From the IMG/VR virus record IMGVR_UViG_3300020463_000008, positions 1-64,000 of that record: a stretch of DNA of 64,000 nt; one strand, given 5' to 3'. Below are positions 1-64,000 of the stretch, in pieces. How positions within the stretch are numbered: position 1 is the stretch's first letter; every line of letters begins with the position of its first letter. The translations under genes and the position numbers were made by a program. Under the pieces are notes generated by a model, which saw only the letters and a program-made list of their open reading frames with translations, was not told the DNA's origin and searched no databases. The stretch comes from a virus.

Positions 1-391
1 TTAGAATACGAACAACATCCTTTACAGAGTCGCACTTATAATTATATGCTTTAACTCCCCAGCCGAACCATATACCATCGTGTGTAATAGGTTTGACATG
101 TGGAGTCTCTTCATTCCATGTTCTTATACCAAAAAGATTGTTTGCTTCATTTGCAAAACGACTTGTCCCCCAACTAGATTCTAGTATGGCTTGTGATATA
201 ATTAATTCTTTTGGGAAATGACGAGATTCAGGTTGGTTATAGTATATTCTGTCAATACACTGAGACATAGAATTAATAAATGTCTCTTTATTCTTGGTGA
301 CAATCTCTGGAGTTGTCCAGTTCGCCAAGGCAGCATGTACAGTAAAAACTGTCAGTGCTATCATTATTACGAGTGGCTTGATGTTAAACAT
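1..391 (-). CDS. Bax-like secreted glucosaminidase, 3' end cut by the window edge
   Basis: The frame opens at ATG 389-391 and stays open for 130 codons to the left edge, so the C-terminus is missing. Residues 1-23 are a signal peptide ending near HAALA. The rest resembles the Bax/GH73 glucosaminidase fold that cleaves N-acetylglucosamine bonds in peptidoglycan: SQAILESSWGTSRFANEANN (about residues 69-88) carries the likely catalytic Glu in ILESSWG, followed by NLFGIRTW. A strong AAGGAGGAC Shine-Dalgarno precedes the ATG and a late-promoter-like AATAAATA lies further upstream. It probably acts in the periplasm during lysis or entry, in addition to the GH24 lysozyme encoded at 2345-2791. Confidence 0.75.
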   Translation of the reverse strand, partial: MFNIKPLVIMIALTVFTVHAALANWTTPEIVTKNKETFINSMSQCIDRIYYNQPESRHFPKELIISQAILESSWGTSRFANEANNLFGIRTWNEETPHVKPITHDGIWFGWGVKAYNYKCDSVKDVVRIL

Positions 392-415
392 AAGTCCTCC
401 TTTGGTGATAAAGTA

Positions 416-423
416 TATTTATT
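416..423 (-). promoter_or_regulatory. Candidate T4-type late promoter box
   Basis: The minus strand reads AATAAATA, close to the T4 late consensus TATAAATA and to the NATAAATA form used by marine T4-like phages. It sits 25 nt upstream of the glucosaminidase ATG, leaving room for a short leader with its AAGGAGG ribosome site. A lysis-related gene is expected to be late. The box is short and AT-rich, so chance occurrence is possible. Confidence 0.35.
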
Positions 424-901
424 ATATAAGAATATGCACTCTTCGGACTAAGCTGACCAATTCTCTAATTCTCTTTATGTCAACATGGTCTGTATCAAGT
501 TTCACATTCATTGCTATGGCAACTGCCTGACGAATATCACCAGACATAAAACCATCTTCTTTCTTGACCAGTTGTAAGTCTCCAACTGTAAAGTCTTTAA
601 CAGCTTGATGTGTAAGCTGTATAATTGCATCTCGCTCAGCATTTAATGCTAAGTGGTAATCCATTATAGATTGCGTGATATCATGTACGAGGTCACGAGA
701 GTTAATAGTAAGTGCTGCTGCAAGGCAATATACATCCCTCAGGGATCTTTCTTCTGTCCTTAGTGCTAATAGTTCATCCTTAACATCACTAGCAAATGCT
801 GGGCATCCTACAGCATAATTTTTATACCATTCTTCTATCTTTTCAGGTGGCTCATCATCTCTAATGCCCATACCTGTATCAACTGTGTAATCACTTACCA
901 T
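422..901 (-). CDS. Hypothetical protein, 159 aa
   Basis: I do not recognise this protein. It is soluble and acidic at the N-terminus with a mostly helical character and no signal peptide. The ATG at 899-901 is favoured over the one at 906-908 because GGAGGAC lies 7 nt upstream of the former and abuts the latter, and because only the former is in frame. The start overlaps the end of the small membrane protein gene upstream (ATGGTAA), so translation is probably coupled. Confidence 0.7.
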   Translation of the reverse strand: MVSDYTVDTGMGIRDDEPPEKIEEWYKNYAVGCPAFASDVKDELLALRTEERSLRDVYCLAAALTINSRDLVHDITQSIMDYHLALNAERDAIIQLTHQAVKDFTVGDLQLVKKEDGFMSGDIRQAVAIAMNVKLDTDHVDIKRIRELVSLVRRVHILI

Positions 902-1065
902 GCGTCATGTCCTCCTTTTTTCTTTTTCTTCCAAGTAAAGAATGATTTTAATCCACCACTTAATCCCCACAGTGTTAATACTGTTAGATTAAATAGAAAG
1001 ATGCTTATTAAAAGCAACATACATAATACTTCAAAGAAATCAAATAATGGATCTAAGTCCATCAT
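895..1065 (-). CDS. Small single-span membrane protein, 56 aa
   Basis: This short ORF begins ATGATG and overlaps the peroxiredoxin stop as TAATG. It encodes one long hydrophobic segment (about residues 12-34, rich in L, I and F) followed by a basic tail KKKKK. The arrangement suggests an inner-membrane protein with a cytoplasmic C-terminus by the positive-inside rule. Function is unknown. A holin-like role is possible but nothing specific supports it. It fills an otherwise unexplained gap between two genes and is coupled to both. Confidence 0.6.
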   Translation of the reverse strand: MMDLDPLFDFFEVLCMLLLISIFLFNLTVLTLWGLSGGLKSFFTWKKKKKGGHDAW

Positions 1066-1574
1066 TAATTTGCCTTTATGTGTTTAAGTGCTTCAATCAT
1101 TTTCTCTGCACTTGATACTTCAAATGGATCTTGAATAGGACATGCTTCAGGCATTCCCCATTCAGTGTATCTCACTTTAATCTCAGCATTTTTAACATAC
1201 ATACTGTATCGCCAAGATCGTTCTCCGAATCCTCTATTAGTGAAATCATTTATCATGTTTACACTTCTAGCAAAGTCACCATTACCATCTGGCAGTGGTT
1301 TCACTTTAGTAATCCCTTGTTGTTCAAACCAAGCATTCATAACGAAAGAATCATTTACTGCTGTACAGTAAACTTCATCTATGCCTAGTTCTTTAAATTG
1401 GTCATACAAGTCTTCAAATTTTGGTAATTGAAATGCTGAACATGTTGGAGTAAATGCTCCAGGCAGTCCGAACACAACAACTTCTTTATCGTTAAACAAG
1501 TCCTGTGTGCGTTTCAATACCCAATCAGAATTTTCACGCATGTAAAAGACTTGGTCTGTCAATCTATCATTCAT
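1065..1574 (-). CDS. Peroxiredoxin, Prx5-like
   Basis: The protein (169 aa) reduces peroxides with a catalytic cysteine. The motif PGAFTPTCS (about residues 38-46) is the hallmark of the Prx5/AhpC-TSA group, with the peroxidatic Cys in TPTC. The usual catalytic Arg region is present in the second half. The length is typical of the family and there is no signal peptide, so it acts in the cytoplasm. Its neighbours are a PD-(D/E)XK nuclease upstream and a small membrane protein downstream. The reductant could be the phage glutaredoxin encoded at 30948-31223, as in glutathione-dependent Prx5 enzymes; that pairing is inference. It may protect infected cells, which also carry phage respiratory genes, from oxidative damage. 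Confidence 0.9.
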   Translation of the reverse strand: MNDRLTDQVFYMRENSDWVLKRTQDLFNDKEVVVFGLPGAFTPTCSAFQLPKFEDLYDQFKELGIDEVYCTAVNDSFVMNAWFEQQGITKVKPLPDGNGDFARSVNMINDFTNRGFGERSWRYSMYVKNAEIKVRYTEWGMPEACPIQDPFEVSSAEKMIEALKHIKAN

Positions 1575-2224
1575 TATAGTTCCTTTAATTTTCTAAATGT
1601 TTCTCTAAGATCTAGGAAGTCTTCAATGTAATCATCTCTACGACCATCCATTAATTGTATTCCCTCGTCCTCGACATTAATTATTAGTAGCAACCTTTCA
1701 ATAGGTATGCTGGTTCTTTCTTCAAACATAACTGCGTAAGCAGAACATTGCATGAAGTAGTCTTTGACCCATTCCCTCTTCTTCATTTTAGCAGAGGTCT
1801 TGAAGTCTATCACTGTTAGCTTTCCTTCATACTCAGCAATACAGTCAGCAGTTCCTGCTACCTTTAAATGATCTGAATATAATTTGGTTTCTAAACAACG
1901 AATATTGTTAATATTATCTAAGAATGGAATCATCTGACCGAAGTCAGCTTTTGAAAAATCATCAGAACAATCTCCTTCATTAAGAAGATACTTCTCAGCA
2001 AGTGAATGTATTTTATTACCACGACCGAGTGCTCGTCTAGAAATTCTGCCAGCTTCTTCTTCGCCAACTCTTTCTTTCCAAGCAAGTATAGATGCCTGAC
2101 TATGTAATTTAGTCACGGATGTGACTGATGGATACTTAGCACCACTGGGAGTTTCATAGTATCTCCCAGCCTTGCTATTCACCTGCACGAGTTTGCCTAC
2201 TTCGATAGGCACATGATTAAACAT
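1574..2224 (-). CDS. PD-(D/E)XK exonuclease, Cas4/RecB-like
   Basis: The 216-aa protein carries the restriction-endonuclease-fold core. GTADCIAEYEGKLTVIDFKT (about residues 123-142) supplies the metal-binding Asp and the D-x-K signature, and the Q/Y motif MQCSAYAVMF follows about 16 residues later. An upstream helix contains the conserved Glu/His (HSLAEKYL). Such proteins are single-stranded DNA exonucleases used in recombination or host DNA degradation. The stop overlaps the peroxiredoxin start by one base. A promoter lies about 90 bp upstream with an untranslated leader between. No good Shine-Dalgarno precedes the ATG. Confidence 0.85.
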   Translation of the reverse strand: MFNHVPIEVGKLVQVNSKAGRYYETPSGAKYPSVTSVTKLHSQASILAWKERVGEEEAGRISRRALGRGNKIHSLAEKYLLNEGDCSDDFSKADFGQMIPFLDNINNIRCLETKLYSDHLKVAGTADCIAEYEGKLTVIDFKTSAKMKKREWVKDYFMQCSAYAVMFEERTSIPIERLLLIINVEDEGIQLMDGRRDDYIEDFLDLRETFRKLKEL

Positions 2225-2311
2225 AATTATTTCTCAATATTAATCGGCTTCCCATTCTTATCCTTATGGAACTGGTCGTCCCACTTAGATACTTTTTTCC
2301 TATGTTTGTAT

Positions 2312-2340
2312 ATTCTAGCCTGAAAAAACTTAAAAGTAAA
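2312..2340 (-). promoter_or_regulatory. Sigma70-like early promoter (P1)
   Basis: The -35 TTTACT (2335-2340) and the -10 TAGAAT (2312-2317) are separated by exactly 17 bp. The spacer starts TTTAAGTTTTTT, the signature shared by most promoters in this window. It would drive the nuclease gene at 1574-2224 through a leader of about 80 nt. Its -35 overlaps the area just past the lysozyme coding end. Confidence 0.8.
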
Positions 2341-2344
2341 GTCT

Positions 2345-2791
2345 TTAAATTTCTTCAAGTGCAACCATAAGTCTTTCAGCACGATTTGGTACCTGTTTAT
2401 GCCAACGAGAGTCTCTACCCTCAATTGCAGCCTGTTTCCAGTTTCCCGAATCAATAGCACTTTTCATGTTTTTAAACTTCCCAAGTCTGGGAGCTCCCAT
2501 GTTAAAACACATATTGATTAAGACCCTTTGAGCAGTATCAGGATAGCTGTCTATATATGGATACACTTTCTTGACTTCATCAACAAATTTTTCCACATCA
2601 GTATCAAATACTTCCCAACAACGATCCTCACTCACAGCTGTTCCTACAGGTTTTCCGTGCTCCTCATCATCTTCTGTGACGAGATGCCCGATACCGAATG
2701 TAGGATACCCCAAGTGGTCGTTGTAGATTTCGAACTTAACTCCTTCATCACGAATGAGTTCTTCTCTTAACTTCTCTCTATCAAACGACAT
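2345..2791 (-). CDS. e: T4-type lysozyme (GH24 muramidase)
   Basis: The 148-aa protein matches T4 lysozyme in layout and length. ELIRDEGVK holds the catalytic Glu, IYNDHLGYPTFGIGHLV supplies the catalytic Asp (YND) and Thr (PTFGIG), and the C-terminal SRWHKQVPNRAERL corresponds to T4 SRWYNQTPNRAKRV. It hydrolyses the MurNAc-GlcNAc bond of peptidoglycan. No signal peptide is present, so a holin would be needed for access. I chose the start at 2791 over the longer frame from 2824 because AAAGGAG lies 8 nt upstream and the family begins there. Confidence 0.93.
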   Translation of the reverse strand: MSFDREKLREELIRDEGVKFEIYNDHLGYPTFGIGHLVTEDDEEHGKPVGTAVSEDRCWEVFDTDVEKFVDEVKKVYPYIDSYPDTAQRVLINMCFNMGAPRLGKFKNMKSAIDSGNWKQAAIEGRDSRWHKQVPNRAERLMVALEEI

Positions 2792-2858
2792 AGAGTTTAC
2801 TCCTTTAATTTGATAAGGTGCCAAGGATGAAAAGGATCTGCGAAGACCCTCTTTGCCT

Positions 2859-3089
2859 TTACACCTTTAATTTCTTTTTTGCTTTTTTAATTGCAGCAAT
2901 TAATTTCGCTTTGGTTTGTCTTTTGTCTAGTTCAACACCAATCTTACGACCAAGTGCTTCGAGCTCGTCTTTAGTTTTCTTTTCAAGATACTTAAAGTCT
3001 TCTTTATCGATGACTCCATCTTTATTTGTATCAAGAACAGGAAACAACTTTGCTCCTACACATTTTAACCAATCAATTATCTTTTGCAT
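2859..3089 (-). CDS. EF-hand plus HeH/SAP-like small protein, 76 aa
   Basis: DTNKDGVIDKED (about residues 20-31) is a full EF-hand calcium-binding loop. The following segment, KTKDELEALGRKIGVELDKR and the next helix, resembles the HeH/LEM or Rho-N type helix-extended-loop-helix domain, and the tail is strongly basic (KKAKKKLKV). The combination suggests a calcium-modulated nucleic-acid or protein-binding adaptor. A clear AGGAG site precedes the ATG. Function is inferred from motifs only. Confidence 0.7.
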   Translation of the reverse strand: MQKIIDWLKCVGAKLFPVLDTNKDGVIDKEDFKYLEKKTKDELEALGRKIGVELDKRQTKAKLIAAIKKAKKKLKV

Positions 3090-3102
3090 AATTTCTCCTA
3101 GT

Positions 3103-3228
3103 TTATTTTGTATTAATTTTTGAGATCCAACTTTTTATAGTTGACTCAATCCAACTTGCCCAAATGGGTTGTGGAAAGTTCCAGCCGATAAAAGCACCGA
3201 CTGCGATCCAGAAAAGTATATCTAACAT
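3103..3228 (-). CDS. Small membrane protein, 41 aa
   Basis: The ORF starts in a TAATG overlap with the phoH stop codon and ends just before the EF-hand protein gene. It has an N-terminal hydrophobic segment (LDILFWIAVGAFIGW) and a Trp-rich, weakly basic tail. One membrane span is likely. Its role is unknown. It lies near the lysozyme gene, so a lysis function is conceivable but unproved. Confidence 0.6.
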   Translation of the reverse strand: MLDILFWIAVGAFIGWNFPQPIWASWIESTIKSWISKINTK

Positions 3229-3992
3229 TATCTTTTGCTCCTTTTAGTTTTAGTTGTTTTATCATCCTCAGCTTTTATCTTAGCAATAATATATTCTTTT
3301 ACTAAGTCACTTCGAACAATATCGTTTACAGTAAACTCGACACGAGCATAACTCTTCATATGTCGCACTATCTCCATAAAATTAAAGAGTCCCTCTTTTT
3401 CAGTTCCCCTTTTTAAATCAGTCTGTCGATAGTCTCCACAAAATACAATACGAGAATGGTCACCCACTCTAGTTATAATTGTATCAAGTTCTTCCCAGTT
3501 TAAATTTTGACACTCATCCACAATTACTACTGTGTCATCAAATGTCAAACCCCTGACGAAACTTGTTGAAGCAAAATCTAAATTCTTTTGCTGCATCATC
3601 CTTTCGTATGGTTCAGGATATACCAGACTATCTGCTTTCCTTTGAAACAATGCTGAACATATTTGTTTATATGGCAACTGATATTGTTCCAACTTTTCTT
3701 CCAGATCTCCTGGCAAATGACCAATCTCTCTACTTTGTACAGCAGATCGAATAATCAAAACTTTTTCAAACTCTTTATTCAGTACAGATTGTAATGCTTT
3801 ATATAAAGCGATATATGTTTTACCTGTACCAGCTACACCATGAGCCATGATGATTTGTTTACTATCATCTTTATAAAAGTCAAAGAATTTTTGCTGACTC
3901 TCATTTAGAGGTTCAACATTTTTTAAGTCTGTTATCTTTAACTTGGCTTTAGCAGATGTAGGAACATCTTTGCTTTTGCTAACTCTTGGCAT
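3228..3992 (-). CDS. phoH: PhoH-like ATPase
   Basis: The 254-aa protein is a P-loop ATPase of the PhoH family. GVAGTGKTYIAL (about residues 52-63) is Walker A and TVVIVDECQNL (about 133-143) is Walker B, followed by the helicase-like motif RIVFCGDYRQTD. PhoH is one of the commonest genes of marine phages; its phage role is unsettled, with proposals including RNA metabolism and phosphate-linked functions. The gene is followed by a one-base TAATG overlap with a small membrane protein gene. The basic Lys-rich ends are typical of phage copies. Confidence 0.95.
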   Translation of the reverse strand: MPRVSKSKDVPTSAKAKLKITDLKNVEPLNESQQKFFDFYKDDSKQIIMAHGVAGTGKTYIALYKALQSVLNKEFEKVLIIRSAVQSREIGHLPGDLEEKLEQYQLPYKQICSALFQRKADSLVYPEPYERMMQQKNLDFASTSFVRGLTFDDTVVIVDECQNLNWEELDTIITRVGDHSRIVFCGDYRQTDLKRGTEKEGLFNFMEIVRHMKSYARVEFTVNDIVRSDLVKEYIIAKIKAEDDKTTKTKRSKR

Positions 3993-3993
3993 T

Positions 3994-4242
3994 TTAAAAA
4001 ACTTCTGTATTTATCTTGCTTCCTGGATTTTTAGTTTTTACTCTTTCAAGTACATCTCTAAATCCAGTGGCTTTTTTTCTTTCATCAGTACCTGAAAGTC
4101 TGGCAGCATCTACAATTTTTGGTGTAGATAACATACCTTTCCATTCAGGATTATCTTTTAACCATTTTAATTTTTCTTCATAACTACAGAAAAGTTCTTT
4201 TATTTCTTCAGTTTTTTTATTTTGTACATTATATAATGGCAT
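3994..4242 (-). CDS. FmdB-like small protein lacking zinc ligands, 82 aa
   Basis: The N-terminus (MPLYNVQNKKTEEIKELFC) and the GFRDVLERVKTKNPGSKIN tail follow the plan of FmdB-type regulatory-like proteins common in T4-like marine phages. Only one Cys is present, so the family's zinc ribbon is degenerate here. There is no Shine-Dalgarno. TAAATAGTAAG directly precedes the ATG, and the gene follows the stop of the upstream 42-aa gene by 8 bp, so translation is probably coupled. Function is unknown. Confidence 0.65.
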   Translation of the reverse strand: MPLYNVQNKKTEEIKELFCSYEEKLKWLKDNPEWKGMLSTPKIVDAARLSGTDERKKATGFRDVLERVKTKNPGSKINTEVF

Positions 4243-4250
4243 CTTACTAT

Positions 4251-4379
4251 TTATAACTCCTCTAAAGGTGGAATATTCTTCTTTTTATTAGGCACTACTC
4301 GGCTTCTATACTTTGGTGTTCTCAACTGTTTTGCTACTGGATCTTTTTTAGAGCGAATATTCGTAGTTGACTTTTGCAT
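4251..4379 (-). CDS. Small basic protein, 42 aa
   Basis: The ORF reads MQKSTTNIRSKKDPVAKQLR and continues RTPKYRSRVVPNKKK, ending PPLEEL. It overlaps the 3' end of the alternative oxidase gene by 32 bp. The pattern KKDPVAKQLRTPKYR resembles a short conserved peptide that I associate with marine T4-like phages (KNPVAK...LR...RPQVV...KK). It is highly basic and probably unstructured, possibly nucleic-acid binding. Function is unknown. Confidence 0.65.
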   Translation of the reverse strand: MQKSTTNIRSKKDPVAKQLRTPKYRSRVVPNKKKNIPPLEEL

Positions 4380-4923
4380 GTTTTTCTTCATCTGCTCTTA
4401 CTTTTCTTATCACATCAGATAATTTTGCGTTCTTTTTTAAATTATAATATTCTATTGCTATCTCTGGTGCATCAATATCTTCAGTATGTCCTTCAGTTAT
4501 TTGCCACAAGTAATCAGTATATGATATCACTGCTTCTTGTTCAAAATAGTGTATCATACGATGGGCAGTCTTAGGAAAAAATATATATAAAAAAGTATAA
4601 AACAAAATAAAAATTAATTGAGCAAATAAAACTATCCATCTTTCTAACCAAGTTGGCTTTGCTATGTCAATAAAAATCATTAAATGCATTCTTTCATTTT
4701 CAGCTTCTTCCATCATCTCACGAATCTTTGGACCCCATCCTGTCTTCATCTTTCTTAATGACTTAGCATGAAGCCAAACACCAGCAACCATTCCTGGAAC
4801 ACCAGCGACTGTTTCTAATACTACTGCTCTATGCCCATACCTTTTTGCAAAGAAAGTATCGGCTATAAACCGAAAGAACTTCGTCATACTTCTTGCAAAT
4901 AAATCTGATATCTTTTTTCTCAT
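4348..4923 (-). CDS. aox: Alternative oxidase (AOX/PTOX family)
   Basis: The 191-aa protein is a di-iron quinol oxidase that transfers electrons from ubiquinol to oxygen without pumping protons. All four family motifs are visible: YGHRAVVLETVAGVPGMVAG, EEAENERMHLM, FEQEAVISYTDYL and VRADEEKHAKVNY, giving the Glu and ExxH iron ligands. A hydrophobic stretch LFAQLIFILFYTFLYIFF anchors it to the inner membrane. It is shorter than plant enzymes but complete in the catalytic part. It lies next to thyX and close to a cytochrome c gene at 6535. PTOX is known in cyanophages; here the neighbours suggest a heterotroph host with ubiquinol. Confidence 0.93.
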   Translation of the reverse strand: MRKKISDLFARSMTKFFRFIADTFFAKRYGHRAVVLETVAGVPGMVAGVWLHAKSLRKMKTGWGPKIREMMEEAENERMHLMIFIDIAKPTWLERWIVLFAQLIFILFYTFLYIFFPKTAHRMIHYFEQEAVISYTDYLWQITEGHTEDIDAPEIAIEYYNLKKNAKLSDVIRKVRADEEKHAKVNYEYSL

Positions 4924-4926
4924 AAG

Positions 4927-5574
4927 TCATTCGTTCATAAATTCTGTTATCATAGGGAAGACTGGTTCTATTGCTTCACCACATTCCCTCGCTATATCCA
5001 TATGTTCTTTTTGTGTACCATTAGCTGTACGCAAATCTATATAGTGCATCCAAGATCTTAATGTCCCATTCATATATATAGTGGATTCAGTCATGCCCTC
5101 TGGTAATATTGCTCTTGCTTGTTCTTTAGCAATATTTTTTTCTAGTGCTTTCTCATATAATTCTTTTACACCTTTAAGCAATTTCATCTGTTCCATATTA
5201 AACCACTCAACCACATCATGCTGATGCTCAGGTCCAAACTCATAAGAGTTTTGTCTATTGTCTAAATCTTGTTCTCTAGCTTTACGAGTTGAGAATACAC
5301 CTGCCTTTGCATATCTTTGACTAAACTCCTGGAAAGAAAAACTTCTATGTCTTAATATTTGTCTAGCGATATCTCTTGTGGTTTTTATTTCTATACATAC
5401 TGATACCATTTCAAATGGTGACCAGTGTTTATGCTTCATCAGATATCTGAGTAATTTTTCAGAAGAGCCTGAATTCGCTTGGTTCGTCGGATTAGATACT
5501 CTTGCACAGAATGCAACTTCCTGTAATAAGTCTCCATGTTCACCTTTACTATAATTTATTAATTTAGCTGGCAT
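4927..5574 (-). CDS. thyX: Flavin-dependent thymidylate synthase ThyX
   Basis: ThyX converts dUMP to dTMP using methylenetetrahydrofolate, NADPH and FAD. The signature RHRSFSFQEFSQRY is an exact RHRxxSxxxxSxRY ThyX motif. The C-terminal half has the expected TESTIYMNGTLRSWMHYIDLR region. The open frame extends to 5640, but the ATG at 5574 (MPAKLI) gives the normal family start with only a short overlap with the upstream gene; 5583 is a close alternative. It fits the nucleotide-supply set with NrdA/B and glutaredoxin. Confidence 0.95.
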   Translation of the reverse strand: MPAKLINYSKGEHGDLLQEVAFCARVSNPTNQANSGSSEKLLRYLMKHKHWSPFEMVSVCIEIKTTRDIARQILRHRSFSFQEFSQRYAKAGVFSTRKAREQDLDNRQNSYEFGPEHQHDVVEWFNMEQMKLLKGVKELYEKALEKNIAKEQARAILPEGMTESTIYMNGTLRSWMHYIDLRTANGTQKEHMDIARECGEAIEPVFPMITEFMNE

Positions 5575-6139
5575 AATTACCATTTGTTCCATGTACGATA
5601 TCGTACCAGTCAGGAACATCCCTCTTAGTCCATTTAGCAAATCCTGCTTTATACTTTAAATAGTATTGACGATATGCTTGTATGCTGTCATTATGCTTTA
5701 CATCTTCTGGCATAGCTTGTCTAAATGGTGTAAGTCCTATTCCCTTAGGAATATTTTTTGGGCATTCATATAATGCTTCTCTAAGTAATCTATCAGTCTT
5801 ATGAGTTTTACCATAACGATGTGTATATTCATCGCATAGTCCTACGAATAGATTATATGCCCAAGTATAATTAGCATCAGATTCCCTCACCCATATAGCA
5901 CAAGGATGGTTCATCATTGTAGCACGATATAAAGTGCCCTCCATATTACTATCAGGCAGTTCCCAATATTTTGTTTTAGTTTTACCTGTACTTGATTCTC
6001 TTAGATCTTGTTTACCATCTAAGAATCTATGAGCAGTAGATAAAAGCTGAGCAGTTTCTAATATCATTTTGACTACATGTTTATCACAATGTTGTTTTGC
6101 TGCAAGTGTAGGATGCATATGCAATACAAATATGTTCAT
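5564..6139 (-). CDS. Conserved phage protein of unknown function, 191 aa
   Basis: The sequence MNIFVLHMHPTLAAKQHCDK then HVVKMILETAQLLSTAHRF is of a type I associate with T4-like and other large phages, always without an assigned function. It is soluble, rich in His, Tyr and Trp, and contains several conserved-looking aromatic clusters (ANYTWAYNLFVGLCDEY). It overlaps the thyX start by about 11 bp, suggesting a link with nucleotide metabolism, though this is context only. Confidence 0.8.
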   Translation of the reverse strand: MNIFVLHMHPTLAAKQHCDKHVVKMILETAQLLSTAHRFLDGKQDLRESSTGKTKTKYWELPDSNMEGTLYRATMMNHPCAIWVRESDANYTWAYNLFVGLCDEYTHRYGKTHKTDRLLREALYECPKNIPKGIGLTPFRQAMPEDVKHNDSIQAYRQYYLKYKAGFAKWTKRDVPDWYDIVHGTNGNYAS

Positions 6140-6348
6140 GTATTATCGCCCTCTGTATATGTTGCAGTCTTTTGCATATCAAATACACCTTTCTGTTTTT
6201 TTGGTGGTGCGTTTCCATCTTTTACTATCTCACCAAGTCTATAAGTTTTTATCTTTTTATCTTGTAGTGTAAAAATAGAACAAGCAACAATAGCCATAGC
6301 CAATGGTGCGAGTATCAATATATATCCTTGCATTTCTTCTACACCCAT
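6136..6348 (-). CDS. Small membrane protein, 70 aa
   Basis: One transmembrane helix (about residues 9-28, YILILAPLAMAIVACSIFTL) is followed by a basic and then mixed soluble tail. An internal ATG five codons in is an alternative start. The gene overlaps the next gene by 4 bp (ATGA). It lies between a second small membrane protein and the thyX cluster, and cytochrome c is two genes upstream. A role in the same membrane electron-transport context is possible but unproved. Confidence 0.65.
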   Translation of the reverse strand: MGVEEMQGYILILAPLAMAIVACSIFTLQDKKIKTYRLGEIVKDGNAPPKKQKGVFDMQKTATYTEGDNT

Positions 6349-6351
6349 AAT

Positions 6352-6510
6352 CTATTCATCCTGAGAGATATCTATACTCTCTTCAAAATTTTTTCTAGCT
6401 TCTTTTATTTCTCTTTTCTCTAATCGTATCTTAATATCTGTCCATACAATTCCAATACATATAAACATTGTCAATCCTACGATAACGAAATCTAATACAT
6501 CTTTAATCAT
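6352..6510 (-). CDS. Small membrane protein, 52 aa, leaderless start
   Basis: The N-terminal half (VLDFVIVGLTMFICIGIVW) is a membrane helix and the C-terminal half is a charged, Lys/Glu-rich helix. The ATG at 6508-6510 has no Shine-Dalgarno and lies 6 nt after the -10 of promoter P2, so transcription should start at the ATG. An internal ATG (residue 15) preceded by AGGA is a possible second start giving 38 aa. It looks like the amphipathic small proteins that attach to respiratory complexes, but that is a guess. Confidence 0.6.
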   Translation of the reverse strand: MIKDVLDFVIVGLTMFICIGIVWTDIKIRLEKREIKEARKNFEESIDISQDE

Positions 6511-6516
6511 TAGTAA

Positions 6517-6545
6517 ATTTTAAATTAAAAAAACTTAAAAGTCAA
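6517..6545 (-). promoter_or_regulatory. Sigma70-like promoter (P2), leaderless type
   Basis: The -35 TTGACT (6540-6545) and the -10 TAAAAT (6517-6522) have a 17-bp spacer beginning TTTAAGTTTTTTT. The ATG of the 52-aa gene follows 6 nt after the -10, so the predicted transcript has no leader. The promoter overlaps the 3' end of the cytochrome c gene. Confidence 0.8.
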
Positions 6546-6972
6546 GTGAAGATATATATGCTTGTAGGTCTTCCATATCCTGAGTTGACAGGTTTGCTGC
6601 CTGTCCCCACATTAATGCTGACTGGGCACCTCTAGTTTCCCCAGCTTTATATTGCTCTAGCATACTAACAATCGATGTAGATCCAGCTAATTTTGGACCA
6701 ATACCACCTTCTCCATTTGCACCATGACACATATTACAATTAACATATTTCTTAGCACCTCTATCAGCTGGTGATTCTTGTTGCATCGCTACTCGCTTTG
6801 CTTCAAGTTGTTCAGTAAATGTACCATATTTCTTATGGTATTCTTCAAGACATTCACCTTGGCATCCATGAACATCAGTATATCCTTTGACATCTGCGTT
6901 GGCATATGCTAAGTTCAATATCCAAAACAATCCTAGACTTCCGACTAGGAAAGCAGTTATTGCTTCTCTCAT
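6535..6972 (-). CDS. Class I cytochrome c, secreted
   Basis: The 145-aa protein has a signal peptide (residues 1 to about 25, ending AYANA) and one heme-binding site CNMCH near residue 80, followed by GANGEGGIGPKLAGS as in small periplasmic cytochromes c. A methionine in SALMWGQAANLS is the likely sixth ligand and is followed by the usual C-terminal helix (DMEDLQAYI). A second Cys pair, CQGEC, lies before the heme domain and could form a disulfide. It should carry electrons in the periplasm. Heme attachment would rely on the host Ccm system. Confidence 0.93.
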   Translation of the reverse strand: MREAITAFLVGSLGLFWILNLAYANADVKGYTDVHGCQGECLEEYHKKYGTFTEQLEAKRVAMQQESPADRGAKKYVNCNMCHGANGEGGIGPKLAGSTSIVSMLEQYKAGETRGAQSALMWGQAANLSTQDMEDLQAYISSLDF

Positions 6973-6973
6973 T

Positions 6974-7504
6974 TTATCCTGTTGGGGTTATACTCTTCCA
7001 ACCGAGTTGTTTAACTTCTGGATCCACTTTAGTCATCACATTAAGTAAATCCTGCTTTTCTAATTGATACACTTCCCAGAATTTAGGATCGTGTTCTTTA
7101 ATACTAAATGTGTTATGTATCAAATCAAAAACTTTAATAGTCTGGACTTCTTTACTTTCTTTAGCAAGTCTATCTCTTTCAATAGCTTTTCTCTGTGCCC
7201 TATTACCATCTTCTGGTTTGGCTGTATCAGTTAATCCTTTAACTAATCTTGCAACTTCATCACCAAAAAACTTTTCTATTTCTTCGTGTGTTGCTTCAGT
7301 ATCTTCTACAGTATCATGTAGAAGTGCAGCCATAAACATATCCTCAGTAGTATTTTTATAATGGTCTTTCAATAAATTTGCCACAGCCATTGGATGTGTA
7401 ATGTAATCCTCGCCTGTGTATTTTCTCTTCTGACCTTTATGTGCGTTGGTCGCATAAGTTGCAGCAGTATTAATTCTATCTGAGTATATTCCTTTATGAA
7501 GCAA
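6974..7504 (-). CDS. MESH1-like ppGpp hydrolase (HD domain)
   Basis: The 176-aa protein is a single-domain SpoT/RelA hydrolase homologue. The metal-binding set is visible: His22 in AHKGQKRK, His37 in THPMAV, His63-Asp64 in ALLHDTVEDT and Asp127 in TIKVFDLIHN. There is no synthetase or TGS domain, so it should only remove pyrophosphate from (p)ppGpp and so relieve the stringent response. It overlaps the HAD nucleotidase gene upstream and lies near mazG; together these would keep nucleotide pools and growth signalling favourable in starved cells. Confidence 0.85.
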   Translation of the reverse strand: MLHKGIYSDRINTAATYATNAHKGQKRKYTGEDYITHPMAVANLLKDHYKNTTEDMFMAALLHDTVEDTEATHEEIEKFFGDEVARLVKGLTDTAKPEDGNRAQRKAIERDRLAKESKEVQTIKVFDLIHNTFSIKEHDPKFWEVYQLEKQDLLNVMTKVDPEVKQLGWKSITPTG

Positions 7505-8024
7505 TTGACACCTCTCTGTTTGTCATATGTAAGTCAGCGATGACTTTTTGTAATAGAGTAAGAGTATCAATTACATTTTTATGTACAACTCCTACTCCTC
7601 CATTTTGATTAAAGTATTGAACACAAGTAAGTTGGTCATCAATTAAGATGTCATACTCAGAACCATAAGTTCCTTTTTCTGTTCTACCTTTAACAAAATT
7701 TGTTTTCAAATCACTCATACCATTATTAATCAACCATTTTCTTTTCTGTTTTACAGACTCAGAATATTGGTCATCACTTAATGTATGAACACTTGATAAG
7801 ATTTGGATTTCATATCCGTGCTTATCAGCTATCTGTCTTACAGATGATACCAACTCATCCATGTTTACTGTTCTAGGAAGATTTTCAAAGATTTTATTAT
7901 TCATAACTTCATCTCTAAACTCTTCATATATAAAAGAGTGTCTTCCATTTCTGAAATAGTAATCATCGAAGTTGGCTAAAACACCATCCATATCCAGATA
8001 TATTATTTTATTTTTCTTATTCAT
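7494..8024 (-). CDS. HAD 5'-(deoxy)nucleotidase-like protein, leaderless start
   Basis: The 176-aa protein begins with the HAD motif DMDGVLANFDDYY (about residues 11-23), typical of NT5C-type 5'-deoxyribonucleotidases, and ends the core with YDILIDDQLTCVQYF, the second acidic motif. It probably dephosphorylates (deoxy)nucleoside monophosphates or a related phosphate ester. The ATG at 8022-8024 lacks a Shine-Dalgarno and lies 6 nt downstream of the -10 of P3, predicting a leaderless message. It overlaps the ppGpp hydrolase gene by 11 bp. Confidence 0.85.
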   Translation of the reverse strand: MNKKNKIIYLDMDGVLANFDDYYFRNGRHSFIYEEFRDEVMNNKIFENLPRTVNMDELVSSVRQIADKHGYEIQILSSVHTLSDDQYSESVKQKRKWLINNGMSDLKTNFVKGRTEKGTYGSEYDILIDDQLTCVQYFNQNGGVGVVHKNVIDTLTLLQKVIADLHMTNREVSIAS

Positions 8025-8030
8025 ACAGTA

Positions 8031-8059
8031 ATTCTACTATATTTTACAGCAAAAGTAAA
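8031..8059 (-). promoter_or_regulatory. Sigma70-like promoter (P3), leaderless type
   Basis: The -35 TTTACT (8054-8059) and the -10 TAGAAT (8031-8036) are 17 bp apart, with a spacer TTTGCTGTAAAATATAG that differs from the AAGTTTTTT type. Upstream lies AAAAAAGTGAAATAATGC, nearly repeated before P7. The ATG of the nucleotidase gene is 6 nt from the -10. Confidence 0.8.
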
Positions 8060-8099
8060 GCATTATTTCACTTTTTTTTAAAATAATTAGTTAATAAAA

Positions 8100-8495
8100 T
8101 CAGTCACTTAGGAAGTCTTTTAAATTTGGGGGAGAAAAGTTCTTAGATTTAAGGACTTTTCCTGTCTCAGGATCCTTTTTTGTGGGGAATTTAGAGTAGT
8201 TCGAACGACCTACCTCTGCGAATGCCTTCTCAACATCCATACCTTTTGAGTGGGCATAACCAGCAGCAACCCATATTAAGTCGCATACTGCATCTAGTTG
8301 TTCTACCTCATCGCCTTTTTGATATGCTTCTTTAAATTCTTCATACTCTTCTGTAATTAGATTAGCATATAATTGTGCTTGTGGTCTAACACCATGGGAA
8401 ATATCTGCAGGACATTTTTGACCTGCTATTTCCATCCATTCTTTAACCATTTTAAATGGTTGTTTATTTAAAAATAATTTACTTATCCCATCCAT
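8100..8495 (-). CDS. mazG: MazG-like nucleotide pyrophosphohydrolase
   Basis: The 131-aa protein has the MazG metal-binding signature LITEEYEEFKEA followed by the second acidic helix EQLDAVCDLIWVAAGYA. Phage MazG enzymes hydrolyse deoxynucleoside triphosphates, and a role in host (p)ppGpp control has been proposed but is debated. I prefer the start at 8495 (MDGISK) rather than 8519 because AAGGAG lies upstream at good spacing. It overlaps the 3' end of the upstream 94-aa gene. With the ppGpp hydrolase two genes downstream it suggests a nucleotide and alarmone control module. Confidence 0.9.
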   Translation of the reverse strand: MDGISKLFLNKQPFKMVKEWMEIAGQKCPADISHGVRPQAQLYANLITEEYEEFKEAYQKGDEVEQLDAVCDLIWVAAGYAHSKGMDVEKAFAEVGRSNYSKFPTKKDPETGKVLKSKNFSPPNLKDFLSD

Positions 8496-8763
8496 CAAAT
8501 AACTCCTTTGGCATGCCACTTTCTTCCCATGGCTCTAGTTTTCTTTTTGGTACTCTTTTCCTTTGACCATTCTCTAACACTTCGTCAGTGTATAAGTCTT
8601 GTCCAGGAACAGCATGTGTAGTCATAGTAGAAGATGTCTCGCTATCATACATTTGAGCCAAACGATCGTATGCCTGTTTTAAATTGGCAAGTTCTGTTTC
8701 TAACTCTTTAATCCTTTTCTTATCAGAAGGATTTTCAAACATTTCTAATTGTTCTTCAGACAT
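8479..8763 (-). CDS. Coiled-coil protein of unknown function, 94 aa
   Basis: Residues about 12-40 (DKKRIKELETELANLKQAYD) form a coiled coil. The rest is polar, with a basic stretch GQRKRVPKRK and a Trp-containing C-terminus. There are no membrane segments. The start overlaps the end of the fabF-like gene by 8 bp, and its stop lies inside the mazG start. Function is unknown. Confidence 0.7.
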   Translation of the reverse strand: MSEEQLEMFENPSDKKRIKELETELANLKQAYDRLAQMYDSETSSTMTTHAVPGQDLYTDEVLENGQRKRVPKRKLEPWEESGMPKELFDGWDK

Positions 8764-9952
8764 TTACTTCTATGACTTGCGACATACACTTACCACCAAA
8801 ACCAAAACTATTATTCAACATAGTTCTTTTCTTTTGCTCTTCAGGATAAATATCGTTTTCCCTCAGTAAAGTTCCGTGTATATCTATTTTAGATTCTTTT
8901 AAATTTTGAATATGTGGTACTACACCATTCCTCATGCTTTCAATAGCATAGCAACCCTCAAGAATACCAGATGCTGCAAGTGTGTGACCAATTTTACTTT
9001 TTGGTGCCCACATTTTAGTTCCTGGCATTATTTCAGAAACAGCTTCGTATTCAATAGGATCTCCTGCTATTGTACTTGTACCATGCGTACATACATAATC
9101 AACATTATCTACACCAGCATGTTTCATAGCATCTTGCATTGAAGTACGAGTACCAGTTCCTTCTGGGTTTACCATATCAACAGCATCAGATGCCATACCT
9201 GCTTTGTGTAATTTAGCATAAGATGTAGAGCCAAACTCTTTCATCTTTTCTTCTGATTGTAATATCATACAAGCACCACCATCTCCCATTAAGAATCCTT
9301 GTCTCCTATCGTCAAATGGCATTGACCAGTTTGCTAATGCACCTAGACAAGCGAAGTATTTAATTCCCATAGGGAAGTTAGCACAATCACCTGCTGTACA
9401 AATTACATAATCATATTCATCTACTAGTCGCATAGCATAATCAATATTGACCATTCCTGTAGCACAGGATGCGAAAGTTGCTGTAGATAAACCTTTAAAT
9501 CCATAGTAAGAAGTAATATGCATACAACCCATATCAGGGATTCTATTTACTGCTCTACGAGCATTACCTCTTTTCATGTACTTAATATATTCAAAGTACA
9601 CATCAATTCCTTCAGTATCGTTTGAAACAGTACTGGCAAGACAAGCAACATTTGGTTTGCGTTCTATACCTGCCATTTGCATAGCCTGTTCTGTTGTATT
9701 GCTCATCATCTTTTGAGCATTCGTCATACTTCTCCACATCTTTTTATCAAAGCCATCAGGCATGATAATTCTTTCTTCATCATGCATCGCTCCTCGATGT
9801 ATTACTAAGTGGAAAATTTCTTCTACTTGTTTTGCCATGCCAGGGATCTCACGACTGTAATCGTTTCCATCTAGCATTTTGTCGAAACACTCGTTAGGAC
9901 TTATTCCTAAGGCATCCGACATTCCATAACCAACCACATGCACAGGTTTCAT
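8756..9952 (-). CDS. fabF: Beta-ketoacyl-ACP synthase (KAS I/II, FabB/FabF)
   Basis: The 398-aa protein is full length for a condensing enzyme of type II fatty-acid synthesis. The Cys-His-His triad is intact: Cys163 in TFASCATGM, His290 in CTHGTSTIAGD and His323 in PKSKIGHTLAASG. The C-terminal NNSFGFGGKC is also canonical. It condenses malonyl-ACP with an acyl-ACP, extending the chain by two carbons. Within the window it can be matched with FabI (14392), AcpS (13407), a MaoC dehydratase (35946), an ACP domain (43440) and a desaturase (12523). FabD and FabG are not seen here. Confidence 0.95.
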   Translation of the reverse strand: MKPVHVVGYGMSDALGISPNECFDKMLDGNDYSREIPGMAKQVEEIFHLVIHRGAMHDEERIIMPDGFDKKMWRSMTNAQKMMSNTTEQAMQMAGIERKPNVACLASTVSNDTEGIDVYFEYIKYMKRGNARRAVNRIPDMGCMHITSYYGFKGLSTATFASCATGMVNIDYAMRLVDEYDYVICTAGDCANFPMGIKYFACLGALANWSMPFDDRRQGFLMGDGGACMILQSEEKMKEFGSTSYAKLHKAGMASDAVDMVNPEGTGTRTSMQDAMKHAGVDNVDYVCTHGTSTIAGDPIEYEAVSEIMPGTKMWAPKSKIGHTLAASGILEGCYAIESMRNGVVPHIQNLKESKIDIHGTLLRENDIYPEEQKKRTMLNNSFGFGGKCMSQVIEVNV

Positions 9953-10260
9953 AAATATACTCCATAATTTGTATCCAGCATTAGTGCTGGAGGTTCTTCG
10001 TATTCGTCTTCTTGCTCTGGTTCTACCCAGAGAGTTTCACAATAAAATTCATATCCCTTTAGTTCTAGATTATCCCCAAATATTGGGTCGTCTCTAAATC
10101 TATTCTTCTCCATCAATTGGTCAACAATAATTACTTTATTTTCAAATAAGTATTGTTGGCAATGGTTTATACTTGGAAACTTCATCATAAAATCAGTCTT
10201 GGCTGTTTGGGTGACACCCTCGTACCATAATATTGCAGTCAAAATTATAAATGTTTTCAC
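9949..10260 (-). CDS. Small secreted cysteine-containing protein, 103 aa
   Basis: A short hydrophobic N-terminus (MKTFIILTAILWYEG) looks like a signal peptide or anchor. The body is acidic with two Cys, one in INHCQQYLF and one in FYCETLW, which could form a disulfide in the periplasm. The plan resembles the 99-aa protein at 17979-18278. It overlaps fabF by 4 bp (ATGA). Function is unknown. Confidence 0.65.
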   Translation of the reverse strand: MKTFIILTAILWYEGVTQTAKTDFMMKFPSINHCQQYLFENKVIIVDQLMEKNRFRDDPIFGDNLELKGYEFYCETLWVEPEQEDEYEEPPALMLDTNYGVYL

Positions 10261-11285
10261 TTAGGATATTTCTTTCTATACTCATCTTCTATGTTAATTA
10301 AACTTTGCATTACATTACCGAAAACCAATTTAAATCTACTTCCAGGTTTTTCTATAAACTCGTCATAGTCCAATCCTTGGTCAGCAAGCATCTTACCTTT
10401 TTCTTGCCCTCGTTCTAGTAATCTATTTGATAGATAAACATCTTCTGCTTCTTTCCATGACATGCCTTTAGCATTATGTCCTAGATGTTTTTCTAATTTA
10501 TCTTTTAGTTGCTCCCCATCAAATACAGTCTCTGGTACATTTTCATTAGTCTCTTTATTATATAGGCACGAAAATAAACCCTCATGTAATCTCGAACCAT
10601 ATTTAACAGTTCTATTATCAGTTTCCATATCAGCATAACCAAATCGTTCTAAAGTTTTTGCTAATTTATCCCATCCTTCGAACTCACCTTTTCTATTCAT
10701 AAATTCTATAGATATAGCGATACGAGGTTTATCAGAATTATGCCAAACTGAATGTGGCTGACCAACATTAATTAATCCAGGATATGACATTTGAATACTT
10801 AATTCTTCTTTCAAGTTTCCTTGATATCCTGGCAATATTCTTTCTCTTGGTATTATATATGTTAAATCTTTTTCAGGATCCCCTGATACATTACACATAT
10901 CAGAAGTCCAACTCTCTGCTTCTGATGCATCCCAATAAGTCATAATAGATGACTCTTCTTCATTAGGTCTCCATGGTTCATATATTCCAGGACTAACCTC
11001 TTCGAATGCCCAAGTCACTCTTCCCCAGTTTGGACGAACAGGACTATCAACATGTGGACTCATTCTATAATTAGGGTGGGCACGAAATATACTACAACCA
11101 TATGGCATTAGCATCATATCCCTCCATTGCTTCATCATTTCAATACGAAACCAGCTATTCCTTACACATATATTACCTCGTGCTGGATTGGCTCTCAGTG
11201 GCTCTAATATGCTATATAAATCCTCGTTAGTAATAGGTCTTTCAAGTGTGTCCTTTAATGACATGTAATATGGTTCATGCTTCAT
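10257..11285 (-). CDS. 2OG-Fe(II) oxygenase-like protein, 342 aa
   Basis: The first 210 residues have the double-stranded beta-helix signature: HVDSP gives the HxD metal pair (about residues 78-80) and PHSVWHNSDKPRIAISIEF gives the distal His and the 2-oxoglutarate-binding Arg. The C-terminal third has no recognisable domain and is rich in charged helices. A 260-aa relative follows immediately upstream (11282-12064), with an ATGA overlap. Substrate is unknown; protein, lipid or small-molecule hydroxylation are all possible. Confidence 0.75.
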   Translation of the reverse strand: MKHEPYYMSLKDTLERPITNEDLYSILEPLRANPARGNICVRNSWFRIEMMKQWRDMMLMPYGCSIFRAHPNYRMSPHVDSPVRPNWGRVTWAFEEVSPGIYEPWRPNEEESSIMTYWDASEAESWTSDMCNVSGDPEKDLTYIIPRERILPGYQGNLKEELSIQMSYPGLINVGQPHSVWHNSDKPRIAISIEFMNRKGEFEGWDKLAKTLERFGYADMETDNRTVKYGSRLHEGLFSCLYNKETNENVPETVFDGEQLKDKLEKHLGHNAKGMSWKEAEDVYLSNRLLERGQEKGKMLADQGLDYDEFIEKPGSRFKLVFGNVMQSLINIEDEYRKKYPK

Positions 11286-12064
11286 GATCTACTCCAAGTA
11301 AATTCTCCATCAGGTTTTACTTCTGCCGAGATGGGTGATGGGTTATCCTCTTTTATAAAATGGTGTCCCATTCTTTTTTCTATTGCTGTCCACTCATGTA
11401 TTCTTGACCCAGTTCTTTTATCTCTAAAGTCAATTGATATAGTATAAGTTTCTTTCTCACCATCATATATCATACTGTGAGCACAGTCAGGTCCAGCTAC
11501 ACATACGATGGATGCTTCACCCATCTGTGTATCAAAATGTTTTTTAACTTTTGGTCGAGTTTCGTCATCAAATTCTATCAAGTTAATATCGGTGTAAGGC
11601 ATCTTTGGATGCTTTACTTTATTTCTTCTTTCCATTACACATTCTTTTGGATCCCAGAATGCCATACTCTTGTCAGCATTGTTTTCTAAATTTACAGGAA
11701 AGTTTAATCGCCAATAATATTCATGGCTGTAATCTATATAATCTATGTGGGGTCTTAGGGAATATCCTGGAGGAGAAACAAAAATAGTTCCTACGAGTGC
11801 TGGAGACATCATGTTTCTGTCTAGCCATTTTATAAACTCTGGACTGAACTTTGTATTCTTAATCCATAAGTTTGCTACGAATCCATATGCAGCATATGAG
11901 TATGAAGATTTATCCGTGTACCAAAGGTCAGGGATTAATTCTTCTTTCCTCTGTGCCCAGTCTCCACTTTCTTTATCGTATCTTGCTATTTGAGTTGCTA
12001 ACTCTTGTGGTGTCAATGGGAATGGCACATCTTTTAGTGCTACATGATATGGTGGTCTAAACAT
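11282..12064 (-). CDS. 2OG-Fe(II) oxygenase-like protein, possibly inactive
   Basis: The 260-aa protein resembles its neighbour at 10257-11285. It keeps the HxD pair in LRPHIDYID and the distal His in DCAHSMIYDG. The Arg expected to bind 2-oxoglutarate in the last strand is not seen: the aligned segment is KETYTISIDFRD rather than KPRIAISIEF. Either another residue serves or the protein has lost catalysis. The pair probably arose by duplication and both begin with a similar YHVALKD / YYMSLKD motif. Confidence 0.7.
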   Translation of the reverse strand: MFRPPYHVALKDVPFPLTPQELATQIARYDKESGDWAQRKEELIPDLWYTDKSSYSYAAYGFVANLWIKNTKFSPEFIKWLDRNMMSPALVGTIFVSPPGYSLRPHIDYIDYSHEYYWRLNFPVNLENNADKSMAFWDPKECVMERRNKVKHPKMPYTDINLIEFDDETRPKVKKHFDTQMGEASIVCVAGPDCAHSMIYDGEKETYTISIDFRDKRTGSRIHEWTAIEKRMGHHFIKEDNPSPISAEVKPDGEFTWSRS

Positions 12065-12354
12065 TATTTTTTCTTTGTAGTCTTAGGTTTCTTTTTTTGG
12101 AATCCATGTTTTTTTCTCACATACTCTTTTGTATCTTGCCAAATGTGTTCTAAGTAAAATTCTTCATCAGCGAAGAAATTATGAAACTTAACCATAACTG
12201 CTCCTGTCCAATTATAAAATCTCTTAAAGATTTTACCTTGGATTCTTTTTAGGGCACTTCCTCGTGGCATTACCCAACCTAATATGAAAGCTATTGATGA
12301 AAATGTTAGTGTTATGATATATTCTATTAAATAAGTTTCGACATTATAGTCCAT
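12064..12354 (-). CDS. Membrane protein with basic tail, 96 aa
   Basis: One membrane helix (YLIEYIITLTFSSIAFILGW) is followed by a long basic region ending KKKPKTTKKK. I prefer the start at 12354 (MDYNVET) because GAAAGGAAA lies just upstream; the longer frame to 12420 has no ribosome site and covers a hairpin. The gene overlaps the oxygenase gene downstream by one base. Function is unknown. Confidence 0.65.
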   Translation of the reverse strand: MDYNVETYLIEYIITLTFSSIAFILGWVMPRGSALKRIQGKIFKRFYNWTGAVMVKFHNFFADEEFYLEHIWQDTKEYVRKKHGFQKKKPKTTKKK

Positions 12355-12522
12355 TATGTTTCCTTTCAATTTACAAGTGGTGGTTTTTGATAAAGCAGGA
12401 ACCACCAAACTGCTCGTCATAATCCTTCTGATAGGAGAGTTAAATTTCAGGATAGAAACAACTCACTGAATTAAGCTACTTTCCTTGCTCTCTTTTAGTG
12501 TAGCATTCAGTATGACGAAACT
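12355..12522 (-). other. Structured intergenic region with two hairpins
   Basis: This 168-bp gap has no convincing ORF. One hairpin has an 8-bp stem (TGGTGGTT at 12378-12385 with AACCACCA at 12400-12407). The other has a 12-bp stem interrupted by a 3-nt bulge (ACTGAAT 12465-12471 and GCTAC 12475-12479 with GTAGCATTCAGT 12500-12511) and a 20-nt loop. Neither is followed by a run of U on the minus strand, so simple terminators are unlikely. They may form a structured leader or a processed 3' end of the desaturase message. Confidence 0.55.
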
Positions 12523-13470
12523 CTATATTCTACTTCTATTTATATTCACTGCACCAATCTTTTCCAGGAATATAATAAAATATTGTGTAGGATCGTTTAA
12601 TCCTTTTCCGAAACTAGGATCTTTTGGATTGCTATGATGATACTCATGAGATCCTTCACCCCAGTTTATGAAACTTAAATACCATGGGACATTACGAATA
12701 TGTTGCTTTCCTCTTTTATCACTATGTTGCCAAGCATTAGTAATCCCCATTGACCATTGTCCTAAACCTGCACCAGCAAATGCTGCCCATGCAAAATTAA
12801 TTCCCCACTCTTGAATGTATAAGTATGGACCATCGTACCAATAAAAATGCGTTAAGTAATACCACAACTCTGGTAGCATAACTCCTAGTCCATTGGTGTA
12901 TGTTTCTACAATAATTCCCCATAACAACATTAATAAGTAAGCACCGAATATAGTAATACACATTGATTTAAAACTATTATCATGGTACCATCTAGCAGTT
13001 TCATTTCTAAGTAATCCTCTTGTAAATCTTAATGGTACATTTTCAAATGGTACATCCCATCTATGAGTTAAGGATCTTAAGAAACCAATTTGATGTGGAC
13101 TGTGTGGATCTCTTTCCTCGTCTAGATATACATGATGCATTCGATGTATTATTGCCCATGCTAATGGACTTCCGATGTTGCTTACTATACAAAGAGAGCA
13201 GAAGAAGTGTTCTAGCCATTTCCATTTTACAGTAATACTGTTGTGAGATAAACTACGATGTGCATATATTGTTATCGCCATTGCTCCAAAGAACCACCAT
13301 GCAAGAACATAAGGTACTAAGTCCCAACGACCAAATACTATTATCCCTAACAGGCACAACTGTGTCCACCACCAGTACCTGATACGAAAATTTATTTTAT
13401 AGGTTGTTAAGTGTTCGTCTCTAAAATTACTGAACCAATTACGCAACCTTTGAAATCCGATATTGAACAA
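12523..13470 (-). CDS. Fatty acid desaturase, membrane di-iron type
   Basis: The 315-aa protein has the three histidine boxes of delta-9 acyl desaturases: AHRSLSHN (HRxxxH), HRMHHVYLDEERDPHSPH and GSHEYHHSNP, separated by several membrane segments. It would introduce a double bond in acyl-CoA or lipid-bound acyl chains at the inner membrane. The best start is TTG at 13468-13470, because AGGAG lies 9 nt upstream and no ATG is available before residue 80; this gives a 64-bp overlap with acpS, implying coupled translation. It belongs with the phage fatty-acid genes. Confidence 0.92.
   Translation of the reverse strand: MFNIGFQRLRNWFSNFRDEHLTTYKINFRIRYWWWTQLCLLGIIVFGRWDLVPYVLAWWFFGAMAITIYAHRSLSHNSITVKWKWLEHFFCSLCIVSNIGSPLAWAIIHRMHHVYLDEERDPHSPHQIGFLRSLTHRWDVPFENVPLRFTRGLLRNETARWYHDNSFKSMCITIFGAYLLMLLWGIIVETYTNGLGVMLPELWYYLTHFYWYDGPYLYIQEWGINFAWAAFAGAGLGQWSMGITNAWQHSDKRGKQHIRNVPWYLSFINWGEGSHEYHHSNPKDPSFGKGLNDPTQYFIIFLEKIGAVNINRSRI
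12537..12544 (-). promoter_or_regulatory. Possible late promoter box TATAAATA
   Basis: The minus strand has an exact TATAAATA, the T4 late promoter core, within the last codons of the desaturase gene. If used, it would give a leader of about 170 nt holding both hairpins before the 96-aa membrane protein gene. The match is exact but short in AT-rich DNA. Confidence 0.3.
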
Positions 13471-13760
13471 TGTATGTTTACTCCTATTAATTTTTCAGCC
13501 ATCTCTTCACTTGGAACCAAGTTAGGAGAAATGTATGAGAACATTCTGGCTTCTTTCATACCAACGATAGGATGTTGTCTAGCTTTTACAAATGCTTCCT
13601 TTAACACCCACACCTTTGCTAGATAATTACATTTCTGTCTATCTAACAGTCCATTATATATTTCCAATTCTTTTTCAGATAAAATAGTTGTTGACCATTT
13701 ATCTCTGCGTCTCTCAAATCTAGATTCGAGAACCATGTCTATTCCATGCCCGATAATCAT
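13407..13760 (-). CDS. acpS: Holo-[acyl-carrier-protein] synthase AcpS
   Basis: The 117-aa protein transfers 4'-phosphopantetheine from CoA to the serine of an acyl carrier protein. GHGIDMV gives the metal-binding Asp8, and LAKVWVLKEAFVKA gives Glu55 and the catalytic Lys59 region. The length is standard for AcpS. It overlaps the desaturase start by 64 bp and is overlapped by the upstream 69-aa gene (ATGA). A likely substrate is the DSL-serine of the ACP domain in the protein at 43440-44411. Confidence 0.93.
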   Translation of the reverse strand: MIIGHGIDMVLESRFERRRDKWSTTILSEKELEIYNGLLDRQKCNYLAKVWVLKEAFVKARQHPIVGMKEARMFSYISPNLVPSEEMAEKLIGVNIHCSISDFKGCVIGSVILETNT

Positions 13761-13966
13761 ACACTATTCTCATAATGTTTTATCAGCATTTCTTTTTTCT
13801 CTTCAGCAGCAGCAATCTTTTCTAATTGCTTATCAACTTCAACCATAATTTCGGAGTGCTCTCCGATACCTACAGGATTCGCTAAGTACACTTGCATATT
13901 TGCATTTGCTGTAGCGATGTCTCCATCATACTTCTTAATTAATGCTTCCTTAATTAGATTTCTCAT
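13757..13966 (-). CDS. Conserved marine-phage small protein, 69 aa
   Basis: The protein is helical and contains NPVGIGEHSEIMVEVDKQLE, a motif I recall from T4-like marine phages (YLxNPVGIGEH). No function is assigned. It overlaps both neighbours, acpS downstream and the 150-aa gene upstream. Confidence 0.7.
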   Translation of the reverse strand: MRNLIKEALIKKYDGDIATANANMQVYLANPVGIGEHSEIMVEVDKQLEKIAAAEEKKEMLIKHYENSV

Positions 13967-14402
13967 CTCTTTCCTCCAGTATTGACAGCTCTCCTTTTTC
14001 AGGATCTACTGCGTATTTTATATTGTTAATCGTTTCAGTATCCATTTTTTGAGTTTCATGAATATCCCAAGCGACTCCCCTTACACCTTTTTGAAAAAAT
14101 CCAGGTTTGCCTTTATGGTCTTCAAGTACAACTTGGCAATATATTTTATGCTCTTCTATACTTGCCTGATTTGCATGAGCATCAGGTGCTGGTCTTTTTT
14201 CTTCTTTATCTTCCTCGAAGTGTATTTGTCTCTGTACATCAAGTTGATATAAAACATGATTAACAAAGTATCTAATAATTCCTTCGTCAAATAATTCATC
14301 TACTTTGTCAACTGAAGTATTCATAACAAAACCATTCAGTTGCATTTTAATCTTATTGTCTTTAAGTGTTGCCCACTTTCTATTTACTACATTACAAGTC
14401 AT
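13950..14402 (-). CDS. Hypothetical protein, 150 aa
   Basis: I do not recognise this protein. It is soluble and acidic with a central charged linker (FEEDKEEKRPAPDAHANQ) between two probable folded parts. It overlaps fabI upstream by 11 bp and the 69-aa gene downstream by 17 bp, so it sits inside the fatty-acid gene block. Confidence 0.65.
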   Translation of the reverse strand: MTCNVVNRKWATLKDNKIKMQLNGFVMNTSVDKVDELFDEGIIRYFVNHVLYQLDVQRQIHFEEDKEEKRPAPDAHANQASIEEHKIYCQVVLEDHKGKPGFFQKGVRGVAWDIHETQKMDTETINNIKYAVDPEKGELSILEERDEKSN

Positions 14403-15153
14403 CTAAACTCGGTGCTCCAATAATATTATAACCACAATCTACATAATGCGTTTCACCTGTCACACCAGAAGATAGGTCACTTAAAAAATAATATGCACTT
14501 CCTGCTAAATCATCGAGAGTTATATTTCGCTTCATAGCATTTACACCCTCAGCATACTTTAGCATATCCTTGCTACCTTTTACAGCCATAGCACTTGCTG
14601 TTTTAATTACACCAGCAGATATACAATTTACTCTTACACCATTACTGGCTACATCTTTTGCTAAGTATCTAACTGTAGATTCTAGTGCTGCTTTTACTAC
14701 ACCCATTACATTATAATTATCATAAACCCTACGAGCTCCATCATAACTGAGTGTCAAATAAGCACCACCCTCATTCATATATAGTAAACTATGCTTCACG
14801 ATTTGTATTAGAGAATAACATCCTACTGTCAAAGACTCAGAAAAGTTTTCTTGACTAATATCATAAAACTTTCCATCTAGTTCAGTAAAGTCAGTCATAC
14901 TCATTGCATGTACTACATAATCAATACTTTTAAAATGTTGCTTTATTTCCATAAAACAATTTCTTACATCCATAGCATTAGTGACATCGCACTTAACTGT
15001 ATGAGCCATAGGTGAAAGTCTAGTTATCTTTTTCTGTACTGAATTGTTTGGATAGGTAAAGATACATGTATATCCTTCGTCAATAAGTTTATTGGCGATA
15101 CCCCAAGCGATCGAGCGACTGTTCGCCACTCCCATAACAACAGCTATTTTCAT
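14392..15153 (-). CDS. fabI: Enoyl-ACP reductase FabI
   Basis: The 253-aa short-chain dehydrogenase follows FabI rather than FabG. The N-terminal MGVANSRSIAWGIA is the FabI cofactor loop, and YDNYNVMGVVKAALES gives the catalytic Tyr147 and Lys154, with the second FabI tyrosine Tyr137 in TLSYDGARR. It reduces enoyl-ACP with NAD(P)H, the last step of each elongation cycle. It is triclosan-target class, full length, with no truncation. The start overlaps the 88-aa gene upstream (ATGA). Confidence 0.95.
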   Translation of the reverse strand: MKIAVVMGVANSRSIAWGIANKLIDEGYTCIFTYPNNSVQKKITRLSPMAHTVKCDVTNAMDVRNCFMEIKQHFKSIDYVVHAMSMTDFTELDGKFYDISQENFSESLTVGCYSLIQIVKHSLLYMNEGGAYLTLSYDGARRVYDNYNVMGVVKAALESTVRYLAKDVASNGVRVNCISAGVIKTASAMAVKGSKDMLKYAEGVNAMKRNITLDDLAGSAYYFLSDLSSGVTGETHYVDCGYNIIGAPSLDDL

Positions 15154-15416
15154 CTATGATTATTAATTCTAACAGTTTTATCAGTTGCGTTTAATGCATC
15201 AATGTTAGGAAAGACGCATGACCAAAATTCATTAGTCCATGTTTGTGTAGTTTCATCATAAACATCAAATTGGACTTCTGCTATTTCTGCAGTTAAATCT
15301 TTTCTATAAGAAACTATCAGCTGAGATTCTTTACAGACTCTCACTTCAGCATGATAATCCTTAGCATTATCAATATCATGTAGAGTAGTGACTCTTTCTG
15401 ATAATGGTAGTGTCAT
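15150..15416 (-). CDS. Hypothetical protein, 88 aa
   Basis: A beta-rich, soluble small protein with several Trp near the C-terminus (TTQTWTNEFWSCVFPN). It overlaps fabI downstream and the 175-aa gene upstream by 4 bp each. I see no known motif. Confidence 0.65.
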   Translation of the reverse strand: MTLPLSERVTTLHDIDNAKDYHAEVRVCKESQLIVSYRKDLTAEIAEVQFDVYDETTQTWTNEFWSCVFPNIDALNATDKTVRINNHR

Positions 15417-15940
15417 TTATTTGCCTTCTTTAAAAATTTACCATCAGGTCCTCGCTTTTGACTAGCACTCTGATGTGGTTGTTTTGCTTTATCTTCTGCA
15501 ACTTGAGCATCCGCAATCATCTTATCAGCTTCTTCAGTATTAATCTGAGCAACTTTACTTGCTACAGCTGGAGTAATTTTAGGAAATAATTTATCCAACC
15601 TCTGTTCTTTAATCGCTAATAAAATTTTTGCTTCATCAGGATCTACACTTTCAAGCATTTCAATAAACAATCCTTCCCTCTTAATAGGTTTAAGATCGTC
15701 TCGCTTAAAGATATATCCTATGCGTCTAGCTTCTAGATATAAATTTGTAGGAAACATTCCATCAGGTTCATCAGCCTTTTTAAAAGGTGGTGTTCCCTCT
15801 GGTAGGATCCACTTGTTAGCAGGATTAAATGCATTTTCAAATATAATTCTTACTAATGCATCAGTGCCAGCTATTTCTTCAATCTTATCAGGATTATCAT
15901 TTATATCCTGTAATATTTTATATATAAACTTCTGTGCCAT
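15413..15940 (-). CDS. Conserved T4-like phage protein, 175 aa
   Basis: The N-terminal part (MAQKFIYKILQDINDNPDKI) and the middle (IFENAFNPANKWILPEGTPP) match a family I associate with T4-like marine phages, with no known function. The C-terminal 50 residues are a polar, basic tail (QSASQKRGPDGKFLKKANK) likely to be disordered. It lies directly downstream of RNase H, so a replication link is possible. Confidence 0.75.
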   Translation of the reverse strand: MAQKFIYKILQDINDNPDKIEEIAGTDALVRIIFENAFNPANKWILPEGTPPFKKADEPDGMFPTNLYLEARRIGYIFKRDDLKPIKREGLFIEMLESVDPDEAKILLAIKEQRLDKLFPKITPAVASKVAQINTEEADKMIADAQVAEDKAKQPHQSASQKRGPDGKFLKKANK

Positions 15941-15942
15941 AA

Positions 15943-16833
15943 TTAAAACTCCTCAATTTCCTCTAATAATAAACTGCAACGATTTGACATCAAGTAATTA
16001 TATAGTGACATCTTATCGCCTTTTGCCTTATTATTTAGGTATTCATTTAAGATAGCATTTTCATATTCCTCTGGGATTTTATCTAGAGAAATACACCTTT
16101 CATTCCTATCCCACCTTGCTCTTTCTTCATCAGTAGTACATGCTTCTCTACCATTTGCATAGAAATCCTCAAGTATTTTCTTAGTGACAGGTTTCTGCCT
16201 GACACCCTCTTGATGAAATATATCATCAGGAGAAAATATATTTGGTACACCATCACCAGTATCTCCTTTGACAATATGTGTAATGGTAAATTCTTTTACA
16301 GTTTCACCTTTATCTAAAACTACAAACTTCTTTTGCATAGGTGAGAACTGTTTTACATGTTCATATTTTTGTAGTTGCTTGAAGTCTTTATCACTTGAGA
16401 TAATCATTACTGGTTCATTATTACCAAATGTATCTGTATGATTTGCGAGTGCACCTATAACATCATCGGCTTCACATCGGTCAATCCTCATAACTTTATA
16501 AGGAGAGTGTTCATCTATCTCTTCTCTTACTTTATTCATTATTGTAAATAAAACATCCCAAGGCATATCATCAGTCTCACGACTCCCTGCCCTTTTAGAT
16601 TTATAAAATGAATGATAATCTTTTCTCCAATAATTATAGCTGTCGCAACAAACAACCATGTCACCATATTCTTTACCGAATCTTTTTTTGTAAAGTTTAA
16701 TGCTTGATAAAATACAGTGTCGAATAATATCTTCAGCACCTCTTAGGTCGCCAGACTCTGCTGACTGAATAATATCTTTACGAAAAGACATTATATTGCT
16801 TATTGCAACTTGACTATAATCTAATAAAATCAT
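15943..16833 (-). CDS. rnh: RNase H / 5'-3' flap exonuclease, T4 Rnh-like
   Basis: The 296-aa protein has the FEN-type nuclease core: MILLDYSQVAISNIM at the N-terminus, VVCCDSYNYWRKDYHSFYKS, RCEADDVIGALA and MIISSDKDFKQLQKYEHV, which carry the acidic metal ligands. KGDTGDGVPNIFSP is the helix-hairpin-helix region. T4 RNase H removes RNA primers and short DNA from Okazaki fragments. The length is close to T4 Rnh (about 305 aa). Confidence 0.93.
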   Translation of the reverse strand: MILLDYSQVAISNIMSFRKDIIQSAESGDLRGAEDIIRHCILSSIKLYKKRFGKEYGDMVVCCDSYNYWRKDYHSFYKSKRAGSRETDDMPWDVLFTIMNKVREEIDEHSPYKVMRIDRCEADDVIGALANHTDTFGNNEPVMIISSDKDFKQLQKYEHVKQFSPMQKKFVVLDKGETVKEFTITHIVKGDTGDGVPNIFSPDDIFHQEGVRQKPVTKKILEDFYANGREACTTDEERARWDRNERCISLDKIPEEYENAILNEYLNNKAKGDKMSLYNYLMSNRCSLLLEEIEEF

Positions 16834-17156
16834 TAAGGGAACACTCTATTAGTTTTCATACTTCCAGGATAGGAAAATGATTTTATAGTTGGATAATTAA
16901 AAGATCTCCAACCATCTGCTTCTGTATCAAAGACGACAAATAAATCAGACATACTGTCTTGACCTTTATCACTCTTTGGTAATTTGTCTTCAGGAACCCA
17001 TCTAGTGTTAGTAGTACACTTCATAGTCCTTATATCTCCATCTGCTTTAGTAAAGACAACAGTACATATTGCATCTGCTAGTTGTTGTCTCATTCTCATT
17101 TTATCTGCTTCCATAAATTTTCTATCATCATACTCGTTATTATCAAAGTTTGACAT
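16833..17156 (-). CDS. WYL_2/Sm-like SH3-barrel protein, 107 aa
   Basis: The segment AICTVVFTKADGDIRTMKCTTN then DTEADGWRSFNYPTIKSF fits the Sm-like SH3 beta-barrel family (WYL_2, formerly DUF2693) common in T4-like phages, thought to bind nucleic acid. It overlaps rnh by one base (TAATG style). No catalytic residues are expected. Confidence 0.75.
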   Translation of the reverse strand: MSNFDNNEYDDRKFMEADKMRMRQQLADAICTVVFTKADGDIRTMKCTTNTRWVPEDKLPKSDKGQDSMSDLFVVFDTEADGWRSFNYPTIKSFSYPGSMKTNRVFP

Positions 17157-17169
17157 CTATCCTCCCTAG

Positions 17170-17355
17170 TTATCCAATTATTCTCCATGGCATAACATCT
17201 TCAATCAATTCACCTGCAACATAAAGAGTAGGACTCATCTCTTTAGCGATTTCTTCAGCTTCTTCAAGAGTCTCTGCTTCAATATCTTCCGAAGCAAAGA
17301 TTTTTTTCGTACCATCATTTAGAGTCACATTAAATTGAGTTAAAAATATTGCCAT
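17170..17355 (-). CDS. Small acidic protein, 61 aa, leaderless start
   Basis: The frame is open to 17430, but the start at 17355 (MAIFLTQFNV) is favoured because it lies 7 nt after the -10 of P4; the longer frame would span the terminator and promoter. The protein begins with beta strands (FLTQFNVTLNDGTKKIF) and ends in an acidic helix (EEAEEIAKEM). No Shine-Dalgarno precedes the ATG. Function is unknown. Confidence 0.7.
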   Translation of the reverse strand: MAIFLTQFNVTLNDGTKKIFASEDIEAETLEEAEEIAKEMSPTLYVAGELIEDVMPWRIIG

Positions 17356-17362
17356 AGTTATT

Positions 17363-17391
17363 ATTCTATATCTAAAAAACTTAAAAGTAAA
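17363..17391 (-). promoter_or_regulatory. Sigma70-like promoter (P4), leaderless type
   Basis: The -35 TTTACT (17386-17391) and the -10 TAGAAT (17363-17368) have a 17-bp spacer starting TTTAAGTTTTTT. The T-rich -35 region is at the same time the U-tract of the terminator just upstream. ATG follows after 7 nt. Confidence 0.85.
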
Positions 17392-17422
17392 GGGGAGTGA
17401 TGCTGATGACCGACTCCCCTTT
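17389..17422 (-). terminator. Rho-independent terminator overlapping P4
   Basis: A 10-bp stem (AAAGGGGAGT 17389-17398 paired with ACTCCCCTTT 17413-17422) with a 14-nt loop is followed on the minus strand by TTTACTTTTAAGTTTTTT. It ends the winged-helix transcript from 17446-17706. Its tail provides the -35 of the next promoter. Confidence 0.75.
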
Positions 17423-17445
17423 AAAATCATTTCAGGACGAAATAA

Positions 17446-17706
17446 TTATGCACTCATTAGTGCTCTGTATCCAGCAGCAACAACTGCCCTTGTAGGTGTA
17501 CCAATACGATACTTCTTAAAGGTTTGACCAACAGAATTAGTTCTGTTATTCAAATAGATTGCATAACCTTTTAATTTAAGGTTTTGAATTACCGCATAAG
17601 GATTCGCTACATTGAATCTTTGTGCGATTTGATTTGCAGTAAACTCACTGCCATTTTGTAATGCACGAAGCACTTTAGCTTCTTGCGTTAGTGTTGCTCT
17701 TGCCAT
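17446..17706 (-). CDS. Winged helix-turn-helix protein, 86 aa
   Basis: LTQEAKVLRALQNGSEFTAN then QIAQRFNVANPYAVIQNLKL is a clear winged-helix fold with a recognition helix around residues 35-46. The C-terminal GTPTRAVVAAGYRALMSA is nearly invariant in related marine T4-like phage proteins that I recall. It has its own promoter (P5), a strong AAAGGAGG ribosome site and its own terminator, so it is a monocistronic, probably highly expressed DNA-binding protein, perhaps a regulator or host-nucleoid factor. Confidence 0.85.
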   Translation of the reverse strand: MARATLTQEAKVLRALQNGSEFTANQIAQRFNVANPYAVIQNLKLKGYAIYLNNRTNSVGQTFKKYRIGTPTRAVVAAGYRALMSA

Positions 17707-17756
17707 GTTTCCTCCTTTGGAAAATTTAAAAGCCTGTCTTTATTGACAGTATTATC

Positions 17757-17785
17757 ATTCTACTCTAAAAAAACTTAAAAGTAAA
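17757..17785 (-). promoter_or_regulatory. Sigma70-like promoter (P5)
   Basis: The -35 TTTACT (17780-17785) and the -10 TAGAAT (17757-17762) have a 17-bp spacer TTTAAGTTTTTTTAGAG. It drives the winged-helix gene through a leader of about 45 nt with AAAGGAGGAAAC before the ATG. Confidence 0.85.
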
Positions 17786-17881
17786 GAATTATCTCAAAAA
17801 ACTCTAATATGGCTAAAAACTGGGATTGATGGCAGAAAACGGACTCCATATAAGGACACAGGGACGCAAACAGACATGGGT

Positions 17882-17900
17882 TGGGGTATTTGTACCCTGT
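17882..17900. repeat. Palindromic element copy 1
   Basis: TGGGGTATTTGTACCCTGT has a GGGTA/TACCC stem and a 4-nt loop. It matches copy 2 at 17949-17967 in 16 of 19 positions, in the same orientation 67 bp away. It could be an operator or part of an RNA structure downstream of the 99-aa gene. Confidence 0.6.
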
Positions 17901-17948
17901 GAAATACGCATGCTTCCAGTGGGTCTTAAAATAAGTGTATATATGAAA

Positions 17949-17967
17949 TGGGGTTATTTTACCCTGT
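17949..17967. repeat. Palindromic element copy 2
   Basis: TGGGGTTATTTTACCCTGT has a GGGT/ACCC stem and a 6-nt loop. On the plus strand it is followed by TTTT. It lies 12 bp beyond the end of the 99-aa gene, so on the minus strand it falls in that gene's 3' region. Confidence 0.6.
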
Positions 17968-17978
17968 TTTTAAGGGTT

Positions 17979-18278
17979 TTAGATCTCGTTATTGATAATT
18001 TCGAACCATTGGTCTTTATCTACATCAAAATAGAACTCTTTACATGAATGTGCCCAGAAATCCACTATATGAGTTTGCTCATTATAGCTGATTGTGTAGT
18101 TTCCCATCTCATCTTTCCAGAATGGTAATGGTTCATCGGGAACAACATGCTGTACATAGTAAGCACACTCTTCAGCATTTTGCATAGGCATATCCCATTT
18201 AGAATGGAATACATCTCCAGCAGCAGTATAAGCAGTAAGGATTACAAAGAATATGGTTTCTATTTTTTCTACTAACAT
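17979..18278 (-). CDS. Small secreted protein, 99 aa
   Basis: The N-terminus (IETIFFVILTAYTAAGD) looks like a signal peptide. Two Cys, one in EECAYYVQHV and one in HSCKEFYF, may form a disulfide. The plan is similar to the 103-aa protein at 9949-10260: short signal, N-x-x-C-x-x-Y/V helix, second Cys near the C-terminus. It overlaps the cyclase gene by 7 bp, so it may be coupled to it. Function is unknown. Confidence 0.65.
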   Translation of the reverse strand: MLVEKIETIFFVILTAYTAAGDVFHSKWDMPMQNAEECAYYVQHVVPDEPLPFWKDEMGNYTISYNEQTHIVDFWAHSCKEFYFDVDKDQWFEIINNEI

Positions 18279-20113
18279 GGTTCGTATATGGTTATGAGTT
18301 CCTCTTTGCCCTTGACTTTAATTTTGTCAAGTTCTTTGGACTCAATAGTATTTAGGGCATCTTTGGTGTACTGTGAATATAGAGTCGTACAATTTTTATA
18401 ATTTCTTGTTTGTGCTTCTAATCTAGCAGCAAGGTTTACAGCATCTCCGATAACTGAATAATCAAATCTCATCTCACTACCCATGTTTCCTACAATACAT
18501 GTTCCTGTATTTACACCAGACCCAATATTAATCTCAGGCAATCCTTTTTCTTTATACATCTTTTTCAGTTCTTCAGTTTCTATTGCACATTCCATACTAG
18601 TCTTTACTGCCATCTCCGCATGGTTCTCACAATCTAATGGAGCATTCCAGAAAGCCATAATACAATCGCCCATGTATTTATCTATGGTGCCACCATTCTT
18701 CATAACGATCTTACTCATACGATCTAAGTAATCATTAATCAATAATACTAATCCTTCAGGATCGTCATTATTTTTAAAATATTCAGAGATAGGTGTGAAG
18801 CCAACTATATCCATAAACAAGAATGACATTTCTCTTTTATCTCCACCAAGTTTTAATTTGCTAGGATCTTTTTGTAGAATAGCAACCTGTCTAGGATCTA
18901 AGTATCTTTCAAACTGTTTTCTTATTTGTTGTTTTAAATTAAACTCTAATATAAATCTTGTAAAGGTAGAATGAAATCCTACTAAGAATATTGCTATCAT
19001 AAACCAAGATACATCTATCAACCAACCATACCAAGTAAATGCTAGATATGCTTTTACTCCTGCAGCAATTATTACAGTTGCTAAGTAAACTGCCAACCAT
19101 GCGTATGGTAAGAATCTACAAGCAAGTATAGTTATTATTGCCCAAACTATCATAGCAAGTAATTCAAGCAATGGTAAATAATCTACTCTAGTTATTTGCT
19201 CGCCAGATAAAACAGTTTGTAATGTTGAAGCAGTTATATAATGTGAATACTGTTCACCTCTTGGTGTAGCAATTATATTTGAAATACCAGCAGCAGTTGG
19301 CGATACGATAACAGTCTTACCAAATAATAATAAATCATTTAAATTGTTTTCTACATCCATCATTGACATAGTGTGGTAAACCTTATCGTGTCTTAACCAT
19401 ATTCTAGCATTCGCATCAGTTTCAATAGTAGCGAATCCTGGAACTCTCATAGCTTGAATACCAGCATCACCTGCTTTTACTTGATACGATGGGTCACCTA
19501 CTGCGACTCTAATAACTTCTATGGCTATACTAGGATATACATCTTCACCTATTCTCATTAATAGTGGTACTCTACGAACAACACCATCTATCTCTGGTGC
19601 AGTATTTACAACACCTACACCATTTGCTGATTGTCCCAACTCAGGTATTGGTCCAAGCATACCACCCCATTCAAACAAATAAGGTAAAGGATCGCCAATC
19701 TTAGCAACACCTCTTGGTACACCATTCTTATTAATATCATTAGTTCCTAGCTGAGCAATAACAGTTCCTGCTGTTAGATAATCTTTAAATACCCAGTCGC
19801 CATCTTCTCTATCTTTTTCTGAAAATAATATTGGGAATACTATTACACCTGCTCCAGCATCTCTTAATTTTTCTATTAGAAAAGCATAGTGAGATCTACT
19901 GAAAGGATATTGACCTTTGGCATCTAAGGTTGCTTCATCTATTTCAACTATTACTATATCCTCTGAAAATGTTTGTTCTTCAGATGCAAGTAAAAAGTCG
20001 AAAGACTTTAGTTTAATTATTTCTTTGAAGTCAGGATTTGAGAATCCTATGAGTGCCAGAATGGCAACAGTTATAAATGCACTAGTCCAGTGTGTTAGAA
20101 TCTTTTTTATCAT
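18272..20113 (-). CDS. CHASE2-domain class III adenylate cyclase
   Basis: The 613-aa protein has an N-terminal membrane anchor (about 8-25), a periplasmic CHASE2 sensor (about 30-300, with IVIVEIDEATLDAKGQYPFS), three membrane helices (about 325-400) and a class III cyclase domain (about 420-600). The cyclase has MDIVGFTPISEYF (metal Asp), KYMGDCIMAFW (second Asp, adenine-specifying Lys) and DYSVIGDAVNLAARLE (Asp for adenine, Asn and Arg for catalysis), so it should make cAMP and is complete. It sits just downstream of the curli-type genes and iscU, and overlaps the iscU end. A complete membrane-sensor cyclase is very unusual in a phage. Confidence 0.92.
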   Translation of the reverse strand: MIKKILTHWTSAFITVAILALIGFSNPDFKEIIKLKSFDFLLASEEQTFSEDIVIVEIDEATLDAKGQYPFSRSHYAFLIEKLRDAGAGVIVFPILFSEKDREDGDWVFKDYLTAGTVIAQLGTNDINKNGVPRGVAKIGDPLPYLFEWGGMLGPIPELGQSANGVGVVNTAPEIDGVVRRVPLLMRIGEDVYPSIAIEVIRVAVGDPSYQVKAGDAGIQAMRVPGFATIETDANARIWLRHDKVYHTMSMMDVENNLNDLLLFGKTVIVSPTAAGISNIIATPRGEQYSHYITASTLQTVLSGEQITRVDYLPLLELLAMIVWAIITILACRFLPYAWLAVYLATVIIAAGVKAYLAFTWYGWLIDVSWFMIAIFLVGFHSTFTRFILEFNLKQQIRKQFERYLDPRQVAILQKDPSKLKLGGDKREMSFLFMDIVGFTPISEYFKNNDDPEGLVLLINDYLDRMSKIVMKNGGTIDKYMGDCIMAFWNAPLDCENHAEMAVKTSMECAIETEELKKMYKEKGLPEINIGSGVNTGTCIVGNMGSEMRFDYSVIGDAVNLAARLEAQTRNYKNCTTLYSQYTKDALNTIESKELDKIKVKGKEELITIYEPC

Positions 20114-20510
20114 ACCAATCTTCTATCGCTTTTTTTATTCCTTCTTCTGCTAATACTGAACAGTGTATTTTTATTGGTGGTAAATCTAATGCTTCAGATA
20201 TTTCTTTATTTGTAATATTTTTGGCTTCTTCAATAGTCTTACCAGTTAGCATCTCAACAAACATAGTAGAAGATGCGATAGCAGAACCACAACCATATGT
20301 TTTAAACTTGACATCAGTAATCCTAGCTTTATCTGGATCGTTTGCTCTATCAAGTTTTAATTGGAGTTTCATTACATCTCCACAAGCTGGAGCTCCTACC
20401 ATTCCAGTAGCCACATCGTGGTCTTTCGGATTGAATCTACCAACCGAATGTTTTTCTGGATTGCGTAGAACAGACTCGAATCTTTCTACGACTTTTTTAC
20501 TATATGCCAA
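20082..20510 (-). CDS. iscU: IscU-type Fe-S cluster scaffold
   Basis: The 142-aa protein holds the three IscU cysteines: GAPACGDVMKLQLK, KTYGCGSAIASST and KIHCSVLAEEGIKKAI, including the Asp of CGD. IscU assembles [2Fe-2S] clusters with IscS before transfer to apoproteins. The frame is open to 20564, but the family begins (M)AYSKKVVERFE; the matching codon here is TTG at 20508-20510, with no clear ribosome site. The C-terminal tail EDWYDKKDSNTLD is longer than usual. No IscS or HscA is seen here, so the host would provide them. Confidence 0.9.
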   Translation of the reverse strand: MAYSKKVVERFESVLRNPEKHSVGRFNPKDHDVATGMVGAPACGDVMKLQLKLDRANDPDKARITDVKFKTYGCGSAIASSTMFVEMLTGKTIEEAKNITNKEISEALDLPPIKIHCSVLAEEGIKKAIEDWYDKKDSNTLD

Positions 20511-20518
20511 TGTTATAT

Positions 20519-21922
20519 TTAGTTCTGTGTTGTGGATAAAGTACAGCCACCAGACTGTCCACATATTCCATCTACTGTATAATTTTGACTTGTACCACTA
20601 TTTTGTGTCAAATCAAAATCATATGAGTATCCCGATAAATCTACTTTTGCCCCATGGCTTCCTGCTCCATCTTGTGTGATGTCTACATCATGAGCACTAT
20701 TTCCTGTATCCAATAGTACATCAAGAAAATGTGAGCCAGTACCATACTGGAATATATCCACATCATTGCTATTATTATTTATATCAACAAATAAAGTCTT
20801 TGCTCCATTGTTGTGTTGATATGCTAATACATTGTTGCTACTAGCATCTATATCGATACTCATGAAATGTTTAGCATTAGAATCCCCACTGTTTTTTTGT
20901 ACTAAGGTTAGAGTATTACTATCACCATCTATATCAAACCACATTCTATGACCACCAGTATCATTAGCATCGTCCCCTTGTGATGTATTTACTGTATTAG
21001 AATCTCCAGTAATATCAAAAGCCAAACCATTATCACCACTACTTCCTGATGTTAAAATATTTCCTTGATTAAATGATAGAGTATTGTTGTCGCCTGAAAC
21101 TTGAGCATCACTTGACCAGTTAGTTCCTATGATAAAATTGTTATTACCAGCTTGTCTAACTGTTAAATCATTATTATCTCCTGAGATGTTTACTTTAACA
21201 CCTTCGCCAGTTGCTGATTGAGCAGTTGATTTTATAGTTGATTGACCAGAGCTGGGTGCTACAAGTACCTGTGGTTGAGCTGAAGAAAAATGTGCGTTGT
21301 TCATATCTAACCAACCAGATGTTGTATTAGTAGCATTATTACCATCAATTCTATAATGAATATCCATATTGGCAGAACCACCCCATTCATACCAGTTGAC
21401 TTGTATTGGATACCATTGACCACCAACACCAGAAAATGAACCATTAGAGTTCCAATATGTTGGACCTTGTTGTGCCCAGTCAGATATGACTGCTGTATTA
21501 TTAATATTTACTATAAGACCATCATCATTACGACCAGCAAAATATACTGTTGATGTTTGACCAGCTGTTCCTGGATGTTGCCAGTATCCTGTGATGACTA
21601 CCATTCTCTGTTGTGATCCATAATTATTATTATTAATAACTATGTTTCCACTATTCCAGTTATAATTTAAACTGTCAAGAGTACCAGTTCCTTGTGATGT
21701 ACCTACATAAGCTGGATTAGTATTATTACAGGTAGAGAGATATGAATTGTAATTAAAACAAGGTGCTTCTAAATAAGGTGCATGATGACTAATAGCAAAC
21801 ACCTCATAATTAAGAGTACCACCCCATGCTTTTTCACAGCCAAATATACTTAGAGCAAATAATACCCAAGCTGTTAGAATAACTTTAATTCCTTGTTTTG
21901 AAAAATCTTTAAAATCAATCAT
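20519..21922 (-). CDS. Secreted PA14-like and curlin-repeat protein, 467 aa
   Basis: A signal peptide (about 1-34, containing FALSIFGCEKAWGG) leads to a beta-rich module with VYFAGRNDDGLIVNINN and DIHYRIDG, which resembles PA14-type carbohydrate-binding domains. From about residue 245 the protein is a series of repeats with N/D/G-rich turns and Q-containing strands (NNDLTVRQAGNNN, SNDVDIFQYGTGSH, AHDVDITQDGAGSH), the curlin pattern. It ends with a Cys pair (GICGQSGGC). It could be an extracellular amyloid-like adhesin exported by the CsgG homologue. It overlaps the FecR-domain gene by 4 bp. Confidence 0.8.
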   Translation of the reverse strand: MIDFKDFSKQGIKVILTAWVLFALSIFGCEKAWGGTLNYEVFAISHHAPYLEAPCFNYNSYLSTCNNTNPAYVGTSQGTGTLDSLNYNWNSGNIVINNNNYGSQQRMVVITGYWQHPGTAGQTSTVYFAGRNDDGLIVNINNTAVISDWAQQGPTYWNSNGSFSGVGGQWYPIQVNWYEWGGSANMDIHYRIDGNNATNTTSGWLDMNNAHFSSAQPQVLVAPSSGQSTIKSTAQSATGEGVKVNISGDNNDLTVRQAGNNNFIIGTNWSSDAQVSGDNNTLSFNQGNILTSGSSGDNGLAFDITGDSNTVNTSQGDDANDTGGHRMWFDIDGDSNTLTLVQKNSGDSNAKHFMSIDIDASSNNVLAYQHNNGAKTLFVDINNNSNDVDIFQYGTGSHFLDVLLDTGNSAHDVDITQDGAGSHGAKVDLSGYSYDFDLTQNSGTSQNYTVDGICGQSGGCTLSTTQN

Positions 21923-23034
21923 TGGTTTTGTAAGATATTAATGACATTATCTTGTCCCCCTAATTCATAATCGTAAATTGTAAAATCGTTTTGTGTAAAT
22001 GAAATAACATAGCCATATTCTTTATCTAATCTTAATTCAAAAAAGTTTCCTGCACCCTCTCTAGAGTAAACCCATTCAGGATCTTCATCTAAAATTATAA
22101 TGCCAGTGACAGGATCTTTTCCTAGTTGTATATCACCAGTTCCTTTTTTCTTATCAAACTCGCTTCTCATAGCTTTGGCAAGTTCTTTATTTATCTGAGC
22201 CAAAATATCTACTAGAAAGTTTTGTTCTAAAAAATCTATATCTAAACCAGTAGTCCAAGTATCTTCTTCTTCCTCTAAGTAATCTATTTCTAAATCATCA
22301 AACTGTAGGAAGTCAATATCTAGTGCACTTGCTACTTGGTTATATGCTTTTTCTCTTTCTTGTCCTTCAGCTATCTCTCTTGGTTTGGCAACTATTAATA
22401 AGTTTCCAATCATCTCCTCATCTAAATTTAGTATGACTGGCTTCATAGGTTGACTTGCTATTGTATCAACTACTGTTGCCTGGAATGCTTGATTTAAAAT
22501 TACGAATCCAGCATCAGATTCTACAGCTATCTCACCAACATAACAAGCACCTGTTGTATCACAACTAGGCAATAATATAATAGTAGAAGATCCAACCTCA
22601 TCTACAGTCATAGTAAAGTCTGTTCCCCTTACAGCAATGGTTGCTGTTGGGGTGGTAATATTTACATTTGTTGCTGAGTTTTTTGCTATCTGACCAGAAG
22701 CATATCTTATTGTTCCGAGACTAGCTTTTAATGATAACTTCCCTGTCTTAGTATTAGGATCGTAAACAAATTCATCAATTACTAATTTACTATGACTTGT
22801 GACATCAACTCTGGTATCGTCAATAAACTCAATAGCAGTTTTACCATTACCAGTTTTAACTGTATCATAACTGAATACATCTACTTCTTTTTCAGTGGTG
22901 ACAGATTCGCCATCACTTTTTCTTTCTATACTACCATTTCCTTCATGAAGTGTCACCTCACCAATACTTGCCTTTGCTTCTTGAGAGCATAGTATAAGCA
23001 TGAACAAGATAGTTAATGGTAAGGCAAACTTCAT
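21919..23034 (-). CDS. FecR-domain periplasmic protein, 371 aa
   Basis: A signal peptide (about 1-22, ending EAKAS) precedes a FecR-type beta domain: DVFSYDTVKTGNGKTAIEFI, TRVDVTSHSKLVIDEFVYDP and VNITTPTATIAVRGTDFTM are family hallmarks. The C-terminal half is acidic and helical, then beta-rich, ending QDNVINILQNQ, itself reminiscent of a curlin half-repeat. FecR domains act as periplasmic sensors or surface-polymer scaffolds. It is tightly packed between a 37-aa gene and the PA14-curlin gene and is part of the curli-type block. Confidence 0.85.
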   Translation of the reverse strand: MKFALPLTILFMLILCSQEAKASIGEVTLHEGNGSIERKSDGESVTTEKEVDVFSYDTVKTGNGKTAIEFIDDTRVDVTSHSKLVIDEFVYDPNTKTGKLSLKASLGTIRYASGQIAKNSATNVNITTPTATIAVRGTDFTMTVDEVGSSTIILLPSCDTTGACYVGEIAVESDAGFVILNQAFQATVVDTIASQPMKPVILNLDEEMIGNLLIVAKPREIAEGQEREKAYNQVASALDIDFLQFDDLEIDYLEEEEDTWTTGLDIDFLEQNFLVDILAQINKELAKAMRSEFDKKKGTGDIQLGKDPVTGIIILDEDPEWVYSREGAGNFFELRLDKEYGYVISFTQNDFTIYDYELGGQDNVINILQNQ

Positions 23035-23035
23035 T

Positions 23036-23149
23036 TTAAAATGACCATGACAATAACAACATAATCGATGGTTGATGTAATATATCAGTTAAATATGTTC
23101 CAACAGATTCGTCAAGTATATTAGTCAGTCTGAGAGATATCGATATCAT
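23036..23149 (-). CDS. Small membrane-like protein, 37 aa, in the curli block
   Basis: The ORF begins within the last codons of the curlin-like gene, out of frame, with AGGAG 6 nt before its ATG. It reads MISISLRLTNILDESVGTYL and ends in the hydrophobic stretch PSIMLLLSWSF. It stops 1 bp before the FecR-domain ATG, which lacks a good ribosome site of its own, so this gene may couple translation of the FecR protein. Function is unknown. Confidence 0.55.
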   Translation of the reverse strand: MISISLRLTNILDESVGTYLTDILHQPSIMLLLSWSF

Positions 23150-23813
23150 GGTTATCTCCTGAAGTTGTCAAAGTAATCATTTGGTCATTAATACCAGATT
23201 GAACTATATCAACATCTGCGATACCACCAGTATGGGTATGTATTAATGTATGTCCATTAATATCTCCATTACCATCTATATCTATTAGCCAGTTGTTCGT
23301 ATCTCCATTTACAGTAATTGTTAGGATAGCAGAGTTGCCATCTACAGTTGCTGCTACCACATTCGAGTCAGATCCTGATTGACCAACTAAATCAACATCA
23401 GCACTTGCTGCCGATGATGTTTGACCTATATCTAAATCTATATCGTTTGAACTACCAGTGAAATTAATTACAGCATTTGCACTTCCACAAGAAGAGTTTC
23501 CTCCAGTGCTATCACAGTTTAAATCTACATTGTTTGAGTTTCCTACTAAGTTAATCACACCAGTATAAGAAGCACCATCAATGTCATAAGTGATAACATT
23601 TGAGTTTCCTATTTGGTCAATGTTTAAAGTAGTGGTTGCTCCAGCTGATGATGAAGCAGTCGTGGAATTACCAACTGTGTTGTTTTGCCCATCTTGAGTA
23701 ATATCTAAATCAAGTGTCGCACCAGATTGTGTGACATAGATATCATTCGCCATAGAATATGACATAAAACACATAACAAAGATAATGTTAATGTATGTCA
23801 GTATTTTTTGCAT
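23121..23813 (-). CDS. csgA-like: Curlin-like secreted repeat protein (CsgA/CsgB-like)
   Basis: The 230-aa protein has a signal peptide (about 1-22, ending SYSMA) and then imperfect curlin-type repeats: YVTQSGATLDLDITQDGQNN, LNIDQIGNSNVITYDIDG, INLVGNSNNVDL, VDIVQSGINDQMITL and HDIDISQTD. The Q-x-G-x-x-N pattern is that of amyloid curlin subunits CsgA and CsgB, though more degenerate. Its start overlaps csgG by 26 bp. It is the likely main cargo of the phage-encoded CsgG/CsgF export system. Confidence 0.88.
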   Translation of the reverse strand: MQKILTYINIIFVMCFMSYSMANDIYVTQSGATLDLDITQDGQNNTVGNSTTASSSAGATTTLNIDQIGNSNVITYDIDGASYTGVINLVGNSNNVDLNCDSTGGNSSCGSANAVINFTGSSNDIDLDIGQTSSAASADVDLVGQSGSDSNVVAATVDGNSAILTITVNGDTNNWLIDIDGNGDINGHTLIHTHTGGIADVDIVQSGINDQMITLTTSGDNHDIDISQTD

Positions 23814-24624
23814 CTTGTGTCTCCTTAAATTTCCATAGAGAGTTTTCCTCTCCTTGTTTTATTATTTCTATAATACAGTGTTCTACTGCAGATCTTATGG
23901 CATAATTTACAGGTTCGTTTGAGCTAACTCCACTTTCAACTTCTACTGCTCTCGTTCCCATATCGATGAAACGAAAAGCATCTACTCCCTCTTTATGGGA
24001 AGCAATTGTTTTTGTTGCAGATACTGCCAGCATTACTTCGCCAGTTTGTACTGCTACGATTCTCATCGAAACAGTCACTTGGTCAACTCTATACTCTTCA
24101 TGAGCACCGATGCCAAAGTATCTAACACCAAAACCTCCAGTGTCTATATTAGTATCATAGGCGACAATGCCACCCTCTAATATTAGACCAGCAAATAATA
24201 ATGGCTTTAAACTATTTTTATTTGCGTCTTGTCCTTCATACGATTCTCTAGTAGATCGTATCAGTTGTCTTTCTTTAACAAGGTTATCTAATCCACCTCG
24301 TTCAACAACTTTAAACCAAGTACCATCTCCAGCTTCTTTTAGTGCTTGTATCACCCAAACTTCTGGACCTTGTGATACAGCTGTACTTAGTTGTGAAAAC
24401 TTTGTGCTGGGTTTTCTTTGCCCAGTCTTATCAGTAAAGGAATAAACAGCAATCGTTATTACTTCCTGATCCAACTCTGGTAAATTTACCAGTATTTTAT
24501 GTGTAGGAGTCTGGTGCTGAAAAGGACCAAGAGCATCATACTCTTTGACCTTATTAGGTACAGTTGCACATCCTGCTATAAGCAGAATAGACAACAAGAC
24601 TAGACTCTTAAACAAAATTTGCAC
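23788..24624 (-). CDS. csgG: CsgG curli secretion channel lipoprotein
   Basis: The 278-aa protein has a lipobox LLIAGC (Cys at about residue 19) and matches CsgG throughout: ITIAVYSFTDKTGQRKPS, STAVSQGPEVWVIQAL, GLDNLVKERQLIRSTRES, GGFGVRYFGIGAHEEYRVDQ, VTVSMRIVAVQTGEVMLAVS and EGVDAFRFIDM. In E. coli CsgG forms a nine-subunit outer-membrane pore that exports unfolded curlin subunits. The length agrees with E. coli CsgG (277 aa). It lies between csgF and the curlin-like gene, as a secretion operon. Confidence 0.96.
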   Translation of the reverse strand: MQILFKSLVLLSILLIAGCATVPNKVKEYDALGPFQHQTPTHKILVNLPELDQEVITIAVYSFTDKTGQRKPSTKFSQLSTAVSQGPEVWVIQALKEAGDGTWFKVVERGGLDNLVKERQLIRSTRESYEGQDANKNSLKPLLFAGLILEGGIVAYDTNIDTGGFGVRYFGIGAHEEYRVDQVTVSMRIVAVQTGEVMLAVSATKTIASHKEGVDAFRFIDMGTRAVEVESGVSSNEPVNYAIRSAVEHCIIEIIKQGEENSLWKFKETQDAKNTDIH

Positions 24625-24640
24625 TGGGCAACTCCTTTAA

Positions 24641-25147
24641 TTAAAATAGAAAATTGCCAATAGGTACTGTAAGATTTGTTAATGTTCCGTCTTCAGCTGT
24701 CACTGTTAATGTTATAGTGCCAGCAGTCTCGTCTCGGATCCATGCTATTACTGCACCAGTTCCATCTCCATCAGGATCAATCGTTGTTGTACCACTATTC
24801 TGACAACCATTTAGTGGGTCAGAGGTATCACAACCAGTACCAAACATATTATCAACTAATTGTTTAGATAAGTTGGCATATATTCTAGATTCTACATTCT
24901 TTATAAACTTAGCAATCGTTGTATTTTCTTGCTCTCTTTTTAATGCTGCTGCAGCACTTTTTTCATCTGCCTTTACATCTTGCTTCCTTGAGTATTGCAA
25001 TTGCTCAACACTCAATACATGAGAGCTATAACCATTTCCTGAAAAAGCAGGATTTCCGAATTCGAATACAAGGGCATCTGCCATTGCTAATGGTGTAAAC
25101 ATTAAGAAGAATACTAGAATCCTCATACTCTTATTTAGTATTTTCAT
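24641..25147 (-). CDS. csgF: CsgF curli assembly factor
   Basis: The 168-aa protein has a signal peptide (about 1-23) and then DALVFEFGNPAFSGNGYSSH, equivalent to the E. coli CsgF FQFRNPNFGGNP segment that inserts in the CsgG pore. The end (ITLTVTAEDGTLTNLTVPIG) also fits the CsgF C-terminal domain. It carries an extra insert with a Cys pair (TGCDTSDPLNGCQN). CsgF couples the pore to surface nucleation. It is adjacent to csgG and overlaps the small coiled-coil gene upstream. Confidence 0.92.
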   Translation of the reverse strand: MKILNKSMRILVFFLMFTPLAMADALVFEFGNPAFSGNGYSSHVLSVEQLQYSRKQDVKADEKSAAAALKREQENTTIAKFIKNVESRIYANLSKQLVDNMFGTGCDTSDPLNGCQNSGTTTIDPDGDGTGAVIAWIRDETAGTITLTVTAEDGTLTNLTVPIGNFLF

Positions 25148-25403
25148 CTTTTTTTTCTTCCTTGTTTGCGTGTAATTCTTTCAGTTCTATTACTGTATTA
25201 ATTTTAGACTTTAGTCTTATAATATCGTTATCTAACATACGAATTCTATCTATTAATGCTATTAATACTTTGTTAGCATTATCTAATTTGGCAGCAATCT
25301 TTTCAGTGATATAGCTGTATATGAACCAGATGAACCAACCCATACCAACAACAGCAACCACTGGGAAGCCATACTCATTAATAATATCAATCACGACGAG
25401 CAT
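25131..25403 (-). CDS. Membrane-anchored coiled-coil protein A, 90 aa
   Basis: One membrane helix (VVAVVGMGWFIWFIYSYI) is followed by a coiled coil (DRIRMLDNDIIRLKSKINTV) and a Lys/Glu tail. It is a paralogue of the upstream 93-aa protein (25387-25668), with the same layout and the shared motif NDxIxL...ELK. I prefer the start at 25403 (GGGAAAGAAG upstream) over 25415. It overlaps csgF by 17 bp. It may form a complex with its paralogue. Confidence 0.7.
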   Translation of the reverse strand: MLVVIDIINEYGFPVVAVVGMGWFIWFIYSYITEKIAAKLDNANKVLIALIDRIRMLDNDIIRLKSKINTVIELKELHANKEEKKDENTK

Positions 25404-25668
25404 CTTCTTTCCCATCGGCTCTAGCGATGCGTTCCTCGTCTGGCTTTAATTCTAATGAATGAGAGATTAGTATGTCAAGTTTAATCATATCATTATTCAT
25501 ATTTTTAATGCGATTATCGAGCATGGATATGATTCCATGCATAGTAGATACCTGCTCAGTGACATCGCTTAATATGTACTTTAAAATCACATATATGAAG
25601 CCACCAAGAAATACACAGCCTGCTATCGGCAGACCCAACTCGCCTATCAATAAAAATATATCATCCAT
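25387..25668 (-). CDS. Membrane-anchored coiled-coil protein B, 93 aa
   Basis: One membrane helix (LPIAGCVFLGGFIYVILKYI) is followed by a coiled coil (SMLDNRIKNMNNDMIKLDIL) and a charged tail. It resembles the downstream paralogue A over the whole length, indicating tandem duplication. Function is unknown; a holin-like or membrane-scaffold role is conceivable. Confidence 0.7.
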   Translation of the reverse strand: MDDIFLLIGELGLPIAGCVFLGGFIYVILKYILSDVTEQVSTMHGIISMLDNRIKNMNNDMIKLDILISHSLELKPDEERIARADGKEDARRD

Positions 25669-25680
25669 AATTATCGTTTG

Positions 25681-25974
25681 TTATTTTCTACTCATGTATG
25701 CAGACATTCCCATGTATGCTCCAACTACACCAGCTTGTGCTATGTAAAATAGACCAAGTAGATCTCCGAGTGCTGACACTCGTTCGTCGGACATAAAGGG
25801 GAGGAATAAAAATCCAGTAAAGCCAAGCATAGATATCATTGCTATCCATGCCATTCGTCTCTGGGTATCAGCTTTTTCTTCTGCTGACTCTGCTTCTTTG
25901 AGTAATTTGGCTGACTCTATCTCTTCTTTGGTAGTGATTCCGTCGCCATCTAAGTCAAAATCTTTGTTTGCCAT
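25681..25974 (-). CDS. EF-hand membrane protein, 97 aa
   Basis: The N-terminus has a calcium-binding loop DLDGDGITTKEEIE (residues 6-19), then a charged helix, then two membrane segments (MAWIAMISMLGFTGFLFLPF and LLGLFYIAQAGVVGAYMGMS). Such EF-hand two-span proteins occur in marine phages without known role. It lies just downstream of the 426-aa membrane protein gene. Confidence 0.75.
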   Translation of the reverse strand: MANKDFDLDGDGITTKEEIESAKLLKEAESAEEKADTQRRMAWIAMISMLGFTGFLFLPFMSDERVSALGDLLGLFYIAQAGVVGAYMGMSAYMSRK

Positions 25975-26012
25975 CTTTTAATCCACCTTTAATAAAGTAA
26001 AGTATTAGATGA

Positions 26013-27293
26013 CTATTTAGGGTTTTCCGAATCTTTCTTGCGGATCATCTCCTTAATATCAGACCTTATTTCAAAGGACTCTGGATTATATGGCTGGTTG
26101 TCTGGATCAACTTCCTCAGGCTTTTCCATTGGTGCTTTAGGTGCAGATACAATGCTAGGACCTGGAGCATCTTCCCTTTTTTCAGGAAGACTGTCAATAT
26201 GATTTTTTATTTTATCTTCTTTGACTTTATCAAGATCTTTCTGTATCTTTTGCCAGTACCACCGAGCATCATCGCTCGGCTTTAACTTTTTTTCAGGTAA
26301 TCGTACACCTCGCTTTGGCTGTTCAATCATGCCATTCCAAGCGATTAATAGTGCTACTGCTAATGGGTCAAATACAATACATAAGATTATTATAACCCAT
26401 CTTACAGCATCCTCAAGAACTGACTTATCAGCTTCACCATAAACTAATTCAGCAATGTATTTTACTGGACCAACCTCAGCTTCAAGTTTACGAAACTCTT
26501 TTTCATAAACCATTTTTTGTTCTATTAGTTCGTCAGCATTTACTTGCTCTTTTTCTATATTAGTTTCTAGAATTAGTATCTTACCATCTATATCATCTGT
26601 TTTAGATTCAGCAGTAATACGATAAGATTTAATTACTTCTTCTAATTCTTTTATTTGTTTACTATACTTTCTGTCAATAGCAGTAAGTTCTTTTTTTAGT
26701 TCAGTATTTGCTGCATCTACTTGTTCTCTTTTAGCAGCACCTGAACCAAAGCCAGTGACAGTTGCATTAATTGTTTTTAGTTTTTGATTATACGCATCGT
26801 TTGCTGCTTTTTTTTCTTCAGCTATCCTATCATATAAACCATTTAAAGTGTCTTGCTCATTACCTATTTGAACATCAACTCTTTCACTGTTAGGTTGTAG
26901 CAACCTATTTATCTCAGCATCCCATCTTTCAATCTTAGTTTCTGAACGAATTAATTTATCGTCAATAGTTTCAGCAAGTGCTATCTGCTCATCTGATAGA
27001 GCAGTTTGTTCAATATGTGCTTTACTTAAAAAGCCAAATATACCCATACTAGTAATAAACATTAAGAAAAACACAGCGAACATTAAATATGATTTAAGGA
27101 AGAACTGTGCTTGATTCCAGTATCTATGTAGATAGACGACTGTGACCAGCTTTCCTACTTCCATGGCAGACCCCATAATTATAACTGGTACAACTGCTGC
27201 AGCAAAAATAGTTGCTAACCCAATAATTGAGTAGTATGCAGCAATGGCAGATATAGTTAAGGCAGTCCCCAACATTAATATTTTCATGAACAT
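26013..27293 (-). CDS. Large membrane and coiled-coil protein, 426 aa
   Basis: Three hydrophobic segments near the N-terminus (about 7-28, 32-52 and 66-90) are followed by a long coiled coil (about 100-270), a further membrane pair (about 295-320, WVIIILCIVFDPLAVALLIA) and a Pro/Lys-rich tail. The layout resembles DUF4407-type membrane proteins seen in T4-like marine phages. A very strong AAAGGAGG site and an upstream CUUCGG hairpin suggest high, stable expression. Function is unknown. Confidence 0.75.
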   Translation of the reverse strand: MFMKILMLGTALTISAIAAYYSIIGLATIFAAAVVPVIIMGSAMEVGKLVTVVYLHRYWNQAQFFLKSYLMFAVFFLMFITSMGIFGFLSKAHIEQTALSDEQIALAETIDDKLIRSETKIERWDAEINRLLQPNSERVDVQIGNEQDTLNGLYDRIAEEKKAANDAYNQKLKTINATVTGFGSGAAKREQVDAANTELKKELTAIDRKYSKQIKELEEVIKSYRITAESKTDDIDGKILILETNIEKEQVNADELIEQKMVYEKEFRKLEAEVGPVKYIAELVYGEADKSVLEDAVRWVIIILCIVFDPLAVALLIAWNGMIEQPKRGVRLPEKKLKPSDDARWYWQKIQKDLDKVKEDKIKNHIDSLPEKREDAPGPSIVSAPKAPMEKPEEVDPDNQPYNPESFEIRSDIKEMIRKKDSENPK

Positions 27294-27309
27294 AATAGTC
27301 CTCCTTTGA

Positions 27310-27327
27310 TGGGGACCGAAGTCCCCA
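27310..27327 (-). other. Extra-stable C(UUCG)G intercistronic hairpin
   Basis: The minus strand reads TGGGGAC-TTCG-GTCCCCA, a 7-bp stem closed by a UUCG tetraloop. It sits just before the AAAGGAGG ribosome site of the 426-aa gene. T4 is known to carry CUUCGG hairpins between genes. No U-run follows, so it may mark an RNA 3' end or processing site, or protect the mRNA, rather than terminate intrinsically. Confidence 0.75.
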
Positions 27328-27338
27328 CCAGTTTTTGA

Positions 27339-27485
27339 TTATACAAATTTTGTAATAATCCAAATAGCAATAACTGTTAAGCCGATTGCCATTATTTTAT
27401 TTGCTCTAGACATGTCGTGCCACTTCCACATAATAGTGTCTTTGGTGTCGATTATCCAGTCTTTTATATCAGTAAGATTCCACAT
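27339..27485 (-). CDS. Small membrane protein, 48 aa
   Basis: The ORF starts with GGAGGATAATAT before its ATG. The N-terminal half is Trp-rich and amphipathic (MWNLTDIKDWIIDTKDTIMW), and the C-terminal half is a membrane helix (IMAIGLTVIAIWIITKFV). It lies between the GIY-YIG gene and the hairpin. Its small size and layout are compatible with a membrane regulator, but nothing specific is known. Confidence 0.65.
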   Translation of the reverse strand: MWNLTDIKDWIIDTKDTIMWKWHDMSRANKIMAIGLTVIAIWIITKFV

Positions 27486-27488
27486 ATA

Positions 27489-27908
27489 TTATCCTCCTAT
27501 ATTAGATCTTGTAAATTTCATCATAATATTTTCGTTGTAATATTTGTAGTCACCATTAGGAAGTTTAGCACTCAACACATTGTTATCAAACATTATCTTA
27601 ACTTCCCAGTAATTTACTTCTCCACGAGTCTTGCAAAGACGAAGTATCTTTCTCTCGAAATTACTTTCGCCTTTTTTAATTATATCTTCGTGTAGGATTG
27701 TTGACGATCCCCAATAATTTTGCCAATCACTTTCAACTCTACTTCTTCTTTTATTTTTTCTGCCTTTCAATGGCTGTAGAGTTTTCGCTTTTGTAAAATA
27801 TTTTCGACCAATGTAAGATCGACCTGTTTTTTTACAGGTGATCTCATAAATGAAACCATAATAATCTTCATAATCAGTGAAGACATTGTCTTCTAATAAC
27901 CAAGTCAT
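27489..27908 (-). CDS. GIY-YIG nuclease-like protein, 139 aa
   Basis: YGFIYEITCKKTGRSYIGRK (about residues 17-36) is the GIY-YIG pattern with the conserved Arg in GRKYF. A Glu-containing helix follows (ERKILRLCKTRGEVNYWE). Many T4-like phages carry such stand-alone proteins as putative endonucleases. There is no second DNA-binding domain as in homing enzymes, and it sits in a normal gene row, so homing activity is uncertain. Confidence 0.8.
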   Translation of the reverse strand: MTWLLEDNVFTDYEDYYGFIYEITCKKTGRSYIGRKYFTKAKTLQPLKGRKNKRRSRVESDWQNYWGSSTILHEDIIKKGESNFERKILRLCKTRGEVNYWEVKIMFDNNVLSAKLPNGDYKYYNENIMMKFTRSNIGG

Positions 27909-27947
27909 GTAAGTATATTTAGGTATGTTGGAGGTTGGAATTAGAGT

Positions 27948-28733
27948 TTAATTGATAAACTCGATTTTTCTACCAAGGATGTTCTTGGTAAATTTGGGTA
28001 TGGCTTTCTTCATATAAGATTTCCATGAGTCGTCATAGCTTTCCCATATGCCAGCATTTACTGCTTCTTCCATAGTAATATCTTCTGCCCATATTGCATT
28101 AGATTTTATATATTTGACTTTTAGTTTTTCCCTTGAAGCTGTCATCAGGGCATCATGACAAGTTAATACTTCATTAGGATTAATAAATTCGTTGAATAAA
28201 AAAGCATTAGCAAACTTTTTAGAATATCCTATGATAACATTATGAGCACCTTGCTCATTAGTATAAGGAACATATTGTTTTATAAAAGGTGCACAAGATA
28301 ACATAATATTTTGTATGTACTCAACTGGATATTTGTAAGCAACATTTTTACCTTGCTCACAATACTCCTCTAGAATTGCTCTTAAGAATTGGTCATTCTT
28401 TTCATATAAGGTATCGTCGATATAAAGTTCTCGTCTACCAGATTGAAATAATATATCTACTTCATTATTATTAACATAATCAATAACTGTAGAAAAGTCT
28501 CTAGATACTTTAGAAGCACCACGCATGTGAATAACAAAATCATTGTCAGTATGATTTATAATAAATCTTTCCCTATCTAAATTTTGTTGCTTTCCTTGAT
28601 ATGTAAGGGGAGTCCCATATGCTTTGATAGTTTCAACAACATCAACATCATACTCTTTTAAGTCTTCGAGTAAGTTTAATTTTGTATCTTTTGGAGTTCT
28701 ATCATGACTAATTACATCAACCAATATCTTCAT
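27948..28733 (-). CDS. Hypothetical protein, 261 aa
   Basis: I do not recognise this protein. The start at 28733 (MKILVDVISHDRT) is favoured over 28784 because it gives a normal hydrophobic first strand and a short overlap with the upstream gene. The alternation of strands and helices (ILVDVISHDRTPKDTK, IINHTDNDFVIHMRG, VDILFQSGRR) could suit a glycosyltransferase-like Rossmann fold, but no signature is clear. Confidence 0.65.
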   Translation of the reverse strand: MKILVDVISHDRTPKDTKLNLLEDLKEYDVDVVETIKAYGTPLTYQGKQQNLDRERFIINHTDNDFVIHMRGASKVSRDFSTVIDYVNNNEVDILFQSGRRELYIDDTLYEKNDQFLRAILEEYCEQGKNVAYKYPVEYIQNIMLSCAPFIKQYVPYTNEQGAHNVIIGYSKKFANAFLFNEFINPNEVLTCHDALMTASREKLKVKYIKSNAIWAEDITMEEAVNAGIWESYDDSWKSYMKKAIPKFTKNILGRKIEFIN

Positions 28734-28902
28734 TATCTTCTTCTTCCTCAAGTCCATCCTCAGGTCTATCACAATCATCGCCACAGAATGGGCAACAGAT
28801 TATGTCTTGCCCATAAATATTATCTTCTATTGGCTCAAATGAAATAGAGTATTCTGCTGAGCATGAATTACATTTAAATTTGTATTTCTTATTATTACTC
28901 AT
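28717..28902 (-). CDS. Small zinc-ribbon protein, 61 aa
   Basis: Two Cys pairs, KCNSCSAEYS and CCPFCGDDC, form a zinc ribbon, and the C-terminus is a run of acidic residues (EEEEDNEDIG). It may bind DNA, RNA or a protein partner. The gene follows nrdB by 11 bp and overlaps the next gene. Confidence 0.7.
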   Translation of the reverse strand: MSNNKKYKFKCNSCSAEYSISFEPIEDNIYGQDIICCPFCGDDCDRPEDGLEEEEDNEDIG

Positions 28903-28913
28903 ATTTAGTTATA

Positions 28914-29909
28914 CTATCCAGTCGCACTTACTCCCCACACTTCTTGCCAGTCTCCTGCTAATGCACCTTTGGCATAGTCAGTCACTCTGTTTTCAAAGAA
29001 GTTTCCATGTGTTGGAGCATTAATCATTTCTTCAACCCATGGTAGAGGATTAGTTTTAACTTTCCAGATTCCTTTCAATCCTAGACTAATTAATCTACGA
29101 TCGCAGATATATCTAATGTATTGTTTGACATCTGCTGCTGTTAAGTCAGGCATGTCACCCATAGCAAAAGATAAATCAATAAACTTGTCTTCAAGTTCAG
29201 TCATCTTGGTAGCGATAGTATATATGTCACCTTTCGTTTTATCATTCCAAATGCTTGGGTTTTCTTCAATATAAGTTCTAAACAGTTTAATCATATTTTC
29301 TGCGTGTAGAGTTTCATCGACGATTGACCAAGTCACGATTTGTCCCATGCCTTTCATTAGACCATGCCTTGGGAAATTTAAAAGCATAATGAAAGATGAG
29401 AATAATTGCATGCCCTCAGTGAAAGCTGAGAATGCAGCAATGTTAGTAGCAATAGATCTTTTATTGCCATTAGATTCTGACAGCTTGATAAAGTATTCAT
29501 GCTTGTCAGACATTTCTTGATACTCAGCAAACTCTTGGTATGTATTTGTAGGCATTCCTAAAGTTTCAATCAAGTGTGAGTATGCTGCAATATGTAATGC
29601 TTCCCTTGCAGCAAACCCACTTAACATCATTCTGATTTCAGGTTGTGGAAAATATGGCAGATAGTTATTTACATAACCACCAGCAACATCAATATCTCCC
29701 TGAGTAAAGAATCTAAAAATATTGGTCAAGAAATATTTCTGCTCAGCAGTAATCTTAGTCTTCCAATCTTTAACATCTTCAATCATTGGTACTTCTGTAT
29801 GCAACCAATGACTTTGCTCATGCTTTAGCCATGCATCATATGCCCAAGCATAATTAAAAGGTTTAAAATATGTTCTTTCATCAGTTAGTTTGAGTTGCTT
29901 CTTTGCCAT
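28914..29909 (-). CDS. nrdB: Ribonucleotide reductase small subunit, class Ia
   Basis: The 331-aa protein has the di-iron ligands and tyrosyl radical site: FTQGDIDVAGGYV, REALHIAAYSHLIETLG (radical Tyr in AYSH), FTEGMQLFSSF and DETLHAENM. It generates the radical used by NrdA to reduce ribonucleotides. I chose ATG 29907-29909 (MAKKQLK), with AGGAAA upstream, not the longer frame to 29999, which covers the small upstream gene. The C-terminal tail that normally docks to NrdA is present. Confidence 0.96.
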   Translation of the reverse strand: MAKKQLKLTDERTYFKPFNYAWAYDAWLKHEQSHWLHTEVPMIEDVKDWKTKITAEQKYFLTNIFRFFTQGDIDVAGGYVNNYLPYFPQPEIRMMLSGFAAREALHIAAYSHLIETLGMPTNTYQEFAEYQEMSDKHEYFIKLSESNGNKRSIATNIAAFSAFTEGMQLFSSFIMLLNFPRHGLMKGMGQIVTWSIVDETLHAENMIKLFRTYIEENPSIWNDKTKGDIYTIATKMTELEDKFIDLSFAMGDMPDLTAADVKQYIRYICDRRLISLGLKGIWKVKTNPLPWVEEMINAPTHGNFFENRVTDYAKGALAGDWQEVWGVSATG

Positions 29910-29917
29910 TGCTTTTC

Positions 29918-30040
29918 CTATCTTGTATATTTGTTTATAATTCTGACAACGATATAAACTGCCAGTCCTAGTATAATGTATGATATGCCATCTCCCCAAC
30001 TTATATCATTGAAGAGTTGTGCGTCTAAATTTATGTCCAT
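29918..30040 (-). CDS. Small membrane protein, 40 aa
   Basis: The ORF has a strong GGAGGAAACTAAT before its ATG and encodes an acidic N-terminus (MDINLDAQLFND) and one membrane helix (ISYIILGLAVYIVVRIINKY). It ends 8 bp before nrdB. The good ribosome site makes it likely to be translated. Function is unknown. Confidence 0.65.
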   Translation of the reverse strand: MDINLDAQLFNDISWGDGISYIILGLAVYIVVRIINKYTR

Positions 30041-30052
30041 ATTAGTTTCCTC

Positions 30053-30727
30053 CTAGAAATAAACTTTTAAAGTTCCATTTTTATAATCAACATATACATG
30101 TCCTTGTAAAGTGATTCTATCTTCTTTGCTCGGTGGCTTTGCTCCCAATCGGTGCTTGACCATCCCATGCCATAAATGCATTTTGCCGAGTTCATAATTA
30201 TGTGTAAAGTAGTCGCTAGAATCACCCAACCAATCTAAGCATGCCCCACATTCTGGCAGTGAGATTGGTATTGCAAAAGAGTATATATTCTCTCTTAGCA
30301 AATCAGGTTTGAAAAATCTTAGATTATCGTCAGTATGATAAGGTCTGTTTTCAGTCAGTCCTATATCATTGCCTAGATAAATATGAAATCCTGGCAAAGG
30401 CAAGTCTTTATAGTATGAAACTTCCTTGACACCGATGCCAAACATCTCTTCGATAATTTTAAGAACAGGAGTATATATAAGTTCTGTAAATTCAGTATCT
30501 AATATCTCCTGTACTTCCTCATCTATCTCATTATTTTCTTGTAATACATACAATCCATCACCGAATAGATACATATGTTCCATTCCAGGTTGCATGAATA
30601 AACTAGAATCGAAATATTCTGATAAGGGTTTCCAATACTTCTTATGAAAATATACTTTCTCTAGTATTCTTTCACGAGAAGCATGGTCAATTACTTCTTC
30701 CGAGTCTTTGAATTGAAACTTAAACAA
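30053..30727 (-). CDS. 2OG-Fe(II) oxygenase-like protein, 224 aa
   Basis: NRPYHTDDNLRF gives the HxD pair. A distal His (HLWHGMVKHR) and an Arg in EDRITLQGHVYV complete the 2OG oxygenase set. Similar proteins are common in marine T4-like phages with unknown substrates. It overlaps the 75-aa gene upstream by 8 bp and precedes nrdB by one small gene. Confidence 0.7.
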   Translation of the reverse strand: MFKFQFKDSEEVIDHASRERILEKVYFHKKYWKPLSEYFDSSLFMQPGMEHMYLFGDGLYVLQENNEIDEEVQEILDTEFTELIYTPVLKIIEEMFGIGVKEVSYYKDLPLPGFHIYLGNDIGLTENRPYHTDDNLRFFKPDLLRENIYSFAIPISLPECGACLDWLGDSSDYFTHNYELGKMHLWHGMVKHRLGAKPPSKEDRITLQGHVYVDYKNGTLKVYF

Positions 30728-30947
30728 ATTTCAAAGCAATCGAAATAGCTTTTTCTACTGCTGCTTTCATTTTCATTGCGTTAGCTTTGTCCATGATTTC
30801 ATCAGTACGAGTAAGGTCTTGCATCAAATCTTTATATTCCCACTCATTTAGTTCACCAGATTCTAACTGCTTACTAAATTTATCAGCGAGTTCTATTTTC
30901 TTTGCTGCCCATTCGTCATTACGAATTTCTTTAAATGCGTCTATCAT
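30720..30947 (-). CDS. Helical protein of unknown function, 75 aa
   Basis: The whole protein is predicted to be alpha-helical and highly charged (FKEIRNDEWAAKKIELADKF). It has no membrane segment or known motif. It lies directly after glutaredoxin, in the ribonucleotide reductase block. Confidence 0.65.
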   Translation of the reverse strand: MIDAFKEIRNDEWAAKKIELADKFSKQLESGELNEWEYKDLMQDLTRTDEIMDKANAMKMKAAVEKAISIALKFV

Positions 30948-31223
30948 TTATTCTCCTCCAACCATTGATTGTAAATTTTGAATAGGAGTAGATTTTAATC
31001 CATCCCATCCACCTTCGACTTTCAGCTTTAGCTTTCCGTCATCTTCTCTCATCATAATTTGTGGAACTGAGCGAAATCCAAACTCTCTAAATTCAGTATA
31101 TGCATCCATGTCTTCATCTATTTTGATGTAATCATATGGAATACTATTATCGTCTAAATGTCTTTTCGCTAAGTCACAATATGGGCAATTATTTTTACCC
31201 ATGATAATTAATCTTTGTGTCAT
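30948..31223 (-). CDS. Glutaredoxin
   Basis: The 91-aa protein has the active site CPYC near residue 13 (GKNNCPYCDLAKRHL) and the cis-proline loop RSVPQIM, followed by GGWDGL. It is the expected electron donor for NrdA/NrdB, like T4 NrdC, and could also serve the phage peroxiredoxin. It lies between nrdB and nrdA and overlaps a lipoprotein gene by 4 bp. Confidence 0.95.
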   Translation of the reverse strand: MTQRLIIMGKNNCPYCDLAKRHLDDNSIPYDYIKIDEDMDAYTEFREFGFRSVPQIMMREDDGKLKLKVEGGWDGLKSTPIQNLQSMVGGE

Positions 31224-31627
31224 CGCTTTCTCCTTGATGCTAGTGCTTCTGCTATCTCATCAACTTGTATAGTCAATATGATAACCTTGTTTACGCAGTA
31301 TGGTTTTCTTAACTTATCTGCTTTAGCAGACATATATATTCCTTCCATACTTTCACTAAATGGTCGTATCAACTCAACGACATCTGCATGTCTATTGGCT
31401 TGAGCATACCACCATAAAATTTCTTTTGTTCTCCAAACTTTTTCTACTGTCGCTAGTTTGTTATCTCCTTCACATTCGATATTACGAATGTCATACTGCA
31501 TCTCTGCTATCCATAACATTTCATTACTGTCCCAGCCTGAAGGAATTAATCCTTTTAAACTGGCACAACCTGATAAAGCAACTAATGCTATAAGGACATA
31601 AGCAGTATTTCGTATCCAGTTTCTCAT
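31220..31627 (-). CDS. Lipoprotein of unknown function, 135 aa
   Basis: The N-terminus is a lipoprotein signal with lipobox ALSGC (Cys at about residue 21). The mature part has an EMQYDIRNIEC segment and a C-terminal helix ending in SRRKR. No family is recognised. It overlaps glutaredoxin downstream by 4 bp and the 69-aa gene upstream by 4 bp. Confidence 0.75.
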   Translation of the reverse strand: MRNWIRNTAYVLIALVALSGCASLKGLIPSGWDSNEMLWIAEMQYDIRNIECEGDNKLATVEKVWRTKEILWWYAQANRHADVVELIRPFSESMEGIYMSAKADKLRKPYCVNKVIILTIQVDEIAEALASRRKR

Positions 31628-31833
31628 GATGCTTTCCTTACTAGAGTGATTCCCCTTTTGGTTAATTCGTTTCTTATTTTTTGTTTTAATTTACCACTTG
31701 AAGTATTATTCAAAGTTTTAATTAATTCATCTTTGTTTATAGTGTGAATATAGTGTCTCTTTTTAGTTTTAGATTGTTTCCCATCAGGAGTTCTCTTAAC
31801 TATTATTTCATCTTTCTTAAATTTTGTTGGCAT
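31624..31833 (-). CDS. Small basic protein, 69 aa
   Basis: A highly Lys-rich protein (MPTKFKKDEIIVKRTPDGKQ; SGKLKQKIRNELTKRG), probably nucleic-acid binding. It overlaps the beta-hydroxylase-like gene upstream by one base. No family is recognised. Confidence 0.65.
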   Translation of the reverse strand: MPTKFKKDEIIVKRTPDGKQSKTKKRHYIHTINKDELIKTLNNTSSGKLKQKIRNELTKRGITLVRKAS

Positions 31834-32783
31834 TATATGTACTCCTCTGGGTCTCTAAATTTATTTGATAATGATGAAGATATCTTTGGTTGAGATCTTT
31901 CATTATCCCTAGCATATTTAAAATGGACATCACCTATTTCTTCCATGGTCATATCCTTAAAATGTTTTGCTGGTGGAATACCAACAAATGTTCTTTTCAA
32001 ATCAATCAACATAATTAATCTATGTTCATCTGAATTATTATGAGCACTGTGCATATGTTGATTATTAAATCCCCATGGATGTTGCCAATCAACTTCCTCG
32101 CCAGTAGCTTCTAAATATAAATCTCCTTCAGGAATAATTAAAGGAATATGTATTCTTATATTCTCTCCCTTTTTATTTTCTATTCCTATATGTCTTTCAA
32201 TAATACTTTGAGCTGGTAAAATACTATATTCTAACACAGGGCATAAATCTTTATAATGATTAGCAATCTTCATCATAGTTGGAAATGCTGATGCTCTATA
32301 ACCATCTTGTGCTTGTCTTAGTCTAAGCATTCTTTCTTGAACACCTTGGTCTTGACCTTTACCAACTATATTAGGATTATGATATTTCATAACTAATACT
32401 CGCCAAGCATCAGTAGTTATTTTTCCATCTTCATCTGTTTGACCTTTTAAAAAAGAATCATCACCTATGTCAAGTTCCTTAATATCTTCGTTGCCTTGTA
32501 GGGTTGCTTTATTTCTTAATGCTTTATCAGGCGAACCCTCTTTGCTTCGTTTAAGTTGAGAATATATTGCTCCCATTGCAGAGGTAGTTCCTTTTTCTAA
32601 ACATGCTTGAATATCCTCATACTCTGTAAGGAAATCTTTTACCAAGTCAGGAACGAATCCCATAAGAAAATCTAATTCATCGTCAAATCTTTTAACATCT
32701 CCATAACGAAATATTTTTTGCGTTCTTAGTTTTTCTATTTCTTCTTTGCTATAACTTAAATGTTCTGGTAGTTTTAATGCCAT
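31833..32783 (-). CDS. Aspartyl/asparaginyl beta-hydroxylase-like dioxygenase
   Basis: The 316-aa protein has the family pattern in its C-terminal half: ERHIGIENKKGENIRIHIPL, a GEEVDWQHPWGFNNQHMHSA stretch and HNNSDEHRLIMLIDL. These supply the iron His ligands and the 2-oxoglutarate-binding Arg. The N-terminal half (about 1-165) has no recognised domain. Such enzymes hydroxylate proteins or peptides; the substrate in phage is unknown. It lies directly downstream of nrdA. Confidence 0.8.
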   Translation of the reverse strand: MALKLPEHLSYSKEEIEKLRTQKIFRYGDVKRFDDELDFLMGFVPDLVKDFLTEYEDIQACLEKGTTSAMGAIYSQLKRSKEGSPDKALRNKATLQGNEDIKELDIGDDSFLKGQTDEDGKITTDAWRVLVMKYHNPNIVGKGQDQGVQERMLRLRQAQDGYRASAFPTMMKIANHYKDLCPVLEYSILPAQSIIERHIGIENKKGENIRIHIPLIIPEGDLYLEATGEEVDWQHPWGFNNQHMHSAHNNSDEHRLIMLIDLKRTFVGIPPAKHFKDMTMEEIGDVHFKYARDNERSQPKISSSLSNKFRDPEEYI

Positions 32784-32786
32784 GTT

Positions 32787-34604
32787 TTATCCTTCACAAG
32801 CTAAACAAACATCTCCATCGGCAATAGCTGAGATGTCTATTTCTTTTATAATTTCTCGTTGTATTCTTTTACTTATTTTATCGGCTTTACCAATCTTTTC
32901 ACTTCTACAATAATATAGAGTTTTAAGACCTGTCTTCCATGCTAAGAAGTGAGCAGCATGTAGATATTTAATATCAGCATCAGGTCTAAAGAATAAGTTT
33001 ACTGATTGTGCTTGGTCAATATACTTCTGTCTTTCAGATGCGTGATTGATAATCCATTGTTGGTTCATTTCCATAGATGTTTTATATACATCCTTTTCTA
33101 TGTCTGTCATCCATTTTAAATGTTGTACTGAACCATCATTCGCTATGATACTTGACCATTCTGCGTCAATATCTAAGTTGTGTTCTTTTTGTTTTTTCTC
33201 CATAAGTTTTTGAAGGAACTTATTTTTATTAGTATGTGATCCACTAAGTGTATCCTGACGATAAGCATTAGCTCGAAAAGGCTCGATGCTAGGACTAGTA
33301 TTACCCATAATGATGCTACTACTAGCATTAGGAGCAATGGCAAGCATATGACTAAAACGAAAGCCAGTGCCAACAGCATCAGGTGCTTCACCTCGTTCTT
33401 CACCCAAAGCAAGATTCGCATCATCCAACTGTTTCCTAACATGTTTAAATATTTTTTCATTTCTATTACCAGCTATGGCACTTTCATAAGGTATTCCATT
33501 TTTCTGTAAGTAAGCATGGAAACCCAAAGCACCTATCCCAATCGATCTTTCTTGTTGAGCAGAAAACTTAGCACGAGATATTTCATCTCTAGCATTATCA
33601 ATAAAATATTGTAATACATTATCAAGCATCTCTGCTACATCTCTTAGGAATTGTTTATCTTTTGACCACTCATCAAAGTATTCTAGATTCAATGATGATA
33701 AACAACATACAGCTGTTCGGTCTTCATTCGTTGGGAGTATAATCTCCGAACACAAATTACTCTGATGAATTTTCAATCCTTTTTCTTTTAGAAACTCTGG
33801 TAGATGATTATTGCTTGTATCAATGAAGTGTAAGTATGGCTCACCTGTCATCATACGAGTTTCTAAAATAGTTTGCCATAAATCTCTGGCTGATACATAC
33901 TCTTTTACTTTACCATTATGTGGATCTTTTAATGCCCACTTATCATCACAGTCTCCATTCTTCATACAGTTTTCAATAATCTGCATAAAGTCATCTGTGA
34001 TATTAATACCATGATGCATGTTTAATGCTCTCATGTTAGGATCGCCAGTTGGCTTTCTCATTTCAATAAATTCTTTTATGTCGGGATGGTTAATATCTAG
34101 ATATGCTGCATAACTTCCTCGTCTTGTTCTTCCTTGACGATATGCTAATGACGATGCGTCATACATTTTTAAGTGTGGCATAACACCAGTAGATTTATCA
34201 TCAGCACTACGAATACCAAATCCTATACCCACTCCACCACCTGACATTGATAGCCAGTTTGTTTCAGATAAATTTTGTACCAGTCCTTCAGAAGAATCTT
34301 CAATATAATTTAAGAAGCAACTAATTGGTAATCCTCTTTTAGATCTACCAAATGAAAGTATCGGTGTTGAATAAGATAGCCAATGCTGACTAGAATAATC
34401 ATATAATCTTTGTGCGTGTTCAGGATTAGATGAAAAAGTTTTTGATACGAAAGCGAATCTTTCCTGTGGGGAAGTTTCATCATCTTTCATATAAGATTCT
34501 CTCAATCTTATTTTACCTGCGTTGTCTAATAATGTATCTCTGGTATAGTCTATCGTAATACCATGTATCTCTGCTGTTAATTTTGTATCCACTTTATTTT
34601 CCAT
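32787..34604 (-). CDS. nrdA: Ribonucleotide reductase large subunit, class Ia
   Basis: The 605-aa protein has the substrate-site cysteines (LPISCFLNY, HQSNLCSEIILP), the paired tyrosines of the radical path (LKTLYYCRSEK) and a C-terminal CLAC pair for re-reduction by glutaredoxin. The N-terminal ATP-cone is missing, so it is probably not dATP-inhibited, as for some phage enzymes. I prefer the start at 34604 (MENKVDTK), since the longer frame to 34679 has a repetitive N-terminus overlapping the upstream gene by 86 bp. Confidence 0.95.
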   Translation of the reverse strand: MENKVDTKLTAEIHGITIDYTRDTLLDNAGKIRLRESYMKDDETSPQERFAFVSKTFSSNPEHAQRLYDYSSQHWLSYSTPILSFGRSKRGLPISCFLNYIEDSSEGLVQNLSETNWLSMSGGGVGIGFGIRSADDKSTGVMPHLKMYDASSLAYRQGRTRRGSYAAYLDINHPDIKEFIEMRKPTGDPNMRALNMHHGINITDDFMQIIENCMKNGDCDDKWALKDPHNGKVKEYVSARDLWQTILETRMMTGEPYLHFIDTSNNHLPEFLKEKGLKIHQSNLCSEIILPTNEDRTAVCCLSSLNLEYFDEWSKDKQFLRDVAEMLDNVLQYFIDNARDEISRAKFSAQQERSIGIGALGFHAYLQKNGIPYESAIAGNRNEKIFKHVRKQLDDANLALGEERGEAPDAVGTGFRFSHMLAIAPNASSSIIMGNTSPSIEPFRANAYRQDTLSGSHTNKNKFLQKLMEKKQKEHNLDIDAEWSSIIANDGSVQHLKWMTDIEKDVYKTSMEMNQQWIINHASERQKYIDQAQSVNLFFRPDADIKYLHAAHFLAWKTGLKTLYYCRSEKIGKADKISKRIQREIIKEIDISAIADGDVCLACEG

Positions 34605-35157
34605 ATTGAATGACGACTGAAAATCTGTGCGTTGGACTGTGGATTGTTGGGGGGTTGATTGAGTGGGGGAGTGTGCCATCGAATAATATTATCCTTCCAG
34701 GAATATAGAACGATACCCATTCGAGCGAATCGTTCATTAGGTTTGAAAAAAGTGTCTGTCCACCCCAAGACTTTTCCCATTCCATGTTGGGATAATATAG
34801 CATAGTTAAATTATGCTCAGCTCCAGTATCGCAATGAAAGCGATTCTTATCCTGGATTGTACTAAGATTAATCCTAGCTTGTGTTATTGTATAGTCAGTT
34901 AAGTGGTGTTTGATGTGGGAATAATTACTTAATTTCTCTATCCCCATATTGTCCACATCGGTGGGGGAGAGATTACAATATAGGTTGTAATCGCCTTTGG
35001 TCTCAAGTCTTTGTACATCTGAACCAGACAGCGAATACTTTTGATTTAAGCAATAACTATATAGTCTTTCTCGTTCTTCATAATTAAAGATATCGTCAAA
35101 AGTCCATAAACTTTTTCCGTCTATTTTTCTTAGACGCATGTCAGGTATATCCATCAA
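34594..35157 (-). CDS. 2OG-Fe(II) oxygenase, prolyl-hydroxylase-like
   Basis: The 187-aa protein has RFHCDTGAEHNLTMLYYPN (HxD pair), LFDGTLPHSINPP (distal His) and THRFSVVIQYGK (2OG Arg), the layout of P4H-type oxygenases. It is common in marine T4-like phages. It overlaps nrdA by 11 bp and is preceded by a 119-aa hypothetical gene with a 4-bp overlap. Confidence 0.83.
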   Translation of the reverse strand: MMDIPDMRLRKIDGKSLWTFDDIFNYEERERLYSYCLNQKYSLSGSDVQRLETKGDYNLYCNLSPTDVDNMGIEKLSNYSHIKHHLTDYTITQARINLSTIQDKNRFHCDTGAEHNLTMLYYPNMEWEKSWGGQTLFSNLMNDSLEWVSFYIPGRIILFDGTLPHSINPPTIHSPTHRFSVVIQYGK

Positions 35158-35513
35158 TCCTCATCTTCCTGAATATTATCTTGTTTTGGTGTATGATGGG
35201 GTTTTTTACATTCAAATCCACCATTGTCAAACCATCTTCCATCAGCTGTATGAAAGTAATTTTGATAATAAACATCAACAGCTTTGCCATTGTAGTCTGT
35301 TCTATATCTGCGAAACTTTTTTTTCTCTATCTTTCCTTGATACTCTTGACCGAACTCGCCTTGTGATAGTCTAACCTTTGTACCATCACCACCATAAATA
35401 CGATCTATCCATTCTCCATTATAGAAGTTAGAAACAATCCTTTTAGGTTTTGCTTCGACGAACTCTTCCTGCTCGTCCCATATCTCTTCAATCAGTGCTT
35501 TCTTCTTCGCCAT
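35154..35513 (-). CDS. Hypothetical protein, 119 aa
   Basis: A soluble protein with a beta-rich, aromatic centre (FRRYRTDYNGKAVDVYYQNY, then FHTADGRWFDNGGF) and an acidic tail. The start at 35513 (MAKKKALIEE) is two codons inside the longest frame. It overlaps the 153-aa gene upstream. No family is recognised. Confidence 0.65.
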   Translation of the reverse strand: MAKKKALIEEIWDEQEEFVEAKPKRIVSNFYNGEWIDRIYGGDGTKVRLSQGEFGQEYQGKIEKKKFRRYRTDYNGKAVDVYYQNYFHTADGRWFDNGGFECKKPHHTPKQDNIQEDED

Positions 35514-35949
35514 TATCATTATCTCCTTTTTTGAATGGAACTACCTTATCTTCCTCCAATGGGGCTTCCATGGGGTCCATATCCTCTTCTCTAAGCTGAT
35601 ACTCTTCAACTATCCTACCATCCTCTGGTTTTTTTACAATAGTCACTAGATCTATCTTATCATAATCCATAGTTTGGAATATAGTCTTAGCTTGTTCTTT
35701 ACCAACTTCTAAAACCAATATATCTTTTGCTGTTATTAACATTCCCATTGCAGCATTAATTGCTTGCTTTGATGATTTAATACTAGTGAGTGCTTCCCAT
35801 AATGGGGAGAGTATAAAGTTCTGTTCAAACTCATGCTGTTTTCTTAACTCTTCTAATTTCATCTCGTCATATTTTTTAGCAGCAAATTCATTTATGTCAG
35901 TTATATTACCAACTGTTGGTTCTGGTGCTTTATCTTTATCGTCTGTCAT
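35488..35949 (-). CDS. Hypothetical protein, 153 aa
   Basis: A helical N-terminal half (FAAKKYDEMKLEELRKQHEF) and a middle segment with a hydrophobic helix are followed by a very acidic C-terminus (DNDNGEEESTD). No motif is recognised. It overlaps the MaoC-like gene by 4 bp. Confidence 0.65.
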   Translation of the reverse strand: MTDDKDKAPEPTVGNITDINEFAAKKYDEMKLEELRKQHEFEQNFILSPLWEALTSIKSSKQAINAAMGMLITAKDILVLEVGKEQAKTIFQTMDYDKIDLVTIVKKPEDGRIVEEYQLREEDMDPMEAPLEEDKVVPFKKGDNDNGEEESTD

Positions 35950-36446
35950 TTAATCTCCTTTCCTGTGGGGTTGACCCAATGCTGTCGTTTGAAGTTTGGA
36001 TCGCTTGATTTAAAAAAATTTCTGTCTACTCCTGTTTCAAAAGTTTCAACTAATCTCTTGGTCGGTCTGAATACTTGACCTGCTCCCTTTGCTTTTATGA
36101 TACCATCGGCATAATCTTTTATGGCGAAAATACCTTCTCCGAGTTCACCAGCTTTTCTATCTGTAGCTTTCCATACTTTACGATATATCTTAACCTTTGT
36201 AGGAAAGTGTATTGGTGCTAAGAATTTAATTTCAAAATTTCTTATAAAGAATCCTGGAACAGGATTAGAAAATAGCAAGGATATCATTAATGCTCCTGGC
36301 ATTACATTACCCTCCTCGTCTCCAAAATGTAAGGGATTATCATCTTGGATAATTGTACAAAAATTTCTTACTAGTTCTTCAGTAATATCTACATCATGAA
36401 CATAATCTTTTAGTAAGTCGGCTCTATCAAAAGGAACATCGCTCAT
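35946..36446 (-). CDS. MaoC-like hot-dog dehydratase
   Basis: The 166-aa protein has the R-specific hydratase motif IIQDDNPLHFGDEEGNVMPG, with the catalytic Asp and His, followed by the hot-dog helix ALMISLLFSNPVPG and beta strands including IKFLAPIHFPTKVKIYRKVW. MaoC-type enzymes (de)hydrate 3-hydroxyacyl/enoyl thioesters, and so could supply the dehydratase step (FabZ/FabA) of the phage fatty-acid set. ATG at 36444-36446 overlaps the primase stop as TAATG and has GGAG upstream. Residues after about 140 are an extra basic tail. Confidence 0.85.
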   Translation of the reverse strand: MSDVPFDRADLLKDYVHDVDITEELVRNFCTIIQDDNPLHFGDEEGNVMPGALMISLLFSNPVPGFFIRNFEIKFLAPIHFPTKVKIYRKVWKATDRKAGELGEGIFAIKDYADGIIKAKGAGQVFRPTKRLVETFETGVDRNFFKSSDPNFKRQHWVNPTGKEIK

Positions 36447-37456
36447 TAGCATTTTCTCCATAAATTAAATTTGGCTTCAGCTTCTGCACCCTGTACACTA
36501 CTTCCCTCCATGAGAGCATGTATTGTTAGTGGTGTTTTGCCTGCCATAATCATATCATTAATATCTTTTTCTTTTACACTATCGCTCCATAAACATACTC
36601 TATAACCTTTTTTAATTATAGATTCTATTTGTTTTACGAGTTCACGATTTCTTGGCTCGTTATCAAATACGATAGTACAATTATCTTTAAACTGTTCAAC
36701 TTGTGGTACATCAAAACTTGCACCTGCAACTGCTATACCATTATCAAGAAATAAAGAATCTATTGGACCCTCAACTACATAAACATGTCTATCTCTATCT
36801 ACTCGGTCAAGACCATAAACTTTATGATTCTCTTCTTTTACTTTCAGTGTATAATACTTAGGTGTTTCATTTCCGAATGCTCTACCTTGTAAAGCAATTA
36901 ATTCTTTATTCTCATCATAGAAAGGTATTACTAATCGTGGTTCATCAGATACTATCTTATGAAACTTATAAACGATATTATCATTGACCCATTGTTTAAA
37001 GTGTGGCACCCAATAAAAGTGCTTGTGTAGATCTTGATTTATGTGTCGTCTTAACAAGAACTTTTTTATTGGGTGCGATGGATCAAGTGAAGCTACAAAG
37101 TTGGCATGTTTTAAAGATGCTTTCTCAATAGTAGCTGTCTTGAATATTTCTAAATCTGGTTTATCATTTACATGTTTATTATTAGTGGCACCAAATTTTT
37201 CTAATTGGTACTCACTATACATGCGAGGATCGACTTCTTTAATTAGATTGCCAAGACTTCTACCATCTTGACAGTTATGACATTTATAGAATAGGGATGA
37301 CTCTTTACGATAGATATATCCTCGAGCCTTTGATTTGTCTTTTTTGGAATCGCCACAGAGAGGACAGGAAAAGTTCCATAGATAATCCTTCTGTTGTTTG
37401 AAGTTTCTCACACGAGGTGAGAGCATAGCTGTAAATTTAGCGTCCACATAAATCAT
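36446..37456 (-). CDS. 61: DnaG-type primase (T4 gp61 role), leaderless start
   Basis: The 336-aa protein starts with a zinc ribbon (CPLCGDSKKD at residues 31-40 and YKCHNCQDG at 57-65). A TOPRIM core follows (VYVVEGPIDSLFLDNGIAV; CTIVFDNEPRNRE). It primes lagging-strand synthesis with the gp41 helicase encoded at 58507. The ATG at 37454-37456 has no Shine-Dalgarno and lies 7 nt after the -10 of P6, predicting a leaderless message. Confidence 0.93.
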   Translation of the reverse strand: MIYVDAKFTAMLSPRVRNFKQQKDYLWNFSCPLCGDSKKDKSKARGYIYRKESSLFYKCHNCQDGRSLGNLIKEVDPRMYSEYQLEKFGATNNKHVNDKPDLEIFKTATIEKASLKHANFVASLDPSHPIKKFLLRRHINQDLHKHFYWVPHFKQWVNDNIVYKFHKIVSDEPRLVIPFYDENKELIALQGRAFGNETPKYYTLKVKEENHKVYGLDRVDRDRHVYVVEGPIDSLFLDNGIAVAGASFDVPQVEQFKDNCTIVFDNEPRNRELVKQIESIIKKGYRVCLWSDSVKEKDINDMIMAGKTPLTIHALMEGSSVQGAEAEAKFNLWRKC

Positions 37457-37463
37457 AAATATA

Positions 37464-37492
37464 ATATTATATAAAAAAAACTTAAAAGTAAA
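37464..37492 (-). promoter_or_regulatory. Sigma70-like promoter (P6), leaderless type
   Basis: The -35 TTTACT (37487-37492) and the -10 TAATAT (37464-37469) have a 17-bp spacer beginning TTTAAGTTTTTTTT. The primase ATG is 7 nt after the -10. Confidence 0.83.
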
Positions 37493-37495
37493 GTC

Positions 37496-37912
37496 TTACA
37501 TCAAATAGCCGAAGACTCCTGCAACACCTGCAATTGTAGCAATAATGCCCATTACATACCATTTATATTGCTCTAAATTGTTTACTCTAAGACCTACCTC
37601 CGCAATCGTATCATTCATCAGATTATGCTGTTTTGTAGCACTCTCGTTGATTCTAATTTCACTTTCGTGGATTGCTTTAATAACCTCTTGACCACCCTCT
37701 GTAATTCTTTGGTGAAGGACTTTTACTTCCTTCTTAATCTCGGCATCAGTTTGTTCTGAATCGTCCAATCTATTATCGTGTACAGCCAGAAGTTTAGAGA
37801 TCTGAGAAGTTGCTTCCCCTATCTTTTCTATACTCTGGTCAATCTTTTGAATGTCAGTTTTTAGATTTGTAATCTCAACTTGATTCTTTGCTATTTCGAC
37901 TTCACTCGCCAT
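37496..37912 (-). CDS. Coiled-coil tail-anchored membrane protein, 138 aa
   Basis: A long coiled coil (about 10-110, heptad-like IAKNQVEITNLKTDIQKID) is followed by a C-terminal membrane helix (YVMGIIATIAGVAGVFGYLM). The start at 37912 (MASEVE) overlaps the inner spanin gene by 11 bp; the longer frame to 37936 lies deeper in that gene. Position after the spanins suggests a lysis-cassette protein, possibly an antiholin- or holin-like membrane partner, but sequence support is weak. Confidence 0.7.
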   Translation of the reverse strand: MASEVEIAKNQVEITNLKTDIQKIDQSIEKIGEATSQISKLLAVHDNRLDDSEQTDAEIKKEVKVLHQRITEGGQEVIKAIHESEIRINESATKQHNLMNDTIAEVGLRVNNLEQYKWYVMGIIATIAGVAGVFGYLM

Positions 37913-38519
37913 AGTTGTGTACCCTTTGCATCTCATCTACCCATCGTTGTAAATTCTTGAGTTGTATTCTCACTTCATTACAGGTCGTGTAGTTTTCGAC
38001 TGTTATAGTTGTTAATTCTGAGAGTCGGAGTTTTTCCTCTCCTCGATCGTCTCCATTTTCTTCCCCTCCTCCATCAACACTTCTGGTGGTGTCGGGAACT
38101 TCATTTTTAATGGCACTGTCGTGGAGCAGGCTAACATTGTCAGGCAGGCTACACTGAGCATCATCAGTTTCACTAAGTAGTTCATTGACTTTCTCACTTA
38201 TTTTATTTCCATTAGATTTAATTTTGTTTGTTTCATCTACAAACTTTTCAGCCACTTCACTAGAAACTTTTTCAGCTTCAGCTTCTATTTGTTGTATTTC
38301 GTCTTTCAACTTATTTAGTTCATCGACGATGTGACTGTTAGTCCAAACTGCACCTAATAAGAAAGATCCTATACCAAATACCAATCCGAATATTAATCCC
38401 CAGCTTTTTGGAACGAGTGGTAAAATACCAACTACTATCATTCCTATCAAGCCAACAGCTGTAATACCAAAATAAACTGAAGTGGGTATCCACCCTAGGA
38501 TGCTAATCAAACTAAACAT
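37902..38519 (-). CDS. Inner-membrane spanin (Rz-like), 205 aa
   Basis: Two membrane helices (about 14-34 and 42-62) are followed by a coiled coil (DELNKLKDEIQQIEAEAEKV and beyond), a Ser/Gly/acidic linker, and the C-terminal motif NYTTCNEVRIQLKNLQRWVD typical of Rz-type i-spanins. A second, out-of-frame lipoprotein gene (38012-38185) lies inside it, as in lambda Rz/Rz1. Spanins fuse inner and outer membranes in the last lysis step. The additional N-terminal membrane helix is unusual; i-spanins normally have one. Confidence 0.8.
   Translation of the reverse strand: MFSLISILGWIPTSVYFGITAVGLIGMIVVGILPLVPKSWGLIFGLVFGIGSFLLGAVWTNSHIVDELNKLKDEIQQIEAEAEKVSSEVAEKFVDETNKIKSNGNKISEKVNELLSETDDAQCSLPDNVSLLHDSAIKNEVPDTTRSVDGGGEENGDDRGEEKLRLSELTTITVENYTTCNEVRIQLKNLQRWVDEMQRVHNYGE
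38012..38185 (-). CDS. Outer-membrane spanin lipoprotein (Rz1-like), nested
   Basis: The 57-aa ORF lies fully within the Rz-like gene in another frame. MNYLVKLMMLSVACLTMLAC ends in a lipobox with the acylated Cys, and the short mature part begins STTVPLKMKFPTPPEVLM, with the prolines seen in Rz1. This is the nested Rz1 arrangement. ATG at 38183-38185 is preferred; a GTG four codons upstream is also possible. Confidence 0.8.
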   Translation of the reverse strand: MNYLVKLMMLSVACLTMLACSTTVPLKMKFPTPPEVLMEEGKKMETIEERKNSDSQN

Positions 38520-39328
38520 TATAATGCAGTCGTTGAAACAATAATGTCGGATGGCTGGTTCATCATAGTTTGTTTACCAACTGACCTTGCTACAGGTCTT
38601 TTGATATGTCTCCAGCTTCCGCCACCATTTCTATTAAATCTTATTGCTTTTGTATCACCAGCTTTATTTTGTAAGATGATGACTCCTTTTGGATTTTTAC
38701 GAGCATAGGAATATATTGCTGATTGAGCATCATCTTCCATATTCAAGTATTCTTTCCATTTAGAATATTTCTTTTTTCCTGTTCTAAACTTTTTAAGAAC
38801 ATCATCGCTAACATTAAATGTAGCGAACTTTCTTCCTTTTTTCATTCTAACTGTTGGGGATAAATCCACTCCCCCACCTGAGACTGAGTTTGCAGCTACA
38901 TCCTCAGGCAACTTTGCTTCTTGTTGGAACATATTCCAATATAAATGTTCTATAACTTCCTCTACTAATAATTCTTCTTCTAGTAAAGAAAGATTCTTTC
39001 CAATTAAATCAGTATATTTATCTTCCAGTATATGAACAGACTCTTGTCCTTCATATGCTTCCCTAATTAAATAATATGCTGCAGCAAGGGATCCTAATCT
39101 AGTTTTCCCTCCTGGAGCTTTCTCTACAAATTGTTTAAGTTTAAAGACAAGACGATGTAAAAATGTATATGCGTTCTTCTCTTTAGTAGTAGTCAACTTG
39201 TTTGCTTTCTTAATAACTTTTCCCTTCTCATCAATGATTCCCTCTTTAAAGGCATCTGTATCCTTAAAAGGTTTGACGAGCATAGAAATAATTCTATATG
39301 CAATTATGTTATCTACTGTCTTACTCAT
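38519..39328 (-). CDS. Conserved phage protein, 269 aa
   Basis: The N-terminus (NIIAYRIISMLVKPFKDTDAF) followed by KEGIIDEKGKVIK resembles a protein family of T4-like marine phages placed among virion genes. The C-terminal part is basic and beta-rich (GDTKAIRFNRNGGGSWRHIK). Function is unknown. The stop overlaps the start of the inner spanin gene by one base. Confidence 0.75.
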   Translation of the reverse strand: MSKTVDNIIAYRIISMLVKPFKDTDAFKEGIIDEKGKVIKKANKLTTTKEKNAYTFLHRLVFKLKQFVEKAPGGKTRLGSLAAAYYLIREAYEGQESVHILEDKYTDLIGKNLSLLEEELLVEEVIEHLYWNMFQQEAKLPEDVAANSVSGGGVDLSPTVRMKKGRKFATFNVSDDVLKKFRTGKKKYSKWKEYLNMEDDAQSAIYSYARKNPKGVIILQNKAGDTKAIRFNRNGGGSWRHIKRPVARSVGKQTMMNQPSDIIVSTTAL

Positions 39329-39706
39329 TTATATTTCTCTTAAAATTTCCACAATTTTATTATCGTGTTCTAAACTTGTAGCACGAGTATGCGTGCCTGG
39401 AATATATTCAGGGAGTCTGCCTAGATAAGTTAAGAAAACTATCAAGGCACTCCAATGTTCTTCATCCACTTTATGAAAGAGCATATCTGTTGCTTCGTCA
39501 CCCCATAAATTAAATATTACGATAACATGATTTAAAATTAGTCGTTCTCTTAACTCTCCGTGCTTTTGATATCTTTGTAGTAATTTATTAAGATATAAAA
39601 ACTTTTTTAAATCGTCTTCAAATTCTTCTAGTGTAGCACAAGAAGGATTATCGTAATTATTTAGAGCGAACTGAAGAAAGTTATTTTCTGTCAGCTTTTT
39701 TGTCAT
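39329..39706 (-). CDS. Conserved phage protein, 125 aa
   Basis: A helical protein beginning MTKKLTENNFLQFALNNYDN, with GELRERLILNHVIVIFNLWG in the middle, of a type I associate with T4-like marine phages. The start at 39706 overlaps the upstream 71-aa gene by 26 bp; the longer frame is less likely. Function is unknown. Confidence 0.72.
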   Translation of the reverse strand: MTKKLTENNFLQFALNNYDNPSCATLEEFEDDLKKFLYLNKLLQRYQKHGELRERLILNHVIVIFNLWGDEATDMLFHKVDEEHWSALIVFLTYLGRLPEYIPGTHTRATSLEHDNKIVEILREI

Positions 39707-39896
39707 TGCTCTTCTTAGTTTCAACTTCAGCTTCAACTTTTACTATGTCTTCTAGTGCTTGTATTGCTCCAGTCAACATATGAATTTCAGCTTGTGTATT
39801 TACTACACCTTGATTTAATTGTACGAGAACTTCCTCTTTCTTTTTGATTGCTTCTCTATAACCATCAAGTTTCGCATTTACATCATAGTCTGCCAT
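39681..39896 (-). CDS. Small coiled-coil protein, 71 aa
   Basis: The protein is one coiled coil (AKLDGYREAIKKKEEVLVQL; AEIHMLTGAIQALEDIVK) with a basic tail (KKSNDKKADRK). A TAGGAGATAATT ribosome site precedes the ATG. It lies after the fibre-like gene and may be a chaperone or assembly factor; this is inference from position. Confidence 0.65.
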   Translation of the reverse strand: MADYDVNAKLDGYREAIKKKEEVLVQLNQGVVNTQAEIHMLTGAIQALEDIVKVEAEVETKKSNDKKADRK

Positions 39897-39930
39897 AATT
39901 ATCTCCTAGTAATAATATATATTTGTTAAT

Positions 39931-40527
39931 TTAAGCTACTACAACAGAATGGTTGCCAATAACTGACCAACCAACTGTAGCAACATACATAAGAGTCAGT
40001 GTATCACCAACTGCGTTAAATGTTGCTGTAGTAAAGCCATTAGCAGTTGTAGGAGTTAATACACAACTCCCTGAACCACTTACGACTGTGAAAATCTTTA
40101 CTTGTCCGACTGTACCATTAGCCAAAGAAGATGCATCTGATCCAGAGGATAAAGCATATTCAGTAGTTTGTTTGGTAAGGTCAGCTGTAGAAGTACCAGT
40201 AGCAGATTGAGCAGTTTGACTTAAATAAAGTGCACCACCAGATATAGCAAGATTTCCAGCTACATCTAATTTTTGTGATGGAGTTGCTACTCCTACACCT
40301 ACTCTATCTGTAGAAGCATCTACATATAATAGATTGTTGTCGTTTAATCCTTCGATACGAGTATCTTGGTCACCACCACTCTCATTAATGATTAATGGTG
40401 TGTCAAGATTAGCGAATAAATTTGCGACTGTTAGTTTTTTGTTGGAACCACCTTGTACGATATTTAAAAGGTCGGCACCTGCAGCAGAGGTTGCTGCGAC
40501 TAGTTCTGATATTTTTTGGTCTGCCAT
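39931..40527 (-). CDS. Fibre- or virion-surface-like protein, 198 aa
   Basis: The N-terminus MADQKISELVAATSAAGADL then LLNIVQGGSNKKLTVANLFAN is a typical phage tail-fibre or baseplate-attachment opening. GVGVATPSQKLDVAGNLAIS is the fibre 'chaperone-type' repeat seen in many virion proteins. The C-terminal half is a Ser/Thr/Gly beta domain. A 10-bp hairpin separates it from the upstream Ig-like gene. Confidence 0.78.
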   Translation of the reverse strand: MADQKISELVAATSAAGADLLNIVQGGSNKKLTVANLFANLDTPLIINESGGDQDTRIEGLNDNNLLYVDASTDRVGVGVATPSQKLDVAGNLAISGGALYLSQTAQSATGTSTADLTKQTTEYALSSGSDASSLANGTVGQVKIFTVVSGSGSCVLTPTTANGFTTATFNAVGDTLTLMYVATVGWSVIGNHSVVVA

Positions 40528-40555
40528 AATTTTACTCCTATTTTAATTGCAGAAT

Positions 40556-40581
40556 TGGGAGGGTTTTTTACAACCCTCCCA
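40556..40581 (-). terminator. Strong intergenic hairpin, probable terminator
   Basis: A perfect 10-bp stem (TGGGAGGGTT 40556-40565 with AACCCTCCCA 40572-40581) and a 6-nt loop lie between two virion-protein genes. The minus-strand tail AATTCTGC lacks a clear U-run, so it may work as an RNA 3'-end stabiliser rather than an intrinsic terminator. Confidence 0.6.
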
Positions 40582-40607
40582 CAGTTCTAGGTTTATGTTA
40601 ATTGGTA

Positions 40608-41723
40608 TTAAGTACCAAATGTAAGTGTTGCTACACCATTAGAGACTTGCTCTGGTGCACCATTCGCACTGTTTACTTTTACTCTGTACTTCTTACCATC
40701 GTGAGTAGTATCAGTCACACCAGATACTGCTAATGTAGCAGTAGCGAAGTCTGCGTAGATTCCACCATCAGTACCAGCAGCGATGTCAACCCAACGAGTT
40801 CCAGTAGCTGTTTGTCTTTGCCACTTGTAGTTGAGTGCACCAATCGTACCTACGACTGATCCAGTAGTTAGAGTAATTGTTGCTGCTCCACTTGATGTGG
40901 TCATTGCAGCAGGTTGTACTGTGATAGCGAATGAGTTAGCAGCATCTGATACAGAAGCATCATCAGCAGCATCGTCACCTGCTTGAGCAGCAGTACGAGA
41001 CATAGCAACTATACATTCAGCTTGGTATCTTGTATTACCATCTGAGTCTTGTTTGCCAGATTTAATTGTCCACCAACCAGCACCAGTAATACCTCTTGCT
41101 TTGTTTTGAGCAAGTGCAGCTTCGTCAGTGTCAACGAACATAATGTCAGCAGCAGCATATTTATTTGCAGATTTAACCACAGTTGCTACAGCTTGTACAC
41201 CTGAAAAAGATTGTGCGTTATTTCCTGTGCCAGTTATAGTGATAGCAGTTCCTGCTTCAGCAAGTGTTTTATTTGTTGCAACTTTAATATTAGTTGCATC
41301 AACTTTAATTGCGAAGTAAGTTGTACCACCAGTTAATCCAGTAGCATCAGTACCACCACCATTAGCATATATAACAGCATCACCTGTATTTAAGTTATGC
41401 GTTCCAGTAGTAAAGGTATCAGTTGCAGTAGTGACAGCAGAAGTAGCAACAGTGTTAGTTGTTGGTGCAGCAATTGTCACACCAGCAGCATCACCTGCTA
41501 CATATCCGTCTCCTGGATCTGTAATTGTAATTGAAGCAAGAGTAGAACCAGATAATACTGCAGTTCCAGTTGCTTGAGTTCCAGAAGCAGGTGCAGCAAT
41601 AGCCACAGAAGGAGCAGAACCATATCCACTTCCTAATGTACCTACATTTAATTTTTTAATTTGCCCAACTTCTAGCCAGTTTGGTCGGTTCACATGTGAA
41701 TCCGAAGTTCCCCATAAAGCCAT
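40608..41723 (-). CDS. Ig-like virion decoration protein, 371 aa
   Basis: The protein is rich in Ala, Thr, Gly and Val. The first part (about 25-90) contains two 'GSGYGSAPSVAIAAP / GDGYVAGDAAGVTIAAP' repeats. The end (about 275-371) reads as an Ig-like domain (LNYKWQRQTATGTRWVDIAA; KKYRVKVNSANGAP). The start LWGTSDSHVNRPNWLEVG is of a kind found in T4-like marine phage structural proteins. Role on the capsid or tail is inferred. Confidence 0.75.
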   Translation of the reverse strand: MALWGTSDSHVNRPNWLEVGQIKKLNVGTLGSGYGSAPSVAIAAPASGTQATGTAVLSGSTLASITITDPGDGYVAGDAAGVTIAAPTTNTVATSAVTTATDTFTTGTHNLNTGDAVIYANGGGTDATGLTGGTTYFAIKVDATNIKVATNKTLAEAGTAITITGTGNNAQSFSGVQAVATVVKSANKYAAADIMFVDTDEAALAQNKARGITGAGWWTIKSGKQDSDGNTRYQAECIVAMSRTAAQAGDDAADDASVSDAANSFAITVQPAAMTTSSGAATITLTTGSVVGTIGALNYKWQRQTATGTRWVDIAAGTDGGIYADFATATLAVSGVTDTTHDGKKYRVKVNSANGAPEQVSNGVATLTFGT

Positions 41724-41724
41724 A

Positions 41725-43077
41725 TTAGTCTCCTATTTTAGATTTAAATTGTTTAAATGATAATGGCATCCCTTTGGCTATTTCAACATCTGGCTCGTCA
41801 GCGGACTCTAAGTCTCCACTTTCCACCAGCTTAATGTAGTCTTGGGCAGAGTCTGTAAGATCTTTTACAAGATCCTGGACTTCTGATATAGATAAACCAT
41901 TAAAGGTTTCAAAACTTTCTGCTGCTTTTTTCAAAGCATATTTTACTTTTCCTACAGATGCTAATCCTTTTTTCATTTTATTAATTGCATTGGTAGCACC
42001 AGTGTAGTTATGTCCAGCCATCTTCTTAGCGATGTCGACAGCTTTAGCGATTTCTGCATCGGAGTATTCTCCTTCATCAATCATTTTGTTTTTGTCTTTT
42101 TTCTTTTGTGCGTACATTTCACTTTTGTTCACTGATTTTTTAGATTTCGGTTTCATATACTTAGAATGGTCTTCTGTAGTATAAATTTTTAAATCCTCAG
42201 TTGGTACTTCTTTTTCAACACCATGTTCGAATTCTACATCATACCAAGAAACAAAGCCATCGTCAGTTGGTACTGCGTGACTTTCATAAACTGGCTTTCC
42301 GAATCCCCATACAATATGTTCTACGACAGTAGCACAGTCATGGTCTTTTGAATGACAGTTTTCTCTTTCTTCGTTAGCACTTTGTGCTTTCTTTTTTTCT
42401 TTCTCTTTGCGTTTTGCTATATTCGCAGGATGCATAGGATGTTTTACACCATAAGGTGAATTGGGATGTGAATCTTTTTTAGGTCTTCCTCTTAGATCTC
42501 TAGGATCGACTTCTTCTTTAGCAGTTTTCTTTGCGTTATCAAAGTCTTTTTCTGAAGGAGCACCTTTCTCACCTTTTTTTCTCATAGGTCTTCCCTCTTT
42601 TCGCTTCTTATGAATATTAGCATATAAAGATTCTTTCTTCATCTTCATTGTTCCTTGAGATTGAATCTTTTTCTTTTCAGCTTCTATTTCTTTATCAACC
42701 ACCATAGTGTTTTGACCCATCTTTTTCATGCGTTGCTTCTTTAGAAGTAGGTCTGAGTATTTTGCATACTTGCCTTCTCCCATAGTTATGCCTTTTGCTT
42801 TCTTAAGTTTTGCTTCCGCATCCCTTTTTACTTTGTCAGCTTTCTTTTGCATTTCCTTTGCTCTTTGAGCAGAGGTCATAGGTTTCATCATGTCTTCGTT
42901 TTTGACAGCCTTAGAAATAGCTTTGCGTCTTTTGTGTAGGAATTTGTCAGAAGAATCAACATCGCCATCATTATCGATGTCTTTATCTTTACGATCTTTA
43001 AACTTCTTTTTCACAGCTTTTGAATTCACTGAATCCAATGCTTCTTGAAATTGTTGATAACTTAATACCTCTGACAT
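41725..43077 (-). CDS. Lysine-rich virion-associated protein, 450 aa
   Basis: The first 230 residues are extremely Lys-rich and include an EF-hand-like loop, DIDNDGDVDSSDKFLHKRRK. The middle (about 245-300) looks like a small folded domain (VEHIVWGFGKPVYESH; WYDVEFEHGVEKEVPTEDLK), and the C-terminus has helical segments. The composition suggests an internal head or core protein binding DNA, as do its neighbours. It follows a short acidic protein gene by 11 bp. Confidence 0.7.
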   Translation of the reverse strand: MSEVLSYQQFQEALDSVNSKAVKKKFKDRKDKDIDNDGDVDSSDKFLHKRRKAISKAVKNEDMMKPMTSAQRAKEMQKKADKVKRDAEAKLKKAKGITMGEGKYAKYSDLLLKKQRMKKMGQNTMVVDKEIEAEKKKIQSQGTMKMKKESLYANIHKKRKEGRPMRKKGEKGAPSEKDFDNAKKTAKEEVDPRDLRGRPKKDSHPNSPYGVKHPMHPANIAKRKEKEKKKAQSANEERENCHSKDHDCATVVEHIVWGFGKPVYESHAVPTDDGFVSWYDVEFEHGVEKEVPTEDLKIYTTEDHSKYMKPKSKKSVNKSEMYAQKKKDKNKMIDEGEYSDAEIAKAVDIAKKMAGHNYTGATNAINKMKKGLASVGKVKYALKKAAESFETFNGLSISEVQDLVKDLTDSAQDYIKLVESGDLESADEPDVEIAKGMPLSFKQFKSKIGD

Positions 43078-43088
43078 GGTGTTCCCCT

Positions 43089-43316
43089 TTATTTGATAAG
43101 TTCGTCTAACTTGGCAACTGCTGCTTTTTGTAGATTACTCATCGGCTTTTCTTCTGCTTCTGGCTCTGCTGGTTTTTCCTCAGCTGGAGTTTCCTCAGCT
43201 TTTGGCTCTTCAGCAGGAGTTTCCGCAGGTGCTTCTTGTTCTACAGGTGCTTCAGTTTCCTGAGTAGCTTCTGGAGTTTCATTTTCTACAGCCACTTTCT
43301 CATCTTCATTAATCAT
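43089..43316 (-). CDS. Acidic Pro/Glu/Ala-repeat protein, 75 aa
   Basis: About 45 residues are made of imperfect repeats of EAPAETPAEEPKAEETPAEE type, followed by a folded-looking helix SNLQKAAVAKLDELIK. The ATG at 43316 is chosen because AAGGAG lies 7 nt upstream; it lies 5 codons inside the longest frame. The strong acidity contrasts with the basic 450-aa neighbour, with which it may pair. It looks disordered. Confidence 0.65.
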   Translation of the reverse strand: MINEDEKVAVENETPEATQETEAPVEQEAPAETPAEEPKAEETPAEEKPAEPEAEEKPMSNLQKAAVAKLDELIK

Positions 43317-43440
43317 TTCGTTCTCCTTCATTGTTGAATTTACTATTATTTAGTTCTATTTTACTTTCAAGTTCTCGAATTTTAGCTTCTAATTCCATTA
43401 CTTTACTTCTTTCTGTCTCATATAGTGAGAGATAATCCAT
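43309..43440 (-). CDS. Small coiled-coil protein, 43 aa
   Basis: The ORF begins in a TAATG overlap with the ACP-domain gene and encodes a coiled coil (MDYLSLYETERSKVMELEAK; IRELESKIELNN). It overlaps the start of the acidic repeat gene. Function is unknown. Confidence 0.6.
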   Translation of the reverse strand: MDYLSLYETERSKVMELEAKIRELESKIELNNSKFNNEGERND

Positions 43441-44411
43441 TATTTATCTTCTTTCCCATGACCAATAGACAAATCATCATCGTCATCGTCTAGTAATTCA
43501 CGCATTTTTTTCTCTCTTTCCTCTTCTTCTTCCAAGAATTTATCTATATCAGTTTCCATACGATGCTTTTCATCAGTCCCTGCCATGAATTGTTTATAAG
43601 CAGAGTTGCCCTGATGTATCTCTTTACCATCTACTGTGGTTGTAGTTGGTCTGAATATGATATCTTCTTCATCAAAGTCAGGGATCGGATATGGCATATT
43701 GTCATTTTCGATCTTATACTTAATAACTTCAAAGATATCTCTAAGGGTTTTGACCCACATTATCTCAGTATTTTCTATTTGAGCACCAAGCATATCTTCT
43801 GCATCCATTATAAGTTCAATAGCATCTAGCGAATCTATATCTAAATCTCTTACTAGGTGTGCATCCATACCACCAGCATCCATTATCTCAGATACCTCTA
43901 ACTGTTTAATCTCAGCTAGACCTTCAATAATTTTCTTTTCAAATGCTTCTTCTGATAAGAATTTAACATAGTGCACTTGAACAGCTTGTCCTTCAGTAAT
44001 AGTTAATCTTTTAGATTCATCTATTTCCTGTTTGTTTTCTGTTAGCCATTCTTGAGCACCATCTAAATCGGATTCACCAATCTGTTCAATTGCCCAAGCG
44101 ACTTTAGTTTGGTCAGTAGTTTTTGCTGTTGCTTCTTTGTACTTCTCATAATCCTCTAGTTGCTTTTCCCTTGTAGGAATAGCCATACCCATAACTCGTT
44201 TGAGTACTCCCTCAGGAAGAGGTGCATTAGGATCTGTACTATGGATATTTACACTAGGGTTTGGTGTTGTGGGTTTGGTCAACCCACCTTGCATTTCTTC
44301 CTCTAGTTTTTGTTGCTGTGCCAGATGTTGTTCTACATCTGATTCGTTTATAAGTTCATCCCATTGTTCGTCAGTTTCTGGGATATCCACTGGACCATTT
44401 TTATCATTCAT
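43440..44411 (-). CDS. Protein with internal acyl carrier protein domain, 323 aa
   Basis: Residues about 162-240 form an ACP domain: IIEGLAEIKQLEVSEI, then DLDIDSLDAIELIMDAEDML with the DSL serine for 4'-phosphopantetheine, then IMWVKTLRDIFEVI. The N-terminal 160 residues are acidic, Pro- and Gln-rich with no recognised domain, and the C-terminus ends in a charged helix and EELLDDDDDDLSIG. ACP domains are normally free or in megasynthases, so its fusion within a likely phage-specific protein is odd. The AcpS at 13407 could modify it; FabF, FabI and MaoC could use it. Confidence 0.87.
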   Translation of the reverse strand: MNDKNGPVDIPETDEQWDELINESDVEQHLAQQQKLEEEMQGGLTKPTTPNPSVNIHSTDPNAPLPEGVLKRVMGMAIPTREKQLEDYEKYKEATAKTTDQTKVAWAIEQIGESDLDGAQEWLTENKQEIDESKRLTITEGQAVQVHYVKFLSEEAFEKKIIEGLAEIKQLEVSEIMDAGGMDAHLVRDLDIDSLDAIELIMDAEDMLGAQIENTEIMWVKTLRDIFEVIKYKIENDNMPYPIPDFDEEDIIFRPTTTTVDGKEIHQGNSAYKQFMAGTDEKHRMETDIDKFLEEEEEREKKMRELLDDDDDDLSIGHGKEDK

Positions 44412-44438
44412 TTCATAATCTCCACTTGATTAATAATT

Positions 44439-44786
44439 TTAGTTGTCGACTTTTTTACCTGCTCTCCATTGGTAGCATGACCAATATTTAGCTTTATACT
44501 TCGGACCTGGATTGTCGCATCCATGTCTTGCTCTGAAACTCTTTCTTTTTTTAGGATCGTCTCTTTTAATACTTAGGTTGGGATCTCCAAAGCGAACCAC
44601 GACCACATTACCTTTTGGACCTTTTACATACACTTTAAATTTTTTATTCTTATTTTCTGATGTACGAATAGGATCGTTAAGTGTCACAGTTTTGCCTTGA
44701 TATTCTGCTTCGCTTATTACTGGAAGTTCCATAGCTTCGCAAACTGCATCTATAGATTCTTCTCTATGTTCTTTAAAAGTTTTCAT
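44439..44786 (-). CDS. Conserved phage protein with CxnC motif, 115 aa
   Basis: The C-terminal region VVRFGDPNLSIKRDDPKKRK then SFRARHGCDNPGPKYKAKYW is a motif I associate with T4-like marine phages; its Cys and the later SCYQW Cys may bind metal or crosslink. The N-terminal helix (MKTFKEHREESIDAVCEAME) is similar to the opening of other core proteins here. It overlaps the 1379-aa gene by 4 bp. Confidence 0.75.
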   Translation of the reverse strand: MKTFKEHREESIDAVCEAMELPVISEAEYQGKTVTLNDPIRTSENKNKKFKVYVKGPKGNVVVVRFGDPNLSIKRDDPKKRKSFRARHGCDNPGPKYKAKYWSCYQWRAGKKVDN

Positions 44787-47700
44787 CTTTTTTTCACCCC
44801 ACCATATTTCTTACCAGTGGCACCACCATAACCTTTACCACCTCGAGCTCTTTGCCCTACTGTATTCCCTCTGGTTGAACGACCTTTTTGTTTGTTAGTA
44901 TTAATTCTTCCACCTCTTAAAACAGTTTTGAATTTAGCACCACCAGATTTTCTACTGTGTAGTCTTTTCTTTTCCATCTGTCTTACTTTAGGTGCTAATT
45001 TTAGAGCAATCCTTTTTACTACATGACGCATCTTAGCAATTCTTGCTTCAGCTCTTTCTCTTTCACCAACTGATAATTGGTTAGGTGCTTTCTTAAAGAA
45101 TCTTCTTTTTAATAGCTTAACTGCTAGTCGTCTCGCTCTACTATTTATTACTTGCTGAGATGAGTGTCGACGAAGTGCAATCTTAACAGCTCTTGCTCTC
45201 CTTGCCTTTGTTCTTCGTACTCTTACTCTATTTTTAATTCTTTCAGTTCTAGATAATACTTCATTTAATTGTTGTTCTACATCATCGCCCATCCATTCGA
45301 AATCTTCCATTTCAACTTCTTCATCTTCGCCTTCTATTTCTATGGCTAGTTCTTCATCATCATAAAGGTCAAATATATCTAACTTACCAGTCATAGGATC
45401 TTGTTCAGGATCGAACATACCTACAACTTTGTCTATTTCTTTATCATCTAAGTCATCTAGCATTGCGTCAGCTTTAGGATCTGCTATGAATATTTCTAAG
45501 TCATAAGGATCGTCAGACTTTGGTGTTCCTGATTTCTTTTTAATTTTATCAGCTTTTGGTTTATCTTCTTTTTCAGGAGTCATTTCCTGCTCAGTACCTT
45601 TAGCAATATCGTTTACTGCATCCTCAGCTTTTTCTTCTTTCATCGAGTGCTTCATATACTCTTGTCTGGCTCTTTTGATTAGCTTATTAATGCCGACCAG
45701 ATTTTCGCCATGTGCTCTCATTTTAGCTCTTTTGTCCAGCAAATGTTGGAAGGGAAGAGCTTCATCAAGTGATTCTTTTCTTTCTCTTGCTTTGGCAGCA
45801 AGATCTTTATCTCTACCACCCCAAGTGCCTTTACCTTTACCGATAAAAGAATTTACTCTAGCAAGTGCCCATTGAATTTGAGTTGCTCCTGGACGATGCC
45901 CAGTTTTATATGCAGCCATACCTCTTTTAGCAACTGACATTAATATACCTGCAGGAATACCAGATTTTTCAGCTTTATTTGCTACAGCCTTTTTTAGATT
46001 TTCATCTAGATATTCTTCATCTACTTGTTTAAATCTTTCTTCGTCAGAAGTAGCTTTCTTTTTTTCAATCATCTTACCAGTTTCATCTCGCTTCTCAATA
46101 CCACCAGCGAGTTTTAACATCTTTTTATAATCTTGATAAGACATAATAGACTTGGCTAGATTATAATTGCTATTAGTATCTATCTCATCTACACTTGGTC
46201 TTTTTACTTCCCAAATCTTTTCTTCATTAGCACCTTCTTTTCCTGGAAGATTTCTCATTTTTTCTTTACACTTTTTATATTCAGCATAAAGTTCTTCAAA
46301 CTCTTTTGAACCTTTTTCGCATTTAGACATTTTGTTTTTTGCTTTAGTCATACGCATCATAAGTTCAGTTCTTAATCCTTGTCTTACTTTACGAGTGACA
46401 TCAGCACCAACACCCATGATACCATCTTTGCCTTCAGACTCTTCATCTACTTTAAATACATGGTACTTTCCACCAACCTTGTCTATCTCGTTTCCTTTTT
46501 TAGCATACTTCTTAGCAGACTCTTTATCTCCAAATCTTTTTTCTTTACCTGACTCTGGCTTTCCGTCTTTGCCTTTATAAACAACATTATAATATTCTTC
46601 TTTCTTCACTCCAGGTTTGGTTTCTATATTTTTCTTTCGAGCATCTTGAGTTCTAGCACGATCCATCATTTTATCATGCTTCATTTTATCTGCTTCTTTT
46701 TCTTTTTTAATTCTTTCTTTGGTAGCTGATACATCTTCAGTTTGATTCCAAAACTTTTCTAGATCGTCTACAGTTTTTAACCATGCTTCCGATTGCATGT
46801 CTTCGCTTACAGCTTTCTCTAATTCTTTAGCTTGACCACCATGTGCTTTGCTGGCACCTTTTAGTTTTTTAATTAATTTTTTTACTGTAGGCAAGTCGTC
46901 TTTATTTAATTCTTCATCTTTCTTACCATACATCTTTTCATATTTCTTAGTATGTTTAGATTTTTTAGTTTTCTTGAAGTCGCCATCTTTATCTAAATCT
47001 CCTGCAGCAGGATCGTATCCTGTAGGATCGTCATCAGATTTTTTAGCATCTCTTTCAAACTCAGCTTTTCTTGCTTTCTTATCTTTATTAGAAACACCTT
47101 TATAATATTGGTCAGCTTCATCCATAGGATTTTTTAATCCACGAAGTGGCTCATCTCTACCTGATTTCTTTTTCTTATCTTCTTTATTAGCAACTGCGTC
47201 CCAGTTCTTCAATGTATCTTTTAAAGAGTTCATTGATTTACCCATAGGATTAGATACATTTAATTTTTGAGCAGGTCTACGAAGTGAATTGTATTTGTTT
47301 AAGATTCCTTCAGATGCTCCTGGAGACATCTTACCTTTAGAGCCATCTCTAAACTCAAAAGTGTAATTGCCTTTTAGATTAATATTTTTTCTTAATTGTA
47401 ATACGATAGGATCTACACCAGAACCAGAAACTTCATTTACAAACTGCTTGAAGGATTTACTTTCTACAGCAAACTTTCCTTGTCTCATAATAGCTGGTAA
47501 ATATTGTCTGTCATAATCTATTCCTGCAGTCTTAGCAGTCTGTAGCATTTTGCTTACAATTTCAGCAAACTCAGGAGTGACTCTTTTTGTTCTTAATTTT
47601 CTAAGACCAAAGTTTATAAGTTGTGTTGGGTTTGACATCTTCTCAGGATTATCAATACCCATAGAACCAGCAATAATTCTAGCAACTTTAATTCTGTCAG

Positions 47701-48922
47701 CAGAAGTAAATCTAAATTTATTTTGTGGATCTATTTTAAGATTCTTTTGTTCTTCTAATTCTTTTCTCATATTTGGTTCCTTAGATAGTAAGTCAGCCAA
47801 ATCAGCATTTATCTTATCTAGATAATCGTGTTTTTCCAACTCACCAATACTATTTAGACTATCTGTAAACTTCATTTTTATGATAGAATCAGCTCCAGCT
47901 TCTTCTACTAATGCGAATCCTCTTTCAGCTGCATCTTCTAAAATCTTACAAGATTGGTCGATTAATTTTAAACATGTTAGAGTAGCAACTGGATCTTTAT
48001 TAGATTCAAATAGTTCTAAAAATTTATCTTTAATTTCGTAATAATTATGTAAGTGTTCAGTTGTGTACCCTTTATAAACTAATTCATCTTCATAGTGATA
48101 ATCGTTTACAATATTTTTTGCAGATATCTGACGAACTTCGTGTAGCCATTTTTTAGATACATTGCCATCTTCGTCAGATACACTAATATAATTTGCTCCA
48201 CGATCCATAACTTCGTAGACACCTTTGTCATCTTCTACGACTGAACCAATGTTGAATATTTTTTCTGCTATGTAATCTTCTCTTAATTGAGAAGTTGGTA
48301 ATACTATTTCTTCTCTAATAGGTGGAAGACCCATACCTTTTCTGACTTCATTAAATAACCTTTTGCTGTCAGCAATAGTCATTCGTCTAGGAACACCCTT
48401 TTTAAAGTCAGTAAATTTACCAGAACTAGCAGCAGTTCTCATTTTAGTTGCTGACATTCCCTCAGCCATATCAGAATCAGGATCTCTACGACCTGATGAT
48501 AAAACTGTTATCTTGTCAAAGTTGTAATCTTTACCATTATATTGGTTAAGCAATCTCTTATACTCAGCAATTCTATCGCTACCAGCGATTAATGTTAGTT
48601 CTGTAATCTTGTCTTTAGTATTAAGATGCTTGGCAACTTCTATTATTGTTCTTTGGTTAGGCGACTTCGTTGGCACGAAAGGAGCATTCACACCGAACAT
48701 TCTCTTCATGTAATAGATCTTGCGTTCTTGTTTTAATGGATTTTTCTTTTTGTCTTCAGTAGCTGTGACATATATTTTGGCAGGACTGCCTTTAGATCGT
48801 GCATATTGAGTGACTTTATTGATAAGCAATTCGTGACCTGTTGTTGGAGGATTAAATCTCCCAAATCCGATAACTATTTTTTTGCTAGGCACTTCATTTA
48901 GAAGTGTTTTAAAGTCTTTCAT
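44783..48922 (-). CDS. Giant basic protein with nucleotidyltransferase head, 1379 aa
   Basis: The N-terminus (about 1-200) is a cytidylyltransferase/NadR-type domain: VIGFGRFNPPTTGHELLINK holds the HxGH-like site (TTGHE), and ELTLIAGSDRIAEYKRLL and the SATKMRTAASSGKF stretch match the ISSTxxR-like motif. The following 900 residues are charged and Lys/Glu-rich with several short repeats. The last 130 residues are very basic (RVRVRRTKARRARAVKIALR) and end in a Gly/Lys tail. This suggests a virion-internal protein ejected with, or packed on, DNA. It is by far the largest gene in the window. Confidence 0.8.
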   Translation of the reverse strand: MKDFKTLLNEVPSKKIVIGFGRFNPPTTGHELLINKVTQYARSKGSPAKIYVTATEDKKKNPLKQERKIYYMKRMFGVNAPFVPTKSPNQRTIIEVAKHLNTKDKITELTLIAGSDRIAEYKRLLNQYNGKDYNFDKITVLSSGRRDPDSDMAEGMSATKMRTAASSGKFTDFKKGVPRRMTIADSKRLFNEVRKGMGLPPIREEIVLPTSQLREDYIAEKIFNIGSVVEDDKGVYEVMDRGANYISVSDEDGNVSKKWLHEVRQISAKNIVNDYHYEDELVYKGYTTEHLHNYYEIKDKFLELFESNKDPVATLTCLKLIDQSCKILEDAAERGFALVEEAGADSIIKMKFTDSLNSIGELEKHDYLDKINADLADLLSKEPNMRKELEEQKNLKIDPQNKFRFTSADRIKVARIIAGSMGIDNPEKMSNPTQLINFGLRKLRTKRVTPEFAEIVSKMLQTAKTAGIDYDRQYLPAIMRQGKFAVESKSFKQFVNEVSGSGVDPIVLQLRKNINLKGNYTFEFRDGSKGKMSPGASEGILNKYNSLRRPAQKLNVSNPMGKSMNSLKDTLKNWDAVANKEDKKKKSGRDEPLRGLKNPMDEADQYYKGVSNKDKKARKAEFERDAKKSDDDPTGYDPAAGDLDKDGDFKKTKKSKHTKKYEKMYGKKDEELNKDDLPTVKKLIKKLKGASKAHGGQAKELEKAVSEDMQSEAWLKTVDDLEKFWNQTEDVSATKERIKKEKEADKMKHDKMMDRARTQDARKKNIETKPGVKKEEYYNVVYKGKDGKPESGKEKRFGDKESAKKYAKKGNEIDKVGGKYHVFKVDEESEGKDGIMGVGADVTRKVRQGLRTELMMRMTKAKNKMSKCEKGSKEFEELYAEYKKCKEKMRNLPGKEGANEEKIWEVKRPSVDEIDTNSNYNLAKSIMSYQDYKKMLKLAGGIEKRDETGKMIEKKKATSDEERFKQVDEEYLDENLKKAVANKAEKSGIPAGILMSVAKRGMAAYKTGHRPGATQIQWALARVNSFIGKGKGTWGGRDKDLAAKARERKESLDEALPFQHLLDKRAKMRAHGENLVGINKLIKRARQEYMKHSMKEEKAEDAVNDIAKGTEQEMTPEKEDKPKADKIKKKSGTPKSDDPYDLEIFIADPKADAMLDDLDDKEIDKVVGMFDPEQDPMTGKLDIFDLYDDEELAIEIEGEDEEVEMEDFEWMGDDVEQQLNEVLSRTERIKNRVRVRRTKARRARAVKIALRRHSSQQVINSRARRLAVKLLKRRFFKKAPNQLSVGERERAEARIAKMRHVVKRIALKLAPKVRQMEKKRLHSRKSGGAKFKTVLRGGRINTNKQKGRSTRGNTVGQRARGGKGYGGATGKKYGGVKKR

Positions 48923-48947
48923 TTATGTTTTCCCATCGATTAATAAA

Positions 48948-48960
48948 GAGCATTTTGCTC
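48948..48960 (-). terminator. Weak hairpin with U-rich tail
   Basis: GAGCA-AAA-TGCTC on the minus strand is followed by TTTATTAAT. The 5-bp stem is short for a terminator. It separates the ligase-like gene from the 1379-aa gene within a 59-bp gap that contains no ORF. Confidence 0.3.
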
Positions 48961-48981
48961 GCAATACCTATATTTAGTATC

Positions 48982-50229
48982 TTACTTATTCCAACCCTTG
49001 AGAATTTCTGGAGAAAAATTCAAACGAGAGAACTCTAGTCTATCTACTAATTTTACAGCTTTGCCTGACATCTTGTCAATAGCCACAAATCCTTCAACTC
49101 CAGTCACTTTAAACCCATTGCGAGTTCTGACAAAAGTCTTCATAGATCCTATTTGGTTCATCTTGTTGATTAGTGTTTGCTTCGCATCCACCATTAAATT
49201 CATCAAAGTAAATATCTCAACGATTTTTTGTTTATCATTTATGAAGAATGCTAATACATTATTCTTCTTTTCTTTCCAAGTCTTCTTACCAGCTTCTGTT
49301 TTCTTGCTATCTATTTCTTTCTTGTACTTATTAGCAATATGATGAAACAGTTGTGTCACATGCTGGTTTGGGTTGGTAATTCTTTTTCCTGCTTTTATCT
49401 TAGTATTATTAAATGCCTTGATATTAATGAGCAGGTCTTTATTAGCTTGAATACCATTTACAACTTTAGCATCTATCTTTCTAAACTGTCTTCCGATATC
49501 TGCAAGTTGCTTAGTAAAATTAGCAGTTTCTCCTGCAGTCATTACACCTTGACCTGAGACATCTTTATAAGTAGCATCGTCAAACCAAACATCGCCACCT
49601 AAAATCCCAGGCTGTTTCATTTTCTTAGCAATGTTTTTACCAAACGATGCTCTAAGAGTATCGAATGTATTTCCAGTATATTCAGTATGCCAGACAATAC
49701 CCATGTGAGCACGACGAATATCATTTGACAATGGAGATATAGCAGGAACAGCATAGACAATAGTATTAGGTTGAAATGTCACCATAGACTGACCATCTAT
49801 ATCTTTTAGTTTTAAATCATTACGACCTGCCCACATTAAGTCTCCTTGAAAGATACCACGATCTGGTAGAATCTTGGGTAAATATCTCAAGCAAATTAAT
49901 AGCTTTGCTTGTAAGTCCCCAGATGTATCTTTCTTAACATCGGCAGGTGTATAATAAACTTTAGGATCTTTATTGAAGATACCTTTTTTCGCAACAAACT
50001 TTTTGCCATTTCTAGGATCTGTACCAGCAAAGATTGCTGGAGCACCATCCCATTTAACAGTAGCATTTACTTTTCCTACAGATTTACCTGCTAACAAGTC
50101 ACGCATACCTTGCATAAAGTTTATAGCACGACGAGTACCAGCAACTCCCTCATCAAAAATAAGATCTTCAATATGCTCCATGTGAACATTCTTTTGTTCA
50201 GTTAGCATTGTCTTAAAACTTTTTACCAT
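48982..50229 (-). CDS. Ligase-fold protein, RNA/DNA-ligase-like, 415 aa
   Basis: VNATVKWDGAPAIFAGTDPR (about residues 54-73) contains the KxDG nucleotidyl-lysine motif of ATP-dependent ligases (Lys59). Later, FQGDLMWAG may be motif III, EGFVAIDK motif IV and GKAVKLVDR motif V. It is of a conserved family in T4-like marine phages with no demonstrated activity. It may seal RNA or DNA, or act as a nucleotidyltransferase. It sits among virion genes, which is odd for a ligase and hints at packaging in the head. Confidence 0.72.
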   Translation of the reverse strand: MVKSFKTMLTEQKNVHMEHIEDLIFDEGVAGTRRAINFMQGMRDLLAGKSVGKVNATVKWDGAPAIFAGTDPRNGKKFVAKKGIFNKDPKVYYTPADVKKDTSGDLQAKLLICLRYLPKILPDRGIFQGDLMWAGRNDLKLKDIDGQSMVTFQPNTIVYAVPAISPLSNDIRRAHMGIVWHTEYTGNTFDTLRASFGKNIAKKMKQPGILGGDVWFDDATYKDVSGQGVMTAGETANFTKQLADIGRQFRKIDAKVVNGIQANKDLLINIKAFNNTKIKAGKRITNPNQHVTQLFHHIANKYKKEIDSKKTEAGKKTWKEKKNNVLAFFINDKQKIVEIFTLMNLMVDAKQTLINKMNQIGSMKTFVRTRNGFKVTGVEGFVAIDKMSGKAVKLVDRLEFSRLNFSPEILKGWNK

Positions 50230-50376
50230 TTATTTTTTGTTCCCTAGGAATTTAAAATCATATTCTTCTACACATTCAAGTGCTGGTTCATGTGCCACAG
50301 AATACTTACCAATTTGCAAATTTGTACCAGCGATAAATTCACCATTACTCATTTTCATATATAAAATTTCTTCCAT
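50230..50376 (-). CDS. Small protein, 48 aa
   Basis: The ORF starts in a TAATG overlap with the 62-aa gene and ends one base before the ligase-like ATG. It is beta-rich (LYMKMSNGEFIAGTNLQIGK, then CVEEYDFKFLG). It resembles short Sm-like or SH3 pieces, but no family is certain. Confidence 0.6.
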   Translation of the reverse strand: MEEILYMKMSNGEFIAGTNLQIGKYSVAHEPALECVEEYDFKFLGNKK

Positions 50377-50564
50377 TAGTATTGCACCCACTCTTGAGAC
50401 ATTCTTTCTTCATAGATTAAATCCATAAGAACATCTCTTGGTTTTTCTGAATAGTGAAGAACGATCTTTCTAGATATAAGTTCTTTCACAACTTGTTGAA
50501 GACTCATGTCAGCAACTTGGTCGCTGACTTGGTCAATTACTATATCGTTTCCTGGATGTGACAT
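50376..50564 (-). CDS. Small helical protein, 62 aa
   Basis: A short acidic helical protein (VIDQVSDQVADMSLQQVVKE). It overlaps the 131-aa gene upstream by one base and the 48-aa gene downstream by one base, so the three appear co-translated. Function is unknown. Confidence 0.6.
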   Translation of the reverse strand: MSHPGNDIVIDQVSDQVADMSLQQVVKELISRKIVLHYSEKPRDVLMDLIYEERMSQEWVQY

Positions 50565-50959
50565 TATTCACCCTCCGCATAAGTTAGTTCAGAAGAGAAC
50601 TGTTCTTTCCAGAACTGTTCAGTTTTAATTTCTTTAGAATTACAAGTTTGCTCAACTTGGTCTAAAGTAATATGACCAGCTTCATGTAAGTCAAGAAGCA
50701 TATCACCGAATGGCTCTTGGTCATTAGAATTCCATCTAACGATATTCATTTCGTCGACATAAAACCCTGACGAGTTAAGAGCAAACTCTACAGAGTTTGA
50801 AGTAGTCGACCACTGGTGATTAAAAAACTCAGATTGTCTTTTATAATCTCTACCAGCGATTCTGATTTCATCAACACCAACTAATTGGTTCTCAAGAGAA
50901 TTCATAGTTCTTTGATAAGAACCTTTTTCCTCAGTCATTTTTAAAATTGTCATAGTCAT
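50564..50959 (-). CDS. Hypothetical protein, 131 aa
   Basis: The start at 50959 (MTMTILKM) has GTGAGGT just upstream and follows promoter P7. The protein is soluble and rich in Asn, Gln, Ser and Glu with no known motif. It is the first gene of a short transcription unit (131-aa, 62-aa, 48-aa, ligase-like). Confidence 0.65.
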   Translation of the reverse strand: MTMTILKMTEEKGSYQRTMNSLENQLVGVDEIRIAGRDYKRQSEFFNHQWSTTSNSVEFALNSSGFYVDEMNIVRWNSNDQEPFGDMLLDLHEAGHITLDQVEQTCNSKEIKTEQFWKEQFSSELTYAEGE

Positions 50960-50991
50960 ATTTACCTCACTTTTTATCAATTTATAATACT

Positions 50992-51020
50992 ATCTTACTA
51001 TATTTTGAAGCAAAAGTAAA
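50992..51020 (-). promoter_or_regulatory. Sigma70-like promoter (P7)
   Basis: The -35 TTTACT (51015-51020) and the -10 TAAGAT (50992-50997) have a 17-bp spacer TTTGCTTCAAAATATAG, almost that of P3. The upstream AAAAAAAGTGAAATAATCC also matches P3. A normal leader with GTGAGGT follows. Confidence 0.82.
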
Positions 51021-51068
51021 GGATTATTTCACTTTTTTTATACTTTTTTGTTATTAAAAAACAAGGAC

Positions 51069-52139
51069 TTATAATTTAATTACTCGATTTTTTTCAGGAT
51101 CTTCGTCTCCAGAAGGATCTGCTTTTAAAAGTACTCTAAGATATCTTGGACCTGTATCTATGGCAGTTGTTCCTCTAAACTGAAACTGTACTGTATAGGA
51201 ATGTCCATTTATCTTTCCCTGCATGTTTATAAAATTATATTTACGAACACCTTTTGCAGCATACCCATAACTGTCTTTGGTAATACCACTAATACTGACT
51301 CTATGCCCCAATCCTTTTATGTTTGATAAGTGGTTTACACCTTCTTTAATTTTAGATACGAGTACAATGTCAGGACCAAGTGCTTGTTTAATAATATCAG
51401 CAAATCTATTACCTATCAGAGAAAAGTTTTTTGTCTTATTAGTTTTTGCAGCAAACTCTTCACCAAATGCTTCTGCCATTTTATCGCCATCAAAACCAAA
51501 AAAGTTATTAATCATAGCACGAGTTTTTTCACTTGGCGATTTAAACAAATCTATTACAGTAGCATTGTAAATATAAAATGACTTAGAAAATTTTAAAGAA
51601 CAATAATGAGCCACAGCACCTGTGGCATTCAATATATTTACATCAGATACATTACCTTTGCCATTATTTTTTACAGTACATTTTGTTGCTGTAAATAAAG
51701 GAGGTCGTCTAGTATTTGCAGCACCAACTGGTTTACATTTCCATCTAGAATTTTGTGGGAGTTTTAATAATTTTACTAATCCTTCGATAGTATCACCATG
51801 TTCTAGTTCATTATACTCAGCACCTTTAAACCAATTATCCATATCACGAATAAATGCAGCTTCAAATTTTAAACCACCTACACCTTTTGCAGCCATAGGT
51901 TTAAATATTACTGTTTGCTTTTTATCTTCCTGTCCCTTTTTTTCAGCAGGAACCATGACATCAAGTTCAGTTGTCTTTTTTCTTACAGTATATTTTATTT
52001 TTTTAGATACAAGATATGTCTCTAGCTTTTCTTGTAGAGTAGTTCTATCTTTATTTCTTATGATGAGCTGAGTGCCCTTGTACTCAAACTTTGAGCCAAT
52101 CGCAAAACTCTGATTTTCTAGTTCTCTCTGTAGTTCCAT
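51069..52139 (-). CDS. Conserved phage protein, 356 aa
   Basis: A basic protein with a mixed alpha/beta pattern and segments such as KFSKSFYIYNATVIDLFKSP, FAAKTNKTKNFSLIGNRFAD and GQHYTVQFQFRG-like strands near the end (SYTVQFQFRGTTAI). I recall similar proteins near virion genes of T4-like marine phages but no function. It stands in the same row as the ligase-like and giant proteins. Confidence 0.68.
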   Translation of the reverse strand: MELQRELENQSFAIGSKFEYKGTQLIIRNKDRTTLQEKLETYLVSKKIKYTVRKKTTELDVMVPAEKKGQEDKKQTVIFKPMAAKGVGGLKFEAAFIRDMDNWFKGAEYNELEHGDTIEGLVKLLKLPQNSRWKCKPVGAANTRRPPLFTATKCTVKNNGKGNVSDVNILNATGAVAHYCSLKFSKSFYIYNATVIDLFKSPSEKTRAMINNFFGFDGDKMAEAFGEEFAAKTNKTKNFSLIGNRFADIIKQALGPDIVLVSKIKEGVNHLSNIKGLGHRVSISGITKDSYGYAAKGVRKYNFINMQGKINGHSYTVQFQFRGTTAIDTGPRYLRVLLKADPSGDEDPEKNRVIKL

Positions 52140-52150
52140 AACACTATTTA

Positions 52151-52321
52151 TTATAGCTTTTTAGACCAACCTTTTATTAGGTTATCAACTTTAGAACCCC
52201 ATTCAGTTTCAAGATATTTACGATTAGTTTCAAGCCAAGCGATTTTACTTTTTACACTTTTAATAGCTTTAAACTCAGCAACAAGATCAAGCCACACAGG
52301 ATTTTCCCAACGATTTTTCAT
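52151..52321 (-). CDS. Small helical protein, 56 aa
   Basis: Helical, basic and Trp-rich (MKNRWENPVWLDLVAEFKAI; VDNLIKGWSKKL). AGAGAGGT precedes the ATG at 52319-52321, after the leader of P8. Stop is TAA 52151-52153. No family is recognised; a small nucleic-acid or membrane-surface binder is possible. Confidence 0.62.
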   Translation of the reverse strand: MKNRWENPVWLDLVAEFKAIKSVKSKIAWLETNRKYLETEWGSKVDNLIKGWSKKL

Positions 52322-52354
52322 ACAATTTACCTCTCTTAATTAATTAATATATTG

Positions 52355-52383
52355 ATTCTATATTATTTTAAATCAAAAGTAAA
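52355..52383 (-). promoter_or_regulatory. Sigma70-like promoter (P8)
   Basis: The -35 TTTACT (52378-52383) and the -10 TAGAAT (52355-52360) have a 17-bp spacer TTTGATTTAAAATAATA, of the same class as P3 and P7. The upstream AAAAAAAGCAAAATAGTTC is similar too and lies in the 3' end of the metalloprotease gene. It drives the 56-aa and 356-aa genes. Confidence 0.82.
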
Positions 52384-52386
52384 GAA

Positions 52387-52953
52387 CTATTTTGCTTTTT
52401 TTGCTTTGATGTGTTTCGCTATTTTCTTAGCATATTCAGGCTTTAAGAAGTCTATTCTTGCCCATGGCTCTTTATTATATCCTTCTTCTTCTGCCCATCT
52501 CACAAAGTATCCTACTTCTTTACCATGTGCTTCAACTTCCCATGGGGAATCCCAATAGTCCATCTTCTTAGTATTATATGCTTTCTTCTTATAACGAGTT
52601 CTAAATCCATCAGAATACTCATACATATCACCAGATGCCCATTGTTTAATATGACACATTTCATGAGCAATAGTTTCTAGCATATGTCTTAACTTAGACT
52701 GTTCCTCTACTTGTATCTTAAATTTTTTTGGACGATATAAGTCATCATCAATCCAAGATAATCCCTGGACTTTTTCTTTAATGTATAAGTTCTTTTGAAT
52801 ATAGATGTTTATTGTGACAGATGTTCGGAGTCGAACATCCATGGTTTTTCTTGATACCCAGTGTGCAATGGATCTCACAAGTTTCCTCGTGTCCCTATCG
52901 CCACCTCTGACATTGATTATTGCTTTATCTCTGTACCAATTGTTTTTTGCCAT
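52387..52953 (-). CDS. SprT-like zinc metalloprotease
   Basis: The 188-aa protein has LETIAHEMCHIKQWASGDMY with the HExxH zinc site and a downstream Glu/His-bearing helix (WDSPWEVEAHGKEVGYF) that could provide the third ligand. This is the layout of SprT/WSS1-like proteases seen in phages, which in cells act on protein-DNA crosslinks; the role here is unknown. The start overlaps the kinase end by 29 bp. Confidence 0.82.
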   Translation of the reverse strand: MAKNNWYRDKAIINVRGGDRDTRKLVRSIAHWVSRKTMDVRLRTSVTINIYIQKNLYIKEKVQGLSWIDDDLYRPKKFKIQVEEQSKLRHMLETIAHEMCHIKQWASGDMYEYSDGFRTRYKKKAYNTKKMDYWDSPWEVEAHGKEVGYFVRWAEEEGYNKEPWARIDFLKPEYAKKIAKHIKAKKAK

Positions 52954-53506
52954 CTGCTATATTTAGTTTTTCCAAGATATGATTTATTAGGACTAATTGA
53001 TCCTCTGAATTGTTATTATTAAACTCCTCTATATAAGGCATGATGTCAAAGTTAGATAATATGTTATTTATCTTGGTTCTCCTCGATTTCAGGAACTTCT
53101 CGTCCTGATTGTCTGCTCTGGAGACATGTCTTTCATCTAGGGTACTTGGGTCTGCCTTCATGTAAATTATGCTCATATCGTGTCCCTGAGTAAGCATTTC
53201 TGTAAGAAATGAGCCTGAAAACAGTCGATCTCCCTCAAATACGATATTCACTCCCGATGGAGCATAAGAATCTTTAAACCATTCTATTGCCTTTGGCTGT
53301 ACTGCCATTGACAATCTATCAGTGCCACAGAACATGTGTGCTTCATTGAAATAATCTTTTCCGAGAACAATAGTATTAATGTCTTTACACCACATACCAT
53401 ATAATAGATCTGTAAGTTTTACATCTTCCCATTTATATGGTTTCATCCATTGTTTCATCAATGTTGATTTACCTGTTGCTGGTTCTCCACCAATCGCTAT
53501 AATCAT
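52925..53506 (-). CDS. P-loop nucleotide or nucleic-acid kinase
   Basis: The 193-aa protein starts with MIIAIGGEPATGKSTLMKQW (Walker A) and has DRLSMAVQPKAIEWF and FEGDRLFSGSF segments plus an Arg-rich lid (RTKI). It overlaps the HAD gene by one base, so a joint action is likely; T4 Pnk fuses a kinase and a HAD phosphatase in one chain, but these two do not clearly match it. A base-modification kinase is another possibility given the TET gene nearby. Confidence 0.78.
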   Translation of the reverse strand: MIIAIGGEPATGKSTLMKQWMKPYKWEDVKLTDLLYGMWCKDINTIVLGKDYFNEAHMFCGTDRLSMAVQPKAIEWFKDSYAPSGVNIVFEGDRLFSGSFLTEMLTQGHDMSIIYMKADPSTLDERHVSRADNQDEKFLKSRRTKINNILSNFDIMPYIEEFNNNNSEDQLVLINHILEKLNIADGKKQLVQR

Positions 53507-53940
53507 TATTCTCCTCCAGAGTCAAAGAAATCTTTATGTCTACAATTTTCTTTATCTACTAATTCATGCTGTAATAGTACACATGTGATATCAGGATTTA
53601 TTCTTTCGATCTCTTTTATTTGTATAGGATCGTCATCAAAATGTATTCCTATTTCTATCTCTCTTTGAACTCTTAACATCTTTATAACATTGCCTTTATG
53701 GATACCAGAACCTTTTCTAGTTTTATTTTCAAACCTTGCTGGATTCATAAAGACTTCATTCTTAATACCTTTTGCAGATAGCATAGCAGAAGTTTCATCC
53801 CACTCATCTATAGATCTACCTGTAATAATGACATCACTTTTTCCTGGATAAACACCATCGTGCTTACCCATATAGATAACACCATCAATATCAAAAGTAT
53901 TAATTTTAAAAGGATGCATGCTACTCATAATCAGTTTCAC
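53506..53940 (-). CDS. HAD-superfamily hydrolase-like protein, 144 aa
   Basis: FKINTFDIDGVIYMGKHDGV has the DxDG nucleophile motif, and GIHFDDDPIQIKEIERI has the acidic motif IV. It is short (core HAD only) and probably a phosphatase. It overlaps the kinase gene by one base and the inositol phosphate synthase by 20 bp. Substrate is unknown; inositol phosphate or a nucleic-acid phosphate end are the context-based guesses. Confidence 0.78.
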   Translation of the reverse strand: MKLIMSSMHPFKINTFDIDGVIYMGKHDGVYPGKSDVIITGRSIDEWDETSAMLSAKGIKNEVFMNPARFENKTRKGSGIHKGNVIKMLRVQREIEIGIHFDDDPIQIKEIERINPDITCVLLQHELVDKENCRHKDFFDSGGE

Positions 53941-55198
53941 CTTTTTGATAGGTGTATATTAAATTTTTAGCAATAGGATTGTTTACAGTTAATTGTGGTT
54001 CAGTCATCTTAGTAAGTTCTCTTCTAGATAAAGCATCACATTCAAACTTAGCATCTTCTGTTTTTAATTGTACAGGTGGAGTCTTTTGCGTCCAAGCACT
54101 TGGACCTCTTAAGAAACCAACTATATTCATTTCAGAAGCAACCTTACAGAAACGAATAGCTGATACAACTACACCTCCTGAGTTTGGCGAATCTTGTACT
54201 GACATCCTTGCTGACATTTCATATCTAGCACCACCAAAACCATAAGCAACTATATCTAAGTTGGCAATCTTATTATCAGAGCCAACATATGTTCCTCCAG
54301 GTTTTTGGAATACTGTTAAACTTGGACCAGCATATAAAGTCATTCCTGCAGTAGATTCATCTCTAACTACATTCTGACCTTTTAAAACATTCTCTTTAGA
54401 AATATGTTTAGATTTTAATCTTTCTTTATAAGCCATATTCAAGAAGTCAGTATTTGCTGTTCTTCCTGTTCTAATATTTTCTTGACCTTGTGTAGATCCT
54501 GCTGCCATATTCATTTGAATATGTTGCGTCACTTGTAAACCTGAATCCAACATCGCACCCTGTAATACTTCAGATAATCTAGAAGCACCCCATGCCGATC
54601 TCATATCAGATCCTACAATAGTAAGATTAGAGTCAATAAACTTTTGTTCTATGACTTTTGTTTTTTCAGTTTCAATAAGTGTTGGAATACAGTTTACGAA
54701 ATGAACACCAGCAAGTATTGCTGCATCTATATAGAACTCTGTTGCTTTTTCAGAACCAACAGGAAGATAATTTATAATTACATCAACCTTGTGGTTTTTT
54801 AATTTAGCAGCAACCTGTCCTTTAGATAAAGCAGTTTCTGCTCCTGTTCTAAATGAAACATTTTCTGGATAGTCAAGCATGTGTGAAGCAACACCATCTA
54901 GTTCTGGACTAGAATAAACCATACTGTCTTGTGATACACATGTATAATCTATTTCTTCTACATGATGCATAGCACAGTTTGGTTCTGCTCTTAATGCTTG
55001 TGCTAATGGTTTCCCAACTTTCCTAGGATCTACATCGAAGCCACAAACGAATTCGATATCATTTACAGTGTATCCTCCAATATCTGGATACATTAAACCT
55101 ATTTTATCTTGGGGATTTTGAATATAATATTGTACACCTTCAACTAATGACTTTGCACAATTACCAGTGCCAATGATGGCGACCTTAATTTTTGACAT
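53921..55198 (-). CDS. ino1: Myo-inositol-1-phosphate synthase
   Basis: The 425-aa protein converts glucose-6-phosphate to inositol-1-phosphate with NAD. The NAD-binding site VAIIGTGNCAKSLVEGVQYY and the motifs INYLPVGSEKATEFYIDAAI, GVHFVNCIPTLIE, VGSDMRSAWGASRLSEVL and DFLNMAYKERLKSKHISK match bacterial/archaeal INO1. It has a standard AAAGGAG ribosome site and its own promoter P9. The product is the precursor of phosphatidylinositol and other inositol compounds. I know of no typical role in T4-like phages. The following HAD and kinase genes could process the product. Confidence 0.92.
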   Translation of the reverse strand: MSKIKVAIIGTGNCAKSLVEGVQYYIQNPQDKIGLMYPDIGGYTVNDIEFVCGFDVDPRKVGKPLAQALRAEPNCAMHHVEEIDYTCVSQDSMVYSSPELDGVASHMLDYPENVSFRTGAETALSKGQVAAKLKNHKVDVIINYLPVGSEKATEFYIDAAILAGVHFVNCIPTLIETEKTKVIEQKFIDSNLTIVGSDMRSAWGASRLSEVLQGAMLDSGLQVTQHIQMNMAAGSTQGQENIRTGRTANTDFLNMAYKERLKSKHISKENVLKGQNVVRDESTAGMTLYAGPSLTVFQKPGGTYVGSDNKIANLDIVAYGFGGARYEMSARMSVQDSPNSGGVVVSAIRFCKVASEMNIVGFLRGPSAWTQKTPPVQLKTEDAKFECDALSRRELTKMTEPQLTVNNPIAKNLIYTYQKGETDYE

Positions 55199-55278
55199 AT
55201 TGTTTCTCCTTTATATCAGTTTATTAGAGTGTGATATTTGACTGGATCAGAGTAGCACACTTTTCAATATATATAAGA

Positions 55279-55307
55279 ATTCTATACTAGAATTTCTTAA
55301 AAGTAAA
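55279..55307 (-). promoter_or_regulatory. Sigma70-like promoter (P9)
   Basis: The -35 TTTACT (55302-55307) and the -10 TAGAAT (55279-55284) have a 17-bp spacer TTTAAGAAATTCTAGTA. It drives ino1-HAD-kinase-protease through a leader of about 75 nt. Confidence 0.8.
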
Positions 55308-56481
55308 CCTCCAAGCCAACTTTTTCTCCTGCCATTTTTGCTTGATATGCATCAATACATTTGACTGCTTCTTTTTCAAAAGCACCCTTGTTGTAGAACC
55401 AATTAGGATCCATTCCAGTTTCCTTATACATATCTGGCATAAATGGATAATCTTCATGGAGATTAATCATCTGACCAGTCTTTTTACATAAATCTCTTAG
55501 GGCAAGACTTTCCCTTTTTTTCTGTACGAGTGGATGATGTTTAGCAACAGCATCTTCAAAGAAAGCATCATAGTTCACTATGCCTTCCCATTGTTCTTTT
55601 AAAAATGTTCCTCTAGAATAATGGTCACCTGAAGAGTGTCCACCATAATCGCCACCAAGCATTAGTTTCTTATATTGACATAGATGAGATTCTAAAAGAA
55701 AATTTGTAAGAACTTTAGAATTTTTATCTGATATAGAATCTTTGGCTTTAGCATAAATATATTTTTCTTCATTATGTACATTTTCCATATCATTACTTGA
55801 TAGCTTTGCACCTTTGGCTTCAATAAGATTATCCCAACCTTTTAAATAACAAAGACCAGATCTAACACTCCAGTTAGATTTGTCAGTAGCCAACATTGTT
55901 TCTGGCTCTAAAGGTACTTCAGCTGTTTCTTTTAATGCTTGACAAAATAACCATGTAGTCATTCTACCATATTTATGTATCTTCTGTGCTTCCTCATACA
56001 TATTAAAAAAAGATTGACTTGGGTCATCTACTAATTGATTGTCTACCCATGCTTTAATAGAACCATAAGGCATAATCAATTCTTGCATAGATTTTACTTG
56101 TTCAGCAATTCTACCTTTATTATATTTTGTATCACGAGCATATCTTTGTTTATCTAAATGCTCAACATTCCATTCTTCTAATTCTTTTATATTAATTTCA
56201 AATAGATTTGGGAAGTTCCAATATATTGCCCAAGCCATTTCTGTTTGATAAGTACAACCAAATATTAAAGAGTACCAGAGTTTCTGTTCCTCAGTCATAG
56301 GTTTTTGTGTAGGGGATTTATCGCCAGTTGCATCACGATAAGTGTTAGCTGGCATGTAGTGGTCAAGATCGTTATAAGTTAGTCGCCAATCTAACCATAA
56401 TAAGAATCCTTGTTCTCTATTCTCAGGGAGTCGCCAATCTTTATATTCTTTATCTTTATTATCTGGGTGTAAATATTTCAT
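55297..56481 (-). CDS. Unidentified protein next to TET gene, 394 aa
   Basis: I do not firmly recognise this protein. It is helical and Trp/Tyr-rich with two parts: about 1-150 (MTEEQKLWYSLIFGCTYQTE) and about 180-394. The C-terminal segment FLLESHLCQYKKLM, then a SGDHYSRGTFLKEQW stretch, weakly recalls the thymine-pyrophosphorylase-like (aGPT-Pplase) proteins of DNA hypermodification systems. It is the last gene of the run helicase, TET dioxygenase, FkbM methyltransferase, this gene, all with 1-4-bp overlaps, which supports a DNA-modification role. Confidence 0.55.
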   Translation of the reverse strand: MKYLHPDNKDKEYKDWRLPENREQGFLLWLDWRLTYNDLDHYMPANTYRDATGDKSPTQKPMTEEQKLWYSLIFGCTYQTEMAWAIYWNFPNLFEINIKELEEWNVEHLDKQRYARDTKYNKGRIAEQVKSMQELIMPYGSIKAWVDNQLVDDPSQSFFNMYEEAQKIHKYGRMTTWLFCQALKETAEVPLEPETMLATDKSNWSVRSGLCYLKGWDNLIEAKGAKLSSNDMENVHNEEKYIYAKAKDSISDKNSKVLTNFLLESHLCQYKKLMLGGDYGGHSSGDHYSRGTFLKEQWEGIVNYDAFFEDAVAKHHPLVQKKRESLALRDLCKKTGQMINLHEDYPFMPDMYKETGMDPNWFYNKGAFEKEAVKCIDAYQAKMAGEKVGLEVYF

Positions 56482-57209
56482 CGTTTATATAGAGTATCCA
56501 TACCCCATATGTTTCTGTACTTAACTTCTTCACCTAAGAACATTACTTGCTTATCTCCTGGGACTAAATTTAATTGTTCTTGTAAAGGTTTGAAACCTTG
56601 CTCAATAAATTTGGCTCGTTGATTGCTTTCATAATCTGATAGTATTCTATCTGACCAGTGGAACTCTAAAGACATCTGTTTGATACTTTCAGGAATAAAC
56701 CAATCTGGTTCAAAGATACGATATTCTTCACCCTCAACATCACACTTTAAATGTGTTGGTTGGTAAATATCAAATAATTTTTTTGCTTGTACTGTTGGAA
56801 CTTTGACTTGATTTTTTCTCATGTTCTTCGCAGCATTACTTTTTGGATTAGTAGTGCCTGAACAAAATTCTTGTTTACTTCCTGTTAGATATAAAGTTAT
56901 CTCAGGAATATCTTGAGTAGTGACTGCAGCATTAATTAAACAAAATCTTTCATCATGCCCTAGATTCTTTTCACATACTTCAAAATTTTCAGGATGACAT
57001 TCTACACCAATATATTGTTTTATATTTGTATCAAGTAGCATTCTTCCGAAAGCACCTATGTTCATGCCCCAGTCCATAACTATGGCACCATCAAGATTAT
57101 CAAAGTTTGAATAATTAGACAGGCATTGATTTACCATATCTTTATCTACATTAAGACCTTTGCCATCAATCTCACGAATGTATGTGTTTTTAAATATTCT
57201 ATAATCCAT
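56478..57209 (-). CDS. FkbM-type methyltransferase
   Basis: The 243-aa protein has the SAM-binding motif GAIVMDWGMNIGAFGRMLL, IGVECHPENFEVCEKNL after it, and LKCDVEGEEYRIFEPDW, the FkbM hallmark. FkbM enzymes usually methylate sugars or small molecules. Phage copies have no assigned target. Position between TET and the 394-aa protein suggests a step in DNA-base or glycan decoration. Overlaps both neighbours by 1-4 bp. Confidence 0.85.
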   Translation of the reverse strand: MDYRIFKNTYIREIDGKGLNVDKDMVNQCLSNYSNFDNLDGAIVMDWGMNIGAFGRMLLDTNIKQYIGVECHPENFEVCEKNLGHDERFCLINAAVTTQDIPEITLYLTGSKQEFCSGTTNPKSNAAKNMRKNQVKVPTVQAKKLFDIYQPTHLKCDVEGEEYRIFEPDWFIPESIKQMSLEFHWSDRILSDYESNQRAKFIEQGFKPLQEQLNLVPGDKQVMFLGEEVKYRNIWGMDTLYKR

Positions 57210-58510
57210 TAAAAGAAATCTGCTAGAGAGGAAGATTGACTGTCAGGGTGGTATTGAGAAACCACATCACTTCCTAGTTTACTTTCAAGAAAGTCATACC
57301 ATTCTTTCTCATCCCACATCCCAGGACTAATACCATTCCAAAGTTTTCTTTGTAGAGGATGTTCTTTATTAGTTCTACGAGCAATAACATAATCTTCACG
57401 AGCTCGTTCATAATCCCAGCTTCCTAGTTCTAACATCTTCTCTCTGAAATAACATACGAAAGATATTCGTTCAGCACTTTCATCTTCCATAACCATTGGT
57501 GTATTACCATGTATTCCTTCATGATTATTAATTAATAACAAATCTCCAGGACGAATATTAATAGCAACTTTATATTCAGGAAGTATTAGATACCCACCAG
57601 AATATTTACCATTATTTGATACGACTGTAAGATTAGAGAATCCTTCATGTAAATCACCAAAGTCTCGATGATAAGCTGTTCTGAAAGTTTTATTAACAGT
57701 AGCAGTAGTAAATGGTGTCCCAGGAATAATAAACTTTGAATCTAGTTTATCACATGCTTCCATTTGTTTACCATACCTGACTGGCAATAGTTCTTCAAAT
57801 CCTTTAGATAATTGTTGTAAGAAAGGGAATCCTTGTTTAAACTTCTCAGGATTATCTCTAGTGAAAGTTGTAGGACGACCAAAAGGAATACGAGGATATC
57901 TATCAAAGAATCCTGCGATACCTGAGAAAACTGAATTAGCATAAGAAGTTGTAGATGTTAATTTATCATTTACTCTTGTTGCTTCTGTAATCATTTCATC
58001 TCTAGGCAATACTCTTACTTCCTCAACCCAGTTTTCAAATACGAAATCTTCTTCAGCTACTTTCTGTGCCAACCAGACTTTACCACGACTGTCATCGGCA
58101 ATCTTTTCTCTACCTTTATATTCTTGTCGTATAGCTTCTACAGGATCCGAGCCATCAAGTGTAGCTGATGGTGACATAAAATATTGTAGTAAAGCATTAT
58201 GATAATTAGTGACCCAATCTCTAGTTCCTAGAGCAACTGTTTTTTCACTACCTGCTGCGAGACCACGATTCTCAGTGGCACCTGCTGCTTCACGCAAACC
58301 ATTATATGCTTCATCTTGTTGTTCTTGTGTAAACCAATTTTTTCTAAACTTAAATATAATATTGGCTTCAGAGTTTTCTTCACCCATAGGAGTGGGTGCA
58401 TAAAAGTCGCAATCCCAATCACACAATAATTCATAATCATTTTCGTCCCCAAATAATCCTAGCTTGTCTTCACAATCAAATTTCTTTGGTGCTGTTATTA
58501 CTTTTGTCAT
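57209..58510 (-). CDS. TET/JBP-type DNA base dioxygenase
   Basis: The 433-aa protein has, in residues about 265-360, the TET/JBP core: VNKTFRTAYHRDFGDLHEGF (His281, Asp283), YSGGYLILPEYKVAINIRPG, DLLLINNHEGIHGNT (His334) and AERISFVCYFRE (Arg348). These bind iron and 2-oxoglutarate. Known phage members oxidise 5-methylpyrimidines in DNA. The N-terminal 260 residues are a phage-specific extension. The C-terminus ends SSSLADFF, like the SLEDFF end of the phage DNA polymerase and T4-type sliding-clamp-binding tails, so it may ride on the clamp. It overlaps the helicase gene by 4 bp. Confidence 0.88.
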   Translation of the reverse strand: MTKVITAPKKFDCEDKLGLFGDENDYELLCDWDCDFYAPTPMGEENSEANIIFKFRKNWFTQEQQDEAYNGLREAAGATENRGLAAGSEKTVALGTRDWVTNYHNALLQYFMSPSATLDGSDPVEAIRQEYKGREKIADDSRGKVWLAQKVAEEDFVFENWVEEVRVLPRDEMITEATRVNDKLTSTTSYANSVFSGIAGFFDRYPRIPFGRPTTFTRDNPEKFKQGFPFLQQLSKGFEELLPVRYGKQMEACDKLDSKFIIPGTPFTTATVNKTFRTAYHRDFGDLHEGFSNLTVVSNNGKYSGGYLILPEYKVAINIRPGDLLLINNHEGIHGNTPMVMEDESAERISFVCYFREKMLELGSWDYERAREDYVIARRTNKEHPLQRKLWNGISPGMWDEKEWYDFLESKLGSDVVSQYHPDSQSSSLADFF

Positions 58511-59898
58511 ACTTTGAACCCTTCTAAATTCATTCTTTCACCAGCTTCACTTTTGTCGAAAACAGCTCCGACATCTTTTTCTTCTTGCCCTGCGTCCATT
58601 ATATTAGTTTGTGCTGATGACTCTACATTATATAATCGCATCTTATTCTTATCAACTCCGACCACGAATCTTTTATAATAGTTTGGATCAGAATATCTAT
58701 TCTTAAGTTGCTTAATCATCCATTGTCCCATATTGTCTAGTTCTTCACTAGCAATAATTGCGAACATTAAGTCAGCAGTTGCTGGTAAACCAAAAGACTC
58801 CGAAGTATCTTCAAGACCAACATCTGTATTATTATAACCACCTCTTGTCGTTTGAGTAGCTGATACGAGAGGACAATTATATTCAACTGCCAGTCCTCTA
58901 AGTTCTTCGGCAATAGATTTAATGTAAGAATATGTATTTACATTAGATCCCATCTTTAATCTTTGTGAAGCACAGATATTCAAATAGTCAATGAATATAA
59001 TATCTGGCTTGAAACCTTTTTTCATTTTTAGTTCTTCAAGTAATGCTCTGAAGTGACCAGCATGAGCAGACCCTGTAGGATATTCTTTTACAATTAATTT
59101 ACCTTTGTTTGTATCTTTAATTTTATTAATTCTTTTACTGAAGATCCCATGGTCAATAACTTTAATTTCATCCATACCCAAGTTCAATAAGTTTGCGTCA
59201 ATCCTTTCAGATATTTTTTCTTCAGCCATCTCCATAGTAATATAAAGAACATTCATACCCTCAGCCAAAACTGATGAAGCATGATGACACATAAACAAAG
59301 ATTTACCAACACCTGTACCAGCCATAGCAATGTTAAGAGTTTTTTTACTCAAGCCACCTCTAGTAATAGTATTCAATAAATCAATATCAAACTTAATCTT
59401 CTCTTCAACTTTATGATAAAATTCAAACCTGTCGTCAGCATCTTCTAGATAATCATGACCAACAGAATTATCAAAACAAACACCCAAAGCATCCTGCATC
59501 ATTTTAGGAATAGCATCTTTGGTATGTACTTTATCTCTACCATCAATAATCTTAATAGCATCCATAACAGTATTATATACTGCTCTTTCCTTACACCATT
59601 CTTCAGTCTTATCATATAACCAAGTTTCATTTACTGGATTATTTTCTTTTAATTCTGAAACTTTATCTTGAATAGATTTATGGTCGTTTTCAAATAAGTC
59701 TTTACGATTAAAGACCTCGTTGGCAATCATGTCTGGATTAGGAACATTATTATATGTAAGGAATAATTTTGTATATTCCTCAAACAATATTCTTTCATTG
59801 CGTTCTTCAAAGTATTCAGGCTTGATGAATGGAATCACCTTGCGTGAGAACTCGTCATTATGTAATAGATTATTTAAGATAGTTTCTTCAATACGCAT
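58507..59898 (-). CDS. 41: Replicative DnaB-type helicase (T4 gp41 role), leaderless start
   Basis: The 463-aa protein has NIAMAGTGVGKSLFMCHHAS (Walker A), then LYITMEMAEEKISERIDANL, PDIIFIDYLNICAS (Walker B) and PLVSATQTTRGG (motif H3/H4), all DnaB-like. It unwinds the fork on the lagging strand with the primase at 36446. The ATG at 59896-59898 has no Shine-Dalgarno and lies 7 nt after the -10 of P10. Residues 1-150 are the helical N-domain. Confidence 0.95.
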   Translation of the reverse strand: MRIEETILNNLLHNDEFSRKVIPFIKPEYFEERNERILFEEYTKLFLTYNNVPNPDMIANEVFNRKDLFENDHKSIQDKVSELKENNPVNETWLYDKTEEWCKERAVYNTVMDAIKIIDGRDKVHTKDAIPKMMQDALGVCFDNSVGHDYLEDADDRFEFYHKVEEKIKFDIDLLNTITRGGLSKKTLNIAMAGTGVGKSLFMCHHASSVLAEGMNVLYITMEMAEEKISERIDANLLNLGMDEIKVIDHGIFSKRINKIKDTNKGKLIVKEYPTGSAHAGHFRALLEELKMKKGFKPDIIFIDYLNICASQRLKMGSNVNTYSYIKSIAEELRGLAVEYNCPLVSATQTTRGGYNNTDVGLEDTSESFGLPATADLMFAIIASEELDNMGQWMIKQLKNRYSDPNYYKRFVVGVDKNKMRLYNVESSAQTNIMDAGQEEKDVGAVFDKSEAGERMNLEGFKV

Positions 59899-59905
59899 AA
59901 TTTAT

Positions 59906-59934
59906 ATTCTATCTGAAAAAAAGTTAAAAGTCAA
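59906..59934 (-). promoter_or_regulatory. Sigma70-like promoter (P10), leaderless type
   Basis: The -35 TTGACT (59929-59934) and the -10 TAGAAT (59906-59911) have a 17-bp spacer TTTAACTTTTTTTCAGA. The helicase ATG follows 7 nt after the -10. It would transcribe helicase, TET, FkbM and the 394-aa gene. Confidence 0.83.
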
Positions 59935-60476
59935 GAATCGTCCTGTATCGGCTCAATCTCATCTTGCATTTGTTTGGAATATGTATAGGTCTCTGGCTCA
60001 ACTGCTTTGATTGCTTCTTTCATTTCATCTTCGCCACCTCTGAAAAGAACTTGCTTCTCAGCCATTTGTTCTTTTATCATAGCCATTAAAAAGTCACCAA
60101 GTATTTTTTCAACTTCAACCTTTGGTACTGTCCTATATTTATCTGGACCCTCGATCTCATAATTGTAATCAAGTTTAATAGTTTCATCCTCAGTGGGTTG
60201 AAATGCTACTTTACCAAAGGAAACAATCTTATCCTGTAAAATACCCTCTGTGATTTTAAGTTTCATAAACCCTTGTTCGTTGGTTTCTTCTAAGACTTCG
60301 TGGGGTAATTGTTCCTGAGCAGTTGCTCGCAACTTGTCAGTATGATAATTTTTAGTTTCCCATTCTTCTTTTGCTTTTAGATAATCCTCTTCCGAGACAT
60401 AATCATTAGCAGAATGAATAGGTAGATATTCCTTGGGGTTATTCCCCTGAATTATCTCGCTCAACTTCTTTTTCAT
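59931..60476 (-). CDS. Hypothetical protein in the replication block, 181 aa
   Basis: An acidic, soluble protein lying between uvsX and helicase genes, overlapping uvsX by 38 bp. Its middle part is beta-rich ([20 protein letters not shown]), while the ends are helical. Position matches replication accessory proteins in T4-like phages, but no motif identifies it. Confidence 0.7.
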
Positions 60477-61500
60477 CTATTTCCTCTAATGTAGATCCAC
60501 CATACATAAATTTAGTTTTTGTAAAGGCATCTATTTGTTTAAGAACATCTTCAGTAAAATACTTTTCAGGATCGTTGGCGATATGCTTACCGAAAACTTT
60601 TTTTCCATCAACAGTAATCCTACCACCAGCAGCATCCCAGATACCTGCTTCAACTGCAAGATCTGTTAGTCCATGATAACGAGAAAGTCCTTTCTCAAAG
60701 TTAAGTTTGCATTCTACTTTAGAATTCTCTTTAGTGAATCTAGATTTTTGTGTAGTACATCTAATAATATTTCCGACAACTTCTGTACCATCTTTATCTT
60801 TACTCTTACCCAAGAACACGATTGTAGATGCAGCATACTTTAAGCCACCTCCACCACCCATGTCTTTCATAGGAACATAAGATCCGATAACATCGTAAGT
60901 ATGATTTGTCACAATCATTGGTACATCAAGCTGTGCTAGTTTTAGACTCAATACTCTGAAAGCACCTCTAACTAATTGTGCTCTCGTCATATCACGAGTA
61001 TCTTTGCCCTCTGCCACATCTGCTACTTCTTTGGTGGTTGAAAGCATACCAAGTGAGTCCAAACAAAATAGGATTGGCTTCCTAGCTGGTTCTGGTACAT
61101 TTTTATGGTTTTCAAGTATTCGCACAGCTTGAGTACGAAACTCCTGAATAGTAGTGACAGGAACAATCACGAACCTGTTAGAATCAATATCTCTATCTTC
61201 GAGGATCTGCTTAGTAAGAGCACCCTCTGTTTCAAAATATATAACACCTGCTTCTTTATCCATGTCTAGAAAGTTTTTAGCAACTCCTAGAGCAAAGAAT
61301 GTTTTTCCTGTAGAACTTTCACCAGCAAGGGCAGTGACCTTGTTTCCTGGGAGTCCACCATATATAGATCCACTTAATAAAGCATTAAATGCGTAAGACC
61401 CTGTGTCAACAAAGTGAACATCAGAGTCTAAAGCATTTTCCGCAAGTCCTGCGTACTCATTATCAAGATTATCTATAAGGTCGTTTAAATAACCAACCAT
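60439..61500 (-). CDS. uvsX: RecA-like recombinase UvsX
   Basis: The 353-aa protein has [20 protein letters not shown] (Walker A), [13 protein letters not shown] (Walker B) and the loops [14 protein letters not shown]. It forms filaments on single-stranded DNA and drives strand exchange in phage recombination and recombination-dependent replication. Length is near T4 UvsX (about 391 aa). Confidence 0.94.
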
Positions 61501-61519
61501 ATATTATTCTCCTATTAAA

Positions 61520-62086
61520 TTAAACTTCATTCTTAGTCGGCTCAACAATAACTGGCTCTAATTTATTCATTTGAATATTAGGTGCCAATCTATTTTTGTT
61601 TTCCGACCATTTCAATCCAACATATACTCTATACAAACCATCGGCTGTAATGAATACATCTTTATTCCATTCTTCGTATCCTGGAAGAGAAGTTGGTGAA
61701 ATAATATTATTTGTTTGAGAGGTAGATCTTTCAATCATTAGATCCTCTCCTTCACCAGATCCTTCTTCTTTATATATAGATTCATTTTGAGTGATTCTAC
61801 CATTTACTTGGTCAGCTAAATCCGACTTCGCAATAGTAGTAGCTTTATCTAGAGCAAACTGTAAGTCATAAGATACAGAAGAACCAACACCATAAATGTA
61901 TTCGTTAGCATCCCTGTTTCTAATTATGCCTTTTTTAACATCGTGGTCTAAGTACCAAGTCGGCACTTTATTTAGAACACCATCTCTATTAGCTTCTTGA
62001 GTTATCTTAGTTGTCGAACACGCACTCACAAATAAAGCGAGCATTCCAACTAAGATTATTGTTTTAAAATTTTGAAACGATGACAT
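61520..62086 (-). CDS. LPP20-like lipoprotein
   Basis: A lipoprotein signal with lipobox FVSAC (Cys about residue 23) precedes the LPP20 fold: VPTWYLDHDVKKGIIRNRDA, YIYGVGSSVSYDLQFALDKA and TTIAKSDLADQVNGRI. LPP20-like outer-membrane lipoproteins have structural roles at the cell surface. AAGGAGG precedes the ATG. Its link to the neighbouring replication genes is unclear; another CsgG-associated surface function is possible. Confidence 0.8.
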   Translation of the reverse strand: MSSFQNFKTIILVGMLALFVSACSTTKITQEANRDGVLNKVPTWYLDHDVKKGIIRNRDANEYIYGVGSSVSYDLQFALDKATTIAKSDLADQVNGRITQNESIYKEEGSGEGEDLMIERSTSQTNNIISPTSLPGYEEWNKDVFITADGLYRVYVGLKWSENKNRLAPNIQMNKLEPVIVEPTKNEV

Positions 62087-62183
62087 GGTAAACCTCCTTC
62101 ACGATTTCAATTATGTTATTAGCAATATCAGGATAAAAATAAGTGAGAGCAATCCCGATACTGATTCCAATAATATATTTCAT
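62064..62183 (-). CDS. Small membrane protein, 39 aa
   Basis: The ORF encodes a hydrophobic N-terminus (MKYIIGISIGIALTYFYPDI) and an amphipathic tail. TAGGAGATAATT lies upstream. It overlaps the LPP20 gene start by 23 bp, so it may be co-translated. Function is unknown. Confidence 0.6.
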   Translation of the reverse strand: MKYIIGISIGIALTYFYPDIANNIIEIVKEVYHVIVSKF

Positions 62184-62197
62184 TATATAATTATCTC

Positions 62198-62491
62198 CTA
62201 GTTCATTTCAGTAATTACTTTAACAAAAACAGAATACATCATCAGTTGTGCAGCTTCATATAGTAAGGCATCAGTTGCGTTAGCATCTGGGTCAAACTTT
62301 TGATGTCCCATTTTAGTCTCTTCCTTACAAGTAGTCGTCTGTATCTCAGATACGATAATACCATTCTGTACGATTTGAGTTGTCTCAGTTGTACAGTTTG
62401 GACCATATACCTTTGTCAGAGGAGCAGTGTAAGCTGGAGGAGAACACATAGTTATCCCCAGAAAGACCATTAATGTAATTACTTTATTCAT
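62198..62491 (-). CDS. Small secreted protein, 97 aa, leaderless start
   Basis: A signal peptide (about 1-22, ending AYTA) precedes two Cys (GPNCTTETTQ and TTTCKEETKM) that may form a disulfide, followed by a helical tail (DALLYEAAQLMMYSVFVKVI). The ATG lies 8 nt after the -10 of P11 with no Shine-Dalgarno. It heads a unit with a membrane protein and a lipoprotein. Function is unknown. Confidence 0.7.
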   Translation of the reverse strand: MNKVITLMVFLGITMCSPPAYTAPLTKVYGPNCTTETTQIVQNGIIVSEIQTTTCKEETKMGHQKFDPDANATDALLYEAAQLMMYSVFVKVITEMN

Positions 62492-62499
62492 TATCAGTA

Positions 62500-62528
62500 A
62501 TATTACTTGAAAAAAACTTAAAAGTAAA
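62500..62528 (-). promoter_or_regulatory. Sigma70-like promoter (P11), leaderless type
   Basis: The -35 TTTACT (62523-62528) and the -10 TAATAT (62500-62505) have a 17-bp spacer TTTAAGTTTTTTTCAAG. The ATG of the 97-aa gene lies 8 nt after the -10. Confidence 0.82.
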
Positions 62529-62548
62529 CCAGTGGTAAGTCATTGAAA

Positions 62549-64000
62549 TTAAAAGAAATCCTCCAAACTCGCTGTTTCTTTGACCTTCCAGCGAAGCGAT
62601 TGTACCAATATCTCTAGTGGATCGAGGAATACTTTCTCGAACATAAGGTCATAATCAGCATATTTATGTATATCAAACTCCTTAGGAATAACATCTAGAA
62701 AGGATATAACATTCTCCCTCATGGTATTTGGTTTCTTAAGATATACAAACTTAATCTTTTCACCCTCTTTTATCGTGTTATATCTGAGAGTAATATTCTT
62801 TTCTTTTAGATAATGATTATATAATAAAGCACCTCTAACATGAATAGGAGTTGCCTTGCGATATATCATTGAAGAATCTTTATATTGTTTCAAACCATTT
62901 ACAGATCTAGGAAAAGCAATATCTTCAACAGGAAGTCCATTGAAATGCGTTCTAGCTTTTTCAATAAAGGCATATAAATCAGATTGAGTTCCACGAAGAA
63001 CAGTTGGTAATACCTCTTTCAATAATTCACGAACAGCATGTGGTGTAGAAGATTTAATCATCTCTAGACCCATAATCTTCATCTTAGGTTTTTTATAAGA
63101 TACACCCTCAGAATTATATACTGAAAGAACATATCTTTTCTTGGCAGTCCATAAACCTTTATCAGCTAGAACTTCCCTTTCCATTACCATCTTGTTGGCA
63201 AAGGCATTCTGTCTTGTAGCAAGTTCAGCATATTGTTCATTTATATATGGCATAAATTTTTCATTACATATTGTGTCTAGGAACTTAATAGTTTTATTTA
63301 TGTCAGATTGTTTTTCTCCCATAACTTTATCTACAAGTTTTTCGAATGTCACATATATAGAATCTGTATCAACAGCTATAATATAATCTTCATCTTTCGT
63401 ACCTATTATCTTATTAAGATAATCATTCATTCTATCGTGAATCCAACGAATAGATAATTGACCAGAAGTAGTAATAGCTTCAGCCATCTTTAAATCAAAA
63501 TATCTAAAGTACTGGTTGCCGAGTGCACCATAAGCAGAGTTAAGAGCAATCTTCATTCCCATCTGATAATTGTTTTTACTTGAGATAACTTTTAATTGTC
63601 TAGGATCGTTTTCATCTTCATATAATTGTCGTGCTTGAAGCATTTCTTTTTTAGCAATCTTTCTTTGATTATAGAAGTCTTCCATAATAGATGGGAATAC
63701 ACCTCTAAAGTCTTTTCTATATTGAGAACCATTTGCAGCAACAGCATAATCAGATTCTTGAGCAGGATGTTTAAGATAATGGTCAACACCTTTCTCAACT
63801 GATTCTTGTTGTAGTGTTTCAGGGGAGATATTATATTGCATAATTAAATGCGGATATAGTGAGTTCAAGTCAAAGGAAGCGACCCATTTATGTAAACCAA
63901 CTATCGGATCTTTTACGAATGCTCCTTCAAATTTGGCAGATTTATCTTGGTTTGACTTTGGTGGTATTACGACATTTACTTTCATCAGATAATTGTGAAC
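62549..64000 (-). CDS. 43: Family B DNA polymerase (T4 gp43), 5' end outside the window
   Basis: The frame is open beyond the right edge (the codons before Met at 63985 read VHNYL), so this is the C-terminal part only, about 480 residues. Motif A is FDLNSLYPHLIM, motif B is KIALNSAYGALGNQYF and motif C is VDTDSIYV. The thumb region follows. The end, KETASLEDFF, fits the T4-type sliding-clamp-binding tail. The N-terminal exonuclease lies outside the window. Confidence 0.96.
   Translation of the reverse strand, partial: VHNYLMKVNVVIPPKSNQDKSAKFEGAFVKDPIVGLHKWVASFDLNSLYPHLIMQYNISPETLQQESVEKGVDHYLKHPAQESDYAVAANGSQYRKDFRGVFPSIMEDFYNQRKIAKKEMLQARQLYEDENDPRQLKVISSKNNYQMGMKIALNSAYGALGNQYFRYFDLKMAEAITTSGQLSIRWIHDRMNDYLNKIIGTKDEDYIIAVDTDSIYVTFEKLVDKVMGEKQSDINKTIKFLDTICNEKFMPYINEQYAELATRQNAFANKMVMEREVLADKGLWTAKKRYVLSVYNSEGVSYKKPKMKIMGLEMIKSSTPHAVRELLKEVLPTVLRGTQSDLYAFIEKARTHFNGLPVEDIAFPRSVNGLKQYKDSSMIYRKATPIHVRGALLYNHYLKEKNITLRYNTIKEGEKIKFVYLKKPNTMRENVISFLDVIPKEFDIHKYADYDLMFEKVFLDPLEILVQSLRWKVKETASLEDFF

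What the first reader, a model, noticed from the sequence alone, without database searches (positions are those of the whole stretch)
56478..59898. TET/JBP dioxygenase operon with helicase and FkbM methyltransferase
A helicase-TET-FkbM-394-aa gene run has 1-4-bp overlaps and one promoter. The TET protein keeps all catalytic residues (His281, Asp283, His334, Arg348). The unidentified 394-aa protein weakly resembles thymine-pyrophosphorylase-like transferases of hypermodification systems. A nearby unit holds a kinase and a HAD protein. Together these suggest the phage carries an oxidised and perhaps further decorated base in its DNA. No 5mC methyltransferase is seen in the window, so the substrate could be thymine.
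Basis: partly seen in the sequence, partly recalled or inferred. Interest (0 to 1): 0.8.

Follow-up and report, generated by a model that had tools for sequence, protein, structure and literature searches.

The report
Phage genes for inositol-decorated DNA bases
A marine T4-like phage carries a six-gene set that most likely oxidises thymine in its DNA and then attaches a ring-shaped sugar alcohol (inositol) to it, and the two inositol-making genes turn up, virtually always, inside three quite different kinds of phage DNA-modification gene sets.

Summary
The TET/JBP gene is real: PF12851, E = 7e-23, with H281, D283, H334 and R348 invariant. The neighbouring helicase is ordinary T4 gp41. The "unidentified" 394-aa protein is ADDT (PF18724, 4e-20). 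Its predicted fold has one meaningful PDB match, the 5-phosphomethyl-dU glycinyltransferase PUGT.

Two observations make this more than a known cassette. First, a MIPS search blind to context gave 42/42 dereplicated viral loci inside DNA-modification cassettes of three chemistries (TET/ADDT, gp42-type 5hmC, 7-deazaguanine). The synthase tree needs 24 switches between them, and cellular synthases show no such partners. Second, on 32 TET+ADDT+kinase loci, presence of the synthase needs 1 change on the ADDT tree but 5 on the TET tree and 6 on the kinase tree. So the transferase tracks the synthase; the other two steps do not.

Best model: T -> 5hmU -> phosphate ester -> inositol ether, perhaps O-methylated by FkbM. 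The product would have the same mass as base J. The chemistry is inferred. No paper found mentions it; the main computational survey could not be read.

The parts
57209..58510 (-). TET/JBP 2-oxoglutarate/Fe(II) dioxygenase, 433 aa; proposed to oxidise thymine in DNA to 5-hydroxymethyluracil
   Evidence: PF12851 6.9e-23; H281/D283/H334/R348 invariant in 17 relatives; weak PDB match to CcTet, E 0.33
56478..57209 (-). FkbM-family methyltransferase, 243 aa; proposed O-methylation of the attached ring
   Evidence: PF05050 1.3e-6; in the out-of-sample set it lies near the synthase in 13/42 loci, 3 of 13 in cassette A and 10 of 18 in cassette B
55297..56481 (-). ADDT (amino acid:DNA transferase family), 394 aa; proposed transferase that swaps the base phosphate for the cyclitol
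   Evidence: PF18724 4.4e-20; AF2 model pLDDT 89.6, best PDB fold 8z2n, 5-PmdU glycinyltransferase PUGT, prob 1.00, E 8.9e-3, next unrelated hit E 0.59
53921..55198 (-). myo-inositol-phosphate synthase (MIPS/Ino1), 425 aa
   Evidence: PF01658 8.9e-10; PDB 1gr0 M. tuberculosis Ino1 3e-54 over residues 3-386; D198, K310, D336 and K372 align with Mtb D197, K284, D310 and K346
53506..53940 (-). small capless HAD phosphatase (<=144 aa), overlaps MIPS by 20 bp; proposed inositol-phosphate phosphatase
   Evidence: phrog_415 polynucleotide kinase 1.1e-7; HAD motifs D17xD19, T40GR, K82, D103D104 invariant in 15 homologues from cassettes A, B and C; found only in loci that have MIPS
52925..53506 (-). 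P-loop nucleotide kinase; proposed kinase of the base hydroxymethyl group
   Evidence: PF18751 Ploopntkinase3 1.6e-8, Walker A GEPATGKS; present in ADDT cassettes with and without MIPS
58507..59898 (-). T4 gp41-type replicative helicase: neighbour, not part of the modification system
   Evidence: phrog_19 3.2e-129
52387..52953 (-). SprT-like (weak) protein that bounds the exchangeable cassette on the far side: neighbour, not part
   Evidence: kept next to three alternative cassettes in near-identical backbones L146, L140, L147

Best explanation
The cassette makes a hypermodified thymine. Shown by sequence: a TET dioxygenase, a PUGT-fold ADDT transferase, an inositol-phosphate synthase with its catalytic residues, a HAD phosphatase with all its motifs, a P-loop nucleotide kinase and an FkbM methyltransferase, in one run of co-oriented genes. 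Inferred: TET oxidises T in DNA to 5hmU; the kinase phosphorylates the hydroxymethyl group; MIPS makes inositol phosphate from glucose-6-phosphate; HAD removes the phosphate, before or after transfer; ADDT displaces the base phosphate with an inositol hydroxyl, giving a 5-(inosityloxymethyl)uracil ether; FkbM may O-methylate the ring. TET and kinase are generic steps, ADDT carries the specificity, and MIPS-HAD is a mobile supply module for the decoration that phages also couple to 5-hydroxymethylcytosine (gp42-type) and 7-deazaguanine cassettes.
For: Family and fold matches. Context-blind second MIPS scan: 42/42 dereplicated loci in modification cassettes (A 13, B 18, C 11), HAD nearby in 32/42. 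Cassette-B hydroxymethylase is T4 gp42-like, 8e-70; cassette-C partners are QueC, QueE, FolE, QueD-like and DpdA-like. MIPS tree: 24 switches of cassette type. 80 MIPS loci from cellular assemblies: no partner genes except one phage contig in a MAG. On 32 TET+ADDT+kinase loci the MIPS label needs 1 change on the ADDT tree (0/500 shuffles), 5 on the TET tree and 6 on the kinase tree. MIPS-less ADDT cassettes carry glutamine amidotransferase and GNAT genes instead. No C5-MTase in any TET phage searched. A relative in culture, Caulobacter phage Cr30, keeps TET-ADDT-MIPS-HAD-kinase in that order.
Against: No biochemistry; the modified base has never been measured. PF18724 is named for amino-acid transfer, and no inositol transferase of this fold is known to me. 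Cassette C has no ADDT, so a different attachment step would be needed there. HAD was not found beside MIPS in 10/42 loci. The MIPS family also contains cyclopentane-cyclitol synthases (6k96, 2.7e-28). Some long branches; the trees are quick searches.
Confidence: 0.6

Rival explanations
1. ADDT attaches an amino acid (glycine, serine or similar) to phosphorylated 5hmU, as its family name says, and MIPS-HAD does something separate, such as counter-defence or diverting glucose-6-phosphate, and only shares the anti-restriction island.
For: PF18724 name; PUGT, the nearest solved fold, is a glycinyltransferase; ADDT occurs in Ackermannviridae-type phages, whose base is 5-(2-aminoethoxy)methyl-dU (PMC6449724, PMC11721090).
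Against: MIPS presence follows the ADDT tree exactly and not the TET or kinase trees; amidotransferase/GNAT genes occur with the other ADDT clade; MIPS-HAD sits between ADDT and the kinase in compact cassettes; all 42 unselected viral MIPS loci lie in modification cassettes.
Confidence: 0.2
2. Same architecture, but the MIPS homologue makes another cyclitol (e.g. a five-membered ring as in 6k96) or inositol phosphate itself is the attached group.
For: 6k96 five-membered-cyclitol-phosphate synthase is the second PDB hit; window-type MIPS carries a 15-aa insert absent from cellular MIPS; queuosine, a cyclopentene-bearing 7-deazaguanine, is a chemical parallel for cassette C (own knowledge).
Against: Much closer to canonical Ino1 (3e-54 against 2.7e-28); catalytic lysines and aspartates kept; the insert is missing in most cassette C and in many cassette A members.
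Confidence: 0.12
3. The modified base is cytosine: TET acts on 5mC.
For: Phage TETs acting on 5mC have been described (own knowledge; the paper is not held); MIPS also pairs with gp42-type 5hmC cassettes.
Against: No PF00145 gene in this 131-kb record or in any TET-phage record searched, including three deposited as complete (Cr30, DLP6, C48C1), while the same search finds it in cassette-B phages.
Confidence: 0.12
4. Not a modification system: a DNA-repair or host-interaction operon, as the public annotation 'SNF2 DNA repair protein' suggests.
For: Annotation of the homologues in Cr30, DLP6 and S-CBWM1.
Against: No SNF2 or helicase domain in the protein; partners belong to base-hypermodification families.
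Confidence: 0.03

Closest known systems
5-NedU / 5-NeOmdU / alpha-putrescinylthymine pathways (phages M6, ViI, phiW-14)
   Same: hydroxymethyl-U in DNA, kinase-made phosphate ester, displacement by a PUGT/ADDT-fold transferase (PMC6449724); ViI-type phages carry ADDT and an ether-linked product
   Different: those put 5hmdU in through the nucleotide pool; here no thymidylate-synthase-type hydroxymethylase exists in the record, TET would do it in the DNA, and the nucleophile supplier is an inositol-phosphate synthase plus phosphatase
Phage TET/JBP systems with TET-associated glycosyltransferases (TAGT, PF20691)
   Same: same TET; in near-identical backbones the cassette between TET and the SprT-like gene is swapped between TAGT and ADDT-MIPS-HAD-kinase
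   Different: decoration by a kinase/transferase route rather than by a sugar-nucleotide glycosyltransferase
Base J (JBP1/2 + glucosyltransferase)
   Same: TET/JBP oxidation of T, then a C6 polyol added; predicted nucleoside formula identical to dJ (C16H24N2O11)
   Different: ether to inositol rather than a glucoside; no glycosyltransferase in the cassette
7-Deazaguanine phage DNA (DpdA/Que)
   Same: MIPS-HAD or MIPS lies in these cassettes too (Menderavirus phage Moby; L110, L222, L228)
   Different: different base and insertion chemistry; there MIPS is noted only as a bacteria-like ORF (PMC9025141)
5cxmC / CmoX-CmoY (PMC12783734)
   Same: a C5 handle on a pyrimidine followed by attachment of a small molecule
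   Different: carboxymethyl handle and amide ligation; unrelated enzymes

Membership tests
TET/JBP dioxygenase (PF12851) | profile match above the curated cut-off | tested here: met
   81.1 bits against 34.9
TET/JBP dioxygenase (PF12851) | HxD...H iron site and 2OG-binding Arg conserved | tested here: met
   H281, D283, H334, R348 invariant in 17 sequences
TET/JBP dioxygenase (PF12851) | oxidises 5-methylpyrimidine in DNA | not testable with these tools
   needs an enzyme assay
ADDT (PF18724) | profile match above the cut-off | tested here: met
   72.8 bits against 26.2
ADDT (PF18724) | PUGT-like fold | tested here: met
   8z2n prob 1.00, E 8.9e-3, TM 0.46/0.60; no comparable other PDB hit; a named viral ADDT model matches at E 3.3e-10
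ADDT (PF18724) | transfers an amino acid | not testable with these tools
   co-variation with MIPS argues for a different nucleophile in this clade
Myo-inositol-phosphate synthase | full-length homology to a characterised enzyme | tested here: met
   1gr0 3e-54, residues 3-386
Myo-inositol-phosphate synthase | catalytic Asp/Lys residues (recalled for Mtb Ino1: D197, K284, D310, K346) | tested here: met
   window D198, K310, D336, K372; the corresponding columns are invariant among 5 diverse phage MIPS
Myo-inositol-phosphate synthase | converts glucose-6-phosphate to inositol phosphate | not testable with these tools
   needs an assay
M6/ViI-type thymidine hypermodification | thymidylate-synthase-like hydroxymethylase supplying 5hmdU | tested here: not met
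   no PF00303 match at E<=10 in the 131-kb record
M6/ViI-type thymidine hypermodification | 5hmdU DNA kinase with HMUDK helical domain (PF18723) | tested here: not met
   the kinase here is PF18751; no PF18723 match among the cassette proteins scanned; the rest of the genome was not tested for it
5mC-dependent phage TET system | phage C5 cytosine methyltransferase | tested here: not met
T4-type 5hmC system | gp42 dCMP hydroxymethylase | tested here: not met
   PF00303 absent; present in cassette B phages instead

The most novel reading that the evidence does not exclude
Inositol (a cyclitol) is a DNA base decoration: a mobile MIPS-HAD module has been exchanged many times among phages to decorate three different bases (TET-made 5hmU, gp42-made 5hmC, 7-deazaguanine), with a dedicated clade of ADDT as the inositol:DNA transferase in the TET branch. 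Such nucleosides would have the same mass as glucosylated ones and could already have been misread as hexosylated bases.
Probability: 0.5. Interest if true: 0.88.

Novelty: new variant of a known kind. Interest (0 to 1): 0.76.

Why it matters
It would show that phages treat 'handle' chemistry and 'decoration' chemistry as exchangeable modules, and it gives a direct test: Caulobacter phage Cr30 is in culture. It would also warn that mass-only calls of 'hexosylated' bases may hide inositol, and it would assign a function to phage inositol-phosphate synthases, so far annotated as stray bacterial genes.

Tried and rejected
Helicase as part of the system: rejected, T4 gp41. Single promoter: not above chance. 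Cytosine as TET substrate: disfavoured. 'SNF2 DNA repair' annotation: no such domain. ADDT profile against PDB sequences: no hit; only fold comparison worked. ADDT against cassette-B HMUDK-helical protein: hhalign 10% probability, E 0.003, and a weak glycosylase/PUGT-like fold; homology not claimed. A MIPS insert as marker of a new activity: absent in most cassette C and in many cassette A members, dropped. Literature: searches for inositol with phage DNA modification found nothing relevant; Iyer 2013, Lee 2022 and Burke 2021 are not held, so prior mention of MIPS there cannot be excluded. The first MIPS set (33 loci) is partly selected through TET/ADDT seeds, so weight is put on the context-blind second set. 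The UvsX-anchored control is small: 1/8 loci after strict dereplication, 6/15 when the window's own kin are kept.

Full report
WHAT IS THERE. The window is the first 64 kb of a 131,091-bp linear virus record of T4-like make-up (gp41, UvsX, UvsW, gp43-gp47 and regA recognised). On the minus strand, between the gp41 helicase and a SprT-like gene, lie TET (58510-57209), FkbM (57209-56478), ADDT (56481-55297), inositol-phosphate synthase MIPS (55198-53921), HAD (53940-53506) and a P-loop kinase (53506-52925). Overlaps are 1-29 bp except for one 98-bp gap between ADDT and MIPS. The helicase is the ordinary replicative one (phrog_19, 3e-129), and the single promoter is not supported.

IDENTITIES. 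TET: PF12851 6.9e-23. ADDT: PF18724 4.4e-20. MIPS: PF01658 8.9e-10. Kinase: PF18751 1.6e-8. FkbM: PF05050 1.3e-6 (all). MIPS aligns over its whole length with M. tuberculosis Ino1 (1gr0, 3e-54), with positions equivalent to D197, K284, D310 and K346 kept (the catalytic role of those residues is recalled). The HAD protein keeps all four HAD motifs, invariant in 15 homologues. An AlphaFold2 model of ADDT (pLDDT 89.6) has one meaningful PDB match, the 5-phosphomethyl-dU glycinyltransferase PUGT (prob 1.00, E 8.9e-3; next unrelated hit E 0.59). That places ADDT at the step where a base phosphate is displaced by a nucleophile.

WHICH BASE. No C5 cytosine methyltransferase (PF00145) was found in the 131-kb record, nor in any of the TET-phage records searched, including Cr30, DLP6 and C48C1, which are deposited as complete genomes. 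The same search finds it in three cassette-B phages. No thymidylate-synthase-type hydroxymethylase is in the record. Thymine is therefore the favoured TET substrate; this is inference. The record itself may be incomplete.

THE SYNTHASE BELONGS TO DNA MODIFICATION. Viral MIPS loci seeded with the window protein showed three settings. A: TET-(FkbM)-ADDT-MIPS-HAD-kinase. B: gp42-type dCMP hydroxymethylase (8e-70 to T4 gp42), dCMP deaminase, MIPS, HAD, and a protein with the 5hmdU-kinase helical domain (PF18723). C: 7-deazaguanine genes. To test this out of sample, a second scan used a MIPS alignment led by the Stenotrophomonas phage Moby protein and blind to context. It gave 77 loci; all 42 dereplicated ones fall into A (13), B (18) or C (11), with HAD nearby in 32. 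The cassette-B helical-domain family was first noticed as a MIPS neighbour, so part of the B count rests on its independent Pfam match and on gp42. In the annotated phage collection (50,697 records) MIPS occurs only in Cr30 and one group of Stenotrophomonas phages, 18 records; Cr30 has cassette A and the one Stenotrophomonas record read, Moby, has cassette C. Among 80 loci from bacterial and archaeal assemblies the same profiles found no partner gene except in one phage contig inside a MAG. On the MIPS tree the cassette type switches 24 times, so the module has moved between base chemistries repeatedly without leaving them.

THE TRANSFERASE TRACKS THE SYNTHASE. On 32 loci carrying TET, ADDT and kinase (23 with MIPS, 9 without), the label 'has MIPS' needs one change on the ADDT tree (0 of 500 shuffles as low, mean 8.0), but five on the TET tree and six on the kinase tree (a first run with 24 ADDT rows gave the same for ADDT). 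Near-identical phage backbones swap the block between TET and the SprT-like gene: FkbM-ADDT-MIPS-HAD-kinase (L146), another ADDT with kinase (L140), or a TET-associated glycosyltransferase PF20691 (L147). Several MIPS-less ADDT cassettes carry a glutamine amidotransferase, an amidoligase-like protein (by eye) and a GNAT acetyltransferase. This is what one expects if TET and kinase are generic, ADDT chooses the nucleophile, and the neighbouring genes supply it.

MECHANISM. T -> 5hmU (TET) -> phosphate ester (kinase) -> displacement by an inositol hydroxyl (ADDT); inositol from MIPS and HAD; possible O-methylation by FkbM, which accompanies MIPS in cassettes A and B. Ether formation in phages of this kind has a precedent: ViI-type phages carry ADDT and 5-(2-aminoethoxy)methyl-dU (PMC6449724, PMC11721090). 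The predicted nucleoside has the formula of base J. Shown: family, fold, motifs, synteny and co-variation. Inferred: every reaction, the identity of the group attached, and the base.

LIMITS. No chemistry has been measured. Cassette C lacks ADDT, so its attachment step is unknown. Some trees are quick searches with long branches. Viral contigs are fragments, so absence of HAD or other genes there is weak evidence. The main computational survey of such systems (Iyer et al. 2013) could not be read, so it may already list MIPS as a neighbour; none of the papers found discusses inositol with phage DNA modification.

Noticed in passing
window 18272-20113 (-): 613-aa CHASE2 + adenylate/guanylate cyclase protein (PF05226 2.7e-39, PF00211 4.6e-19), with a FecR-domain protein nearby (21919-23034): a signalling pair unexpected in a T4-like phage.
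   Followed up: no
window 8756-9952, 12523-13470, 14392-15153 (-): Beta-ketoacyl synthase, fatty-acid desaturase and enoyl-ACP reductase (6.2e-70) genes: a fatty-acid biosynthesis set in a phage record.
   Followed up: partly
L006:8258-8923 and 8911-9798 (-) (record 72258-73798): Sulfotransferase-like and GT-A-like (DGDD) proteins by eye; no Pfam hit. They could add further decoration.
   Followed up: partly
L048 and L004: TET without ADDT, next to a UDP-galactopyranose mutase (PF03275 2.5e-52 in L048; L004 copy by eye) and, in L048, an NAD-dependent epimerase: points to galactofuranose-type glycosylation of the TET product.
   Followed up: no
phage records KF301602, KU682439, MG450654: TET/JBP homologues are annotated 'SNF2 DNA repair protein'; the window homologue has no such domain.
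   Followed up: yes
L332: A Planctomycetaceae MAG contig (NHBP01000004.1) carries a complete cassette B and is probably a phage contig binned into the MAG.
   Followed up: no
window MIPS (53921-55198), just before the DFLNM motif: 15-aa insert (AAGSTQGQENIRTGR type) in window-type and most cassette-B MIPS, absent from cellular MIPS and from the cassette-C loci other than L110.
   Followed up: partly
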